From: Patagioenas fasciata
Lineage: Eukaryota; Chordata; Aves; Columbiformes; Columbidae
DNA: 64,000 nt
Assembly (NCBI RefSeq): GCF_037038585.1
Contig: NC_092520.1
Coordinates: 339,001-403,000 of the forward strand
Direction: 5' to 3'
The position numbers and the translations under genes were made by a program. The notes below the pieces were generated by a model. The model had not been told where the DNA came from and made no database searches. It saw nothing but the letters and a program-made list of their open reading frames with translations. Below, one piece after another: positions 1 to 64,000 of the stretch. Each line of letters opens with the position of its first letter. Within the stretch, counting starts at the first letter, position 1.

Positions 1-874
1 AGGGGCTTCCGGCTCCGGTCCAGGAGCACGGGTGGGCGCTGGCCCCGGGCCCGCAGCGGTGCTGCTTTGTCTGCCGGCACCCGTGTCCCCTCGGGTGACT
101 CATGGAGCTCCCAGCTGCCCCCCATGGCTGCTCTGTGGGGATCTGGGGTGATCGGGGCCCAGTCAGTGCATCGTGCTGTGCTGGGGGGTGTCTGCGGGGC
201 CAGGGTGGGGACGGGACAGGGGCTGGGACAAGGGACAGGAGCTGGGGTGGGGACAGGGGACAGGGGCCAGAGTGGGGGACAGGGACTGGAACAAGGGACA
301 GGGGCCAGGAGATGGGGCCAGGAGATGGGGACAGGAGATGGGGACAGGGAACAGGGGCTGGGGTATGGGGACAGGGGCTGGAACAAGGGACAGGAGCTGG
401 AGACAGGGGCCGGGGCATGGGGACAGGGGCCGGGATATGGGGACAGGAGATGGGGACAGGGAACAGGGGCTGGAGTATGGGGACAGGGGCCGGGGTGGGG
501 TACAGGGGCTGGGGACAGGGGACAGGGTATGGGGACAGGGGTTGGGACAGGGTATGGGGACAGGGGTTGGAACAAGGGACAGGAGCTGGGGTGAGGGACA
601 GGGGCTGGAACAAGGGACAGGAGCTGGGGTGGGGGACAGGGACTGGGGACAGTGACTGGAACAAGGGACAGGAGCTGGGGTGGGGGACAGGGACTGGGGA
701 CAGTGGCTGGAACAAGGGACAGGAGCTGGCGTGGGGGACAGGGACTGGGGACAGTGGCTGGAACAAGGGACAGGAGCTGGGGTGGGGGACAGGCGCTGTG
801 CGGAGCCGCGGGAGCCTGCGTGGGCCTGTCGCGTGAGCGGGTGTCGTGACTGGTGTCCCTGTCCCCGTCCCCAG
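1..874 (+). repeat. Intron of the FBXW7-like gene with a GGGACAGG-type array
   Basis: No exon is recognisable here. The segment ends in a normal acceptor (CCCCAG at 869-874) that opens the first visible FBXW7-like exon, so it is read as the 3' part of an intron. From about 196 to 800 it is an imperfect purine-rich tandem array built on words such as GGGACAGGGGCTGG. Long open frames through it are a by-product of the repeat and have no codon homology. Confidence 0.7.
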
Positions 875-3800
875 CGGTGGAGCGGCCCAGAGAAGCTGCT
901 GGCGCTGGACGAGCTCATCGACCGCTGCGAGCCCTCCCAGATCAAGTACATGATGCAGGTCATTGAGCCCCAGTTCCAGAGGGATTTCATCTCCCTGCTG
1001 CCCAAGGAGGTGAGCGGGGCTGGGGACAGGGTGGCCCTGGCACCGGTGAGCAGCCTGGAGCCGCCGTGACCGCGTCGCCCCCGCAGCTCGCGCTGTACGT
1101 GCTGTCGTTCCTGGAGCCGCGGGACCTGCTGCGCGCTGCCCAGACCTGCCGCTACTGGCGGGTCCTGGCTGAGGACAACCTGCTGTGGCGGGAGAAATGC
1201 CGCGAGGAGGGCATCGAGGAGCCCTTGAACCTGCGGAAGCGGCGCCTGCTGAGCCCCGGGTTCATGTACAGCCCCTGGAAATTCGCCTTCATGCGGCAGC
1301 ACAAGATCGACATGAACTGGCGCAGCGGGGAGCTCAAGGCCCCCAAGGTGGGTGCTCTGGGGCGTCCCCGTGGGGACCCACGCTCGGGAGCTGTGGCGGG
1401 TGGGAAGCTGCCGCAGCAGGGAGGCAGCAGAGAAACACCTGGGACCACTGAGACTTCTGAAAGTGCCTCAGGAAAAGATGGGCGCAGGTGGCCTGTCTGC
1501 AGGAGCACAGGCCCGGCACAGCCTCTGCCAGCACGGGACTTTCAGTTTAAAGACACGTCCACCTGGCAACACGGGAGCTTGAGGCCCCACGGCTCCGGCT
1601 CCTGCTCCAGGTCCCGCACAGCTCAGGACTCCCCCGCGGCTCCTGCTCCAGGTCCTGCACAGCTCAGGGCTCTCCTGCAGCTCCTGCTCCAGGTCCCGCA
1701 CAGCTCGGGGCTCTCCCGCGGCTCCTACTCCAGGTCTCTTGCAGCTCGGGGCTCTCCTGCGGCTCCAGCAGCTCCGGGGCAGCCGCGTGGGCGAGGCTGC
1801 GGTTCTGCAGCACAGGAAGGGTCCCCGGGCCCCGGGAAGGGGGTTTGTCCCCCCAGCCCCTCCCGCAGTGGCCGGGTCCCAGGAGCGGTGCCCCCGTGGG
1901 CCCAGCCCGGCCGGCCCGGGTGCAGAGTCCCGGGGTCGGGTTCGTCCCGGCCGAGGCCCCTGGGGCCGTGCAGGGCGGGTGAGCAGAGCCCCGGCCCCAC
2001 CGGCTCCGCATGGGGAGCGGCCCCATCCTGCTCCGCTGGGGCTGTGCAGGCTCATTGGGGCTCAGTCCTGCTCCGCTGGGGCTGTGCAGACCCATTGGGG
2101 CTCAGTCCTGCTCCGCTGGGGCTGTGCAGACCATTGGTGCTCAGTCCTGCTCCGCTGGGGCTGTGCAGACCATTGGGGCTCAGTCCTGCTCCGCTGGGGC
2201 TGTGCAGGCTCATTGGTGCTCAGTCCTGCTCCGCTGGGGCTGTGCAGACCATTGGGGCTCAGTCCTGCTCCGCTGGGGCTGTGCAGACCATTGGGGCTCA
2301 GTCCTGCTCCGCTGGGGCTGTGCAGGCTCATTGGTGCTCAGTCCTGCTCTGCTGGGGCTGTGCAGACCATTGGGGCTCAGTCCTGCTCCGCTGGGGCTGT
2401 GCAGACCATTGGGGCTCAGTCCTGCTCCGCTGGGGCTGTGCAGGCTCATTGGGGCTCAGTCCTGCTCCGCTGGGGCTGTGCAGACCATTGGGGCTCAGTC
2501 CTGCTCCGCTGGGGCTGTGCAGGCTCATTGGGGCTCAGTCCTGCTCCGCTGGGGCTGTGCAGGCTCATTGGGGCTCAGTCCTGCTCCGCTGGGGCTGTGC
2601 AGGCTCATTGGGGCTCAGTCCTGCTCCGCTGGGGCTGTGCAGACCATTGGGGCTCAGTCCTGCTCCGCTGGGGCTGTGCAGGCTCATTGGGGCTCAGTCC
2701 TGCTCCACTGGGGCTGTGCAGACCATTGGGGCTCAGTCCTGCTCCGCTGGGGCTGTGCAGACCATTGGGGCTCAGTCCTGCTCCGCTGGGGCTGTGCAGA
2801 CCATTGGGGCTCAGTCCTGCTCCGCTGGGGCTGTGCAGACCATTGGGGCTCAGTCCTGCTCCGCTGGGGCTGTGCAGGCTCATTGGGGCTCAGTCCTGCT
2901 CTGCTGGGGCTGTGCAGGCTCATTGGGGCTCAGTCCTGCTCCGCTGGGGCTGTGCAGGCTCATTGGGGCTCAGTCCTGCTCCGCTGGGCTGTGCAGGCTC
3001 GTGCGGGGCCGCGGGTCCACAGACCCCGAGCTCAGCAGCTGGTGCGGCCTTAACCGCCACAAGGGTCCCTCGGTGCTCCGGAGTCCCCGTGCAGCCCGCT
3101 GTCCCCAGCACCCCCGCAGGAAGCAGCAGGAGGTGCCAGGTGTGACAGACGGGACCGTCTGCTCGTCCCTCGGCGCTCGCTGCCTCCCGCCGCTCGGGTT
3201 CGCTCTGAGCCCCCTCGCCTCCCTCCGCGCCCGTGTTGTCCCGCAGGTGCTGAAGGGGCACGACGACCACGTCATCACCTGCCTGCAGTTCTGCGGCAAC
3301 CGCATCGTCAGCGGCTCGGACGACAACACGCTCAAGGTGTGGTCGGCGGTCACCGGCGAGGTGAGGGGGCCGCTGTCCGTCCGGGACCGGCGCCACCGGC
3401 ACGGCGCGGCGTGCAGGGCTTGGTCCGGGCGCGGGGCAGGACCCGGCGGCCCCGTGGCCGCGGGAGGGCGGGGAGAGCTGCAGGCGCGTGGTGGCACACG
3501 GGCAGGGCTTTGCCACGAGTGCGTCCCCGCTCCTGGAGACCCGGGAGGGCAGAGCTCCACAGGGCTCAGAAGAGCTGGTGCTCATGGTGACACAGGGCTC
3601 TGGTGGGGGCCGCGTGTGTCCCAGAGGGACGGGCTGGCGACCCAGGGCGTCACGAGTGCCCCCGGGCGCGTCCCGCGCGTGGCTCGTCCTTGTCCCCGCC
3701 GTCCGGCCCTTCCCCTCCAGCGTGTCCCCCCTGGTTCCGCGCAGTGCGTGCAGACGCTGGTGGGGCACACCGGCGGCGTGTGGTCATCCCAGATGAGGGA

Positions 3801-6800
3801 CAGCGTCGTCATCAGCGGCTCCACGGACCGGACGCTCAAGGTGTGGAACGCGGACACGGGCGAGTGCGTGCACACGCTGTACGGGCACACGTCCACGGTG
3901 CGCTGCATGCACCTGCACGGGAACAGGTACGGGCGCCGGCGTCGGGCTGCTCCGTCCCGCAGGGGGCACAGGGAGGTGTGGGGGGCCTGGGCCTGTCTGT
4001 GGTGGGGGCTGATGAGGAGGATGGGACAGACTTTTGAGCAGGGCCTGTTGTGACAGGACAAGGGGTGATGGGTTAAACTAAGGGAGGGAGATTGAGGCTG
4101 GATATAAGGAATTGTTGCCCTGAGGGTGGTGAGAGCCTGGCCCAGGTTGGGCAGAGAGGTGGTGGCTGAACCATCCCTGGAGACATCCCAGGCCAGGCTG
4201 GACGGGGCTCTGAGCACCCTGAGCTGGTGAAGATGTCCCTGTCATGGCAGGGGGGGCACTGGGGGGCTGGGACGGTCCCTTCAACCGAAACTGTTCTGTG
4301 ATAAGGGCGGGTGAAGGTGCAGAGGTGTCGGGGCTTGGGGCTTTGCAGCTGAAGCTGCTGTGCACGGTGTCCCCGGGATGGTGGGCTGGGGCCGCCCCGG
4401 GAAGCTCGCGTGTCGGGGGCGCCCGATGGGCTCCGAGCACGTCCTCGCCCGCAGGGTCGTGAGCGGCTCCCGGGACGCCACCCTGCGCCTGTGGGACATC
4501 GAGACGGGGCAGTGTCTGCACGTGCTGATGGGGCACGTGGCCGCCGTGCGCTGCGTGCAGTACGACGGGCACAAGGTGGTGAGCGGCGCCTACGACTACA
4601 CGGTGAAGGTGTGGGACCCCGAGAGCGAGAGCTGCACGCACACGCTGCAGGGGCACACGAACCGCGTCTACTCCCTGCAGGTGAGCCCTGCGCCCCTTCC
4701 TCCCGCCTGCGCCGCAGGGACACACGGACCGCGGGGACACACGGACCGCGGGGACACACGGACCGTGGGGACACACGGACTGGGTGGGACACACTGACTG
4801 TGCGGGACCCGCTCTGACCCCACATGCACACCACAGGAACATGCACGCATGGCACAGGAACACACGCACCACAGGGACACACTGCGCGGGACACACGGAC
4901 TGCAGGGACACACAGACCGGGTGGGACCCGCTCTGACCCCACACGCACGCTGCAGGGACACAGATGCACCCTGCAGGGACACGCACACCACAGGGACACG
5001 CACACCTGCGTTAGGCTGGGGCTCAGTCTCCCCTGGGTTAGGCCGGGGCTCAGTCCCCCCTGGGTTAGGCCGGGGCTCAGTCCCCCCTGAGTTAGGCAGG
5101 GGCTCAGTCTCCCCTGAGTTAGGCAGGGGCTCAGTCTCCCCTGAGTTAGGCAGGGGCTCAGTCTCCCCTGGGTTAGGCAGGGGCTCAGTCTCCCCTGGGT
5201 TAGGCCGGGGCTCAGTCCCCCCTGAGTTAGGCAGGGGCTCAGTCTCCCCTGGGTTAGGCCAGGGCTCAGTCTCCCCTGGGTTAGGCCGGGGCTCAGTCCC
5301 CCCTGAGTTAGGCAGGGGCTCAGTCTCCCCTGGGTTAGGCCGGGGCTCAGTCCCCCCTGGGTTAGGCCGGGGCTCAGTCCCCCCTGGGTTAGGCAGGGGC
5401 TCAGTCTCCCCTGGGTTAGGCCGGGGCTCAGTCCCCCCTGAGTTAGGCAGGGGCTCAGTCTCCCCTGGGTTAGGCCGGGGCTCAGTCCCCCCTGAGTTAG
5501 GCAGGGGCTCAGTCTCCCCTGGGTTAGGCCGGGGCTCAGTCCCCCCTGGGTTAGGCCGGGGCTCAGTCTCGCCTGAGTTAGGCAGGGGCTCAGTCCCCCC
5601 TGGGTTAGGCCAGGGCTCAGTCCCCCCTGGGTTAGGCCGGGGCTCAGTCTCCCCTGGGTTAGGCCAGGGCTCAGTCCCCCCTGAGTTAGGCCGGGGCTCA
5701 GTCTCCCCTGGGTTAGGCCGGGGCTCAGTCCCCCCTGGGTTAGGCCGGGGCTCAGTCCCCCCGGGTTAGGCCGGGGCTCAGTCTCCCCTGGGTTAGGCCG
5801 GGGCTCAGTCCCCCCTGGGTTAGGCCGGGGCTCAGTCTCCCCTGGGTTAGGCCGGGGCGCAGTCCCCCCTGGGTTAGGCCGGGGCTCAGTCCCCCCTGGG
5901 TTAGACCCGTTTACAGCCTGGCCAGATCGGCTGTGGTCCTTATAACGTGGTCCAGTATTTTCTCCTTTGTTCAGGACCCCGTTTATTGCCGGGGTCCCAC
6001 CCCCTGCCCCATAGCCCGGGAGGTGAAGTCACCTGTCCCAGCTGGGGAGGATGTGACTGGCAGCTCTGGGTACGTGGGGACAGGGACAGTGGGGCACGGC
6101 GGGTGCCATGAGCCACCAGCTGCCCATTGAGAGTCCCGGGTCTCATCGGGGGTGTGCAGCTGTGTCTGTGGCAGTTTGGGGGTCCCACACGTGCCACAGG
6201 TGCTGCTCTATGGCAGTTTGGTGGTCCCACACGTGCCACGGGCGCTGCTCTATGGCAGTTTGGTGGTCCCACACGTGCCACGGGCGCTGCTCTATGGCAG
6301 TTTGGTGGTCCCACGCGTGCCACGGGCGCTGCTCTATGGCAGTTTGGTGGTCCCACGCGTGCCGTGGGTGCTGCTCTATGGCAGTTTGGGGGTCCCACAC
6401 GTGCCGTGGGCGCTGCTCTATGGCAGTTTGGTGGTCCCACGCGTGCCGTGGGTGCTGCTCTATGGCAGTTTGGTGGTCCCACGCGTGCCGTGGGTGCTGC
6501 TCTATGGCAGTTTGGTGGTCCCACACGTGCCGTGGGTGCTGCTCTATGGCAGTTTGGTGGTCCCACGCGTGCCACGGGCGCTGCTCTATGGCAGTTTGGT
6601 GGTCCCACGCGTGCCACGGGCGCTGCTCTATGGCAGTTTGGTGGTCCCACACGTGCCACGGGCGCTGCTCTGTGGCAGTTTGGTGGTCCCACACGTGCCG
6701 TGGGCGCTGCTCTATGGCAGTTTGGTGGTCCCACGCGTGCCACGGGCGCTGCTCTATGGCAGTTTGGTGGTCCCACACGTGCCGTGGGTGCTGCTCTATG

Positions 6801-7795
6801 GCAGTTTGGTGGTCCCACGCGTGCCACGGGCGCTGGTTGTGTCTCCGCAGTTCGACGGGACCCACATCGTGAGCGGCTCCCTGGACACGTCCATCCGCGT
6901 GTGGGACGTGGAGAGCGGGAACTGCCTGCACACGCTCATGGGGCACCAGTCGCTCACCAGCGGCATGGAGCTCCGCGACAACATCCTGGTGTCCGGCAAC
7001 GCCGACTCCACCGTCAAGATCTGGGACATCAAGACGGGGCAGTGCCTGCAGACGCTGCAGGGTGAGTGCGGGACGGCGCCGCAGACGGATGTGGCGTCAC
7101 GGCCAGATGTGGCGTCACGGCCAGATGTGGTGTCACGGCCAGATGTGGTGTCACGGCCAGGTGTTGCAGCACAGCCAGATGTGGCAGCACAGGGCAGATG
7201 TGGCAACACAGCCAGATGTGGCGGTGCATGGGGAGATGTGGCGGCACAGCCAGATGTGGTGTCACGTGCAGATGCGCTGGCACAGCCAGATGTGGCGGTG
7301 CAAGGCAGATGTGGCGGCACACCCAGATGTGGCGGTGCAGGGCAGATGTGGCGGCACAGCCAGATGTGGTGTCACGTGCAGATGTGGCGGCACACCCCGA
7401 TGTGGCGGTGCAGGGCAGATGTGGCGGCACACCCCGATGTGGCGGTGCGGGCAGGTGTTCCCCGCGGCGGGTGCCTCTGAGCGCGCTGCAGGGGCCGCGG
7501 GACTGACGGACCGACCCCCCCTGCAGGGCCCAGCAAGCACCAGAGCGCCGTGACGTGCCTGCAGTTCAGCTCCAAGTTCGTGGTCACCAGCTCCGACGAC
7601 GGCACCGTCAAGCTCTGGGACCTCAAGACGGGCGAGTTTGTGCGCAACCTGGTGGCGCTGGAGAGCGGGGGCAGCGGGGGCGTCGTGTGGCGCATCCGCG
7701 CCTCCAACACCAAGCTGGTGTGCGCCGTGGGCAGCCGCAACGGCACGGAGGAGACCAAGCTGCTGGTGCTGGACTTCGACGTGGACCTGAAGTGA
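875..7795 (+). CDS. FBXW7-like F-box/WD40 protein (5'-partial, 7 exons)
   Basis: Exons are 875-1009, 1087-1347, 3247-3360, 3745-3926, 4455-4680, 6851-7061 and 7527-7795 (stop TGA 7793-7795). All introns are GT-AG and phases match, giving 465 codons. The protein aligns end to end with the C-terminal part of vertebrate FBXW7: the dimerisation segment (ALDELID), the F-box ([15 protein letters not shown]), then eight WD40 blades ending in [15 protein letters not shown]7 is the substrate receptor of an SCF ubiquitin ligase that binds phosphodegrons. The three degron-binding arginines of human FBXW7 (R465, R479, R505) are present in [18 protein letters not shown] and [10 protein letters not shown]. 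Vertebrate FBXW7 is nearly invariant, yet this copy differs at many sites, such as [14 protein letters not shown] for IDSCEPTQVKHMMQ. I therefore infer a second paralogue rather than the FBXW7 orthologue. Upstream exons lie left of the window. No break is seen. Confidence 0.93.
2030..2997 (+). repeat. 39-40 bp minisatellite in FBXW7-like intron 2
   Basis: About 24 near-identical head-to-tail units sit in the 1.9-kb intron between the F-box exon and the first WD40 exon. Each contains GGGGCTCAGTCCTGCTCCGC followed by TGGGGCTGTGCAG. Two versions alternate, ending in ACCATT or GCTCATT. The rest of the intron (1348-2029, 2998-3246) is unique GC-rich sequence without a recognisable gene. Confidence 0.9.
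4021..4303 (+). mobile_element. CR1 LINE, 3'-end fragment
   Basis: The text GGGCCTGTTGTGACAGGACA, then ATTGAGGCTGGATATAAGGA, and an end in CTGTTCTGTGAT match the 3' tail of bird CR1 retroposons, which finish in short ATTCTRTG-type repeats and lack poly(A). It is a 5'-truncated copy inside an FBXW7-like intron. It stands out as less GC-rich than its surroundings. Confidence 0.85.
5022..5904 (+). repeat. 27-bp minisatellite in FBXW7-like intron 5
   Basis: About 33 units of 27 bp, each built as GGGTTAGGC(C/A)GGGGCTCAGT followed by CYCCCCT. The unit length is divisible by three, so the array stays open in all three forward frames. It contains TTAGGC words but is interstitial and has a longer unit, so it is not a telomere. 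Confidence 0.92.
6168..6838 (+). repeat. 42-bp minisatellite ending just before an FBXW7-like acceptor
   Basis: Sixteen units of 42 bp carry GCAGTTTGGTGGTCCCAC, then ACGTGCC, then GGGCGCTGCTCTATG. The last unit lies 12 bp before the acceptor CTCCGCAG (6843-6850), so the array replaces most of the usual branch-point region. Confidence 0.92.
7078..7455 (+). repeat. 18-bp and longer GATGTGGCG arrays in the last FBXW7-like intron
   Basis: Tandem GATGTGGCGTCACGGCCA-like units of about 18 bp give way to longer composite units built from the same words. The array fills most of the 465-bp intron between the last two exons. Confidence 0.85.
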
Positions 7796-8000
7796 GCCCG
7801 GCGGGTCCGGGCCGGGCGCGGGGTCCCGTGGGCCGGGCGCGGTGGGGCTGGACCCCCGCAGCTGCGCCCCCCCGGGCTGTAAATACCGACTGCAGCTGTC
7901 TGGGCCTTATTTATATACGTGTGGGCTCCCCGCGGGGAGCGCGCCCGGCCGGGCGCTGTGCGGAGCATGTTTTGTACACTAATAGATCGATTTATTTCTG
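7796..8000 (+). terminator. FBXW7-like 3' UTR and possible poly(A) signal
   Basis: After the stop codon the sequence is GC-rich, then turns AT-rich (7880-8010, with TTATTTATATACG and TTTGTACAC). No AATAAA is present. The best candidate is the variant AATAGA at 7981-7986 followed by a T-rich stretch. This 3' end is inferred. Confidence 0.35.
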
Positions 8001-8298
8001 TACCTGGGGCCTGCTTCTGCCCCCCACGGTCCCTGAGCTGTGCCCCCTGCACCCCCGCAGTCCCTGAGCTGCCCCCCGGTCCCTGAGCTGTGCTCGCTGC
8101 CCCCGCATCCCGTGTGGCTGCAGGCAGAGCGGGGAGCGCGCAGCCGTCCCCAGAGCCTCCGACCCGGGACCCACCCATCCTGCACCCTTGGGCCCCTGTC
8201 TGGGTGCCCTCTGCCCGGCGTCCTGTGTCTGCGCCCCCGGTCCGTGTTTCGGGCAGCGCAGCGCACTGGCCGTTGCACGAGGGGCTGAGCATGAGCGC

Positions 8299-9187
8299 GG
8301 GGACATCTTACTGTCACTAAGTTTGCAGGTGACACCAGGTTGGGTGGGAGTGTTGATCTCTGGGGGGCGGGATGGACACACAGAGGGGTCTGGGCAGGAA
8401 GGACACACAGAGGGGTCTCGACCGGCTGGATCGAGGGGCTGAGGCCATTTTTACGAGGTTCACAAGGCCAAGGGCCGGGTCCTGCACTGGGGTCACAGCA
8501 ACCCCATGGACGCTGCAGCTGGGGAACAGCGGCTGGAAAAGGGCCTGGGGGTGTTGGTGACAGCGGCTGAACATGAGCCAGAGTGTGCCCAGGGGCCAAG
8601 AGGCCACAGCATCCTGGCTGGGACCAGCACTGGGGTGGCCAGCAGGACTAGAGGAGTGATTGTGCCACTGTACTTGGCACTGGGGAGGCCAAACCTCGAA
8701 TCCTGGGGTCAGGTTTGAGCCCCTCATCATCATCATCATCATCAGGACATCAAGGCACTAGAGAGAGTGGAGAGAAGGGAACGGAGCTGGTGAGGGGCTG
8801 GAGCACAAGTGTGATGGGAGCGGCTGAGGGACCTGGGGGTTCAGCTGGAGAACAGGAGCTGAGGGGAGACCTTCTGATCTCTGAACTGCCTGAAAGGAGC
8901 TTGGAGCCAGGGGGGTCGGGCTCTGCTCCCCAGGAACAAGCGCCAGGAGCAGAGGAAACGGCCTCAAGTTGCGCCAGGGGAGGTTGAGGTTGGATGTGGG
9001 AACAATTTCTTCCCCAAAGGGCTGTGGGGCATTGGAACAGGCTGCCCAGGGCAGTGCTGGAGTCACCAGCCCTGGAGGGCTGGACAGACGGACAGGAGGT
9101 TCTCAGGACAGGGGGCAGTGCTGGGTGGGTTATGGGTGGTCTCCATGATCTTGAGGGGCTTTCCCAACTGTGATGATTCTGTGATTC
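8299..9187 (+). mobile_element. CR1 LINE, longer 3' fragment
   Basis: Starts near CACTAAGTTTGCAGGTGACA, passes through GTGATTGTGCCACTGTACTT and GGGCATTGGAACAGGCTGCC, and ends in TGATTCTGTGATTC, all typical of the CR1 3' part. A short CATCATCAT run interrupts it near 8723-8743. It lies between the FBXW7-like and SMPD1 genes and shows no intact open frame. Confidence 0.9.
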
Positions 9188-9234
9188 CGTCTCGGGGCAG
9201 CGCCACAGGTCACGCAGCCGTGGGCAGCCGCGCT

Positions 9235-9395
9235 GCGGCGGTGACACTGGGGACGGCAGTGACACTGGGGACGGCGGTGACACTGAGGATGGCGGTGACA
9301 CTGGGGACGGCGGTGACACTGGGGACGGCGGTGACACTGAGGATGGCGGTGACACTGGGGACGGCGGTGACACTGGGGACAGCAGAGCTGGGCAG
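9235..9395 (+). repeat. 18-bp GTGACACTG array
   Basis: About nine units reading GCGGTGACACTGGGGACG with GAGGAT variants, starting about 50 bp after the CR1 tail. Intergenic, no gene seen. Confidence 0.85.
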
Positions 9396-9489
9396 GCGGC
9401 ACCGGCCCCGCCGGCGCCCCCAGGCGGGTGAGCACCAGCCCCTGCGGCCGCTGCAGCTGCTTCCCCGGGAGCTGCAGCCCCACGGGGAC

Positions 9490-9735
9490 AATGCAGGGAT
9501 GGCGTGGGGACAGCGCAGGGACAGTAGGGACAGATCAGGGGCAGCATGGGGACAGCACAGGGACAGTGTGGGGACAGCACGGGGACAGCACAGGGACACC
9601 GTGGGGACAGCACAGGGACAGTGTGGGGACAGCATGGGGATGGTGTGGGGACAGCATGGGGATGGTGTGGGGACAGTGTGGGGACAGCATGGGGATGGTG
9701 TGGGGACAGCGTGGGGCCAGCGTGGGGCCAGCGTG
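9490..9735 (+). repeat. Degenerate GGGGACAGC array
   Basis: Imperfect units built on GGGGACAGCATGGGGATG and GGGGACAGCACAGGGACA. Sequence from 9396 to 9489 and from 9736 to 9937 is unique and GC-rich; I see no gene in it. Confidence 0.8.
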
Positions 9736-9937
9736 GGGCTGGCGGGCGCAGCTGCAGCCCTGGCCGGGCGGCAGAGCTGTGGGGGCTGCTGCGTCCCCTC
9801 CGCCACCCCCAGAGCCGAGGACCCTTCTGTGGGACCAGGAACCCCCGCGCTCCCCCAGCGCAGCGGGGCCTTGGGGACGAGATGGGCCCTGCGGGACGTG
9901 GCTCCTGCCTCCCTGGGTCCGGCTGCAGCCCCGCTCT

Positions 9938-10822
9938 ACTGCCACTGTCACTGCCACTGCTGCTGTCACTGCCACTGTCACTGTCACTGTCACTGCCACT
10001 GTCACTGCCACTGCCACTGTCACTGCCACTGCTGCTGTCACTGCCACTGCCACTGCCACTGCTGCTGCCACTGCCACTGTCACTGCCACTGCCACTGTCA
10101 CTGCCACTGCCACTGCTGCTGTCACTGTCACTGCCACTGTCACTGCCACTGCTGCTGTCACTGCCACTGCCACTGCCACTGCTGCTGCCACTGCCACTGT
10201 CACTGTCACTGCCACTGTCACTGTCACTGCCACTGCTGCTGTCACTGTCACTGCCACTGTCACTGTCACTGCCACTGTCACTGTCACTGCCACTACTACT
10301 GCCACTGCCACTGCCACTGCCACTACTACTGCCACTGCCACTGCCACTGTCACTGTCACTGTCACTGCCACTGCTGCTGTCACTGTCACTGCCACTGTCA
10401 CTGTCTGTGCCACTGCCACTGCTGCTGTCACTGCCACTGCCACTGTCACTGTCACTGCTGCTGTCACTGTCACTGCCACTGTCACTGTCTGTGCCACTGC
10501 CACTGTCGCTGTCACTGTCACTGTCACTGCTGCTGTCACTGTCATGTCGCTGTCACTGTCACTGCCACTGTCTGTGCCACTGCCACTGTCACTGTCACTG
10601 TCGCTGCCACTGCCGATGTCGCTGTCACTGCCACTGTCACTGCAGCTGTCACTGCCACTGTCATGTCACTGTCACTGCCGCTGTCACTGCCGCTGTCACT
10701 GTCACTGTCACTGCCGCTGCCACTGTCACTGCCACTGTCATATCACTGCCGCTGTCGCTGTCACTGCCGCTGTCACTGCCGCTGTCACTGTCACTGTCTC
10801 TGCCACTGTCACTGCACCCTGG
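9938..10822 (+). repeat. Hexameric (CACTGY)n array
   Basis: About 880 bp of CACTGC and CACTGT hexamers, with occasional CTGCTG insertions. In frame it gives Cys-His, Thr-Ala-Val or Leu-Ser-Pro polymers. These are artefacts of the repeat, not protein genes. Confidence 0.93.
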
Positions 10823-10849
10823 TCTGTCCTGGCGTCTCCCCCGGCATCG

Positions 10850-11545
10850 CCAGCGGCACAACCACAACGAATGTGGCTCTGAACGGGTTTCTTTGGGCAA
10901 AGGTGGCCCGAGACGGGCAGGGGAGCAGGGACACGAGGGGCAGTGTCCTTCCTGAACTGGGAGCCCAGCACCGGCCCCAGTGCTGCAGATGGGGCCTCCC
11001 AGGCAGAGCAGAGCAGGAGGAACAACCTCCCTGAGCTGCTGCCCACGCTCTTCCCCACACAGCCCAGGTCCCACTGGCCTCTTGGCCACAGGGCACGTTG
11101 CTGGCTCATGGTCACCCTGTCGTCCCCCCGGACTCCCAGGTCTTTCTCCACAGAGCTGCTTTCAGAAGGTCCCCCAGCCTGTGCTGGTGCCGGGGGTCGT
11201 TCCTCCCCAGGTAAAGGACCCCGCACTTGCCTGGTTAAACTTCATCAGGTTCTTCCCTGCCCGGGCTCCATCCTGCCCAGGTCTCACTGGGGGGCAGCAC
11301 AGCCCTGGTGTGTCAGCCCTTCCCCCGGTTTGGTACCATCAGCAAACGGGCTGAGGGTGCACTCAGTCCCTACATTTAGGTCACTGATGAACAGGCTGAG
11401 CAGGACAGGACCCGGTGCTGAGCGCTGGGGAACGCCGCTGGCTACAGGCCTAAACCAGGCTCTGCGCCGTTGGGCACGGCTCCTGGGCTCTGCCGTCCGG
11501 TCAGTCCATGATCCGTCCCACCGCACGCTCACCCGCACGCGCTGC
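10850..11545 (-). mobile_element. CR1-type LINE fragment, reverse orientation
   Basis: Read on the - strand, this resembles an internal CR1 segment. On the + strand recognisable words are CCAGGTCTTTCTCCACAGAG, CTGCTTTCAGAAGGTC, TTTGGTACCATCAGCAAACG and TCACTGATGAACAGGCTGAG. It is 5'-truncated and diverged, upstream of SMPD1. The subfamily is not assigned. Confidence 0.7.
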
Positions 11546-11574
11546 CTGAGCTCACCCGCGGGACTCCATCTCCC

Positions 11575-11835
11575 ACGGGGCTCCATCATCTCCCACGGTC
11601 CCTCTCGGGCTCCCCCTTCCGCGGGTCCCTCTCGGGCTCCATCTCCCGCGGGTCCCTCTCGGGCTCCCCCTCCCGCGGGTCCCTCTCGGGCTCCATCTCC
11701 CGCGGGTCCCTCTCGGGCTCCATCTCCCGCGAGTCCCTCTCGGGCTCCCCCTCCCGCGGGTCCCTCTCGGCTCCATCTCCCGCGGGTCCCTCTCGGCTCC
11801 ATCTCCCGTGGGTCCCTCTCGAGCGCCCCCTCCCG
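11575..11835 (+). repeat. 27-bp minisatellite in the SMPD1 5' flank
   Basis: About nine units containing TCCCGCGGGTCCCTCTCGGG then CTCC. The array lies 75 to 335 bp before the SMPD1 start codon and so probably overlaps its promoter or 5' UTR. No TATA box is visible nearby. Confidence 0.88.
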
Positions 11836-11909
11836 TCCGCCTCCTGCGCTGTCTCAATGTTCCCGTGCTGTTCCCGCCCCCGCCCCGCCCGTCGGAGGCT
11901 CCAGCGGCC

Positions 11910-13232
11910 ATGGCTGCGCGGGGTCAGGGCTGCGGCCCGGCCCCGCCGCTCCGGCTGCCGCTGTCCCTGCCGCTGTCCCTGTCCCTGCCGCTGTTCCTGT
12001 CCCTGCTGCTGCCGCTGTCCCTGTCGCTGTCCCCGCCGCTGTCCCCGCCCGGGCCGGAGCCGCTGCTGGAGGCCGCTCCGCGCTGGGGCTGGCGGAACGT
12101 GTCGTGCCCGGCGTGCCGGCTGCTGTTCGGGGCGCTGGACCTGGCGCTGCAGGTGGGGACCGGGGGCACCGGGGCGGGGGGAGCCAGGGGACACCGGGAG
12201 CCAGGGGACACCGGCACCGGGGCGGGCGGGCGGGGACCGCGGGGCCGGGAGCGGAGCGGGGTCAGGAGGGGACAGGGACAGGCGGGGGATGGGACAGGGA
12301 CACGGGACAGGGACGCGGGACAGGGACACGGGACAGGGACACGGGACAGGGACGCGCTGCCGTGGGACAGGGACGGGGCCGGAGCAGGAGCAGGAGCTGG
12401 GCCGGGACCTTGTGACAGCGCGGGGGCGGGACAGGCTGGGGCACGTCTGGCTTGTGACAGCACGGGACCAGGACGGGACACGCTGGGACACGCTGGGACG
12501 TGCCAGCGGCTGCACTGTGAGGGACAGAGACAGGGACAGGGACGGGGACGGGGACAGGACAGATCACAGAATCACAGAACCCCAGAGTGTCAGAGATGGG
12601 AAGGGCCCTGGAAAGCTCATCCAGTGCAATCCCCCATGGAGCAGGAACACCCAGCTGAGGTTCCACAGGAAGGGGTCCAGGCGGGTTTGAATGTCTGCAG
12701 AGAAGGAGACTCCACAACCCCCCTGGGCAGCCTGGGCCAGGCTCTGACACCCTCACCCCCAACAAGTTTCTTCTCATAATCAAGTGGAACCTCCTGTGTT
12801 CCAGTTTGCACCCATTGCCCCTTGTCCTGTCACTGGTTGTCACCCAGAAGAGCCTGGCTCCATCCTCCTGACACTGCCCCTTTCCATATTGATCCCCAGG
12901 AATGAGTCCCCCCTCAGTCTCCTCTTCTCCAGCTCCAGAGCCCCAGCTCCCTCAGCCTTTCCTCACACGGGAGATGCTCCACTCCCTCCAGCATCTTGGT
13001 GGCTGCGCTGGACTCTCTCCAGCAGTTCCCTGTCCTTCTGGAGCTGAGGGGCCACAACTGGACACAATATTCCAGGGGTGGTCTCCCCAGGGCAGAGCAG
13101 AGGGGCAGGAGAACCTCTCTGACCTACTGACCACCCCTTCTAACCCACCCCAGGTACCATTGGCTTCCTGGCCACAAGGGCCCAGTGCTGGCTCATGGTC
13201 AGGACAGGACAGCACAGGACAGTGACAGCACA

Positions 13233-13275
<43 letters not shown>

Positions 13276-16200
13276 ACAGTTGCAGGCTGGGCTCAGCTTC
13301 CTCCCCCAGACAGGAATGGGACCAGGGGCTGGAACCGGCTCCCCGGGTGGGGACAGAAACTGAGGGAACGGCCGGAGGATGTGGGGGGGGTCGGTTGGAC
13401 GTGAGGAGAAGGCTCTGGACACTGGAACGGGTCCCTCCCACTCAGGACGTTCTGTGGTTCTGTGGGCTGGCCCAGGGCAATGGGGAGCAGCGGCGCTGGG
13501 CAGGCGTGGGTCCCGCGGCCCCCGGTGGGCCGGGGTGCCGGGGTCCCGGGGGTCCCGTCTGAGCCCCGCCCCGCCGTGTCCCGCAGCTGGAGCCCAACGT
13601 GGCGCGCGTGGGGCGCGTGGCGTCGCGGCTGTGCCAGGCGCTGCGGCTGGCGCGCCCCGAGGTTTGCCGGGACGCCGTGCGGCTCTTCCAGCGCGACGTG
13701 GTGTCGGCGTGGGCGCGCTCGGTGCTGCGCCCGGCCGAGGCCTGCGGGCTGCTGCTGGGGCCGCGCTGCGGCCGCTGGGACATCCTCGGCGACTGGAACG
13801 TCACCCTGCCCGACACCCCCAAGCCGCCGGTGCGGCCCCCGGCGCCGCCGCCGCCCGGCGCGCCCGTCGCCCGCGTGCTGTTCCTCACCGACCTGCACTG
13901 GGACCGGCGCTACACGCCGGGCAGCGCCGCCGCCTGCCCCGACCCGCTGTGCTGCCGTGGGGCCGCGCGGCCCGGCCCCGGCGGCGCCGGCTTCTGGGGC
14001 GAGTACGGCAAGTGCGACCTGCCGCTGCACACCATCGAGTCGCTGCTGGCGCAGCTGCCCGGCGCCGCCTTCGCCGCCGCCTACTGGACGGGCGACATCC
14101 CGGCGCACGACGTGTGGCAGCAGAGCCGGCAGGACCAGCTGCTGGCGCTGCGCACCGTGACCGCGCTGCTGCGCCGGCACCTGGGGCCGCTGCCCGTCTA
14201 CCCGGCCGTGGGCAACCACGAGGCCACCCCGGTCAACGCCTTCCCCCCGCCGTATGTGCACGGCAACCAGTCCGCAGCCTGGCTCTACGACGCCATGGCC
14301 GAGGCCTGGCGGGACTGGCTGCCCCCGCCGGCGCTGGAGACCCTCCGGTGGGCATGGGGCCTCGGGGGCTGGGGGGGCACAGGGGGCTCGGGGCTGGGCT
14401 TTGCGCTCGCAGGGCTTGGGGGGCTCAGAGCGGGGGGCACAGGGGGCTCGGGGCTGGGCTTTGGGCTCGCAGGGCCTGGGGGGCTCAGAGCGGGGGGCAC
14501 AGGGGGCTCGGGGCTGGGGTTTGGGCTCGCAGGGCCTGGGGGGCTCAGAGCTGGGGGCACAGGGGGCTCGGGGCTGGGGTTTGGGCTCACAGGGCCTGGG
14601 GTCTCAGAGCGGGGGGCACAGGGGGCTCGGGGCTGGGGTTTGGGCTCGCAGGGCCTGGGGGGCTCAGAGCCGGGGGCACAGGGGGCTCGGGGCTGGGGTT
14701 TGGGCTCGCAGGGCCTGGGGGGCTCAGAGCGGGGGGCACAGGGGGCTCGGGGCTGGGGTTTGGGCTCGCAGGGCCTGGGGTCTCAGAGCGGGGGGCACAG
14801 GGGGCTCGGGGCTGCGGTTTGGGCTCGCAGGGCCTGGGGGGCTCAGAGCGGGGGGCACAGGGGGCTCGGGGCTGGGCTTTGCGCTCGCAGGGCCTGGGGG
14901 GCTCAGAGCGGGGGGCACAGGGGGCTCGGGGCTGGGCTTTGGGCTCGCAGGGCCTGGGGGGCTCAGAGCGGGGGGCACAGGGGGCTCGGGGCTGGGGTTT
15001 GGGCTCGCAGGGCCTGGGGGGCTCAGAGCCGGGGGGCACAGGGGGCTCGGGGCTGGGGTTTGGGCTCGCAGGGCCTGAGGGGGCTCAGAGCCGGGGGGGG
15101 CACAGAGCAGTTTGTGTATAGGGGCCCAGGGACGGGCCCTGGGCTGGGGCTGAGGGGAGCTGGGGGGCTGGGGCTCAGGTGCCCCAGGTCTGCAGGAGTG
15201 AGGCGGGGGCTCCGCACTGCGAGGCGCAGGGGGCGCAGGGGGTGCAGGGCTGGGGGGTGCAGGGTGCTCGGGGGGCAGGGATGGGTTGGGGTGGGGATGC
15301 TGTGGGGGGGTGAGGTGTGGGGGTGCTGGGGGGGGCAGGGAGAGAGGTGCGGTGGGTGGGGGGCTCAGGGTGTGGGGGGTGCTGTGGGGGGCAGGGAGGG
15401 GTCGGGGGTGGGGTTTGGGGCGGGCGGGGGTCGCGGGGGGCAGGGAGGGCTGGGGGTGGGGTGCAGTGGGGGCGGGGTTCGGGGCGGGCGGGGGTCGCAG
15501 GGAGGGCTGGGGTGGGGTGCAGTGGGGGTGCGGTTCGGGGCGGGCGGGGGTCGCAGGGAGGGCTGGGGGTGGGGTGCAGTGGGGGTGCGGTTCGGGGCGG
15601 GCGGGGGTCGCAGGGAGGGCTGGGGGTGGGGTGCAGTGGGGGCGGGGTTCGGGGCGGGCGGGGGTCGCGGGGAGGGCTGGGGTGGGGTGCAGGGGGGGCG
15701 GGGTTCGGGGCGGGCGGGGGTCGCAGGGAGGGCTGGGGTGGGGTGCAGGGGGGGCGGGGTTCGGGGCGGGCGGGGGTCGCAGGGAGGGCTGGGGGTGGGG
15801 TGCAGTGGGGGTGCGGTTCGGGGCGGGCGGGGGTCGCAGGGAGGGCTGGGGGTGGGGTGCAGTGGGGGCGGGGTTCAGGGCGGGCGGGGGTCGCGGGGAG
15901 GGCTGGGGTGGGGTGCAGGGGGGGCGGGGTTCGGGGCGGGCGGGGGTCGCAGGGAGGGCTGGGGTGGGGTGCAGGGGGGGCGGGGTTCAGGGCGGGCGGG
16001 GGTCGCGGGGAGGGCTGGGGTGGGGTGCAGGGGGGGCGGGGTTCGGGGCGGGCGGGGGTCGCAGGGAGGGCTGGGGTGGGGTGCAGGGGGGGTGGGGTGC
16101 AGGGGGGGCCGGGGTTCGGGGCGGGCGGGGGTCGCGGGGAGGGCTGGGGTGGGGTGCAGGGGGGGTGCGGTTCGGGGCGGGCGGGGGTCGCGGGGAGGGC

Positions 16201-19113
16201 TGGGGTGGGGTGCAGGGGGGGCGGGGTTCAGGGCGGGCGGGGGTCGCGGGGAGGGCTGGGGTGGGGTGCAGGGGGTCCGGGCAGCGCTCACCGCCCGTCC
16301 CCGCAGGGCCGGCGGGTTCTACGCGGCGCAGGTGTGGCCGGGGCTGCGCGTCGTGTCCCTCAACATGAACTTCTGCTCCCAGGCCAACTTCTGGCTGCTC
16401 ATCAACGCCACGGACCCCGCGGGGCAGCTGCAGTGGCTCGTGGGGGTCCTGGCGGCCGCCGAGCGCGCGGGGGAGAAGGTGAGCGGGGGGCTGGCTCGGG
16501 GTCCCGGCTCGGGGGTCCCGGGGGTCCCGCCACCCGCAGCCCCCAACCTCCGCTCCCCAGGTGCACATCATCGGGCACATCCCCCCCGCGCACTGCCTGC
16601 GCAGCTGGAGCTGGAACTACTACAGGATCGTGAGCAGGTCAGCGCCGGCCGCCGGCAGGCACCGGCCCCTGGGCCACGCACCAGCCCCACACCACGCACC
16701 GGCCCCTGGGCCACGCACCAGCCCCACACCACGCACCGGCCCCTGGGCCACGCACCAGCCCCACACCACGCACCGGCCCCTGGGCCACGCACCAGCCCCA
16801 CACCACGCACCAGCCCCACACCAGGCATCAGCCCCACACCACACACCGGCCCCACACCACGCACCAGCCCCTGGGCCACGCACCAGCCCCACACCACGCA
16901 CCAGCCCCACACCAGGCATCAGCCCCACACCACACACCGGCCCCACACCACGCACCAGCCCCACACCACGCACCAGCCCCTGGGCCACGCACCAGCCCCA
17001 CACCACGCACCGGCCCCTGTGCCACGCACTGCCCCCGCGCCACGCACCGGCCACGCACCACGCACCGGCCCCACACCACACACCGGCCCCACACCAGGCA
17101 TCAGCCCCACACCACGCACCAGCCCCACACCATGCATCAGCCCCACACCATGCATCAGCCCCACACCACGCACCAGCCCCACACCACGCACCAGCCCCAC
17201 ACCATGCATCAGCCCCACACCACACACCAGCCCCTGCGCCACGCACCAGCCCCCACGCCCACCGGCCCTGTGCCTCACACCGGCCCCCGCGCCCCCTGGC
17301 CTGCTCACCGGCCCCGCCGCTCTGCCCGGGCCACAGCAGCAGCAGAGGGGACGGGGGGACAGTTCCGTGCCAGAGGGGCTGGACCCAAAACTGCTGTGCC
17401 GGGCTGCGCCAGAGAGGGGGCGCGGGAGGATGGAGCTGGCGCTGGTGGGCATGGCCGGGATGTGTGGAGGCAGCGGAGCCCAGCGTGACGGGGATGGCGG
17501 GGATGGGACCGGCTGCACCGCGGGGACGGGGCAGCACCGGGATGGGGGCAGCACCGGGATGGGGGCAGCACCGGGATGGGGGCAGCACCGGGATGGGGGC
17601 AGCAACGGGATCGGGGCAGCACCGGGATGGGGGCAGCACCGGGATGGGGGCAGCACCGGGATGGGGCAGCACCGGGATGGGGCAGCACCGGGATGGGGGC
17701 AGCAACGGGATCGGGGCAGCACCGGGATGGGGCAGCACCGGGATGGGGGCAGCAACGGGATGGGGCAGCAACGGGATGGGGCAGCACCGGGATGGGGGCA
17801 GCAACGGGATGGGGGCAGCAACGGGATGGGGCAGCACCGGGATGGGGGCATCACCGGGACGGGGGCAGCACCGGGATGGGGCAGCACCGGGATGGGGGCA
17901 TCACCAGGACGGGGGCAGCACCGGGATGGGGCATCACCGGGACGGGGGCAGCACCGGGATGGGGCATCACCGGGATGGGGCAGCACCGGGATGGGGGCAG
18001 CACTGGGATGGGGGCATCACCGGGATGGGGGCAGCACCGGGACGGGGGCAGCACCGGGATGGGGGCAGCAACGGGATGGGGCAGCACCGGGATGGGGGCA
18101 GCACCGGGATCGGGGCAGCACCGGGATGGGGGCAGCACCGGGATGGGGGCAGCATCGGGATGGGGCAGCACCGGGATCGGGGCAGCATTGGGATGGGGGC
18201 AGCACCGGGATGGGGCAGCACCGGGATGGGGGCAGCATCGGGATCGGGGCAGCATCGGGATGGGGCAGCACCGGGATGGGGGCAGCATCGGGATCGGGGC
18301 AGCACCGGGATGGGGCAGCACCGGGATGGGGGCAGCATCGGGATCGGGGCAGCACCGGGATGGGGCAGCACCGGGATGGGGGCAGCATCGGGATCGGGGC
18401 AGCATCGGGATGGGGGCAGCACCGCGGGGACGGGACGGGGGTCCCGGTGCCGATGTCCCTGTCACGCAGGTTTGAGGGCACCATCGCGGCTCAGTTCTTC
18501 GGGCACACGCACGTGGACGAGTTCGAGCTGTTCTACGACGAGGAGACGCTGGCCCGCCCGGTCTCCGTCGCCTTCGTGGCCCCGAGCGTCACCACCTACA
18601 TCAACCTCAACCCCGGTGCGCCCCCTCCCACCGCCCCCGGCCGCGGTGCCGCCCCCTCCCCGCCCCCTCCCGCCGCGGTGCCGCCTCCTGACCCCCCCCG
18701 CAGGGTACCGCGTGTACGAGGTGGACGGGCCGTACCCCGGCAGCTCCGCGGCCGTGCTGGACCACGAGACCTTCATCCTGAACCTGACCGAGGCCAACGC
18801 GCCCGGCGCCGCCCCGCGCTGGCGGAGCCTCTACCGCGCCCGCGCCGCCTACGGGCTGCCCGCCGCCTCCCCCGCCGACTGGGACCGGCTGCTGCGCCGC
18901 TTCCAGGACGACGAGCGCCTGTTCCAGCGCTTCTGGTTCCACCTGCACAAGGGGCACCCGCCCCGCGAGCCCTGCGGGGCCGCCTGCAAGGCCGCGCTGC
19001 TCTGCGCGCTGCGCACCGGGCGCTCCGCCGACCCCGCGCTCTGCCGCCCGCTGCGCCCCGCGCTGCCCTTCGCGCGCGTCCTGCGGCTCTGGCGCCAGCG
19101 CCGGCTCTGCTGA
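11910..19113 (+). CDS. SMPD1: Acid sphingomyelinase (sphingomyelin phosphodiesterase 1)
   Basis: Six GT-AG exons: 11910-12152, 13587-14347, 16307-16478, 16561-16637, 18470-18615 and 18704-19113; 602 aa. The enzyme cleaves sphingomyelin to ceramide and phosphocholine in lysosomes or after secretion. A Leu/Ser/Pro-rich signal peptide (about residues 12-47) is followed by a saposin-B domain starting at C66 and C69. The calcineurin-type phosphoesterase domain keeps all expected zinc ligands: D183 and H185 (LTDLHWD), D251 (WTGDIPAHD), N291 (VGNHE), H398 (HIIGHIPP), H430 and H432 ([10 protein letters not shown]). The C-terminal cysteine of the human enzyme, which tunes its activity, is also kept (RRLC then stop). 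The start at 11910 has a strong context (GGCCATGG) and fits the human length. An in-frame upstream ATG at 11808 lies in repeat DNA and is not favoured. The frame is intact and the C-terminal domain is very Arg/Ala-rich, reflecting local GC bias. Confidence 0.96.
12160..12360 (+). repeat. GGGACA-rich simple repeats in SMPD1 intron 1
   Basis: Short degenerate runs of GGGACACGGGACAGGGAC type, with a second patch at 12515-12560 just before a CR1 insertion. No coding signal. Confidence 0.65.
12562..13200 (-). mobile_element. CR1 LINE, reverse orientation, 3' end
   Basis: The + strand begins ATCACAGAATCACAGAACCC, the reverse complement of a CR1 3' terminus. It continues with CATCCAGTGCAATCCCCCAT, CCCCTTGTCCTGTCACTGGT and CTCAGCCTTTCCTCACACGG, ending near 13200. 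It is a 5'-truncated insertion in SMPD1 intron 1, antisense to the gene, with no intact frame. Confidence 0.93.
13195..13278 (+). repeat. (GGGACA)n microsatellite
   Basis: About eight perfect GGGACA hexamers with flanking AGGACAGCACAGGAC variants, abutting the 5' end of the antisense CR1 copy. Confidence 0.85.
13300..13468 (+). mobile_element. Possible decayed CR1 3' fragment
   Basis: The phrase GGGCTGGAACCGGCTCCC and the ending GACGTTCTGTGGTTCTGTGG resemble a CR1 3' tail in + orientation, but the match is weak and short. It lies about 120 bp before SMPD1 exon 2. Confidence 0.4.
14380..15100 (+). repeat. About 60-bp G-rich minisatellite after SMPD1 exon 2
   Basis: About 12 units containing GGCACAGGGGGCTCGGGGCT, GGGGTTTGGGCTCGCAGGGC and CTGGGGGGCTCAGAGC. 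It starts about 30 bp after the exon 2 donor (GT 14348). Confidence 0.9.
15280..16275 (+). repeat. 56-57 bp G-run minisatellite before SMPD1 exon 3
   Basis: About 15 good units after a degenerate lead-in, each with GCGGGGGTCGCGGGGAGGGC, TGGGGTGGGGTGCAGG and GGCGGGGTTCGGGGCGG. Every unit has several runs of three or more G on the sense strand. The last unit ends about 30 bp before the acceptor at 16301-16306. Confidence 0.9.
16660..17275 (+). repeat. 19-bp CCACACCACGCACCAG minisatellite in SMPD1 intron 4
   Basis: About 30 units reading GCCCCACACCACGCACCAG, with CCCCTGGGCCACGCACC variants. It begins about 20 bp after the exon 4 donor at 16638. Confidence 0.9.
17528..18425 (+). repeat. 17-18 bp GCAGCACCGGGATGGGG minisatellite in SMPD1 intron 4
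   Basis: About 50 units of GCAGCACCGGGATGGGG(G), with AACGGG, ATCACC and ATCGGGATCGG variants. It fills the intron up to about 45 bp before the acceptor at 18468-18469. The 250 bp between this and the preceding array (17276-17527) are unique and hold no recognisable gene. Confidence 0.92.
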
Positions 19114-19830
19114 GCCGGATGGGTGCTGGGTCCGCTGAGCCGGATGGGCGCTGGGTCCGCTGAGCCGGATGGGTGCTGGGTCCGCTGAGCCGGATGGGCG
19201 CTGGGTCCGCTGAGCCGGATGGGTGCCGGGTCTGCTGAGCCGGATGGGCGCTGGGTCCGCTGAGCCGGATGGGTGCTGGGTCCGCTGAGCCGGATGGGTG
19301 CTGGGTCTGCTGAGCCGGATGGGTGCTGGGTCCGCTGAGCCGGATGGGTGCCGGGTCCGCTGAGCCGGATGGGTGCCGGGTCTGCTGAGCCGGATGGGTG
19401 CCGGGTCTGCTGAGCCGGATGGGCGCTGGGTCTGCTGAGCCGGATCGGTGCTGGGTCCACTGAGCCAGATCAGCACCAGCTCTGCTGAGCTGGACGAGCG
19501 CCAGTTCTGCTGAGCTGGGACCAGCGCCGGCTCTGCTGAGCAGGATCGGTCCTGGTTCTGCTGAGCTGGGACCAGCACCGGCTCTGCTGAGCGGGATCGG
19601 TGCTGGCTCTGTTGAGCTCGGACCAGCACTGGATCCGCTGAGCCAGATCAGCGCTGGTTCTGCTGAGCCAGTTCAGCACCAACTCTGCTGAGCTGGGACC
19701 AGCGCCGGCTCTGCTGAGCTAGATCAGTGCTGGTTCTGCGGAGCTAGATCAGCACCAGCTCTGCTTGACCAGGATCATCGCTGACTCAGCTGAGCTGGGA
19801 TCAGCGCCGGCTCTGCTGAGCCGGGCCCAG
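19106..19830 (+). repeat. 25-bp minisatellite that starts at the SMPD1 stop codon
   Basis: About 13 regular units of 25 bp (TGAGCCGGATGGGTGCTGGG then TCCGC), then degenerate copies to about 19830. The first unit begins with the SMPD1 stop TGA at 19111, so the last codons and the stop belong to the repeat phase. The array forms most of the 3' UTR. Confidence 0.9.
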
Positions 19831-19877
19831 CGCCAGGGCTCGGGGGTCCCTGTGCGTCCCTGTGCTCCCACCGGCAC

Positions 19878-19883
19878 AATAAA
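19878..19883 (+). terminator. SMPD1 poly(A) signal AATAAA
   Basis: A canonical AATAAA is followed by CGTGTGATGG, a G/T-rich downstream element, 765 bp after the SMPD1 stop. It is the first such signal on this strand after the gene. Confidence 0.8.
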
Positions 19884-19934
19884 CGTGTGATGGACCCCGT
19901 GGCTCCTGCGCCGCGTCCGGCCCTCAGAGCTGGT

Positions 19935-20125
19935 TCGGTTGGAGGAGACCTCGGGATCACCGAGTCCACCCATAACCCACCCTGTCCCTGCCCCCTGCCC
20001 TGAGAACCTCCTGTCCGTCTGTCCGTCCCTCCAGGGCTGGTGACTCCAGCACTGCCCTGGGCAGCCTGTTCCAATGCCCCACAGCCCTTTGGGGAAGAAA
20101 TTGTTCCCAGGTCCAACCCCAACCT
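19935..20125 (-). mobile_element. Short CR1 fragment between SMPD1 and APBB1
   Basis: The + strand words CTGAGAACCTCCTGTCCGTC, GGGCAGCCTGTTCCAATGCC and CAGCCCTTTGGGGAAGAAAT are the reverse complement of the CR1 3' region also seen at 8850-9150. It sits in the 300-bp gap between two convergent poly(A) signals. Confidence 0.85.
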
Positions 20126-20184
20126 CCCCGGCACAACCCGCGCCCCCCTCCCCCCCAGCGCGGCGCCGGGCTGGTGGAACCGGG

Positions 20185-20190
20185 TTTATT
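20185..20190 (-). terminator. APBB1 poly(A) signal AATAAA (minus strand)
   Basis: TTTATT on the + strand is AATAAA on the - strand, about 435 bp past the APBB1 stop codon. The 3' UTR between them (20191-20624) is unique and GC-rich with a few GGGACACCC repeats. Confidence 0.8.
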
Positions 20191-20624
20191 AACGTTTAGT
20201 ACGACACGATCCTCGTTACAGCGGGAGCGGCGGCCCCGGGAGCCCCGGGTTACACCACATGCATCGGGGACCCCGCGCCCCCGGGCCTGCGCTGCCGGGG
20301 GCGTCACCCGCGGGGGGACAGGACCCCCGGCCCGGGGCACCGCCGTGGGGCAGAGCCGCGCTGGGGCCGCGCAGCCCGGCATGGGCACCTGCCCCATGGC
20401 CCCTCGCACAGGGGGACACCCGCACACGGGGACACCCGCACACGGACGCCCACGCACAGGGACGCCCGCACACGGGGACACCCACATCACGGGGACACCC
20501 ACGCCACAGGGACACCCACGCCACGGGCTCCCCCCCGGTGCCCCGCGTGTCCCCTCCGTCCCGTCCCCCCATCGCATCCCAGGGCAGCAGGGGGGAGGGG
20601 TCTCGGTCGCTGCTCCCGCGGGGC

Positions 20625-23600
20625 TCACGGCGTCTGGGCCCCCAGGCGCTTGGGCTTCAGGGTGCCCAGCAGGGTCTGCACGCCCCGGCGCACCGAGGAG
20701 CCCACCCGCCGCGCCACCGAGTCCGCGGGGGGCGCGGGGAGGCAGGAGCTGGAGGCCTGGGGCCGCGCGTCCAGGCACTTCTGGTAGCGCAGCTGCGGAG
20801 GGGACAGCGTGGGGGACACGTGTGGGGCTGGGGACACGGTGTGGAGCTGGGCAGGGTCCATGGGGGCTCACTCACCATGCAGGTCTATGGGGCAGGGCGC
20901 TCTGTGGGGCAGGGGGCTCTGTGGGGCAGGAGGGGCTCTGTGGGACAGGGGCTCATGGGGCCACTCACCATGCAGGTCTATGGGGTAGGGTCTATGGGGC
21001 AGGGCCCATGGAGCTCACCATGCAGGTCTATGGGGTGGGGTCTATGGGGTGGGGTCTCTATGGGGCAGAGTCCGTGGGGCTCACCATGCAGGTCTATGGG
21101 GCAGGGTCTATGGGGCAGGGTCTACGGGGCGGGGTCCGTGGGGCTCACCATGCAGGTCTATGGGGTGGGGTCTATGGGGCAGGGTCTATGGGGCGGGGTC
21201 CGTGGGGCTCACCATGCAGGTCTATGGGGTGGGGTCTATGGGGCAGGGTCTATGGGGCGGGGTCCATGGGGCTCACCATGCAGGTCTATGGGGTGGGGTC
21301 TATGGGGCAGGGTCCGTGGGGCGGGGTCCGTGGGGCTCACCATGCAGGTCTATGGGGTGGGGTCTCTATGGGGCGGGGTCCGTGGGGCTCACCATGCAGG
21401 TCTACGGGGTGGGGTCTCTATGGGGCAGGGTCCGTGGGGCTCACCATGCAGGTCTATGGGGTGGGGTCTCTATGGGGCAGGGTCCGTGGGGCTCACCATG
21501 CAGGTCTACGGGGTGGGGTCTCTATGGGGCAGGGTCCGTGGGGCTCACCATGCAGGTCTATGGGGTGGGGTCTCTATGGGGCAGGGTCCGTGGGGCTCAC
21601 CATGCAGGTCTATGGGGTGGGGTCTCTATGGGGCGGGGTCCGTGGGGCTCACCATGCAGGTCTATGGGGTGGGGTCTCTATGGGGCGGGGTCCGTGGGGC
21701 TCACCATGCAGGTCTATGGGGTGGGGTCTCTATGGGGCGGGGTCCGTGGGGCTCACCATGCAGGTCTACGGGGTGGGGTCCCTATGGGGCGGGGTCCGTG
21801 GGGCTCACCATGCAGGTCTATGGGGTGGGGTCTCTATGGGGCGGGGTCCGTGGGGCTCACCATGCAGGTCTATGGGGTGGGGTCTCTATGGGGCGGGGTC
21901 CGTGGGGCTCACCATGCAGGTCTATGGGGTGGGGTCCCTATGGGGCGGGGTCCGTGGGGCTCACCATGCAGGCCGCCTGCAGCGCCTCGCTGAGCCCCGC
22001 GGCGTTGGGCTCGCACCAGACCATGTGGCAGCGGAAGGCGCCGGGCGCGCCGGCCATGATGAAGGCGAAGGAGCGCACGTCGCGGCCCACGCCCATGAAC
22101 GACAGGAAGCGCACGCGGCACTCGCACAGCACGGCCTCGCTCTGCGGCGCGGGACGGCCACCGTCAGCACCGCAGGACGGGGGACACGGTCACCGCCACG
22201 GGACGGGACGGGGGACACGGGGACGGCCACCGTCACCACCACGGGACGGGGGACACGGTCACCGCCACGGGACGGGATGGGGGACACAGGGACGGCCACC
22301 GTCACCACCACGGGACGGGGGACACGGTCACCGCCATGGGACGGGACGGGGGACATGGGGACAGTCACCGTCACCACCGTGGGACGGGGGACACGGTCAC
22401 CGCCACGGGACGGGGGACACGGTCACCGCCATGGGACGGGACGGGGGACACGGGGACGACCACTGTCAGCACCGCGGGACGGGGGACACGGTCACCGCCA
22501 TGGGACAGGATGGGGGACATGGGGACGGCCACTGTCACCACCACGGGACGGGGGACACGGTCACCGCCATGGGACGGGGGTCACAGTCACCGCCATGGGA
22601 CAGGACAGGGGTCACAGGGACCGTCACCGTCACCACCACGGGATAGGACAGGGGACATGGGGACAGTCACAGTCACCACCATGGGATGGGGGGACACGGG
22701 GACGGTCACGGTCACCGCCATGGGATGGGACGGGGGGACACGTGGACAGCCACCGTCACCACCGCAGGACAGTGGACACAGGGACGGTCACGGTCACCAC
22801 CACGGGACGGGGGTCACGGCCATGGGATGGGGGACATGGGGATGGTCATGGTTACCACCGTGGGATGGGGGACATGGGGATGGTCACGGTCACTGCCATG
22901 GGACGGGGGGACACAGGGGCATGGGGACGTGGTCACGGTCACAGGACAGGACAGGGGGACACGGGGACGCAGTCACAGCCACGGGACAGGGGGACACAGG
23001 GACGGTCACGGTCACTGCCATGGGACGGGGACGGGGATGGGGCGGGGGGCGCGCGGGGCACCCACCTGCTGGTGCGTGATGGTGAGCGTGGCGGGCGCCA
23101 CGTTGACCACGATGGGCGTCCAGTGGTCCCGGCTGCCGCCCGCCAGCGCCGCCTCCAGCGCCGCGTTGATGACGTCCATGCCTGGGGCCGGGGGTCGGGG
23201 GGATGGGGGTCAGGGACGCCGGGGGTCAGGGACACCCGACCCCAGCTGGGACCCTCGGCTGGGCCCCCCGGCCCCGCACTCACCCACGGGCTTGGCCACG
23301 GGCACGCAGCCCAGGTAACACACCGGGAACTTCTGCACCACCTCGCTCTTGGGCGCCGGGAACTCCACTGCGGCAACGGCGGGGTCAGGGCTGCGCCGGC
23401 ACCGCGGCCACCGGCGCACAGCACCGTGCTCCCAGCACCGTGCTCCCCGCGCCCAGCACCGTGCTCCCCACGCCCAGCACCGTGCTCCCCTCGCCCAGCA
23501 CCGTGCTCCCCACACCCAGCACCGTGCTCCCCTCACCCAGCACCGTGCTCCCCTCGCCCAGCACCGTGCTCCCCTCGCTCAGCACCGTGCTCCCCACACC

Positions 23601-26600
23601 CAGCACCGTGCTCCCCGCGCCCGGCACCGTGCTCCCCTCGCCCAGCACCGTGCTCCCCGCGCCCAGCACCGTGCTCCCCGCGCCCGGCACCGTGCTCCCC
23701 ACACCCAGCACCGTGCTCCCCTCACCCAGCACCGTGCTCCCCTCACCCGGCACCGTGCTCCCCACGCCCAGCACCGTGCTCCCCTCGCCCGGCACCGTGC
23801 TCCCCGCGCCCGGCACCGTGCTCCCCTCGCCCAGCACCGTGCTCCCCACGCCCAGCACCGTGCTCCCCGCGCCCGGCACCGTGCTCCCCTCGCCCGGCAC
23901 CGTGCTCCCCGCGCCCGGCACCGTGCTCCCCGCGCCCAGCACCGTGCTCCCCTCGCTCAGCACCGTGCTCCCCGCGCCCAGCACCGCGGCCACCGGCACC
24001 CGGCACCGTGCTCCCCTCACCCGGCACCGTGCTCCCCGTGCCCAGCACCGTGCTCCCCACACCCAGCACCGTGCTCCCCGCACCCGGCACCGTGCTCCCC
24101 ACACCCAGCACCGTGCTCCCCGCGCCCAGCACCGCGGCCACCGGCACCCGGCACCATGCTCCCCGCACCCGGCACCGTGCTCCCCGCACCCAGCATCATG
24201 TTCCCCGCACTCAGCACCACAGCCACCGGTGCCCAGCACCATGTTCCCCGCACCCAGCACCGTGTTCCCCATGCCTGGCACCGTGTTCCCCACACCCAGC
24301 ACCGTGCTCCCCGCGCCCGGCACCGTGCTCCCCGCACCCAGCACCGTGTTCCCCATGCCTGGCACTGTGTTCCCCGCGCCCGGCACCGCACCCCACACGA
24401 CGGCAGCACCGCATCCACCGCTCCCCACGCCACCTCTGCACCCAGCACCGCGCCAGCACCGCAACCCCCAGCACCCCACCCCATGCCCTGGAATGGGGTC
24501 CCCCCAGCCCCCCAAAGCCTGTACCCATGCCCTGGAACAGGACCCCCCAGCCCCCCACACCATTTCCTGGAACAGGACCCCCCCACAGAACCCCCATCCC
24601 CTACCCTGGAACGGGACCCCACCCCCCATCCCCTACCCTGGAACGGGACCCCACCCCCCATCCCCTACCCTGGAACGGGACCCCACCCCCATCCCCTACC
24701 CTGGAACGGGACCCCCCGCGCCATCCCCTACCCTGGAACGGGACCCCACCCCCATCCCCTACCCTGGAACGGGACCCCACCCCCCATCCCCTACCCTGGA
24801 ACGGGACCCCCCGCGCCATCCCCTACCCTGGAACGGGACCCCACCCCCATCCCCTACCCTGGAACGGGACCCCACCCCCCATCCCCTACCCTGGAACGGG
24901 ATCTCCACCAGCCGCGCCGGGTCCGTGCTCAGCCCGTTGGGCCCCCCCCGGGCGCTCCTCCGCTCCACCATGATCTGGGGGAGCACGGGGGCACCAGCCC
25001 CCCCGGCCATCACACCACGGCCCCGGAACCCTGCCCCACGGGGACGGGGGGACCCGGGAACAGAGCTCGGAGCTGGGGGGACACAGGGGCTCAGTGGGCA
25101 GCTGGGGGCACTGGGGGGCACTGGGGGTCTGAGGTCCCAGTCTCACCTGGGCCCACACCTCGTGCAGGCTGCTGGCACTGGGGGGCACTGGGGGGTCTCG
25201 GGGGCTCACCTGCGCGCACACCTCGTGCAGGCTGCTGGCACTGGGGGGCACTGGGGGTCTCGGGGGCTCACCTGCGCGCACACCTCGTGCAGGCTGCTGG
25301 CACTGGGGGGCACTGGGGGTCTCGGGGGCTCACCTGCGCGCACACCTCGTGCAGGCTGCTGGCACTGGGGGGCACTGGGGGTCTCGGGGGCTCACCTGCG
25401 CGCACACCTCGTGCAGGCTGCTGGCACTGGGGGGCACTGGGGGTCTCGGGGGGCTCACCTGCGCGCACACCTCGTGCAGGCTGCTGGCCCTGGGGGGCAC
25501 TGGGGGTCTCGGGGGCTCACCTGCGCGCACACCTCGTGCAGGCTGCTGGCACTGGGGGGCACTGGGGGTCTCGGGGGCTCACCTGCGCGCACACCTCGTG
25601 CAGGCTGCTGGCCCTGGGGGGCACTGGGGGTCTCGGGGGCTCACCTGCGCGCACACCTCGTGCAGGCTGCTGGCACTGGGGGTCTCGGGGGGCTCACCTG
25701 CGCGCACACCTCGTGCAGGCTGCTGGCACTGGGGGGCACTGGGGGTCTCGGGGGCTCACCTGCGCGCACACCTCGTGCAGGCTGCTGGCACTGGGGGTCT
25801 CGGGGGGCTCACCTGCGCGCACACCTCGTGCAGGCTGCTGGCGATGTTCCTGGCCGGGCTCTCGCAGCGGAACACGTGGCACTTGAGCATCTGCGTCAGC
25901 GGGTCCCGCGCCACGAACGCGAAGTCCCTGCGGGGGGGCAGCGCTCAGGACCCCCCACCCCAGCCCCCGAGCTCCCACCGCCCCGCGGCCCCAGCGCCAC
26001 CCAGCACTGGGAGCGCCGGCAGCACCGGGAGCGCTGGCAGCACCGGGAGCGCCGGCAGCGCTGGTGCAGGTTCCCCTACCTCTCCCTGCGTCCGGCAGCG
26101 CGGCAGAGAGACCAGAGACCCAGTTAGAGGGGACAGTGCGACCCACGGACCCCAGACCCACAGACCCCACAGACCACAGCCCCACAGACCCCAAAAACTC
26201 CAGACCCTAGCCCCACAGACCCCACAGACCCCAGCTCCACAGACCACAGACCCACGGATCCCACAGATCACAGCCCCGCAGACCCCACAGACCATAGCCC
26301 CACAGACCCTACAGACCCTACAGACCCCATAGACCCCACAGCCCCACAGACCACACAGAGCACACAGACTTCACAGCCCCACGGACCCCACAGACCATGT
26401 GCACCTCGACCCCCACGCCCCTGCCCCCACGTGCCCGGTACCGCACCCTCGCCCCCCGGGTGCACCCACGGCCCCACCCACGCGCCCACCTGCCGCTGTC
26501 GCGCCCCACGCCCCAGACGCGGATGGCGGCCACGGGCTGCGCGTGCAGCAGCGCCTGCTCCTGCGGCTCCAGCAGCTTCAGCGTCCGGTTCTCCAGCAGC

Positions 26601-29600
26601 AGCAGCATCGCGCGGCCCTGGGGGCGTCAGGGGGCACTGCGGGGGGGGCGGCGCAGGGGAGCAGCGCGGGGAGCGGCGCGGGGGGGCAGCGGGGGCAGTG
26701 TAGGGGGGGCAGTGCGAGGGAGCAGCGCGGGGGGCGGTGTTGGGGGGTAGACAGCAGGGGCACTGCGGGGGGGCACTGCGGGGGCACTGCGGGGGCACTG
26801 CGGGGTGCAGTGCGGGGGGCAGTGCGCGGGGTTAGTGTGGGGGTGCAGTGCGGAGGGCAGTGCGCGGGGGTAGTGTGGGGGTGCAGTGCGGGGGGCAGTG
26901 CGCGGGGGTAGTGTGGGGGGGCAGTGCGGGGGGGCAGTGCGCGGGGGTAGTGGGGGGGGCAGTGCGGGGGGGCAGTGTAGGGGGCAGTGTGGGGGGGGCA
27001 GCGTAGGGGGGCAGTGCGCGGGGGTAGTGTGGGGGGGCAGTGCGGGGGGCAGTGTGGGGGGCAGTGCGGGGGGGGCAGTGTAGGGGCAGTGTGGGGGGGG
27101 CAGCGTAGGGGGGCAGTGCGCGGGGGTAGTGCGGGGGGCAGTGCGGGGGGCAGTGTGGGGGGCAGTGCGGCGGGGGGCAGCGCGAGGGGGCAGCGCGGGG
27201 GGGCAGTGCGGGGGGCAGTGCGGGGGGCAGTGCGGGGGGGGGCAGCGCGGGGGGGGGCAGCGCGAGGGGGCAGCGCGGGGGGCAGCGCGGGGGGCAGTGT
27301 GTGGGGGGCAGCGCGGGGGGCAGCGCGGGGGGGCAGCGGCGCTCACCTCCCCGCAGGGCCCGCGCTGGTGCAGCGAGAGCTGCCGGATGCAGTTGTTCAC
27401 GGCCGCGCTGCTGCGCCCCGGGGCCAGCTCGTCCTCGCTCATCTCCACCCAGCCCAGCGAGCGCACGGCGAAGCGCTGCGGGACGTGTGGGGCACGCGTG
27501 GGGCACGGGGGACGGGTGGGGCACGCGTGGGGCACGCACAGCCCCCCCGCAGGGACCCCCCGCAGCTGCCTGCCCCACACGTCCCTGAGCCTGGGGACAG
27601 GGCTGACCCCCCCATGGCGGTGCCGGAAGCACCACAGGGGTCCCAGGCTGCACCCATGGGGGTCCCAGGCTCACCCATGGGGGTCCCAGGCTGCACCCAT
27701 AGGGGTTCCAGGCTGCACTCATGGGGGTCCCAGGCTGCACCCATAGGGGTCCCACGCTGCACCCAGGGGTTTCCAGGCTGCACCCCATGGGGGTCCCAGG
27801 CTGCACCAGGGGGGTCCCAGGCTCACCCATGGGGGTCCCAGGCTGCACCCATAGGGGTCCCAGGACGTACCCATGGAGGTCCCAGGCCGCACCCATAGGG
27901 GTCCCAGGCTGTACCCATGGGGGTCCCAGGCTGTACCCATGGAGGTCCCAGGCTGCACCACGGGGGTCCCAGGCTGTACCCATGGGGGTCCCAGACTGCC
28001 CCGGCGGGGTCCCAGGTCCCCCGGCAGCGGGACAGAGCCCGGCCTGTGGGGCAGTGGCACGCAAGGGGCCCCACGGGGGTCTGGCTGGGCCAGGCCTACC
28101 TTAGAGCCCGGCTTGTCCTCCTCGGCCAGCGCGGTCCTGAGAAGGGACGGGGACGTCACGGCTGCCCCCCCACACCCCACCCCCGGGGGTCCCAGCCCGG
28201 ACCCCACGCACCCCCACCCCCACCCCCGGGGGTCCCAGCCCGGACCCCACGCACCCCCACCCCCCCGGGGGTGGACCCCACGCACCCCCCGCCTGGCGAG
28301 GCCGGGCCCGGGGACGGCGGCTCCGCGTCCTGCGCCCCGGGGTCGTCGTCCTCGTCCTCCGCGGGGTCCTGGGGAGGGACGAGCTGGGGGAGCTGCCCCG
28401 CCCCCTCACCCTGCAGAGCCCCCCGACCACCCCGACCCCCATTCCCCCCCCGTGCCCCACTGCTCACCTTCCAGACCCCCCATTCCCCCCCCTGTGCCCC
28501 CATTGCTCACCCTCCAGAGCCCCCCATTCCCCCCGTGCCCCACTGCTCACCTTCCAGAGCCCCCCATTCCCCCCGTGCCCCACTGCTCACCTTCCAGAGC
28601 CCCCCATTCCCCCCGTGCCCCACTGCTCACCCTCCAGAGCCCCCCATTCCCCCCGTGCCCCACTGCTCACCCTCCAGAGCCCCCCATTCCCCCCGTGCCC
28701 CACTGCTCACCTTCCAGAGCCCCCATTCCCCCCGTGCCCCACTGCTCACCTTCCAGAGCCCCCCATTCCCCCCGTGCCCCACTGCTCACCTTCCAGAGCC
28801 CCCCATTCCCCCCGTGCCCCACTGCTCACCCTCCAGAGCCCCCCATTCCCCCCGTGCCCCACTGCTCACCTTCCAGAGCCCCCCATTCCCCCCGTGCCCC
28901 ACTGCTCACCTTCCAGAGCCCCCCATTCCCCCCGTGCCCCACTGCTCACCCTCCAGAGCCCCCCATTCCCCCCGTGCCCCACTGCTCACCTTCCAGAGCC
29001 CCCCATTCCCCCCGTGCCCCACTGCTCACCTTCCAGAGCCCCCCATTCCCCCGTGCCCCACTGCTCACCTTCCAGAGCCCCCCATTCCCCCCGTGCCCCA
29101 CTGCTCACCCTCCAGAGCCCCCCATTCCCCCCGTGCCCCACTGCTCACCTTCCAGAGCCCCCCATTCCCCCCGTGCCCCACTGCTCACCTTCCAGAGCCC
29201 CCCATTCCCCCCGTGCCCCACTGCTCACCTTCCAGAACTCCCCCTCTCCGAAGTGCTCGGCTGGGGCGAAGCCGGGCCAGGCCAGCTGGGGAGAGCGGTT
29301 CCGGTTCGGGGTGCACAGCGGGGCAGCCCCGCACCCCGGGGACCCCACAGACCCACACCATGGGGATCCCCACAGCCCCGCACCCCGGGGTCCCCACAGA
29401 CCCACAGCCTGGGGATCCCCACAGCCCCACGCCCCGGGGTCCCCACAGACCCACAGCCTGGGGATCCCCACAGCCCCGCACCCCGGGGTCCCCACAGACC
29501 CACAGCCTGGGGATCCCCACAGCCCCGCACCCCGGGGTCCCCACAGACCCACAGCCTGGGGATCCCCACAGCCCCGCACCCCGGGGTCCCCACAGACCCA

Positions 29601-32600
29601 CAGCCTGGGGATCCCCACAGCCCCGCACCCCGGGGTCCCCACAGACCCACAGTCTGGGGATCCCTACAGCCCCGCACCCCGGGGACCCCACCGCCCCACA
29701 CCACGGGGGTCCCCACCACACTGCACGCCAGGGTCTCCACCGCCCCGCACCCCGGGGATCCCCACAGCCCCGCACCCTGGGGTCCCCACCGCCCTGCACC
29801 CCGGGGACCCCACAGCCCCACTCCCCACCGCCCCGCACCCCGGGGACCCCACAGCCCCACTCCCCACCGCCCCGCACCCGGGGACCCCACAGCCCCACTC
29901 CCCACCGCCCCGCACCCGGGGACCCCACAGCCCCACTCCCCACCGCCCCGCACCCCGGGGTCCCCACCGCCCCGCACCCCGGGGACCCCACAGCCCCATC
30001 CCCACCGCCCCGCACCGCGGGTCCCCCCGCGCCCCCCGTGTCCCCGCCCCCCGCGGTGTCCCCGCGCGCACCGGCGGGTCGCGGCAGCGCGCGCTCTCCG
30101 GGGAGGCGGGCGCGGACCCGCGGGGCAGCCCCGGCGGCGGCTGCCACTGCGTGGTGCCGGTGGGCACGTGCCAGTAGTAGGGGCCCGAGGCGTCCTGCAC
30201 CCGCAGCCATCCCGCCGGCAGGTCCGCGTCCGTCTCGAACGGGTCGCGCGTCCAGAACGGCTCTGCGCAACGGGGGCGCTCAGGCGGGGCCGGCGGCCGG
30301 GGCTGGGCCCGGCGCAGCACGGCACGGCACGGCACGGCACAGCACGGCATGGCACGGTACAGCATGGCATGGCACGGCATGGCACGGCACGGCATGGCAT
30401 GGCACAGCACGGCATGGCACGGTACAGCATGGCACGGCACGGCATGGCACGGTACAGCATGGCATGGCACGGCATGGCACGGCACGGCATGGCATGGCAC
30501 AGCACGGCATGGCACGGTACAGCATGGCATGGCACGGCATGGCACGGCACGGCATGGCATGGCACAGCACGGCATGGCACGGTACAGCATGGCATGGCAC
30601 GGCATGGCATGGCACAGCACAGCACGGCATGGCACGGCACGGTACAGCATGGCATGGCACGGCATGGCATGGCACGGCACAGCATGGCATGGCATGGTAC
30701 AGCACGGCATGGCACAACATGGCATGGTATGACACAGCATGGCATAGTACAGCATGGCACGGCACAGTACGGCATGGTATGGTACAGCATGGCATGGCAC
30801 GGCATGGCATGGTATGACACAGCATGGCACGGTACAGCACGGCATGGCATGGCATGGCACGGCATGGCACAGTATGACACAGCATGGCACGGTACAGCAT
30901 GGCACGGTACAGCACGGCATGGCACAGCATGGCATGGTACAGCATGGCATGGTATGACACAGCATGGCATGGCACAGTATGACACAGCATGGCACGGTAC
31001 AGCATGGCACGGTACAGCACGGCATGGCACGGTATGACACAGCATGGCATGGTGCAGCATGGCACGGTACAGCACGGCATGGCACGGCACAGCACAGCAT
31101 GGCATGGTACAGCATGGCACGGCACAGCACAGCATGGCATGGCACAGCATGGCATGGTGCAGCATGCAACGGCACAGCCCAGCCCCACGGAGCCCCACAG
31201 GACCCACGGAGCCCCACGGGACCCGGTACCTGCCCCAGCGAGGTGGGGCCCCCGTCACCATGGGCACAGGGAGCCGCGGCCGGTGGGGCCGAGCCCCTGC
31301 CCGAGGAAGGGGGGACACATCAGTGGGGACAGGGACCCAGCTGGGCCCCACAGCCAGGCAGGGCACTGGTCCCCACGGGCGGTCCCCACGGGTGGTCCCA
31401 CAGCCGGTCCCCATGGCCGGTCCCCACGGGTGGTCCCACAGCCGGTCCCCATGGCCGGTTACACGGCCGGTCCCCACGGGTGGTGACACGGGCGGTCCCA
31501 CAGCCGGTCCCCACGGGTGGTCCCACAGCCGGTCCCCATGGCCGGTCCCACGGGCGGTCCCCACGGGTGGTCACACGGGCAGTCCCACAGCCGGTCCCCA
31601 TGGCCGGTCCCACAGCCGGTCTCCATGGCCGGTCCCACGGGCGGTCCCCACGGGTGGTCACACGGGCAGTCCCACAGCCGGTCCCCATGGCCGGTCCCAC
31701 GGGCGGTCCCCACGGGTGGTCACACGGGCGGTCCCCAGCCCAGCCCGCAGCTCCGGCAGTGGGGGCGCTGGGGCAGCCGGGGACCGAGGGGCCGGTACCG
31801 ACGCTGCTCCCGGTCCGCGCTGGGTGGGACGTGGGGCGGCGTGGCCGCGGGTCGCGCCCCCATTTGTGTCCCCATCCTCAGCCCCATCCCTGTCCCCATC
31901 CCGATCCCCGTCCCCATCCCGGTCCCTGTCCCCATCCCGGTCCCCGTCCCCATCCCGGTCCCGCTCACCTGCGGCCAGCCCGGGCGTTTCCCCGGCAACG
32001 GCTGACGGCAGCACCGGGGGCGGGGCCGGGGCGGGGCTGGGACGGGGACAGGAGTGGGGACAGCAATGGGGACAGGGATGTCTGGGATAGGGACAGCAGT
32101 GGGGACAGGGATGGCAGGGCTGGGATGGGGACACTGGGATGGGGACAGCGATGGCAGGGCTGGGATGGGGACGGGGACACAGGGATGGGGACAGGGATGG
32201 GGACACAGGGACGGGACAGGGACGAGGACACAGGGATGGGGACACAGGGAGGGGGACACGGACAGGGAGCCTCAGGGCTGGGAGGGCAGCGGTGCTGGGA
32301 TGCAGGGGGGGCACAGGGACAGGGGGCAGAGGATGTGGGGGGCACAGGGAGAGGGGCTGCAGGGACGTGGGGCAGGGAGGGACACAGGGATGCGAGGGTG
32401 GGGATGGGGGCAGGGATGTGGGGCAGCATGGGGGGCAGGGATGCGGGGCAGGATGGGGGGTGGCAGGGACAGGGGATGCGCGGAGCAGAGAAAGGGGGGC
32501 AGGATGGGGGGGGGGGGACACAGGGACGGGGGCGGGGCCGGCGGGAGCACGGGGGAGGGACACGGGGAGCGGGGGGATGGGAGGGGATGGCACCAGCTGC

Positions 32601-34880
32601 GGGGCCGGCGGGGACACTGGGACTGGGAGGTGGCACCGCCAGGCACAGCGAGCGGAGCTGGGGACACGGGACGAGCTGTGCCTGGGGGTGACGGGGCACG
32701 GGGCTGCACCCCGAGGAACGGGGACAGTGGGGACAGAGCCGTGGGGCACGGGGGCTGCACCCCGAGGAACGGGGACAGTGGGGACAGAGCCGTGGGGCAC
32801 CGGGCTGCACCCCGAGGAACGGGGACAGTGGGGACAGTGGGGACAGAGCCGTGGGGCACGGGGCTGCACCCCGAGGAACGGGGACAGTGGGGACAGTGGG
32901 GACAGAGCCGTGGGGCACGGGGGCTGCACCCTGAGGAGTGGGGACAGTGGGGACAGTGGGGACAGAGCCGTGGGGCACGGGGCTGCACCCCGAGGAGCGG
33001 GGACAGCAGGGACAGTGGGGACAGAGCCGTGGGGCACAGGGGCTGCACCCCAAAGGGGAACGGGGTGACAGCGCAGTGGGGACAGTGACATGGGGCACAA
33101 TGGGGACAGCAGGGACAGCACCGCAGGGACAGTGAAGACAGTGCCATGGGGACAGCACCGCGCGGCACAGCAGGGACAGCGCTGTAGGGACAGGGCTATG
33201 GGGCACAGCATGGACAGTGCCATGGGGACAGCACCATGGGGACAGCGTGGACAGTGCCATGGGGACAGCACCACGGGGCACAGCAGGGACAGCGCCGTAG
33301 GGACAGCACCGTGGGGCACAGCAGGGACAGTGCTGTAGGGACAGTGCTATGGGGCACAGCATGAACAGCACCATGGGGACAGCGTTATGGGGCACAGCAG
33401 GGACAGCGCTATGGGGACAGCGCCATGGGGACAGCACTATGGGGACAGCATGGACAGTGCCATGGGGACAGCACCATGGGGACAGCATGGACAGTGCCAT
33501 GGGGACAGCACCATGGGGACAGCGTGGACAGTGCCATGGGGACAGCACCATGGGGCACAGCAGGGACAGCGCTGTAGGGACAGCACCGTGGGGCACAGCA
33601 GGGACAGTGCTGTAGGGACAGTGCTATGGGGCACAGCATGAACAGCACCATGGGGACAGCGTTATGGGGCACAGCAGGGACAGCGCTGTGGGGACAGCAC
33701 CATGGGGCACAGCATGAACAGTACCATGGGGACAGCGCTACGGGGCACAGCAGGGACAGCGCTATGGGGACAGTGCTGTGGGGACAGCACTATGGGGCAC
33801 AGCACTATGGGGCACAGCAGGGACAGCGCCGTGGGGTAGCGGGGACAGCAGCACCAACAGCATGGGGACACAGGCAGTGAGGGGGCGGGGGGCACAGCGG
33901 GTGCTGTGGGGCACAGTGGGGGGGGGCTGGGGAGCAGCTGTGGGCACACAGCCAGGGGAAGAGGATGTGGGGACACCATGGGGACACCATGGGGACACCA
34001 TGGGGTTGTCAGGGGGGTCACGGGGCAGGGGCAGCCATGGGGCAGGGAGGGGACACTACTGGGGCTGCCATGGGGTAGCCACAGCCCGCCATGGGGCCAC
34101 CCAGACAGTCAGGGGTCACCGTGGGTCACTGTGGGGCAGCCATGGTGCAGCTGTGGGTCACCGTGGGTCACTGTGGGGGTCACCGTGAGTCACCATGGTG
34201 CAGCTGTGGGTCACCGTGGGGCACCATGGTGCACCGTGGGGCAGTCAGGGCACCGTGGGTCACCATGGGGCACCGTGGGTCACCGTGGGTCACCATGGGT
34301 CACCGTGGGTCACCGTGGCTCCGCGGGGCGCACCTGCGTCGTCGGGGGAGCTGGCGGGGCTGCCCTGGCTGAGCGTGGCCCAGCTGGAGTCCTCGTCGCT
34401 GGCCGTGCCGCTGCGCGCCCCGAAGAGGCGGCTGGCGCTGCGGGGGGGCTCGCGCGGCCCCCGCTCCCCGCTGGGCTCCGACTCCCCGGTGGCGGGGTCG
34501 CTCTGCACCGGCGTCGAGTCCCCGTCGCCCTCCTCCTCGTCCTCCTCGTCCTCCTCGTCCTCGTCGCGCAGCGGGATGAGCGGCGGGCGGGCGCCGGCGC
34601 TGCGGGGGCTGCGGGCGCCGCGGGCGTTGCGGGCGTTGCGGGCCGCCAGCTGCAGCTCGGCGGGGCGCGGGGGCGCCAGCTCGTTGCGGTTCTGGTCGCG
34701 CTCGGCGCGGCGCTGCTGGTTCTGCCCGTCCTTGAGCCACTTGGCGGTGCGGGGCTCGTCGGGCGCGCCCCCGTCCCGCAGCGCCGTCCCGCCCGGGGCC
34801 GCGCCCGGCGCCGCGCTCAGCGCGGGCCCGCACCGGTTGTCGTTGGCCAGGTCGCTGCGCTTGCTCTCGGACCCCGACAT
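20625..34880 (-). CDS. APBB1: Fe65, amyloid precursor protein-binding adaptor APBB1
   Basis: Fourteen coding exons, 5' to 3': 34880-34334, 30262-30072, 29285-29229, 28368-28286, 28136-28100, 27475-27347, 26617-26490, 26085-26080 (microexon), 25927-25813, 24974-24890, 23367-23284, 23181-23066, 22141-21965, 20792-20625. All are GT-AG with matching phases; 640 aa with the microexon (human 710). Fe65 links the APP intracellular tail to nuclear and cytoskeletal partners. Visible parts are [10 protein letters not shown] near the N-terminus; an acidic run [16 protein letters not shown]; a WW domain at about 197-225 (W201, W222, TGTTQW); PTB1 at about 306-440 ([37 protein letters not shown]); and PTB2 at about 460-590 ([25 protein letters not shown]). 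The linker between WW and PTB1 is shorter and more diverged than in mammals. Introns are packed with minisatellites, four of them carrying copies of the adjacent splice donor. Confidence 0.96.
20872..21964 (-). repeat. 52-bp array carrying copies of an APBB1 splice donor (last intron)
   Basis: About 19 units, mostly 52 bp, lie directly against the penultimate exon. On the - strand each begins with the last exon bases and donor, CTGCATG then GTGAGCCCC, identical to the true junction at 21965/21964. The rest of the unit (ATAGACC, CCCATAG words) is intronic. The 72 bp from here to the last acceptor (20793-20871) are unique. Confidence 0.92.
22165..23045 (-). repeat. Composite GGGACACGGTCACCGCCA arrays in an APBB1 intron
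   Basis: Irregular units built on GGGACGGGGGACACGGTC and ACCGCCATGGGACGGG fill the intron between the exons at 22141 and 23066. Confidence 0.85.
23420..24400 (-). repeat. 21-bp CAGCACCGTGCTCCCC minisatellite in an APBB1 intron
   Basis: About 46 units of 21 bp (CAGCACCGTGCTCCCCGCGCC on average, with CACACC, CTCACC and CATGCC endings). A few longer units contain GCGGCCACCGGCACC. The array decays into single copies up to about 24400. Confidence 0.93.
24594..24889 (-). repeat. About 31-bp array carrying copies of an APBB1 splice donor
   Basis: Nine regular units follow the exon that ends at 24890. On the - strand each reads TCCCGTTCCAGGGTAGGGGA, which is the last 11 exon bases plus the donor (GTAGGG). 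At least three decayed copies continue at 24484-24590. The donor GT of the real exon is at 24889-24888. Confidence 0.92.
25140..25812 (-). repeat. 60-bp array carrying copies of the PTB1 exon tail and donor
   Basis: Eleven units follow the exon that ends at 25813. On the - strand each carries the last 29 to 30 coding bases (codons for [10 protein letters not shown]) and the donor GTGAGCCCC, almost unchanged. The rest of each unit is CCGAGACCCCCAGTGCCCCC, so every unit also has a pyrimidine-rich stretch and an AG before the exon copy. Only the most distal copy (25145-25180) differs clearly. Confidence 0.95.
26080..26085 (-). CDS. APBB1: 6-nt APBB1 microexon (adds Arg-Glu in PTB1)
   Basis: On the - strand the sequence is GACGCAG, then GGAGAG, then GTAGGG: a six-base exon between a consensus acceptor and a good donor, in the intron between 26490 and 25927. 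The upstream exon ends in AG and the downstream one begins G-GAC. Skipping it gives G-R-D-F, and inclusion gives G-R-E-R-D-F, exactly the human Fe65 text. In mammals this 6-bp exon is known to be neuron-enriched. A pyrimidine-rich stretch with TCTCTGGTCTCTCTGCC lies upstream. Inclusion and tissue use here are inferred. Confidence 0.88.
26105..26395 (-). repeat. CCCACAGACC simple repeats next to the microexon
   Basis: Degenerate 9 to 12 bp units (CCCACAGACC, CCCCACAGA) occupy the intron just upstream of the microexon in the sense of the gene. Confidence 0.8.
26640..27335 (-). repeat. GGGGGGCAGTGCG minisatellite in an APBB1 intron
   Basis: Units of roughly 13 to 45 bp built on GGGGGGCAGTGCGGG and GGGGTAGTGTGGGG fill the intron between the exons at 27347 and 26617. 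G-runs are on the template strand, so the transcript is C-rich. Confidence 0.9.
27625..28010 (-). repeat. 22-bp GGGGTCCCAGGCTGCACCC minisatellite
   Basis: About 17 units of 22 bp (GGGGGTCCCAGGCTGCACCC then AT) in the intron between the exons at 28100 and 27475. Confidence 0.92.
28465..29228 (-). repeat. 40-bp array carrying copies of an APBB1 splice donor (after exon 3)
   Basis: About 18 units of 40 bp directly follow the 57-nt exon ending at 29229. On the - strand each carries TCTGGAAG then GTGAGCAGTGGGGC, identical to the true junction (codons for W-K plus donor). The remaining half-unit is ACGGGGGGAATGGGGGGC. Confidence 0.95.
29335..30010 (-). repeat. 49-50 bp and shorter CCCCGCACCCCGGGG arrays
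   Basis: Seven or eight units of about 49-50 bp (CCACAGCCTGGGGATCCCC, ACAGCCCCGCACCCCGGGG) are followed from about 29690 by shorter related units (ACCCCACAGCCCCACTCCCC). Located in the intron between APBB1 exons 2 and 3. Confidence 0.88.
30312..31185 (-). repeat. Pentamer (GGCAY/TGGCA) array in APBB1 intron 1
   Basis: About 870 bp of GGCAC, GGCAT, AGCAC, AGCAT and GTACA pentamers. All open frames here, such as Met-Ala-Trp-His polymers, are artefacts. It starts about 50 bp upstream of the exon 2 acceptor. Confidence 0.93.
31370..31735 (-). repeat. CCGGTCCCCATGGCCGGTCC array
   Basis: Units of about 20 to 60 bp mixing ACGGGCGGTCCCCACGGGTG and CCGGTCCCCATGGCCGG in APBB1 intron 1. Confidence 0.85.
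31860..32270 (-). repeat. CCCCATCCC and GGGACAGGGATGG arrays
   Basis: A short C-rich array (CCGGTCCCCGTCCCCATC, 31860-31965) is followed by a G-rich one (GGGGACAGCGATGGCAGG, 32030-32270). They flank unique sequence in APBB1 intron 1. Sequence from 32271 to 32690 is degenerate G-rich DNA with no recognisable gene. Confidence 0.75.
32690..33075 (-). repeat. About 60-70 bp minisatellite with CTGCACCCCGAGGAACGGGG
   Basis: Six or seven units containing CTGCACCCCGAGGAACGGGG and ACAGAGCCGTGGGGCACGGG, with a variable number of GGGGACAGT words. Located in APBB1 intron 1. Confidence 0.9.
33080..33840 (-). repeat. 18-bp GGGGACAGCACCATG array
   Basis: Irregular units built on ATGGGGACAGCACC and GGGGCACAGCAGGGACAG, arranged as longer composite repeats; 33340-33430 and 33600-33690 are near-duplicates. 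APBB1 intron 1. Confidence 0.88.
34120..34320 (-). repeat. CACCGTGGGT array next to APBB1 exon 1
   Basis: About 20 units of 9 to 10 bp (GGTCACCGT, GGGTCACCAT) end 14 bp from the exon 1 donor at 34333. The donor is not part of the unit. Confidence 0.85.
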
Positions 34881-35720
34881 GGCGGCGGGGGGCGCGGCGG
34901 CACCGCGGCTCCTACAGCGGCGGCGGCGGCAGCTCCGCGTCCATCGGGCCTGCGGGGGCGGCGGGACGGACCGGGAGCCGCGCCCGAGGGGCCCGAGCAG
35001 CCCTGGACGCCGCACCCGAGGGACCCCGAGGAGCCCCGGCCCCCGCACCGCCCCGGGAACCCGGCCCCTGCCCCCCGAGCCCGGCCCGGCACCCCAGTCC
35101 CGCAGCGCGGAGCGGCCCGGCCGGCTCCCCGGTTCCCCCCATCCCACCGCCCGGCCCGGCACCCGCACCGGGACCCCCCGGACCCCTGCCCGGCACCCGC
35201 ACCGGGACCCCCCGGACCCCCCGGCCCCGGCCCAGAATCCGCACCGGGACGCCCCGGGCCCCCCACCCCCGGCCGGAGCGGCCCCGCTCGGCCCAGCCGG
35301 TACCTTCGGCGGCTCCGCTGGGGGGCACGGGGGGGCTCTGCTTCCGCTTCCGGGGGCGGGGCGGAGACAGCGCCCCCCCGGTACCGACTGGCACCGGCAC
35401 CGGAACCGGAGCCGGCACGTACGGACACCGGAACCGGCCCGACACCGGCACCAGCACCGGCCCGGCGGGCTGCGGGACCCGCATCACGGCCGCCGCGGCG
35501 ACCCTGCGGCCCCGCTCCCCGGTCCGGTCCCGCTGTCCGGTCCGATCCCGCTCCCCGGTCCAATCCCGCTCCCCCCGGTCCGGTCCCGCTCCCCCCGGTC
35601 CGGTCCCCCTCCCCGGGACGTGTCCACCGGGAACAGTGACCAGGCAGCCCGGGCCCCGCGGGGATCGAGTGACCGGAGTGACCCGGGGACACCGAGAGCC
35701 CGCCCGGACCCGGCACCGCG
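34881..35720 (-). promoter_or_regulatory. APBB1 5' region: CpG-rich promoter and 5' UTR exon
   Basis: The coding exon can be extended to an acceptor-like CCCCCGCAG at 34958-34950, giving a 69-nt 5' UTR segment in exon 2. A likely first non-coding exon ends at a donor (AAG then GTACCGG) at 35304/35303. Just upstream in the sense of the gene are two ETS-like GGAAGC motifs (35341-35354) and GC boxes (GGGGGCGGGGCGG, 35353-35365), with dense CpG. No TATA box. Exact start sites are inferred. Confidence 0.5.
34912..34944 (-). CDS. Upstream open reading frame in the APBB1 leader (10 codons)
   Basis: ATG at 34944-34942 opens MDAELPPPPL and stops at 34914-34912, 31 nt before the main APBB1 ATG at 34880. 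The context is medium (G at +4, C at -3). If it is in the mature leader it could lower translation of Fe65. Translation is not shown. Confidence 0.4.
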   Translation of the reverse strand: MDAELPPPPL

Positions 35721-36180
35721 ACCAGTGCGGACCGGAACGGACCAGAACGGACCAGCACAGACCAGTGCGGATCAATAGAGACCAGTACGGACCAGTACAG
35801 ACCAGTACGGACCAGTGCAGCCAAGTCCAGCCCAGTTTAGCCCAGTTTAGCCCAGCTCAGCCCAGTGCAGCCCAGTCCAGCCCAGTTCAGCCCAGTCCAG
35901 CCCAGTCCAGTCCAGCCCGGTGCAGCCCATTTCAGCCCAGTTCAGCCCGGTGCAGCCCAGTTCAGCCCGGTGCAGCCCAGTGCAGCCCAGTTCAGCCCGG
36001 TGCAGCCCAGTCCAGCCCAGTTCAGCCCGGTGCAGCCCAGTGCAGCCCAGTTCAGCCCGGTGCAGCCCAGTTCAGCCCGGTGCAGCCCGGTTCAGCCCAG
36101 TGCAGCCCAGTTCAGCCCGGTGCAGCCCAGTCCAGCCCAGTTCAGCCCGGTGCAGCCCAGTGCAGCCCGGTGCAGCCTGA
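35720..36180 (+). repeat. 10-bp CAG-pyrimidine decamer array between HPX and APBB1
   Basis: About 10 units of ACCAGTACGG/ACCAGTACAG type (35720-35825) pass into about 35 units of CAGCCCAGTT/CAGCCCGGTG (35826-36180), all close to a 10-bp period. The array lies upstream of the APBB1 promoter and downstream of the HPX poly(A) signal. The remaining 36181-36446 is unique. Confidence 0.9.
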
Positions 36181-36446
36181 CGCAGCCCCCATCCCCCAGC
36201 ACCCCGTCCCCTGGCGTCACAAACGGTGTCCCCTCCACAGGACCCCGGGCACCTGCACCCGCCAGCCCTGCGCCGCTGTCCCGGTGCCCCTGGGTGGTGA
36301 CACGGGGACAGGCAGGGGACAGGACAGGCAGGGATGGGGACAGGACAGGGACAGGGACAGCGCGGGGACGGGGACAGCGCCGTGTCACCGCGGGCACCCC
36401 GCCCCCCCAGCTCGGGGCCGTCTCGGGTGTTCTGGCTTCCGCCGTG

Positions 36447-36452
36447 TTTATT
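36447..36452 (-). terminator. HPX poly(A) signal AATAAA overlapping the stop codon
   Basis: On the - strand the end of the gene reads AAC-TAATAAACACGG. The stop TAA occupies 36453-36451 and AATAAA starts on its second base (36452-36447). No other AATAAA lies within the next 1.5 kb, so the 3' UTR would be only about 20-30 nt. Confidence 0.75.
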
Positions 36453-39400
36453 AGTTTGTGTCGGTGGTGCCCGTGTCCGTGTCCGTGCCCGTGTGCGGGC
36501 AGCGGAGGAGCCGCGGGGCGCCGGGCTCGGGGGGCGCGGGCTGCGGGGCCGCCAGCAGCTGCGCGGGGCCGGGGTAGCGGTGCAGCGCGGGCCCCCGGAG
36601 CACGAACACGCCGTCCCGCGTGCACATGGCGCTGTCCACGCGGTCGTGGGGCAGCGGCAGCGGCGGCCCCGCGCGCCGGGGGCTCTGCGACAGGTCCACG
36701 AGCTGGATGCGGTCACCTGCGCGACGGGGCGGGACGGGACGGGGCTGGCACCCCGGCACACACCCGGCACAGCCCCGGGGTCCCGCCGTGTCCCACCCGG
36801 CACAGCCCCGGGGGTCCCACGGGGGTCCCCACCGGCACAGCCCCGGGGTCCCGCCGTGTCCCACCCGGCACAGCCCCGGGGGTCCCACGGGGGTCCCCAC
36901 CGGCACAGCCCCGGGGTCCCGCCGTGTCCCACCCGGCACAGCCCCGGGGGTCCCACGGGGGTCCCCACCGGCACAGCCCCCGGGGTCCCGCCGTGTCCCA
37001 CCCGGCACATTCCCGCGTGTCTCGCCGTGTCCCACCCGGCACAGCCCCCGGGGTCCCACGGGGGTCCGCACCCGGCACAGCCCCGGGGGTCCCGCCGTGT
37101 CACACCCAGCACAGCCCCGGGGGTCCCGCTGTGTCCCACCCGGCCCAGCCCTGGGTCCCCACCCGACCCGGCCCAGCCCCGCCCCCGGTCGCACCTGTGA
37201 TGACGTAGAGCTGGGCGGAGCCGGGGCAGGTGAAGGCGGCGTCGGCGCGGGGAACGCCCAGCTCGTCCAGCAGCGGCCGCGGGTACCCCTGGACCCGCTG
37301 GTGGCCCCGGTCCGACAGGAACACGGACACCTGCGAGCCCTGGGGACAGCGGGCGCTGCCACACGGCGGGCGGGGACGGGACGGGGGCGGGGGCGGGAAC
37401 GGCGGGGACGGGACGGGGGCGGGGACGGCGGGGACGGGACGGGGGCGGGGACGGCGGCGGGACGGGCAGGCACGGGACGGGCGGGGACGGGACGGGCGGG
37501 GACGGGACGGGGGCGGGAATGGCGGGGACGGCGGCGGGACGGGCGGGGACGGGACGGGGGCGGGGACGGCGGCGGGATGGGCGGGGACAGGGGCGGGACG
37601 GGCGGGGACAGGGGCGGGACGGGGTGGGGTTTGGGGCTTCCCGGGGCTCCGGGCGGAGGGAGAGGGCCGAGGGGATCCCACGGGGGGTTCGGGACAAGGA
37701 CGGCACAGCCCTGGGGACACGGCCCTGGGGACGCGGCCCCACAGCCCGGCTGCCCCGCGCGGGGGACGTCCCCGTGTGCCGGGGTGACACCCTGTGCCCT
37801 GGTGCCAGGTTCCGGGTGCCTGAGCTGCCCCGGGGGGTCTTTCCGGGGGGGCAGCGAGACGGGGAGAGGGGCGGGACCCACAGGGACAGGGCGGGACAGC
37901 CCGTGGGTCACACCTGGATCAGGTAGGTGCGTCCGTCCCAGGCAAAGGCGGCGTCCACCGGTCCGTCCAGCCCCGGCCACGTCTGTCCCACGGGCCAGGG
38001 GTGCTGCCCGTCCTGCCACGAGTCCAGCCGGAACGACAGGTTCCCTGCGGGCGGCAGCGGCGGCCTGGACCCACGGACCCGCCCCACGGACCCGCCCCAC
38101 GGACCTGCCCCACGGAACTGCCCCACGGAACTGCCCCACGGACCCGACCCACGGACCTGCCCCACGGACCCGACCCACGGACCTGCCCCACGGACCTGAC
38201 CCACGGACCCGACTCACGGACCCGACCCATGGACCTGACCCACGGACCCGACCCACGGAGCCGCCCCACGGAACTGCCCCACGGAACTGCCCCACGGACC
38301 TGCCCCATGGACCTGACCCACGGACCTGACCCATGGACCCGCCCCACGGACTTGACCCACGGAACTGCCCTATGGACCCGATGCATGGACCCGCCCCACG
38401 GACCCGCCCCACAGCCACAACTGCAGCTCCCACCCCACAGCCCCACACTCCAGGGCTCCAGGGAGTGTCTGGGTACACTGTCCTGCAGCCCCACGGCCAC
38501 CAGCGCGGCCACTGTCACCCCCAGCACTGCCACTGTCACAGCCCCAGCGCTGTCACAGCCCCAGCAGTGTCCCTGTCACCCCAGCCATGTCCCTGTCACC
38601 CCAGCCTGTCCCTGTCGCCCCAGCCCATCCCTGTCACCCCAGCAGTGTCAGTGCCACCCCCCAGCAGTGTCTGTCAGTGTCACCCCAGCAGTATCAGTGT
38701 CACCCCCCAGCAGTGTCCCTGTCACCTCAGCAGTGTACCTGTCACCCCAGCAGTGTCAGTGCCACCCCCCGGCAGTGTCCCTGTCACCTCAGCAGTGTCC
38801 CTGACACCCCAGCAGTGTCCCTGTCACCCCAGCAGTGTCAGTGTCCCCCCCCAGCAGTGTCTGTCACTGTCACCCCAGCAGTGTCAGTGTCACCCCAGCC
38901 CTGTCCCTGTCACCCCAGCAGTGTCAGTGTCCCCCCCCAGCAGTGTCTGTCAGTGTCACCCCAGCGGTGTCACCAGTGCCACCCCACCGTCCCTCACCGC
39001 GGAAGGCGAACACGCGCCCGGTGTCATCGGACAGCAGGGCCTGGAACGGGGTCTCGCTGCACCGGTCACCGGCGTCACCCCACGAGGCGTTTCCCAAACC
39101 GTGACCTGGACAGGACAGGGACAGCAGTGGGGACGGGGACGGGGACAGGGACAGGGAAACGGGACAGGACGGGGGCAGGGACAGGGACAGGACAGGGACA
39201 CAGGACATGGGACAGGATGGGGACACGGGACAGGGACACAGGACAGGGACACGGGACAGGACGGGGACACAGGAGAGGCAGGGACACAGGACGGGCAGCA
39301 GGGACAGGACAGGGACACAGGACAGGGACAGGGACAGGGACACAGGGCGGGCAGCAGAGACAGGACAGGGACACTAGACAGGGACACAGGGCAGGATGGG

Positions 39401-42400
39401 GACACAGGACAGGGACACAGGGACAGGGACACAGGGCGGGCAGCAGGGGCAGCCCCAGGGCAGCCTGGGGGTCGGGGTCCCTCTGGGGCTGGTACCCCTG
39501 CTTGTCCCCGTCCCCAGAGCATCCCCAGTGCGGGCGCCCGGGATGGTCCCCAGGAGGGTCCCCATGGTGCGGGTTGGTCCCCCAGGTGTGTGTGTGTCCC
39601 CAGGAGGGTCCCCATGGTGCGGGTTGGTCCCCCAGGTGTGTGTGTGTCCCCAGGAGGGTCCCCATGGTGCGGGTTGGTCCCCCAGGTGTGTGTGTCCCCC
39701 CAGGTGTGTCCCCAAGGGGTGTGTGTTCGTTCGGGTGTGTTCCCAAGGGGTGTGTGTCCCCAGGAGGGTCCCCATGGTGCGGGTTGGTCCCCCAGGTCTG
39801 TGTGTGTCCCCAGGAGGGTCCCCATGGTGCGGGCTGGTCCCCCAGGTGTGTGTGTGTCCCCAGGCGTGTCCCCAAGGGGTGTGTGTGTGTTCCGGTGTGT
39901 CCTCATAGTGTGTGTGTCCCCAGGCAGGTCCCCACGGTGCAGGTTGGTCCCCCGGGTGTGTGTGTCCCCCGGGTGTGTGTGTTCCCCAGGTGTGTCCCTG
40001 CAGTGTTCCCGTGGTGTCCCCGCGGTGTCCCCATGGTGTGTGTGTGTGTCCCGCGGTGTCCCCACGGAGTCCCGCGGTGTCCCCATGCTCTGTGTGTGTG
40101 TCCCCGCGGTGTGTGTGTGTCCCGCGGTGTCCCCATGGTGTCCCCATGCTGTGTGTGTGTGTCCCGCGGTGTCCCCATGCTGTGTGTGTGTGTCCCCGTG
40201 TCCCGCGGTGTCCCCACGGGGTCCCGCGGTGTCCCCACGGGGTCCCGCGGTGTCCCCATGGTGTGTGTGTCCCCGTGGTGTCCCCATGGTGTCCCCATGC
40301 TGTGTGTGTGTCCCTATGCTGTGTGTCCCCGTGTCCCGCGGTGTCCCCATGGTGTGTGTGTCCCCGTGGTGTGTGTGTGTCCCGCGGTGTCCCCATGGTG
40401 TCCCCATGCTGTGTGTCCCCGTGTCCCGCGGTGTCCCCATGCTGTGTGTGTCCCCGTGCTGTGTGTGTGTGTGTCCCCGTGTCCCGCGGTGTCCCCATGC
40501 TGTGTGTGTCCCCATGGTGTGTGTGTCCCCATGCTGTGTGTGTGTCCCCGTGTCCCGCGGTGTCCCCATGCTGTGTGTGTCCCCATGCTGTGTGTCCCCG
40601 TGTCCCGCGGTGTCCCCATGCTGTGTGTGTCCCCATGCTGTGTGTGTGTCCCCGTGTCCCGCGGTGCCCCACGCTGTGTGTGTCCCCATGCTGTGTGTGT
40701 CCCCATGCTGTGTGTGTGTCCCCGTGTCCCGCGGTGTCCCCATGCTGTGTGTGTCCCCATGCTGTGTGTGTCCCCATGCTGTGTGTGTGTCCCCGTGTCC
40801 CGCGGTGTCCCCATGCTGTATGTGTCCCCATGCTGTGTGTGTGTCCCCGTGTCCCGCGGTGTCCCCATGGTGTGTGTGTCCCCATGCTGTGTGTGTGTCC
40901 CCATGCTGTGTGTGTCCCCATGCTGTGCGTGTGTCCCCGTGTCCCGCGGCGCCCCGCGCTCACCGCGCCCGGGGCAGGGGATGAAGAAGTCGCGCAGGTC
41001 GCGGGGCTCCCCGGGCGCGTCCCCGGCGCGGGGCCGGAAGCGGCGGAAGCGGGTCCCGCGCAGGCAGTAGAACCGGCCCAGCCAGCGCAGCGCCGCCCCG
41101 CACGCGCCCAGCGCGGGCCACGCGCGCGGCTTCGTCACGCGCAGCGCCACGTCGAACACGAACACGCGGTCCCCTGGGGGCGGGGCCCGGTGACACCGCG
41201 GGCACCGCTCCCGGCACCGGTGACACCGCGGGCACCGCTCCCGCAGCCCCCACAGCCCCCACAGCCCCCACTGCCCCCACAGCCCCCGCAACCCCCACAG
41301 CATCCACAACACCCACTGCCCCCGCAGGCCCCACTGCCCCCGCAGCCCCCGCAGCCCCCACAGCCCCCACAGCATCCACAGCACCCACTGCCCCCGCAGC
41401 CCCCACTGCCCCTGCAGCCCCCACTGCCCCCGCAGCCCCCACAACCCCCAGAGCACCCACAGAACCCACAGGCCCCGCAGCACCCACAGCCCCCATTGCC
41501 CCCGCAGCCCCCGCTGCCCCCATTGCCCCCACTGCCCCGCAGCCCCGCGCCCGGCCGCGCTCACCGCTGAAGAACAGCACGGCGTCGCCCCCGCAGTCCC
41601 CGCGCGGACATTCCACGGCCGCGTCCAGGGCCCCGGGCACCCCCGGGAACTCCTCCTCGATGCGCCGGGGGAACCCGGGCTGGAGCCGCCCCCCCGCGTA
41701 CGCCCAGACCCGCTCCCCCTGCGAGAGCCCGGCTGAGACCCGCGGCCGGGACACACGGACAGAGACCCGCGGACAGACACCCACGGACAGACACCCCATG
41801 GCTGGGACCCACGGACAGACACCCTGCGGCTGGGACCCACAGACTGAGAGCCACGGACAGACACCCCGCGGGCACCCCATGGCTGAGACCCACGGACACC
41901 CCACGGACAGACACCCCACGGGCACCCCATGGCTGAGACCCACGGACACCCCACGGACAGACACCCCACGGGCACCCCATGGCTGAGACCCACGGACAGC
42001 CCACGGACAGACACCCCACGGGCACCCCATGGCTGAGACCCACGGACACCCCATGGCTGAGGCCCACGAACACCCCACGGGGAACCCCCGCAACAAGCCC
42101 CCCAAACCCCCCATGGAGCCCTAGACCCCATGGGCCTGCCTGGGGGTCCGGGCAGAGGAGACCCCAACCCAGGCAGCTGCCCCGGACCCACGGCAGCGGG
42201 AGGAGCCCATCCCAGCCCCCACCCCAGACCCCCACCCCAGCCCCCACCCCGCCCCCCCCGGGTCCCCGCCCCAGCCCCCCCGGACGCCGTGCCTGGAAGA
42301 GCAGGAGGCTCCGCTGCTCCGCGGGGCTGTGGGGCCGGTGCAGCCGCAGCGCGGCGTCCACGGGACCCCCCAGCTCGGGCCAGACCGCGGCGATGGGGCG

Positions 42401-44265
42401 GCTGTGGGGCCGGGACCCCCCGAGGGGGACCTCCCAGACCCGGTCACCTGCGCGGGAATAGGGGTTGGACCCACGGCACCGCCCCACGGCACCGCCCCAC
42501 GGCACCGCCCCACACCCACCTCCCACAGCCCCCCCGCCCCTCAATGTCCCCAGGGCCCACCCCACCTTATCCAGCCCCCATCCCCTCCAGCCCCCCCGCC
42601 CCACGGACCCATCTCCCCCCGGCCCCCCAACCTCCCAGGTCCAGACTCAGCACCCCCCATCTCCCCCAGACCCGTTTTCCTCTGGCGCCTCGTGACCCCC
42701 AAGTCCGTGCACCCCGGCACCATGTGCCCCCATGCCCATGTCCCCCGTCCCGCGTGTCCCCCGTGTCCCCCGTGTCCCCCGTGTCCCCCGTGTCCCCCCG
42801 TGTCCCCACCTCTGAACAGCAGCAGGGTCCCGTTCTCACTGAACGTGGCCGCATCGAAGTCGCCCCCGTCGGCGCAGAGCTGGGCCAGGGCTGGGGGGCG
42901 GGACGGTGGGACCCCCGGACAGACACCGCGCCCCGACCCCCGCTGCCCCACGGCACCGCTGTGCCCCCCAGCCCCCCGCTGCCCCACGGCACCTCTGTGC
43001 CCCACATCCCACCCACTGCCCCACGGCACCTCTGTGCCCCACGGCACCTCTGTGCCCCACATCCCACCCACTGCCCCACGGCACCGCTGTGCCCCACATC
43101 CCACCCACTGCCCCACGGCACCGCTGTGCCCCACATCCCACCCACTGCCCCACGGCACCGCTGTGCCCCACATCCCACCCACTGCCCCACGGCACCACTG
43201 TGCCCCCCGACCCCCCGCTGCCCCACGGCACCGCTGTGCCCCCCAGCCCCCCGCTGCCCCACGGCACCTCTGTGCCCCCCAGCCCCCCGCTGCCCCACGG
43301 CACCGCTGTGCCCCACATCCCACCCACTGCCCCACGGCACCTCTGTGCCCCACATCCCACCCACTGCCCCACGGCACCTCTGTGCCCCACATCCCACCCA
43401 CTGCCCCACGGCACCTCTGTGCCCCACGGCACCTCTGTGCCCCCACACCCCGTGCCCCCTCTCCCCCCTCCCCGGGCTCTCACCGGTGTCGTTGCCAGGG
43501 GGCTCAGCCCCATGGGGGTCTCCTGCTCCTCCAGCCCCCTCCGGTTTGCTGTGGGTCCTGGGGACGGGCAGCGCCGGGGGGGTCACGGGGCAGCCCCCCA
43601 ACCGCCACGTGTGCGCCCACATTGGCACTGACCCCCAGGACCCCCTGCCCCATAGAACCCCTCACATCCCCTGCCCCACAGAACCCCTCACATCCCCTGC
43701 CCATAGAACCCCTCACATCCCCTGCCCACAGAACCCCTCACATCTCCTGCCCCATAGAACCCCTCACATCCCCTGCCCCATAGAACCCCTCACATCCCCT
43801 GCCCCACAGAACCCCTCACATCTCCTGCCCCACAGAACCCCTCACATCCCCTGCCCATAGAACCCCTCGCATCCCCTGCCCATAGAACCCCTCACATCTC
43901 CTGCCCCATAGAACCCCTCACATCCCCTGCCCATAGAACCCCTCACATCTCCTGCCCCATAGAACCCCTCACATCCCCTGCCCCATAGAACCCCTCACAT
44001 CCCCTGCCCACAGAACCCCTCACATCCCCTGCCCCATAGAACCCCTCACATCCCCTGCCCATAGAACCCCTCACATCCCCCGTGCCCATAGAACCCCTCA
44101 CATCCCCTGCCCCATAGAACCCCTCACATCCCCTGCCCCATAGAGACCCCCGGAGCGCCCCAGCCCCCCGGAGCCCCCGGCCCAGCCCCCCGCAGCTCAC
44201 AGGGGGTGTGCGCAGCCCAGGGCCAGGGCCCAGGCCAGGCAGAGCGCGGCCGCGGGGCGCCCCAT
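36451..44265 (-). CDS. HPX: Hemopexin, plasma heme-binding glycoprotein
   Basis: Ten exons, 5' to 3': 44265-44201, 43557-43484, 42890-42810, 42447-42293, 41718-41565, 41173-40964, 39105-38998, 38044-37914, 37339-37195, 36716-36451; 462 aa, the same length as human. Hemopexin scavenges free heme in plasma and delivers it to liver. A signal peptide ([19 protein letters not shown]) and an acidic leader precede two four-bladed propellers with blade signatures such as [26 protein letters not shown] and VDSAMC. The axial heme ligands of the human protein appear kept: the first His of GRGHG at the hinge (human H236) and the His of DGQHPW (human H293). The hinge is shorter and lacks the mammalian His-rich stretch. 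Cysteines in CCRGD-like positions of the blades are mostly kept. Nine introns: eight GT-AG, and one (after 42293) with a GC donor. The start context CACCATGG is ideal. Confidence 0.95.
36765..37145 (-). repeat. 33-bp CACAGCCCCGGGGTCCCGCC minisatellite, last HPX intron
   Basis: About 11 units mixing CCCGCCGTGTCCCACCCGG and CACAGCCCCGGGGGTCCCAC fill the intron between HPX exons 9 and 10. Confidence 0.9.
37370..37630 (-). repeat. GGCGGGGACGGGAC array in HPX intron 8
   Basis: Irregular GACGGGACGGGGGCGGG and GACGGCGGC units. The rest of the intron (37631-37913) is unique GC-rich DNA. Confidence 0.85.
38050..38400 (-). repeat. ACGGACCYGCCCC array before HPX exon 8
   Basis: About 25 units of 12 to 14 bp (CCCACGGACCTGCC, CCCACGGAACTGCC) directly upstream of the exon 8 acceptor. 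Confidence 0.9.
38510..38990 (-). repeat. CCCAGCAGTGTCAGTGTCAC array in HPX intron 7
   Basis: About 25 irregular units of 15 to 20 bp (CACCCCAGCAGTGTCCCTGT and similar). Together with the previous array it fills intron 7. Confidence 0.88.
39105..39450 (-). repeat. GGGACACAGGACAGG array in HPX intron 6
   Basis: Irregular GGGACAGGGACACAGGAC units starting immediately before the exon 7 acceptor region. Confidence 0.85.
39545..39965 (-). repeat. About 55-bp minisatellite with GTGTGTGTGTCCCCAGGAGG
   Basis: Seven units containing GTCCCCATGGTGCGGGTTGG and TCCCCCAGGTGTGTGTGTG. Central part of HPX intron 6. Confidence 0.9.
40010..40950 (-). repeat. CCCCATGCTGTGTGTGTG array after HPX exon 6
   Basis: About 940 bp of nested units (CCCCGTGTCCCGCGGTGT, CCCCATGCTGTGTGTGTGT). 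It ends about 10 bp from the exon 6 donor at 40963, but does not include it. Confidence 0.92.
41195..41545 (-). repeat. CCCCCGCAGCCCCCACAG array in HPX intron 5
   Basis: Nine-bp-based units (CAGCCCCCA, CTGCCCCCG) fill almost the whole intron between exons 5 and 6. Confidence 0.9.
41735..42090 (-). repeat. ACGGACAGACACCCCAYGG array in HPX intron 4
   Basis: Composite units of about 20 to 65 bp (CATGGCTGAGACCCACGGAC, GACAGACACCCCACGGGCAC) upstream of the exon 5 acceptor. The rest of the intron (42091-42291) is unique. Confidence 0.88.
42905..43470 (-). repeat. 36-37 bp CCCCACGGCACCTCTGTGCC minisatellite in HPX intron 2
   Basis: About 15 units containing GCCCCACGGCACCKCTGTGC with CCCACATCCCACCCACT or CCCCAGCCCCCCGCT endings, filling intron 2. 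Confidence 0.92.
43635..44150 (-). repeat. 26-bp CCCCTCACATCCCCTGCCCC minisatellite in HPX intron 1
   Basis: About 20 units of 24 to 26 bp (AGAACCCCTCACATCCCCTG then CCCCAT or CCCAC), filling intron 1. Confidence 0.93.
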
Positions 44266-44345
44266 GGTGTGCGGGGCTCCCGCCGCGTCCCGCCCTATAT
44301 GGGGCAGCAGGGGCCGTTGTGCAACCGCCCCATTGCTCAACCGCC
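44266..44345 (-). promoter_or_regulatory. HPX proximal promoter: TATA-like box and two C/EBP-like sites
   Basis: Upstream of the ATG (44265) in the sense of the gene are CCATATAGGG at 44302-44293 (TATA-like, about 30 bp from the ATG), then GTTGCACAAC (44325-44316) and ATTGCTCAAC on the + strand (44332-44341). The last two each match the C/EBP palindrome RTTGCGYAAY at nine of ten positions. Mammalian hemopexin is known to be driven in liver and the acute phase through C/EBP-type sites. The 5' UTR would be very short. Confidence 0.6.
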
Positions 44346-44554
44346 CCACCAACCTTGGCCCCGGGGGCACACGGCACAGGACAGGACGGGGCCCCCCGCC
44401 ATCGCCCCCAAAGCGGGGTGTGGGGGGACAGGGCTCGCACCCCGTGCAGTGACAGCGGGGGCTCTGCCCCTGGTGCTGTGGGGCTGGGGGTCAGATCCCC
44501 ATGGGGAAGGGTGGGGGTGAGGGTCCCACTGCAATGGGGCCCCTCCTGGGGTCA

Positions 44555-45832
<1,278 letters not shown>

Positions 45833-46150
45833 GCCCAGTACAGACCAGTACAGACCAGTGCAGACCAGCACAGACCAGTACGGACCAGTGCAGACCAGTG
45901 CAGACCAGTGCAGACCAGCACAGACCAGTACAGACCAGTGCAGACCAGTGCAGACCAGCACAGACCAGCACAGACCAGTGCAGACCAGTGCAGACCAGCA
46001 CAGACCAGTGCAGACCAGTACAGACCAGTACAGACCAGTGCAGACCAGTGCAGACCAGCACAGACCAGTACAGACCAGTGCAGACCAGCACAGGCTGGTG
46101 CAGACCAGTGCAGACCAGCGCAGACCAGTGCAGACCAGTGCAGACCAGTC
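45833..46150 (+). repeat. 10-bp CAGACCAGTR decamer array upstream of HPX
   Basis: About 31 units of exactly 10 bp: CAGACCAGTG, CAGACCAGCA and CAGACCAGTA. It abuts the preceding 18-bp array with no spacer. It resembles the ACCAGTACRG units at 35720-35825 upstream of APBB1. Confidence 0.95.
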
Positions 46151-46234
46151 TGACCCGTCCTGCTCCGCGCTCAGCACCATCCGGAGGTTGTGCCGGTGCC
46201 AGGCGCTGCCGCTGTGCCCGGGGCCGCCGCGGAG

Positions 46235-46835
46235 CCAACGGCCCCGCCCGGCTGGGCAACGGGGACGCTGGGGGTCCCACCCGGCTGGGCAACGGGGACG
46301 CTGGGGGACCCACCCGGCTGGGCAACGGGGACGCTGGGGGTCCCACCCGGCTGGGCAACGGGGACGCTGGGGGACCCACCCGGCTGGGCAACGGGGACGC
46401 TGGGGGTCCCACCCGGCTGGGCAACGGGGACTCTGGGGGTCCCACCCGGCTGGGCAACGGGGACTCTGGGGGACCCACCCGGCTGGGCAACGGGGACTCC
46501 GGGGGTCCCACCCGGCTGGGCAACGGGGACTCTGGGGGACCCACCCGGCTGGGCAACGGGGACTTTGGGGGACCCACCCGGCTGGGCAACGGGGACTCTG
46601 GGGGACCCACCCGGCTGGGCAACGGGGACTCCGGGGGTCCCACCCGGCTGGGCAACGGGGACGCTGGGGGACCCGCCCGGCTGGGCAACGGGGACGCTGG
46701 GGGTCCCACCCGGCTGGGCAATGGGGACTCCGGGGGACCCACCCGGCTGGGCAATGGGGACGCTGGGGGTCCCACCCGGCTGGGCAATGGGCACTCTGGG
46801 GGTCCCACCCGGCTGGGCAACGGGGACTCTGGGCT
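46235..46835 (+). repeat. 32-bp ACCCGGCTGGGCAACGGGGA minisatellite
   Basis: About 19 units of ACCCGGCTGGGCAACGGGGA followed by CKCTGGGGGWCCC. Intergenic. Confidence 0.94.
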
Positions 46836-46849
46836 GCGGGTCCCATCCC

Positions 46850-47070
46850 CACAATGGGGTCTCCCCATGGCAATGGGGACTCTGGGCTGGGGGTCCGATC
46901 CCTGCAATGGGGTCCCACCACAGCAATGGGGTCTCTGGGGGTCCCACCATAGCAATGGGGTCCCACCACAGCAATGGGGTCTCTGGGGGTCCCACCATAG
47001 CAATGGGGTCTCTGGGGGTCCCACCATAGCAATGGGGACTCTGGGCCGGGGTCCCGCCCTGTCAATGGGT
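46850..47070 (+). repeat. CAATGGGGTCTCTGGGGGTC array
   Basis: About eight irregular units (TCCCACCATAGCAATGGGGT, CTCTGGGGG). Intergenic; the following 47071-47254 is unique and C-rich with no gene seen. Confidence 0.85.
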
Positions 47071-47254
47071 TCTGCTGTGGCCCGGGGTCCCACCGCGGGC
47101 TGGGGGTCCCATTGCCCCCAGGGTCCCCGGCAGCACCAGCGGCGCCCGGCTCAGCTCCCCCTCCCCTCCCCTCCCCCAGAGCCCCCAGACACCCCCGCAG
47201 CTTCGCCCGGAGCCCCTGGAGCCCCCCGAGCCCCCGGTGACACCGGTGCCAGTG

Positions 47255-47945
47255 CTGGGGGGCAGGGCAGTGTTGTGGGGCGGTGCTGTGGGGCAGTGCC
47301 GGTGCTGTGGGGCGGTGCTGTGGGGCGGTGCTGGTGCTGTGGGGCGGTGCTGTGGGGCGGTGCTGGTGCTGTGGGGCGGTGCTGTGGGGCAGTGCTGTGG
47401 GGCAGTGCTGGTGCTGTGGGGCAGTGCTGTGGGGCGGTGCTGTGGGGCGGTGCTGTGGGGCAGTGCCGGTGCTGTGGGGCAGTGCTGGTGCTGTGGGGCA
47501 GGGTGGTGCTGTGGGGCGGTGCTGTGGGGCGGTGCTGTGGGGCAAGGTGGTGCTGTGGGGCAGTGCTGGTGCTGTGGGGTGGTGCTGTGGGGCAGGGTGG
47601 TGCTGTGGGGCAGTGCTGGTGCTGTGGGGCGGTGCTGTGGGGCAGGGTGGTGCTGTGGGGCAGTGCTGGTGCTGTGGGGCGGTGCTGTGGGGCAGGGTGG
47701 TGCTGTGGGGCAGTGCTGGTGCTGTGGGGCGGTGCTGTGGGGCAGGGTGGTGCTGTGGGGCAGTGCTGGTGCTGTGGGGTGGTGCTGTGGGGCAGGGTGG
47801 TGCTGTGGGACGGTGCTGTGGGGCAGGGTGGTGCTGTGGGGCAGTGCTGGTGCTGTGGGGCGGTGCTGTGGGGCAGGGTGGTGCTGTGGGGCAGTGCTGG
47901 TGCTGTGGGGCGGTGCTGTGGGGCAGTGCTGTGGGGCAGGGAGGT
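47255..47945 (+). repeat. GGTGCTGTGGGGCAGTGCTG array downstream of TRIM3
   Basis: Composite units of 13 to about 58 bp built from GGTGCTGTGGGGC and AGGGTGGTGCTGTGGGGC. It ends about 50 bp beyond the TRIM3 poly(A) signal. Confidence 0.92.
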
Positions 47946-47998
47946 GCTGCCCCCCCGCTGTGGGGCTGGAGCTGCCAGGGCCGGTTCTTCCAGAATAT

Positions 47999-48004
47999 TT
48001 TATT
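47999..48004 (-). terminator. TRIM3 poly(A) signal AATAAA (minus strand)
   Basis: TTTATT on the + strand inside an AT-rich island (AGAATATTTTATTTTGTACA) is AATAAA on the - strand, 565 bp past the TRIM3 stop codon. It is the only such signal between TRIM3 and HPX that I can see. Confidence 0.8.
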
Positions 48005-48568
48005 TTGTACAGACTGTTGGTCAGCGTGCGGCCCCACACCCCACACACGCTATGGGGCAGGGACCCACACCCCACACACGCTATGGGGCAGGGACCCACA
48101 CCCCACACCCGCTATGGGGCAGGGACCCACACCCCACACCCGCTGTGGGGCAGGCAGGGACCCCCACCCCACACCCGCCGTGGGGCAGGCACACGTGGTG
48201 GCCCCACACCCCACACCCCCACCATGGGGCGGGCTGTGGGGCTGGCAGGGGTCAGGGCCTGGGGGGTGTGGGCTCCGGGACCCACTGCCCCACAGCCGCC
48301 CCACGGCCGCCCCACGGCCCCAGCCCTGCCTGGCGCTCCCCCGGCCCCACACGCTCCCAGGTGCCGTCGGGACCCCCGTCTGTGGGGCAGGAGGGGGGCA
48401 GGACCCCCGGCACCCCCCGCCATCCCCGTCCTCGCCCCGCGCCGGCCCGGCCGCCCCCGGATAAAGTGCACGTGAAGGCCGGGGCAGGGCCGCCGTGGGG
48501 CAGCCGTGGGTCAGCCGTGGGTCAGCCCGCCGTGGGTCAGCCGCGGGGCAGGCGCCGTGGGGCCGGCC
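48005..48568 (-). other. TRIM3 3' UTR with a CCACACCCC repeat
   Basis: Between the stop codon (48571-48569) and the poly(A) signal lies GC-rich sequence. It has about five 28 to 30 bp units at 48030-48200 (GGGGCAGGGACCCACACCCC, ACACACGCTAT). No further open frame is convincing. Confidence 0.65.
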
Positions 48569-51500
48569 CTACTGCAGGTAGCGGTAGGCCTTGAAGCAGT
48601 GGTTGCCCGAGTCGGCCACCAGCACGTGTCCGTCGGCGCTCAGCGCCAGCCCCTGCGGCCCGTACAGCGGGTCGGCCGCCGTGTTGATGTAGGACAGGAA
48701 CGAGCCCGCGCCGTCAAACACCTGCGGGCGGCACAGGGCACGCGTGGGCCCACGGTCCATGGCCACATGGCCCCGGGTCCACATGGCCCCCTATCCCCGT
48801 GTCCCCATGGCCCTGTGTCACCATGGCCCCATGGCCCCCTATCCCCGTGTCCCCATGGCCCCATGTCCTTGTGTCCCCATGTCCCCATGGCCCTGTGTCA
48901 CCATGGCCCCCTATCCCCATGTCCCCATGGCCCCCTGTCCTTGTGTCCCCATGGCCCTGCATCACCATGGCCCTGGGTCCACATGGCCCCCTATCCCCAT
49001 GTCCCCATGGCCCTGTGTCACCATGGCCCCATGGCCCCCTATCCCCGTGTCCCCATGTCCCCATGGCCCTGTGTCACCATGGCCCCCTATCCCCATGTCC
49101 CCATGGCCCCCTGTCCTTGTGTCCCCATGGCCCTGCATCACCATGGCCCTGGGTCCACATGGCCCCCTATCCCCGTGTCCCCATGGCCCTGTGTCACCAT
49201 GGCCCCATGGCCCCCTATCCCTGTGTCCCCATGGCCCCATGGCCCCCTATCCTTGTGTCCCCATGGTCCCCTGTCCTTGTGTCCCCGTGTCCCCATGGCC
49301 CTGTGTCCCCATGGCCCCATGTCCCCATGGCCCCCTATCCCCGTGTCCCCATGGCCCTGTGTCCCTATGGCCCTGTGTCCCCATGGCCCCCTACCCCTGT
49401 GTCCCCCATGGCCCCATGTTCCCATGGCCCTGTGTCCCTATGGCCCCATTTCCCTATGGCCCTGTGTCCCCATGGCCCCTGTCCCCGTGCCCCCATGTCC
49501 CTGTGTCCCCATGGCCCTGCAGCCACCACCCACCGCCCCTGCCCGGGTCCCTGTGTCCCCAGGGACCCCCTGCCCCGATGGCCCCCGGGGTGACAGGACC
49601 GACAGGACCAGGACCCTGTCCCCAGGGGGCTGAGCCCCCTGCCTCCTGTCCCTGTGCACACCCGGGCTGCTGGGGACCCGCGCCCTGTGGGACAGGGACG
49701 GATGGGATGGAACGGGATGGGACAGGGATGGAAGGGGATGGGGATGGGGACAGGGACGGGATGGGGATGGGGACAGGGATGGGGACGGGGATGGGATGGG
49801 GATGGGGACGGGATGGGGATGGGGACGGGATGGGGACGGGGATGGGGATGGGGACAGGGATGGGATGGGGATGGGGACAGGGATGGGATGGGGATGGGGA
49901 TGGGGACAGGGATGGGATGGGGATGGGGACAGGGATGGGATGGGGATGGGGACAGGCCAGGGAGGGCGCTGTGCCGGCCCAGCACCCAGGGCTGGGCAGC
50001 CTGGGGGGGCAGAGCTGGGGGCAGAGGGGTCCCGTGTGCTGGCGTCCCCGTGTCCCCCGTCCCCGTGTCCCCGCGGTGACCTGGATGCGGCTGTTCCCCC
50101 AGTCGGCCACGATGATGTTGCCGTTGGCGTCCACGGCCACGCCGGTGGGGGCGTTGAACTGCCCGTTGCCCTCCCCGTGCGAGCCGAACTTGAACAGGAA
50201 CTCCCCGTCCGCACTGTACACCTGGGGGGCAGCACGGGGCAGCACCGGGTCAGCGGGGTCAGCGCGGGGTCAGTACGGGGTCAGCGGGGTCACCATGGGG
50301 TCAGCGGGGTCAGTGCGGGGTCAGCACAGGGTCAGCATGGGGTCAGTGGGGTCACCACGGGGTCACCATGGGGTCAATGGGGTCAGCATGAGGTCAGCGC
50401 GAGGTCAGCAGGGTCACCATGGGGTCAGCACAGGGTCAGTGGGGTCAGCACAGGGTCAGTGGGGTCACTAGGGTCACCACTGGGTCACCATGGGGTCAGC
50501 ATGAGGTCAGCACGAGGTCAGCGGGGTCACCATGGGGTCAGCACGGGGTCACTGGGGTCACCAGGGTCATCACAGGGTCACTGTGGGGTCACCGTGGGGT
50601 CACCACAAGGTCAGTGGGGTCAGCATGACATCAGCAGGGTCAGCACGGGGTCAGCATGGGGTCAGTGGGGTCACCGTGGGGTCACCGTGGGGTCAGCAGG
50701 GTTAGCACGGGGTCAGCATGGGGTCAGCACGGGGTCAGCATGGGGTCAGCATGGGGTCAGCGCGGGGTCAGCATGGGGTCAGCGCGGGGTCAGCGCGGGG
50801 TCAGCGCGGGGTCAGGGGTCGCCCCAGGCACCTTGACGGAGTGGTTGTGGAAGTCGGTGACCACGATCTCGTTCTTGTTGTTGACGGCGACAAAGTGGGG
50901 CCCTGGGGGGAGGGGCGAGCAGGATGGGACCCCCGCCCGGACGGGGCCCCCGGGGCGGCCCCAGGGCACCCAGAGCCCAGAACCAGGGGCACGGCCCCTG
51001 GAACCCTGAGCCAGAACTGCAGCCCAGACCCAGAACCCAGACCAAGAACATGAGCCCAGAGCCCGGAACCACCGCCCAGAACCTCAGTCAAGAACACAGA
51101 GCTAGAACATAGAACCAGTGCCTGGCCTAGAACCAAGAGCTAGAGCATGAGCCCAGAACCTGGATCCAAAACCAAACATGAGCCAGAATGAGCCCAGAAC
51201 TCAAACCCAGAACCCAGAGCTAGAACCTGGAACCCAGAACCAGAACGAGCCCAGAATCACAGCCCAGAAGCAAATCCATAACCCAGACCCAGAACTGAAA
51301 CACCAGCCCAGAACCCAGAGCCAACACCCTGACCTAGAACCCGGAACTGGAATCAGACCCCACAACTAGAGCCAGAGCCAAACGCAGAGCCCAGAGCCCA
51401 AAAGCCAAGCCCAGAACTGGAACCACAGCCAAGAACCTCAGCCCAGAACCAGATCACAGAACCCGAGCCCAGAACCCGAGCCCAGAACCCGAGCCCAGAA

Positions 51501-54500
51501 CCCGAGCCCAGAACTAGAACCAGAGCCTGGAACCTGAGCCTGGAACCTGAGCCTGGAACCAGACCCAGAGCCCAGAACCAGAACCTGGAACCTGAGCCCG
51601 AACCAGACCCAGAGCCAGGATCAGATCCAGAGCCAGGATCAGATCCAGAGCCCAGCCCCAGAGCTGGAACCGGAACCAGCCCAGCCCCAGGTGCAGGCGC
51701 AGAACCTGAGCCCATTCTCACCCCATCCCATCCCCATCCCATCCCCATCCCATCCCCATCCCCATCCCATCCCCATCCCCATCCCATCCCATCCCCACCC
51801 CCATCCCATCCCCATCCCCATCCCATCCCCATCCCATCCCCATCCCATCCCCATCCCATCCCCATCCCCATCCCATCCCCATCCCATCCCCATCCCCATC
51901 CCCATCCCCATCCCCATCCCCATCCCCGTCCCCATCGCACCCCCATCCCATCCCATCCCATCCCATCCCATCCCATCCCATCCCATCCCCATCGCACCCC
52001 CATCCCATCCCCATCGCACCCCCATCCCATCCCCATCCCCATCCCCATCCCATCCCCATCCCATCCCCATCTGACCCCCATTCCATCCCATCCCATCCCA
52101 TCCCATCCCATCCCCAGCCCATCCCACTCCCATCCCACCCCCACCCCCATCCCATCCCCACCCCATCGCACCCCCATCCCACCCCCACCCCCACCCCACC
52201 CCCGTCCCCACCCCCCGTCCCTCCCCGCCGGCGGCGCGGGGGTACCCGCGAACTGGCGCTCGGCCGTGCCGCGGCTGCCGAACTTGGCCACCATCTTCCC
52301 GCTGGGCTGGAAGGTGAAGACGCAGCAGGCCTTGTTGTCCACCACGATGATGTGGCCGTTGCGGTCCACGGCCACGCCCTTGGGGCCCAGCAGCCGCCCC
52401 GCCCCGATCTTGCTCTGCGGGGGAGGGGTCAGCGCCGGGCGCGGCCGCCGCCCCGCCCCCGCCCAACCCCCCTCACCTTGAACTTGCCCTCGGGGGAGAA
52501 GATGCTGACCCAGCGGTTGTCGTAGTCGGCCACGATGATGTCCCCGCTGGGGTCCACGGTGACGCCCGTGGGGCGCTGCAGCTGCCCCGGGGAGCGGCCG
52601 CGCACCCCGAACCGCAGCCGGAACTGCCCCTCGTTGGAGAACACCTGCGGGGACACGGCGGGGAGCGGTGCGGGGGACGGCAGGGGACACGGACGGGACA
52701 GGACAGGACGGGATGGGGGTGAAATGGGGAGGGGAGGGGAGGGGACGGGACGGGAGGGGATGGGGAGGGGATGGGGAGGGGATGGGGAGGGGATGGGGAG
52801 GGGATGGGGAGGGGATGGGGAGGGGAGGGGACCAGGGATGAGGAGGGGATGGGGATGGGGAGGGGATGGGGACAGGAATGGGATGGGATGGGGACGGGAT
52901 GGGGACAGGATGGGGACGGGGACAGGGATGGGGATGGGATGGGGATGGGATGGGGATGCGATGGGGACGGGCACAGGGACAGGGATGGAGATGGGATGGG
53001 GACAGGGATGAAATGGGGACACAACAGGGATGGGGACAGGGATGGGATGGGGATGGGATGGGGATGCGATGGGGACGGGCACAGGGACAGGGATGGAGAT
53101 GGGATGGGGACAGGGATGAAATGGGGACACAACAGGGATGGGATGGGATGGGATGGGGATGGGGACAGGGATGGGGATGGGGACAGGACGGGGATGGGAC
53201 AGGTTGGGGACAGGATGGGACGGGACAGGACAGGATGGGGACAGGACAGGGACGGGATGGGACAGGCCAGGCTGGGCCGGGGATGGGATGGGGCCAGGGC
53301 TGGGGCCAGGGCTGGGGCCAGGGCTGGGGGCGGGTCGGGCCGGGCCGCGCCGGCTGCCGGGGCCGTACCTGCACGCACTGGTTATTGCTGTCGGCCACCA
53401 CGATGCGGCCGCTGCTGGAGGTGGAGATGCCCTGCAGGTTGGTGAACTCGCCCTTCTCGCGGCCACGGCTTCCTGCGGCACAGCGGGGCTGGACACGGGA
53501 CACGGGGACACCAGGACACCAGGACACGGGACACGGGACACCGGGACACGGGACACGGGGACACCGGGACACGGGGACACGGGGACACCGGGACACTGGG
53601 ACACTGGGACACCGGGGACATGGGGACACTGGGGACACCCAGGAACACACAGGGACACCAGGACACTGGGACACGGGACACAGGGACACGGGGACACGGG
53701 GACACTGGGACACGGGGACATGGGACACGGGACACTGGGACACGGGACACCGGGACACGGGACACTGGGAAATGGGACACCGGGACACGGGACACTGGGA
53801 CATGGGACACTGGGACACGGGACACCGGGACACGGGACACTGGGAAATGGGACACCGGGACACGGGACACTGGGACACGGGACACTGGGACACTGAGACA
53901 CCGGAGACATCGGGGACACGGGGGACATGGGGACACAAGGGACACGGGGACACGGGACACCGGGGACACTGGGGACACCCAGGAACACACAGAGTCCCGG
54001 GGACACCCAGGGAACCCTCCCCGCCCTGGGAGCCCCCACTGCCCTGGGAGCCCCAAGGAACCCCCACAACCCTGGGGGACCACAAGGAGCCCCAGGGGCC
54101 CCCAGCACCCGAGGGACCCCCCGAGCCCTGGGGAGCCACAAGGAGCCCCGGGAAGCCCCCAGGAGCCCCCGGGACCCCCAGCCGCGCGGGGCGGGCGCGG
54201 GCGCTCACCCACGCGGAAGATGAGCTCGTCCTCGATGGGGTTCTCCTTCTTCTTGGCGCTGCCGTACATGCTGGACGGGCGCCGCACGGCCTTCTGCCGG
54301 ATGTGCGCGCCGCTGGGGGACTTGACGCGGCGCTTGGCGTCGTCGGGCGAGGGCGGCACGTCGCTGGGCTTGACGGCGCGCACGCGGAAGGGGCTGCCGC
54401 GCAGGGGCTGCCCGTAGAGCAGCACCGACAGCTGGAAGTCGCCCTCGGCGCGCGGCGTGTACAGCAGCTCGTAGGTGCCGTTCCTGTTGTCCTGCACCTC

Positions 54501-57500
54501 GGCCTCGGCCGCGCCGCCGTCCGGCCCCGTCACCTGGAAGCGCAGGCAGGCGCCGCCGCTGCGCACGAGCTCGCCGTCCTTGTCCTTGGTGGTGACGCTG
54601 AGCGAGGCCGGCTGCCCCACCACGGCGTGCCGCAGCCCCTCGCCCGTGGCCACCGTCTCGTGCGCCGTGGCGCTGGTGGTGACGAGCGCGCCCAGGTTGA
54701 GGATGGACCTGCGCACGGCGTCGGTCTCCACGGCCAGGTCGAGCTGCGCGTTCTCGTGCGGGTGCTCGGGGAAGGCGCGCGCCGCCAGCTCGCTCAGCCG
54801 CTCGCCCATCTGCTTCTGCACCAGCAGCACCTCGCTGGCCGTGCCGTGCCGCAGCGCCTGCTCCGCGAACGCGCAGCTGCTCAGGATGCTCTCCTGGCCC
54901 TGCCGCAGCGCCTCCAGCTGCGCCTGCAGCACCTGCGGGGACACGGCGGCATGGGGACACGGCACCGCGGGGACAGAGCCACCATGGGGACACGGCACCG
55001 CGGGGACAGAGCCACCATGGGGACACGGCACCGTGGGGACACGGCACCGCGGGGACAGAGCCACCATGGGGACACGGCACCGCGGGGCAGAGCCACCATG
55101 GGGACACGGCGCCATGGGGACACGGCACCGCGGGGACAGAGCCACCATGGGGACACGGCGCCATGGGGACACGGCACCGCGGGGACAGAGCCACCATGGG
55201 GACACGGCACCGCGGGGCAGAGCCACCATGGGGACACGGCGGCATGGGGACACGGCACTGTGGGGACAGAGCCACCATGGGGACATGGCAGCATGGGGAC
55301 ACGGCACCGCGGGGACAGAGCCACCATGGGGACACGGCACCGCGGGGACACAGCCACCATAGGGACACGGCAGCATGGGGACACGGCACCGCGGGGACAC
55401 AGCCACCATGGGGACACGGCGGCATGGGGACACAGTACCGCGGGGACAGAGCCACCATAGGGACACGGCGGCATGGGGACACGGCACCGCGGGGACAGAG
55501 CCACCATAGGGACATGGCAGCATGGGGACACGGCAGCATGGGGACACGGCACCGCGGGGACAGAGCCACCATGGGGACATGGCGGCATGGGGACAGAGCC
55601 ACCATGGGGACACGGCAGCATGGGGACAGAGCCACCATGGGGACACGGCGGCATGGGGACACGGCACCGCGGGGACAGAGCCGCCGCGGGGACATGGCAG
55701 CTTGCGTGGGGACACGGCCACCATGGGGACACGGCACCGCAGGGACAAAGCCGCTGCAGGGACATGGCACCTCGCACAGGGACACGGCCACCGCGGACAC
55801 ATGGCACCTCGCACAGGGACACGGCACCATGGGGACACGGCACCTCGCACGGGGATGGGACCCTCATCACTGGGATGGGACCCTGATTATGGGGACGGGA
55901 CCCTGATCATGGGGACGGGACCCCGGCCATGGGGACGGGACCCTCATCACTGGGATAGGACCCTGGCCGTGGGGACAGGACCCCGCCACAAGTATGGGAC
56001 CCTCACTGCTGGGATGGGACTCTCATTGCCAGGACGGGACCCTGGCGATCAGGATGTGACCCTGACCGCAGGGACGGGACCAGGACCCTGACCCCTGGGA
56101 CAGGATCGTTGCAGGTGCACAGACCCCAGCACAGCCCCGTTGGACCGCACAGGGCTGCACCGGGCATGGCAACACGCAGGCGTGGGGGCACGGGACGTGG
56201 TGCATGGGGACATGGGACATGGTGCATGGGGACATGGGGACACGGTGCATGGGGACACGGTGGCATGGGGACACGGTGCATGGGGACACGGTGGCATGGG
56301 GACACGGAGCATGGAGACACGGAGCATGGGGACACGGAGCATGGGGACATGGGACACGGTGCATGGGGACATAGGGACATGAGGACATGGGACACAGTGC
56401 ATGGGGACATGGGGACACAGTGCATGGGGACATGGGGACACGGGACACAGGGCACAGTGCATGGGGACATAGGGACGTGAGGACATGGGACACGGTGCAT
56501 GGGGACACGGGGACATGGGACACGGAGCACAGGGACACGGGGCCCGCGTGGCGGGGCCGTCACCTTCTGCTTGGCGCCGCAGGCGGCCTCCAGGTCGCGC
56601 ACCAGCAGCCCCCGGCGCTGCCGCAGCGCCGCCTCCAGCTCCTCGAAGGTGCTGCCGATCTCGGCCACCGCCTCGTCCTTGCGCTCGCCCAGCTGCCGGC
56701 TGATCTCCGACACCAGCGCCGCCGCGGCCGCCAGCTGCGGGAGCCTGCGGGGCACACGGGTGGGCGCGGGGCGGGCGCGGGGGGCGCCCGGGGGCCCCGC
56801 TGCCTACCTGCAACGCACCGCGTCCAGCTGCTGCTGCAGGGCCGCCTTGTGCTGCTCCAGCACGTCGCGCAGCGGCACCGTGCGGTGCTCGCGGTGCTCC
56901 CCGGCCGTGCACTCGCGGCACATCGCCGTCTCGCACGGCTCGCAGTAGAACTCCATCACCTGCGCCGGGCACTGGCTGCTGGGGGCTGCACCCACGCCCC
57001 CGGACCCCCGGCACCCCGTGCACCCAGGACCCTGTGCCCATGGGACCCCCATGAACCTGGGACCCCGTGCACCCAGGACCCTGTGCCCATGGGACCCCCA
57101 TGAACCTGGGACCCCGTGCACCCAGGACCCTGTGCCCTTGGGACCCCCATGAACCTGGGACCTCCATGCCCCTGGGACCCCTATGCACCCAGGACCCTGT
57201 GCCCATGGGAACCCCATGAAACCAGGACCCCGTGCACGCAGGACCCTGTGCCACTGGGACCCCTGTGCCCCTGGGAACCCCATGAACCTGGGACCCCTGT
57301 GCCCCTGGGAACCCCGTGAATCCAGGACCCTGTGCCCCTGGGAACCCCATGAACCTGGGACCCCGTGCACCTAGGACCCTGTGTCCCTGGGACCCCCATG
57401 AACCTGGGACCCCTGTGCCCCTGGGAACCCCATGAACCCAGGACCCCGTGCACCCAGGACCCTGTGCCCCTGGGATCCCCATGAACCTGGGACCCCTGTG

Positions 57501-60500
57501 CCCCTGGGACCCCCTTGCACCCGGGACCCTGTGCCCATGGGAACCCCATGAAACCAGGACCCCGTGCACCCAGGACCCTGTGCCCATGGTAACCCCATGA
57601 GCCCTGGACCCCTGTGTACTTGGGACCCCTGTGCCCCTGGGAACCCCCAGACCATGGGACCCTCCAGTGCCACCAGGACCCCCCAGACCACGGGACCCCA
57701 GTTCACCTGGTGCCCTGCAGTCCCCCAGACCCCCCTGTCCCTGGGACTCCCAAATGCCCCTGGACCCCTGCAGCTCCCCCAGATTCTTGCAGCCCCCCTG
57801 GGCCCCCACAGCCCCCCAGAGCCTGCAGCCCCCCGGCCCCTGCAGCCCCCCTGGACCCCCACAGCCCCATGGCCACCCCGGCCCCTGCAGCCCCTGCAGC
57901 CCGTCCCGGCGCACCTTGCCCTCGTGGTTGGGGCAGCAGAGCGGCTGGCCGGTGACGGCGCTGAGCGGGTCGCCGCCGCGCGCAGGATGCGGCCCGTCGG
58001 GCTGGCGCTGCAGCACCTCCATGAGGTTGGTGATGAAGAAGTTGTTCTGCAGCGCGGCCACGCCGCGCTCGGGCAGGATGGACGTCTGGCGGCACACGGG
58101 GCACGACAGCGAGAGGCTCTGCGGCGGGATGTAGTTCTGCAGGCACCTGCGGGCGGGCGCGGCTCAGACCGGACGGACGCACCGACGGGACGGACGCACC
58201 GACGGGACGGACGCGGCTCAACCGCAGGATGGACACATGGATGGGACAGACACACCGACGGGACGGACGCACCGACGGGACGGACGCGGCTCAACCGCAG
58301 GATGGACACACGGATGGGACAGACACACGGACGGGATGGACGCGCTGACGGGACGGATGCACTGACGGGACGGATGTGGCTCAACCGCAGGACAGACACA
58401 CGGATGGGATGGACACACGGACATGACAGACACACCGACGGGACGGACACACCGACGGGACGGACACGGCTTAACCGCAGGACAGACACATGGGTGGGAT
58501 GGACACATGGACAGGACGGACGCATCGACGGGACGGACGCGGCTCAACCGCAGGACGGACACACGGACGGGACGGACACATGGACGGGACGGACATACGG
58601 ACGGGACGGACGCGGCTCAACCGCAGGATGGACACACGGATGGGATGGACACACGGACAGGACGGACGCACGGACAGGACGGACACGGCTTAACCGCAGG
58701 ACGGACACATGGGTGGGATTGACACACGGACAGGACAGACGCATCGACGGGACGGACGTGGCTCAACCGCAGGACGGACACACGGATGGGATGGACACAC
58801 GGATGGGACGGACACACTGACGGGACGGACGCGGCTCAACCGCAGGACGGACACACGGGTGGGATGGACACACGGACAGGACGGACGCATCGATGGGACA
58901 GACGCATGGACGGGACGGACGCGGCTCAACTGCAGGACGGACACACAGATGGGATGGACACACAGACGGGACAGATGCACCAACGGGACAGACGCACGGA
59001 CGGGACAGATGTATGGACGGGACGGACACAGCTCAACCGCAGGACGGACGTATGGACGGGATGGACACACAGATGGGATGGGCACACGGATGGGACGGGC
59101 ACGGCTCAGCCGCAGGACGGACACACGGACGGGATGGACACACGGACGGGATGGACACACGGACGGGATGGACACACGGACGGGATGGACACACGGACGT
59201 GGCTCAACCACAGGACGGACACACAGATGGGATGGACACACAGATGGGACGGGCACATGGACGGGATGGGCACACGGACGGGACGGACGCATGGATGGGA
59301 CAGACATGCGGACGGGACCAACACAGCTCAGCCGCAGGACGGACACACGGACAGGATGGGCATGGCTCAACTGCGGGACGGACACGCGGACGGGACAGAC
59401 GCATGGACAGGATGGACACGGCTCAACTGTGGGACAGGCACACGGACGGGACGGACACACGGACGGGATGGACACACGGACGGGACGGACATGGGTCAGC
59501 CCCGTAGGACGGACACACAGACGGGCCAGGCAGACAGACGGGACGGGCACACGGACGGGACGGGCGGCAGGCAGGAGCAGAGGGATGGACACACGGACAG
59601 GACGGACACGGCTCAGCCCCACGGGATGGACACACGGACGGGACAGGCGGTGGGCAGGAGCAGAGGGACGGACGGACAGACAATATGGATGGAGGGATGG
59701 GGAGCGGGCGGGAGCAGAGGGATGGACAGACAGACGGGAGGGATGGGGGTGCAGGCAGGAGCAGAGGGACGGGGCTCAGGACAGACACACGGACGGGAGG
59801 GACGGAGCGCAGGACAGCAGCAGAGGGAGGGACTGGACGGGCAGCAGGACAGACAGACGGACAGGAGGGCTGCACCGCATGTGAGTGAGGGCCAGGGCTG
59901 GCAGGACAGAGTGGCCACAGGACAGACGGACGGGAGGGATCAGGGTGCGTGGGGCAGGAGCAGAGGGACGGGGCTGGGGGGGCAGACAGACAGCGGGACG
60001 GACAGACGGACGGGAGGGCTGCGCTGGGCACACCAGGGCGCGGGGGCGGACAGACGGCGGGACAGATGGACAGGAGGGACAGATGGACAGGAGGGACAGA
60101 TGGACAGGAGGGACAGATGGACAGGAGGCCACACCGCAGTGACCGGGCAGTCGCTGCCAGAGCCCCGGGGGGCGGACGGACACAGGGACGGACGGACAGA
60201 CAGAGGGGAGTGGTGGGGGGGGGCATTTTGGGGCTCGGGGCTGTGGGGCACAGAGAACAAACTCCAGTAGAGCCCAGGGATGCGCTGCAGCCCCCCAGCC
60301 CCCCAAAACCACCCCAAACCCCCAAACAAACCCCCCAAGCCCCCCGTGCCGTGGGGCAGGAGCAGCCGGACACAGCGCGATGGGGACAGAACGGGATGGG
60401 GACAGAACGGGATGGGGCTCAGTGGGGATGCGGGGGACCATGGGGACAGTGGGAACACACGGGGGACACAGGGAGGCCATGGGGACAGTGAGGACACATG

Positions 60501-61968
60501 GAGGACACAGGGAGGCCATGGGGACACAGTGGGGGCACAGGGAGCCCCGTGGGCACCGCGGGGATGCAGTGGGGATGCAGTGGGGATGCAGTGGGGATGC
60601 AGTGGGGATGCGGTGGGGATGCAGTGGGGATGCAGTGGGGATGCAGTGGTGCTGGGGACACAGCAGGTCACGGGAGGGACACGCCAGGGACACAGTGGGG
60701 ATGTGCAGGTGCAGTGGTGCAGTGGTGCAGGGGATGCAGTGGGTGCAGTGGGTGCAGCGGGTGCAGCGCTGTGTGCAGGGGTGCAGGGGATGCAGTGGGT
60801 GCAGTGAGTGCAGTGCTGTGTGCAGGGGTGCAGGGGATGCAGTGGGTGCAGTGGGTGCAGTGCTGTGTGCAGGGGTGCAGGGGATGCAGTGGGTGCAGCG
60901 CTGTGTGCAGGGGTGCAGGGGTGCAGGGGATGCAGTGAGTGCAGTGCTGTGTGCAGGGGTGCAGGGGATGCAGTGGGTGCAGTGCTGTGTGCAGGGGTGC
61001 AGGGGATGCAGTGGGTGCAGCGCTGTGTGCAGGGGTGCAGGGGTGCAGGGGATGCAGTGGGTGCAGTGCTGTGTGCAGGGGTGCAGGGGATGCAGTGGGT
61101 GCAGTGAGTGCAGTGCTGTGTGCAGGGGTGCAGGGGTGCAGTGGATGCAGTGAGTGCAGTGCTGTGTGCAGGGGTGCAGGGGATGCAGTGGGTGCAGCGC
61201 TGTGTGCAGGGGTGCAGGGGCACGAGGCTGTGTGCAGGGCTGCATGCGGGGGTACAAAGGTGCAGGGCTGTTTGTGGGGGTGCAGGGGTACAGGGTTACG
61301 GGGGTGCGGGGCTATGGGGGTACCCCACCTCCCGCAGAAGGTGTGCGGGCACGGCAGCACCTCGGGGCTGTGTGCAGGGGTACGGGGTGCAGGGGTGCAG
61401 GGATATGGGGGTACAGGGTTATGGGGTGCAGGGTACCCCACCTCTCGCAGAAGGTGTGCAGGCACGGCAGCACCTCGGGGCTGTGTGCAGGGTTATGGGG
61501 TGTGGGGATGCAGGGTTAAGGGGTGTGGGGATGCAGGGTTAAGGGGTGTGGGGATGCAGGGTTAAGGGGTGTGGGGATGCAGGGTTATGGGGTGTGGGGA
61601 TGCAGGGTTAAGGGGTGTGGGGATGCAGGGTTAAGGGGTGTGGGGATGCAGGGTTATGGGGTGTGGGGATGCAGGGTTAAGGGGTGTGGGGATGCAGGGT
61701 TAAGGGGTGTGGGGATGCAGGGTTATGGGGTGTGGGGATGCAGGGTTAAGGGGTGTGGGGATGCAGGGTTAAGGGGTGTGGGGATGCAGGGTTATGGGGT
61801 GTGGGGATGCAGGGTTAAGGGGTGCGGGGTACCCCACCTCTCGCAGAAGGTGTGCAGGCACGGCAGCACCTTGGGGTTGCGGTAGCGGTCCAGGCAGATG
61901 CTGCACACCAGGAACTGCTGGTCGATCTGCCGCACCACCGGGCTGGCGCCGGCCTCGCGCCGCGCCAT
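48569..61968 (-). CDS. TRIM3: TRIM3, RING/B-box/coiled-coil/filamin/NHL ubiquitin ligase
   Basis: Eleven coding exons, 5' to 3': 61968-61838, 58146-57915, 56959-56808, 56744-56564, 54932-54209, 53472-53369, 52644-52477, 52414-52246, 50902-50832, 50221-50081, 48721-48569; 741 aa (human 744), all GT-AG, phases consistent. TRIM3 (BERP) is a RING E3 ligase linked to synaptic and endosomal trafficking. The C3HC4 RING is complete (C22, C25, C37, H39, C42, C45, C59, C62); the B-box starts at CCPNH (C115, H118). A coiled coil spans roughly 150-285, a filamin-type domain about 315-420 ([31 protein letters not shown]), then six NHL blades from about 475 (GEFTNLQGI) to the C-terminus (FKAYRYLQ). The start ATG (GCCGCCATGG) aligns with the human one. 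An in-frame upstream ATG exists in exon 1. Human paralogue TRIM2 is a less good match at the RING exon. Confidence 0.96.
48765..49510 (-). repeat. CCCCATGGCCCYRTGTC array in the last TRIM3 intron
   Basis: Nested units (CCATGGCCCCCTATCCCC, GTGTCCCCATGGCCCTGTGT) make higher-order repeats of about 180 bp: 48780-48960 recurs at 48975-49140. Confidence 0.92.
49690..49960 (-). repeat. GGGATGGGGATGGGGACAGG array
   Basis: Six-bp-based GGGGAT and GGGACA units in the same TRIM3 intron. The remainder (49511-49689, 49961-50080) is unique. Confidence 0.9.
50235..50820 (-). repeat. GGGGTCAGCAYGGGGTCACC array
   Basis: Units of 9 to 13 bp (GGGGTCAGCACG, GGGGTCACCATG) fill the intron between the exons at 50902 and 50221. 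Confidence 0.92.
51000..51715 (-). repeat. Degenerate CCCAGAACC/GAGCCCAGAACC repeats
   Basis: Imperfect 6 to 12 bp units (AGCCCAGAACC, CCTGGAACCTGAG) in the intron between the exons at 52246 and 50902. It is notably less GC-rich than other arrays in the window. Confidence 0.8.
51715..52215 (-). repeat. CCCCATCCCAT array
   Basis: About 500 bp of CCCATC/CCCCATC units, some with CGCACCCC, ending 30 bp before the exon donor at 52245. Confidence 0.94.
52690..53330 (-). repeat. GGGGATGGGGA and GGGACAGGGATGG arrays
   Basis: GGGGATGGGGAG units (52725-52850) pass into GGATGGGGACAGGGATGG units. A block of about 120 bp at 52925-53035 recurs at 53045-53150. TRIM3 intron. Confidence 0.92.
53490..53995 (-). 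repeat. GGGACACCGGGACACGGGAC array
   Basis: Nine-bp units GGGACACYG with longer-order repeats. It fills most of the intron before the filamin-encoding exon at 54209; 53996-54208 is unique. Confidence 0.92.
54930..55850 (-). repeat. CATGGGGACACGGCACCGCG array
   Basis: Units of about 18 and 36 bp (GGGACACGGCACCGCG, GGGACAGAGCCACCAT) start immediately at the acceptor of the 724-nt exon. A diverged tail continues to about 56060. Confidence 0.93.
56190..56545 (-). repeat. GCATGGGGACAYGG array
   Basis: Units of 12 to 20 bp (CATGGGGACACGGTG, GCATGGGGACATGGGAC) in the same TRIM3 intron, ending about 15 bp from the donor at 56563. Confidence 0.9.
57000..57720 (-). repeat. About 35-50 bp CCCCATGAACCTGGGACCCC array
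   Basis: Units made of ACCCAGGACCCTGTGCCC and CCCCATGAACCTGGGACCCC in the intron between the B-box exon (56959) and the RING-end exon (57915). The part next to 57914 (57721-57914) is C-rich but unique. Confidence 0.9.
58160..60130 (-). repeat. GACGGACACACGGACGGGAT array in the large TRIM3 intron
   Basis: Composite units of about 75 to 120 bp built from 10-bp words (GGGACGGACG, ACACACGGAT) with a marker GGCTCAACCGCAGGA, decaying after 59660 into GGAGGGACAGATGGACA units. Sequence 60131-60430 is unique with no gene seen. Confidence 0.93.
60430..61240 (-). repeat. GATGCAGTGGG and GGTGCAGGGGATGCAG arrays
   Basis: A GGGGATGCAGT block (60545-60655) is followed by 40 to 50 bp units of GTGCTGTGTGCAGGGGTGCA and GGGGATGCAGTGGGTGCA (60700-61240). 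Confidence 0.92.
61321..61366 (-). repeat. First intronic copy of the TRIM3 RING exon tail plus donor
   Basis: On the - strand this reads GAGGTGCTGCCGTGC... into TTCTGCGGGAG then GTGGGGTA, a copy of the last 30-odd coding bases of the RING exon ([11 protein letters not shown]) and its splice donor. It has small changes (L to P, E to G in the would-be protein). It lies about 480 bp downstream of the real junction. Confidence 0.85.
61434..61480 (-). repeat. Second intronic copy of the TRIM3 RING exon tail plus donor
   Basis: Nearly identical to the true exon end at 61838-61877, including the donor GTGGGGTACC and the residues [11 protein letters not shown] on the - strand. The sequence upstream of the copy (CCCCGAGG) differs from the true exon. 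It is not a full exon. Confidence 0.88.
61490..61830 (-). repeat. 21-22 bp GGTTAAGGGGTGTGGGGATG array next to the RING exon donor
   Basis: About 16 units (GGTTAAGGGGTGTGGGGATG then CA, with TTATGG variants in every third unit) lie between the second exon-tail copy and the real donor at 61837. Confidence 0.94.
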
Positions 61969-61994
61969 GGCGGCCTCACGGTCAGCCTGCGGCA

Positions 61995-63200
61995 CGGGCG
62001 CGCCATGGGCCCCACGGCACCGGCCCCGCGGCACCAACCCCGCAGCATCAACCCCACGGCCCCAGACCCACAGCATTAACCCCGCAGCATCAACCCCATG
62101 GCCCCGGACCCACAGCATTAACCCCACAGCATCAACCCCATGGCCCTGGACCCACAGCATCAACCCCGCAGCATCAACCCCACGGCCCCACGGCCCCGGA
62201 CCCACAGCATCAACCCCGCAGCATCAACCCCACAGCCCCACGGTCCCGGACCCACAGCATCAACCCCACAGCATCAACCCCACAGCATTAACCCCACAGC
62301 CCCACAGCCTCGGACCCACAGCATCAACCCCACAGCATCAACCCCACAGCATTAACCCCACAGCCCCACAGCCTCGGACCCACAGCATCAACCCCACAGC
62401 ATCAACCCCACAGCCCCACGGTCCCGGACCCACAGCATCAACCCCACAGCATCAACCCCACAGCCTCACAGACCCGGACCCACAGCATCAACCCCACGGC
62501 ATCAGCCTGACCACATCAACCCCACGGCCCCATGGACCCAGACCCACAGCATCAACCCCCACAACCCCACGGCATCAGCCCCACAGCATCAACCCCACAG
62601 CCCCACAGCCCCAGACCCACAGCATCAACCCCACAGCCCCACGGTCCCGGACCCACAGCATCAACCCCACAGCATCAACCCCACAGCATTAACCCCACAG
62701 CCCCACAGCCTCGGACCCACAGCATCAACCCCACAGCATCAACCCCACAGCATTAACCCCACAGCCCCACAGCCTCGGACCCACAGCATCAACCCCACAG
62801 CATCAACCCCACAGCCCCACGGTCCCGGACCCACAGCATCAACCCCACAGCATCAACCCCACAGCCTCACAGACCCGGACCCACAGCATCAACCCCACGG
62901 CATCAGCCTGACCACATCAACCCCACGGCCCCATGGACCCAGACCCACAGCATCAACCCCCACAACCCCACGGCATCAGCCCCACAGCATCAACCCCACA
63001 GCCCCACAGCCCCGGACCCACAGCATCAACCCTACAGCCCCACAGCATCGGCCCCATGGCATCAACCCCATAGCCCCACGGACCCGGACCCACAGCATCA
63101 ACCCCCACAGCATTGGCCCCACAACCCTGCAGGATCAGTCCCACAGCCCCACAGCCCCCCAGCATTGGCCCCACAGCCCCACAGGATCAGTCCCACAGCC
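61995..63200 (-). repeat. CCCACAGCATCAACCCCACA array in TRIM3 intron 1
   Basis: Units of 14 to 30 bp (AGCATCAACCCCACAGC, CCCCACGGTCCCGGACCC). A higher-order block at 62340-62590 recurs almost unchanged at 62710-62990. No gene seen. Confidence 0.93.
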
Positions 63201-63329
63201 CCCCAGGATCGGCCCCACACACTCCAGGGGACACGGCGGGGACCCACAGCACCTGGACGCCCTGCTCAGCCCCACGGGACCCACAACTCTGCCCCACGAG
63301 CGGCTCCTCACCCCATAGCGGTGGGGCCG

Positions 63330-63560
63330 GCACAGAGCCCCTGCCAGCCCCAGAGCACCCACGGCACCCCTGCCCCGGTCACCCCCTGGCCCATAGCACT
63401 CACTGTACCCCTGCCCCACGGCACCCCTGCCCCACGGCACCCCCTGCCCCACGGCACCCCCTGCCAGCCCCGCAGGACCCCCTGCCAGCCCCACAGCACC
63501 CACAGCACCCCTGCCCCACGGCCCCCACGGCACCTCTGCCCCGGCCCCCCCCTGCCCCAC
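63330..63560 (-). repeat. CCCCTGCCCCACGGCACC array
   Basis: Units of about 17 to 20 bp near the 5' end of TRIM3 intron 1. Sequence 63561-63670 is unique and C-rich. Confidence 0.85.
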
Positions 63561-63677
63561 GGCCCCCGCTGCCCCCATACCCTCCCGCACCCCCGGGACC
63601 CCCCGCCCGCCCCACAGCGGCCCCAGAGCCCCCCGTCCCCCCCGTCCCCCCCGTTCCCCGGTCCCGGTCCCGCTCAC

Positions 63678-63728
63678 GGCGCCGCAGCGGCCCCCGCGCT
63701 CCAGGCCCGGCCCCGCCCCGGCCGCCAT
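63678..63728 (-). CDS. TRIM3: TRIM3 exon 1, possible in-frame N-terminal extension
   Basis: On the - strand exon 1 ends GGCGCC then GTGAGCGGGA (donor at 63677). It joins an acceptor at 61988-61987, whose exon starts GCTGACCGTGAG. An ATG at 63728 in a strong context (ACAATGG) reads MAAGAGPGLERGGRCGA and continues in frame as ADREAA into the main ATG at 61968. It would add 23 residues. The human start corresponds to 61968, so this may simply be 5' UTR. Confidence 0.4.
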
Positions 63729-63990
63729 TGTGCGGCACCGCCCGCCGCAGCGCACACGGGACACGGGGGACACGGGGGACACGGGGGGGACACACGGGGG
63801 GGCAGCGCCAGCCCCGCCCGCGGAGCCGCTGCGTGTCCGCGCCGTGATGCCGCGGTCTCCGCATCCCGCCCCCCATGTCCCTGTGCCCCGTTGTCCCCGT
63901 CCCCACTTATAAATCCCCACCCAAGTCCCCCCACAGCCCCGCGCCCAACATGCGCGTGTGCCCCCCCACGCGTGACACCCCACTCACCCC
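63729..63990 (-). promoter_or_regulatory. TRIM3 promoter region
   Basis: Upstream of exon 1 is CpG-rich sequence with a (GGGGGACAC)n stretch at about 63765-63800. A TATA-like TTTATAAG lies at 63914-63907 on the - strand, about 180 bp before the exon 1 ATG. Start sites are inferred only. The window ends at 64000. Confidence 0.4.
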
Positions 63991-64000
63991 CCACGCAGCC

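What the first reader, a model, noticed from the sequence alone, without database searches (positions are those of the whole stretch)
25140..25812. APBB1 PTB1 exon tail and its splice donor amplified 11 times in the intron
The 60-bp unit holds 29-30 coding bases ([10 protein letters not shown]) plus the donor, almost without change, directly after the real junction. Each copy is also preceded by a pyrimidine-rich stretch and AG (CCCCCCAG), so each unit has the layout of a 31-nt pseudo-exon that would shift the frame. Decoy donors of equal strength pose a real splicing question: is the first, last or a random copy used, and does this alter Fe65?
Basis: partly seen in the sequence, partly recalled or inferred. 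Interest (0 to 1): 0.85.

Follow-up and report, generated by a model that had tools for sequence, protein, structure and literature searches.

The report
Splice-site repeat array in FE65 intron
The end of a coding segment of the FE65 (APBB1) gene, with the signal that ends it, has been copied eleven more times into the neighbouring intron; this is a clean example of a bird-genome instability described in 2026 as exon stuttering, and using a spare signal in place of the real one would cut the protein short.

Summary
On the minus strand, the last 30 bases of APBB1 (FE65) exon 8 plus its donor (CAG|GTGAGC, 25812) are followed by 11 more copies in units of 53-63 bp, down to 25146; ten keep the exon tail exactly, the last has drifted. 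It is not a singular event: tandem arrays cover about 80% of the 39 modelled introns, and 6 of 39 donors (5 in APBB1, one of them marginal, and 1 in TRIM3) but 0 of 39 acceptors have copies in their own intron. The array passes the published 'exon stuttering' screen (Hron et al. 2026, chicken). What differs is the place: 0.36 Mb from a telomeric end of a 216-Mb contig, not a dot chromosome. Small contigs C40 and C41 of the same genome show acceptor-side cases, so the donor bias is not general. Best reading: one tandem duplication across the exon border, expanded by slippage or unequal exchange, tolerated because the first donor still makes FE65. Splicing from any one of the 11 decoy donors gives a premature stop; repeat pseudo-exons shift the frame singly, though three together would restore it. 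Which donor is used needs RNA. New member of a known kind.

The parts
25813..25927 (-). APBB1 exon 8 of the model (second half of PTB1), 115 nt; its last 30 nt are the repeated coding part
   Evidence: gene model; PDB match across the junction; blastn-short exon positions 86-115 of 115
25811..25812 (-). real splice donor GT of intron 8 (CAG|GTGAGC)
25146..25788 (-). array of 11 extra copies of exon tail plus donor (decoy donors at 25759, 25697, 25644, 25582, 25520, 25458, 25395, 25333, 25271, 25209, 25146)
24975..25145 (-). rest of intron 8 to the acceptor of exon 9
28467..29236 (-). intron 3 array: 19 decoys of exon-3 tail plus donor, unit about 40 bp (13 share 8 nt of exon tail, 6 are changed next to the donor and share 1 nt)
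28211..28286 (-). intron 4: 2 copies of the donor neighbourhood, only 4 nt of exon (marginal)
24530..24901 (-). intron 9 array: 10 decoys at 16-mer level (9 at 20-mer level), nine with the 12-nt exon-9 tail, unit 31-32 bp; the tenth, 74 bp further, shares 8 nt and has GC in place of GT
20875..21972 (-). intron 12 array: 19 decoys of the 8-nt exon-12 tail plus donor at 16-mer level (17 at 20-mer level), unit 50-66 bp, last spacing 93
61328..61876 (-). TRIM3 exon-1 tail and two copies in intron 1 (39- and 35-nt hits) with donor

Best explanation
This is exon stuttering: in a GC-rich stretch near a chromosome end, one tandem duplication whose left break lay 30 nt inside exon 8 and whose right break lay in the intron copied exon tail plus donor; slippage or unequal exchange then multiplied the unit to 12. 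The real exon was never interrupted, because extra copies lie downstream of the first donor and become intron. The first donor makes normal FE65; use of a decoy donor makes a message with a premature stop, presumably removed by nonsense-mediated decay. The array is a tolerated by-product. Shown: array, shared breakpoint, copies at other donors, gene identity, premature stops. Inferred: slippage or exchange, use of the first donor, decay.
For: All 11 internal joins enter the exon at the same base (G then CCAGCAGCC), as one founding event predicts; the break shows GCC on both sides (read by eye). Copies at 6 of 39 donors, 0.00 expected from shuffles. Arrays with score at least 50 cover 80% of modelled intron bases and 3% of exon bases (76% and 1% at score 100). 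Same phenomenon in this genome's C40 and C41. Units of several lengths and two join types (AGTG 9, AGGG 2) stand in mixed order, as expected from exchange of one or more units. Eleven of 11 decoy donors give a premature stop. The last copy would encode EVWAQ where exon 8 has EVCAQ and 3d8d EICSK, as if free of coding constraint.
Against: No RNA and no reads were available, so copy number, allele variation and donor choice are unverified. Ten decoys with identical exon parts would also fit an assembly that multiplied copies, though the mixed unit types argue against plain duplication. The place, a macrochromosome-sized contig, is not the typical one (190 of 236 chicken cases lie on dot chromosomes). 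One 62-nt unit, folded as DNA on both strands, is no more stable than shuffles (z 1.17 and 0.37) and the array has no G4 motif on either strand, so structure-driven replication stress is not supported here. From recall, two equally strong donors in test genes often favour the downstream one, which speaks against easy use of the first.
Confidence: 0.82

Rival explanations
1. Poison-splice rheostat: decoy donors and the 31-nt pseudo-exons are used often enough that array length sets how much APBB1 message is destroyed or garbled, so FE65 level varies with array length between individuals.
For: Ten of 11 decoy donors score at least as high as the real one, and all 11 give a premature stop. Pseudo-exon acceptors in 9 of 11 units score near the median of modelled ones. 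In human IFI6, repeat units are used as donors (passage in PMC4526556).
Against: No RNA. A harmful decoy would be expected to be purged or mutated, yet all 11 keep GTGAG. A single pseudo-exon does not bring an early stop, so that route need not trigger decay.
Confidence: 0.1
2. Assembly artefact: the assembler or polisher multiplied or collapsed a smaller or larger number of units.
For: 60% of the window lies in tandem repeats of score at least 100; the paper warns of technical variation in such introns. No reads available.
Against: No N in the window; units of several kinds in mixed order; independent arrays at other donors with different units; raw nanopore reads confirmed the general structure of the same kind of array in chicken PHF8 (paper).
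Confidence: 0.06
3. Functional, selected array: the multiple donors are kept because they recruit U1 and protect the exon or the transcript.
For: Exon tail and donor are identical in 10 decoys.
Against: Recent expansion explains identity equally. Most arrays here leave the donor out: of 30 introns of at least 200 nt with arrays, 4 have an array reaching over the donor. In the C40 case 4 of 6 decoy donors have lost the GT.
Confidence: 0.02

Closest known systems
Exon stuttering / sequence stuttering of avian genes (Hron et al. 2026, Genome Biol Evol, PMC12954441; sections 7, 9 and 16 read whole, section 8 part 1 of 2, the rest by abstract and passages; supplements not seen)
   Same: Tandem copies of an exon edge with its splice site in the adjacent intron, GC-rich, introns filled by local repeats; 11 copies and 30 nt of exon lie inside its ranges (1-44 copies, 20-187 nt).
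   Different: Near a telomeric end of a 216-Mb contig, not a dot chromosome (the paper counts 36 of 236 introns on macrochromosomes and, in the parts I read, does not say where on them). APBB1 has no occurrence in the main text. Three more APBB1 donor arrays carry only 8-12 nt of exon, below its 20-nt limit. Genome not chicken by size (chicken size recalled).
Human IFI6 (6-16) minisatellite giving multiple splice donors (Turri et al. 1995; not held, seen only as a reference and through a passage in PMC4526556)
   Same: A tandem repeat at an exon end that supplies several donors.
   Different: There two downstream repeat units are used as donors and give isoforms (passage); here use is untested and every decoy donor gives a premature stop. 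The 12-bp unit of IFI6 is recalled.
Intron gain by tandem duplication of an exon segment holding AGGT (recalled)
   Same: Tandem copy that carries a donor.
   Different: Here the copies lie inside an existing intron; no new intron arises.

Membership tests
Exon stuttering (Hron et al. 2026) | Part of a coding exon (at least 20 nt, at least 42.1 bits by blastn-short) copied in the adjacent intron | tested here: met
   11 hits of APBB1 exon 8 in intron 8, 46.1-60.0 bits. Screen of 44 exons against the introns (39 in all) of the same gene, plus strand only, hits of at least 20 nt: 13 pass, the other two being TRIM3 exon 1 in intron 1
Exon stuttering (Hron et al. 2026) | Copied piece touches the exon border (at most 1 base away in over 90% of cases) | tested here: met
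   ten hits end at exon base 115 of 115; the eleventh, in the drifted copy, stops at base 108
Exon stuttering (Hron et al. 2026) | Direct tandem repetition in the adjacent intron | tested here: met
   spacing 53-63 bp, same orientation as the exon
Exon stuttering (Hron et al. 2026) | Intron length differs between individuals | not testable with these tools
   one assembly, no reads
Exon stuttering (Hron et al. 2026) | Dot chromosome location (an association in the paper, not part of its definition: 46 of 236 introns lie elsewhere) | tested here: not met
   window is C1:339001-403000 of a 216,012,892-base contig that begins with telomere repeats
Exon stuttering (Hron et al. 2026) | Bird genome | tested here: inconclusive
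   genome unnamed; 1.454 Gb, 216-Mb first contig, GC-rich contigs of about 4 Mb fit a bird
IFI6-type minisatellite with several used donors | More than one repeat donor found in mature mRNA | not testable with these tools
   no RNA data

The most novel reading that the evidence does not exclude
The array is a length-dependent brake on FE65: each added unit adds a donor about as strong as the real one whose use yields a premature stop, so a hypervariable, non-coding repeat would tune the dose of a brain protein between individual birds, with similar arrays at APBB1 introns 3, 9 and 12 acting at once.
Probability: 0.08. Interest if true: 0.75.

Novelty: new member of a known kind. Interest (0 to 1): 0.42.

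Why it matters
It places exon stuttering near the end of a macrochromosome-sized contig, with four well-supported donor arrays in one gene, three of them too short in exon sequence for the published screen. That suggests GC-rich, repeat-prone surroundings may matter more than dot-chromosome identity, and that the published count is low. A chain of 12 near-identical donors is also a natural test of how the spliceosome picks between equal sites.

Tried and rejected
Donor-only mechanism: in the window 6 of 39 donors and 0 of 39 acceptors have copies (Fisher p 0.025, but five of the six are in one gene and one is marginal). Rejected as general, because on C40 a HIF-alpha-like exon has 8 acceptor-side and 6 donor-side copies and on C41 a DAXX exon has one acceptor-side copy. 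Those two were picked by eye from the segments (and one), not from a systematic scan of L039-L042. Gaps between arrays and exons do not differ significantly between donor and acceptor sides (Wilcoxon p 0.22 and 0.65 at scores 50 and 100).

Fused dot chromosome or misjoin: not needed. The flank reads in order DCHS1, TPP1, TAF10, ILK, RRP8 (names by recall from translations), then FBXW7-like, SMPD1, APBB1, HPX, TRIM3, which fits human 11p15.4 from recall, and C1 starts with telomere repeats. Not proved.

G4 or hairpin as the driver: no G4 motif in the intron 8 array on either strand; introns 9, 3 and 12 have 8, 7 and 19, on one strand each; one unit folds no better than shuffles.

An automatic exon finder on 200 kb upstream (72 segments) found copies at 0 of 39 donors and 0 of 46 acceptors evaluated; on L002-L006 one acceptor (L002) had a copy. 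On the window it found 3 of 25 donors, missing three curated ones, and gave one false acceptor of 26 (a misplaced AG), so its zeros are weak. The low-scoring matches (C39-C41, 65-70% identity) are GC-rich and mostly tandem repeat (0.39-0.92 of each locus) and are not taken as APBB1 copies.

I first read all repeat products as poison; a check showed that one pseudo-exon brings no early stop in the model and three restore the frame (56 triples have all introns of at least 60 nt), so that claim is now limited to decoy donors.

Papers: Turri 1995 is not held. Literature searches. The titles listed name no APBB1 exon stuttering, but one search listed 15 of 45 papers and one of them (PMC8428137, listing only) mentions APBB1 once in a chicken selection scan; supplements could not be read.

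Full report
What is there. The minus strand of 25927-24975 holds APBB1 exon 8 (25927-25813) and intron 8. After the real donor at 25812 come 11 further copies of the exon tail and donor, the last donor at 25146. Ten decoys share exactly 30 nt of exon; unit lengths are 53, 62, 53, 62, 62, 62, 63, 62, 62, 62, 63. The eleventh decoy has two changes in the exon part and a different intron beyond it.

Gene identity and frame. I built exon models for five genes (44 exons, 39 introns; 5' parts of some genes are missing, and exon numbers are those of the models) from codon-bias segments, AG/GT borders, frame and recalled human proteins: FBXW7-like (best PDB match FBXW7, 591.6 bits for the first four exons), SMPD1 (by recall; Pfam Metallophos just below its cut-off), APBB1, HPX (Pfam Hemopexin) and TRIM3 (Pfam NHL; the name is recalled). 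Joining exons 6-9 at the first donor gives a protein that matches the APBB1 PTB1 structure without break at the junction (3d8d); PTB2 matches APBB1 at 219.1 bits against 152.7 for APBB2.

Not alone. Testing 20-mers across every modelled junction with up to 3 mismatches, 6 of 39 donors have copies in their own intron: APBB1 introns 3 (19), 4 (2), 8 (10), 9 (9), 12 (17) and TRIM3 intron 1 (2); acceptors 0 of 39; 20 shuffles of each intron gave a mean of 0.00 throughout. Intron 4 rests on 4 nt of exon and is marginal. Tandem arrays with score at least 50 cover 80% of modelled intron and 3% of exon bases, and arrays with score at least 100 cover 60% of the window.

Known phenomenon. Hron et al. 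2026 (PMC12954441) describe this in chicken as exon stuttering: copies of the lateral part of an exon with its donor or acceptor in the intron, which, they write, creates potential alternatively spliced transcripts; [quoted passage not shown] I reran its criterion (blastn-short, at least 20 nt, at least 42.1 bits, within each gene, plus strand): 13 hits pass, all in the adjacent intron: 11 for APBB1 exon 8 and 2 for TRIM3 exon 1; 6 distal hits all fail. The words splicing and RNA-seq do not occur in its main text, so donor choice seems not to have been tested there.

Place. The window is C1:339001-403000 of a 216-Mb contig that begins with telomere repeats. In 10-kb stretches GC is 0.50-0.65 at C1:139-279 kb (one stretch with 2,500 N aside) and 0.63-0.73 at 279-339 kb, 0.71 in the window; 2-kb samples give 0.56 at 60 kb, 0.71 at 450 kb, 0.46-0.64 at eight places from 0.55 to 3 Mb, and 0.34 at 50 Mb. 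So this is a GC-rich block near a chromosome end. Small contigs of the same genome (C40, C41, about 3.9 Mb each) show the same phenomenon: a HIF-alpha-like exon (best PDB match HIF3A, 60.5 bits) with 8 acceptor-side and 6 donor-side copies, and an exon next to a DAXX-matching one (the duplicated exon itself is assigned to DAXX by recall) with one acceptor-side copy.

What the decoys would do. On a recalled donor matrix 10 of 11 decoys score at least as high as the real donor. Exon 8 normally ends at residue 429. Use of the first decoy adds 53 nt and stops after 461 residues; use of any of the other ten, or retention of the intron, stops after 447. The stop lies at least 419 nt before the last exon junction in all 11, so decay is expected (the 50-55 nt rule is recalled). 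Five inserts (168, 354, 417, 603 and 666 nt) are multiples of three but still hold the stop. So no single decoy donor gives full-length FE65. Pseudo-exons of 31 nt exist in 11 of 11 units: one shifts the frame without a stop in the rest of the modelled coding sequence, two stop after 464 residues, three add 31 residues in frame.

How it arose. All 11 internal joins enter the exon at the same base, so one founding duplication, with a 3-base GCC shared at the break (by eye), followed by expansion; mixed unit classes point to exchange or slippage of one or more units. G4 motifs are absent from this array and folding of a unit is ordinary, so I do not claim structure as the cause. The expansion step itself is inferred.

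Splicing. I expect mostly the first donor, because it alone among single donors gives the conserved protein, but equal competing donors do not choose the first by rule (recalled), and in human IFI6 repeat donors are used (passage). This is the open and testable part.

Noticed in passing
L040 with L043 (C40:516001-528500, minus strand): HIF-alpha-like exon stuttered on both sides; 4 of 6 donor-side decoys have lost the GT (GGGAGT twice, GGGGGT, ATGAGT) while the 24 nt of exon tail shown stay identical, as if decoy donors were being disabled. The two alike may be one event.
   Followed up: partly
L041, about 3776-3967 (C41, minus strand): Exon head assigned to DAXX, with its acceptor, duplicated once, 148 bp apart.
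   Followed up: partly
19097-19821, + strand: A 25-bp array begins at the end of the SMPD1 coding sequence; the stop codon (19111-19113) lies in it, so the C-terminus borders a repeat.
   Followed up: no
42292, - strand: HPX intron 2 appears to start with a GC donor (CAG|GCACGG).
   Followed up: no
11598-11771, - strand: A 27-bp array is open in frame ([13 protein letters not shown] repeats); not known whether it is coding.
   Followed up: no
51525-51612, - strand: ARAGORN tRNA-Gln call lies inside a 45-bp array (51391-51634) and is probably spurious.
   Followed up: no
875-7795, + strand: An FBXW7-like F-box/WD40 gene next to SMPD1 and APBB1; from recall no such gene is at this place in human, so perhaps an ohnolog kept here.
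   Followed up: partly
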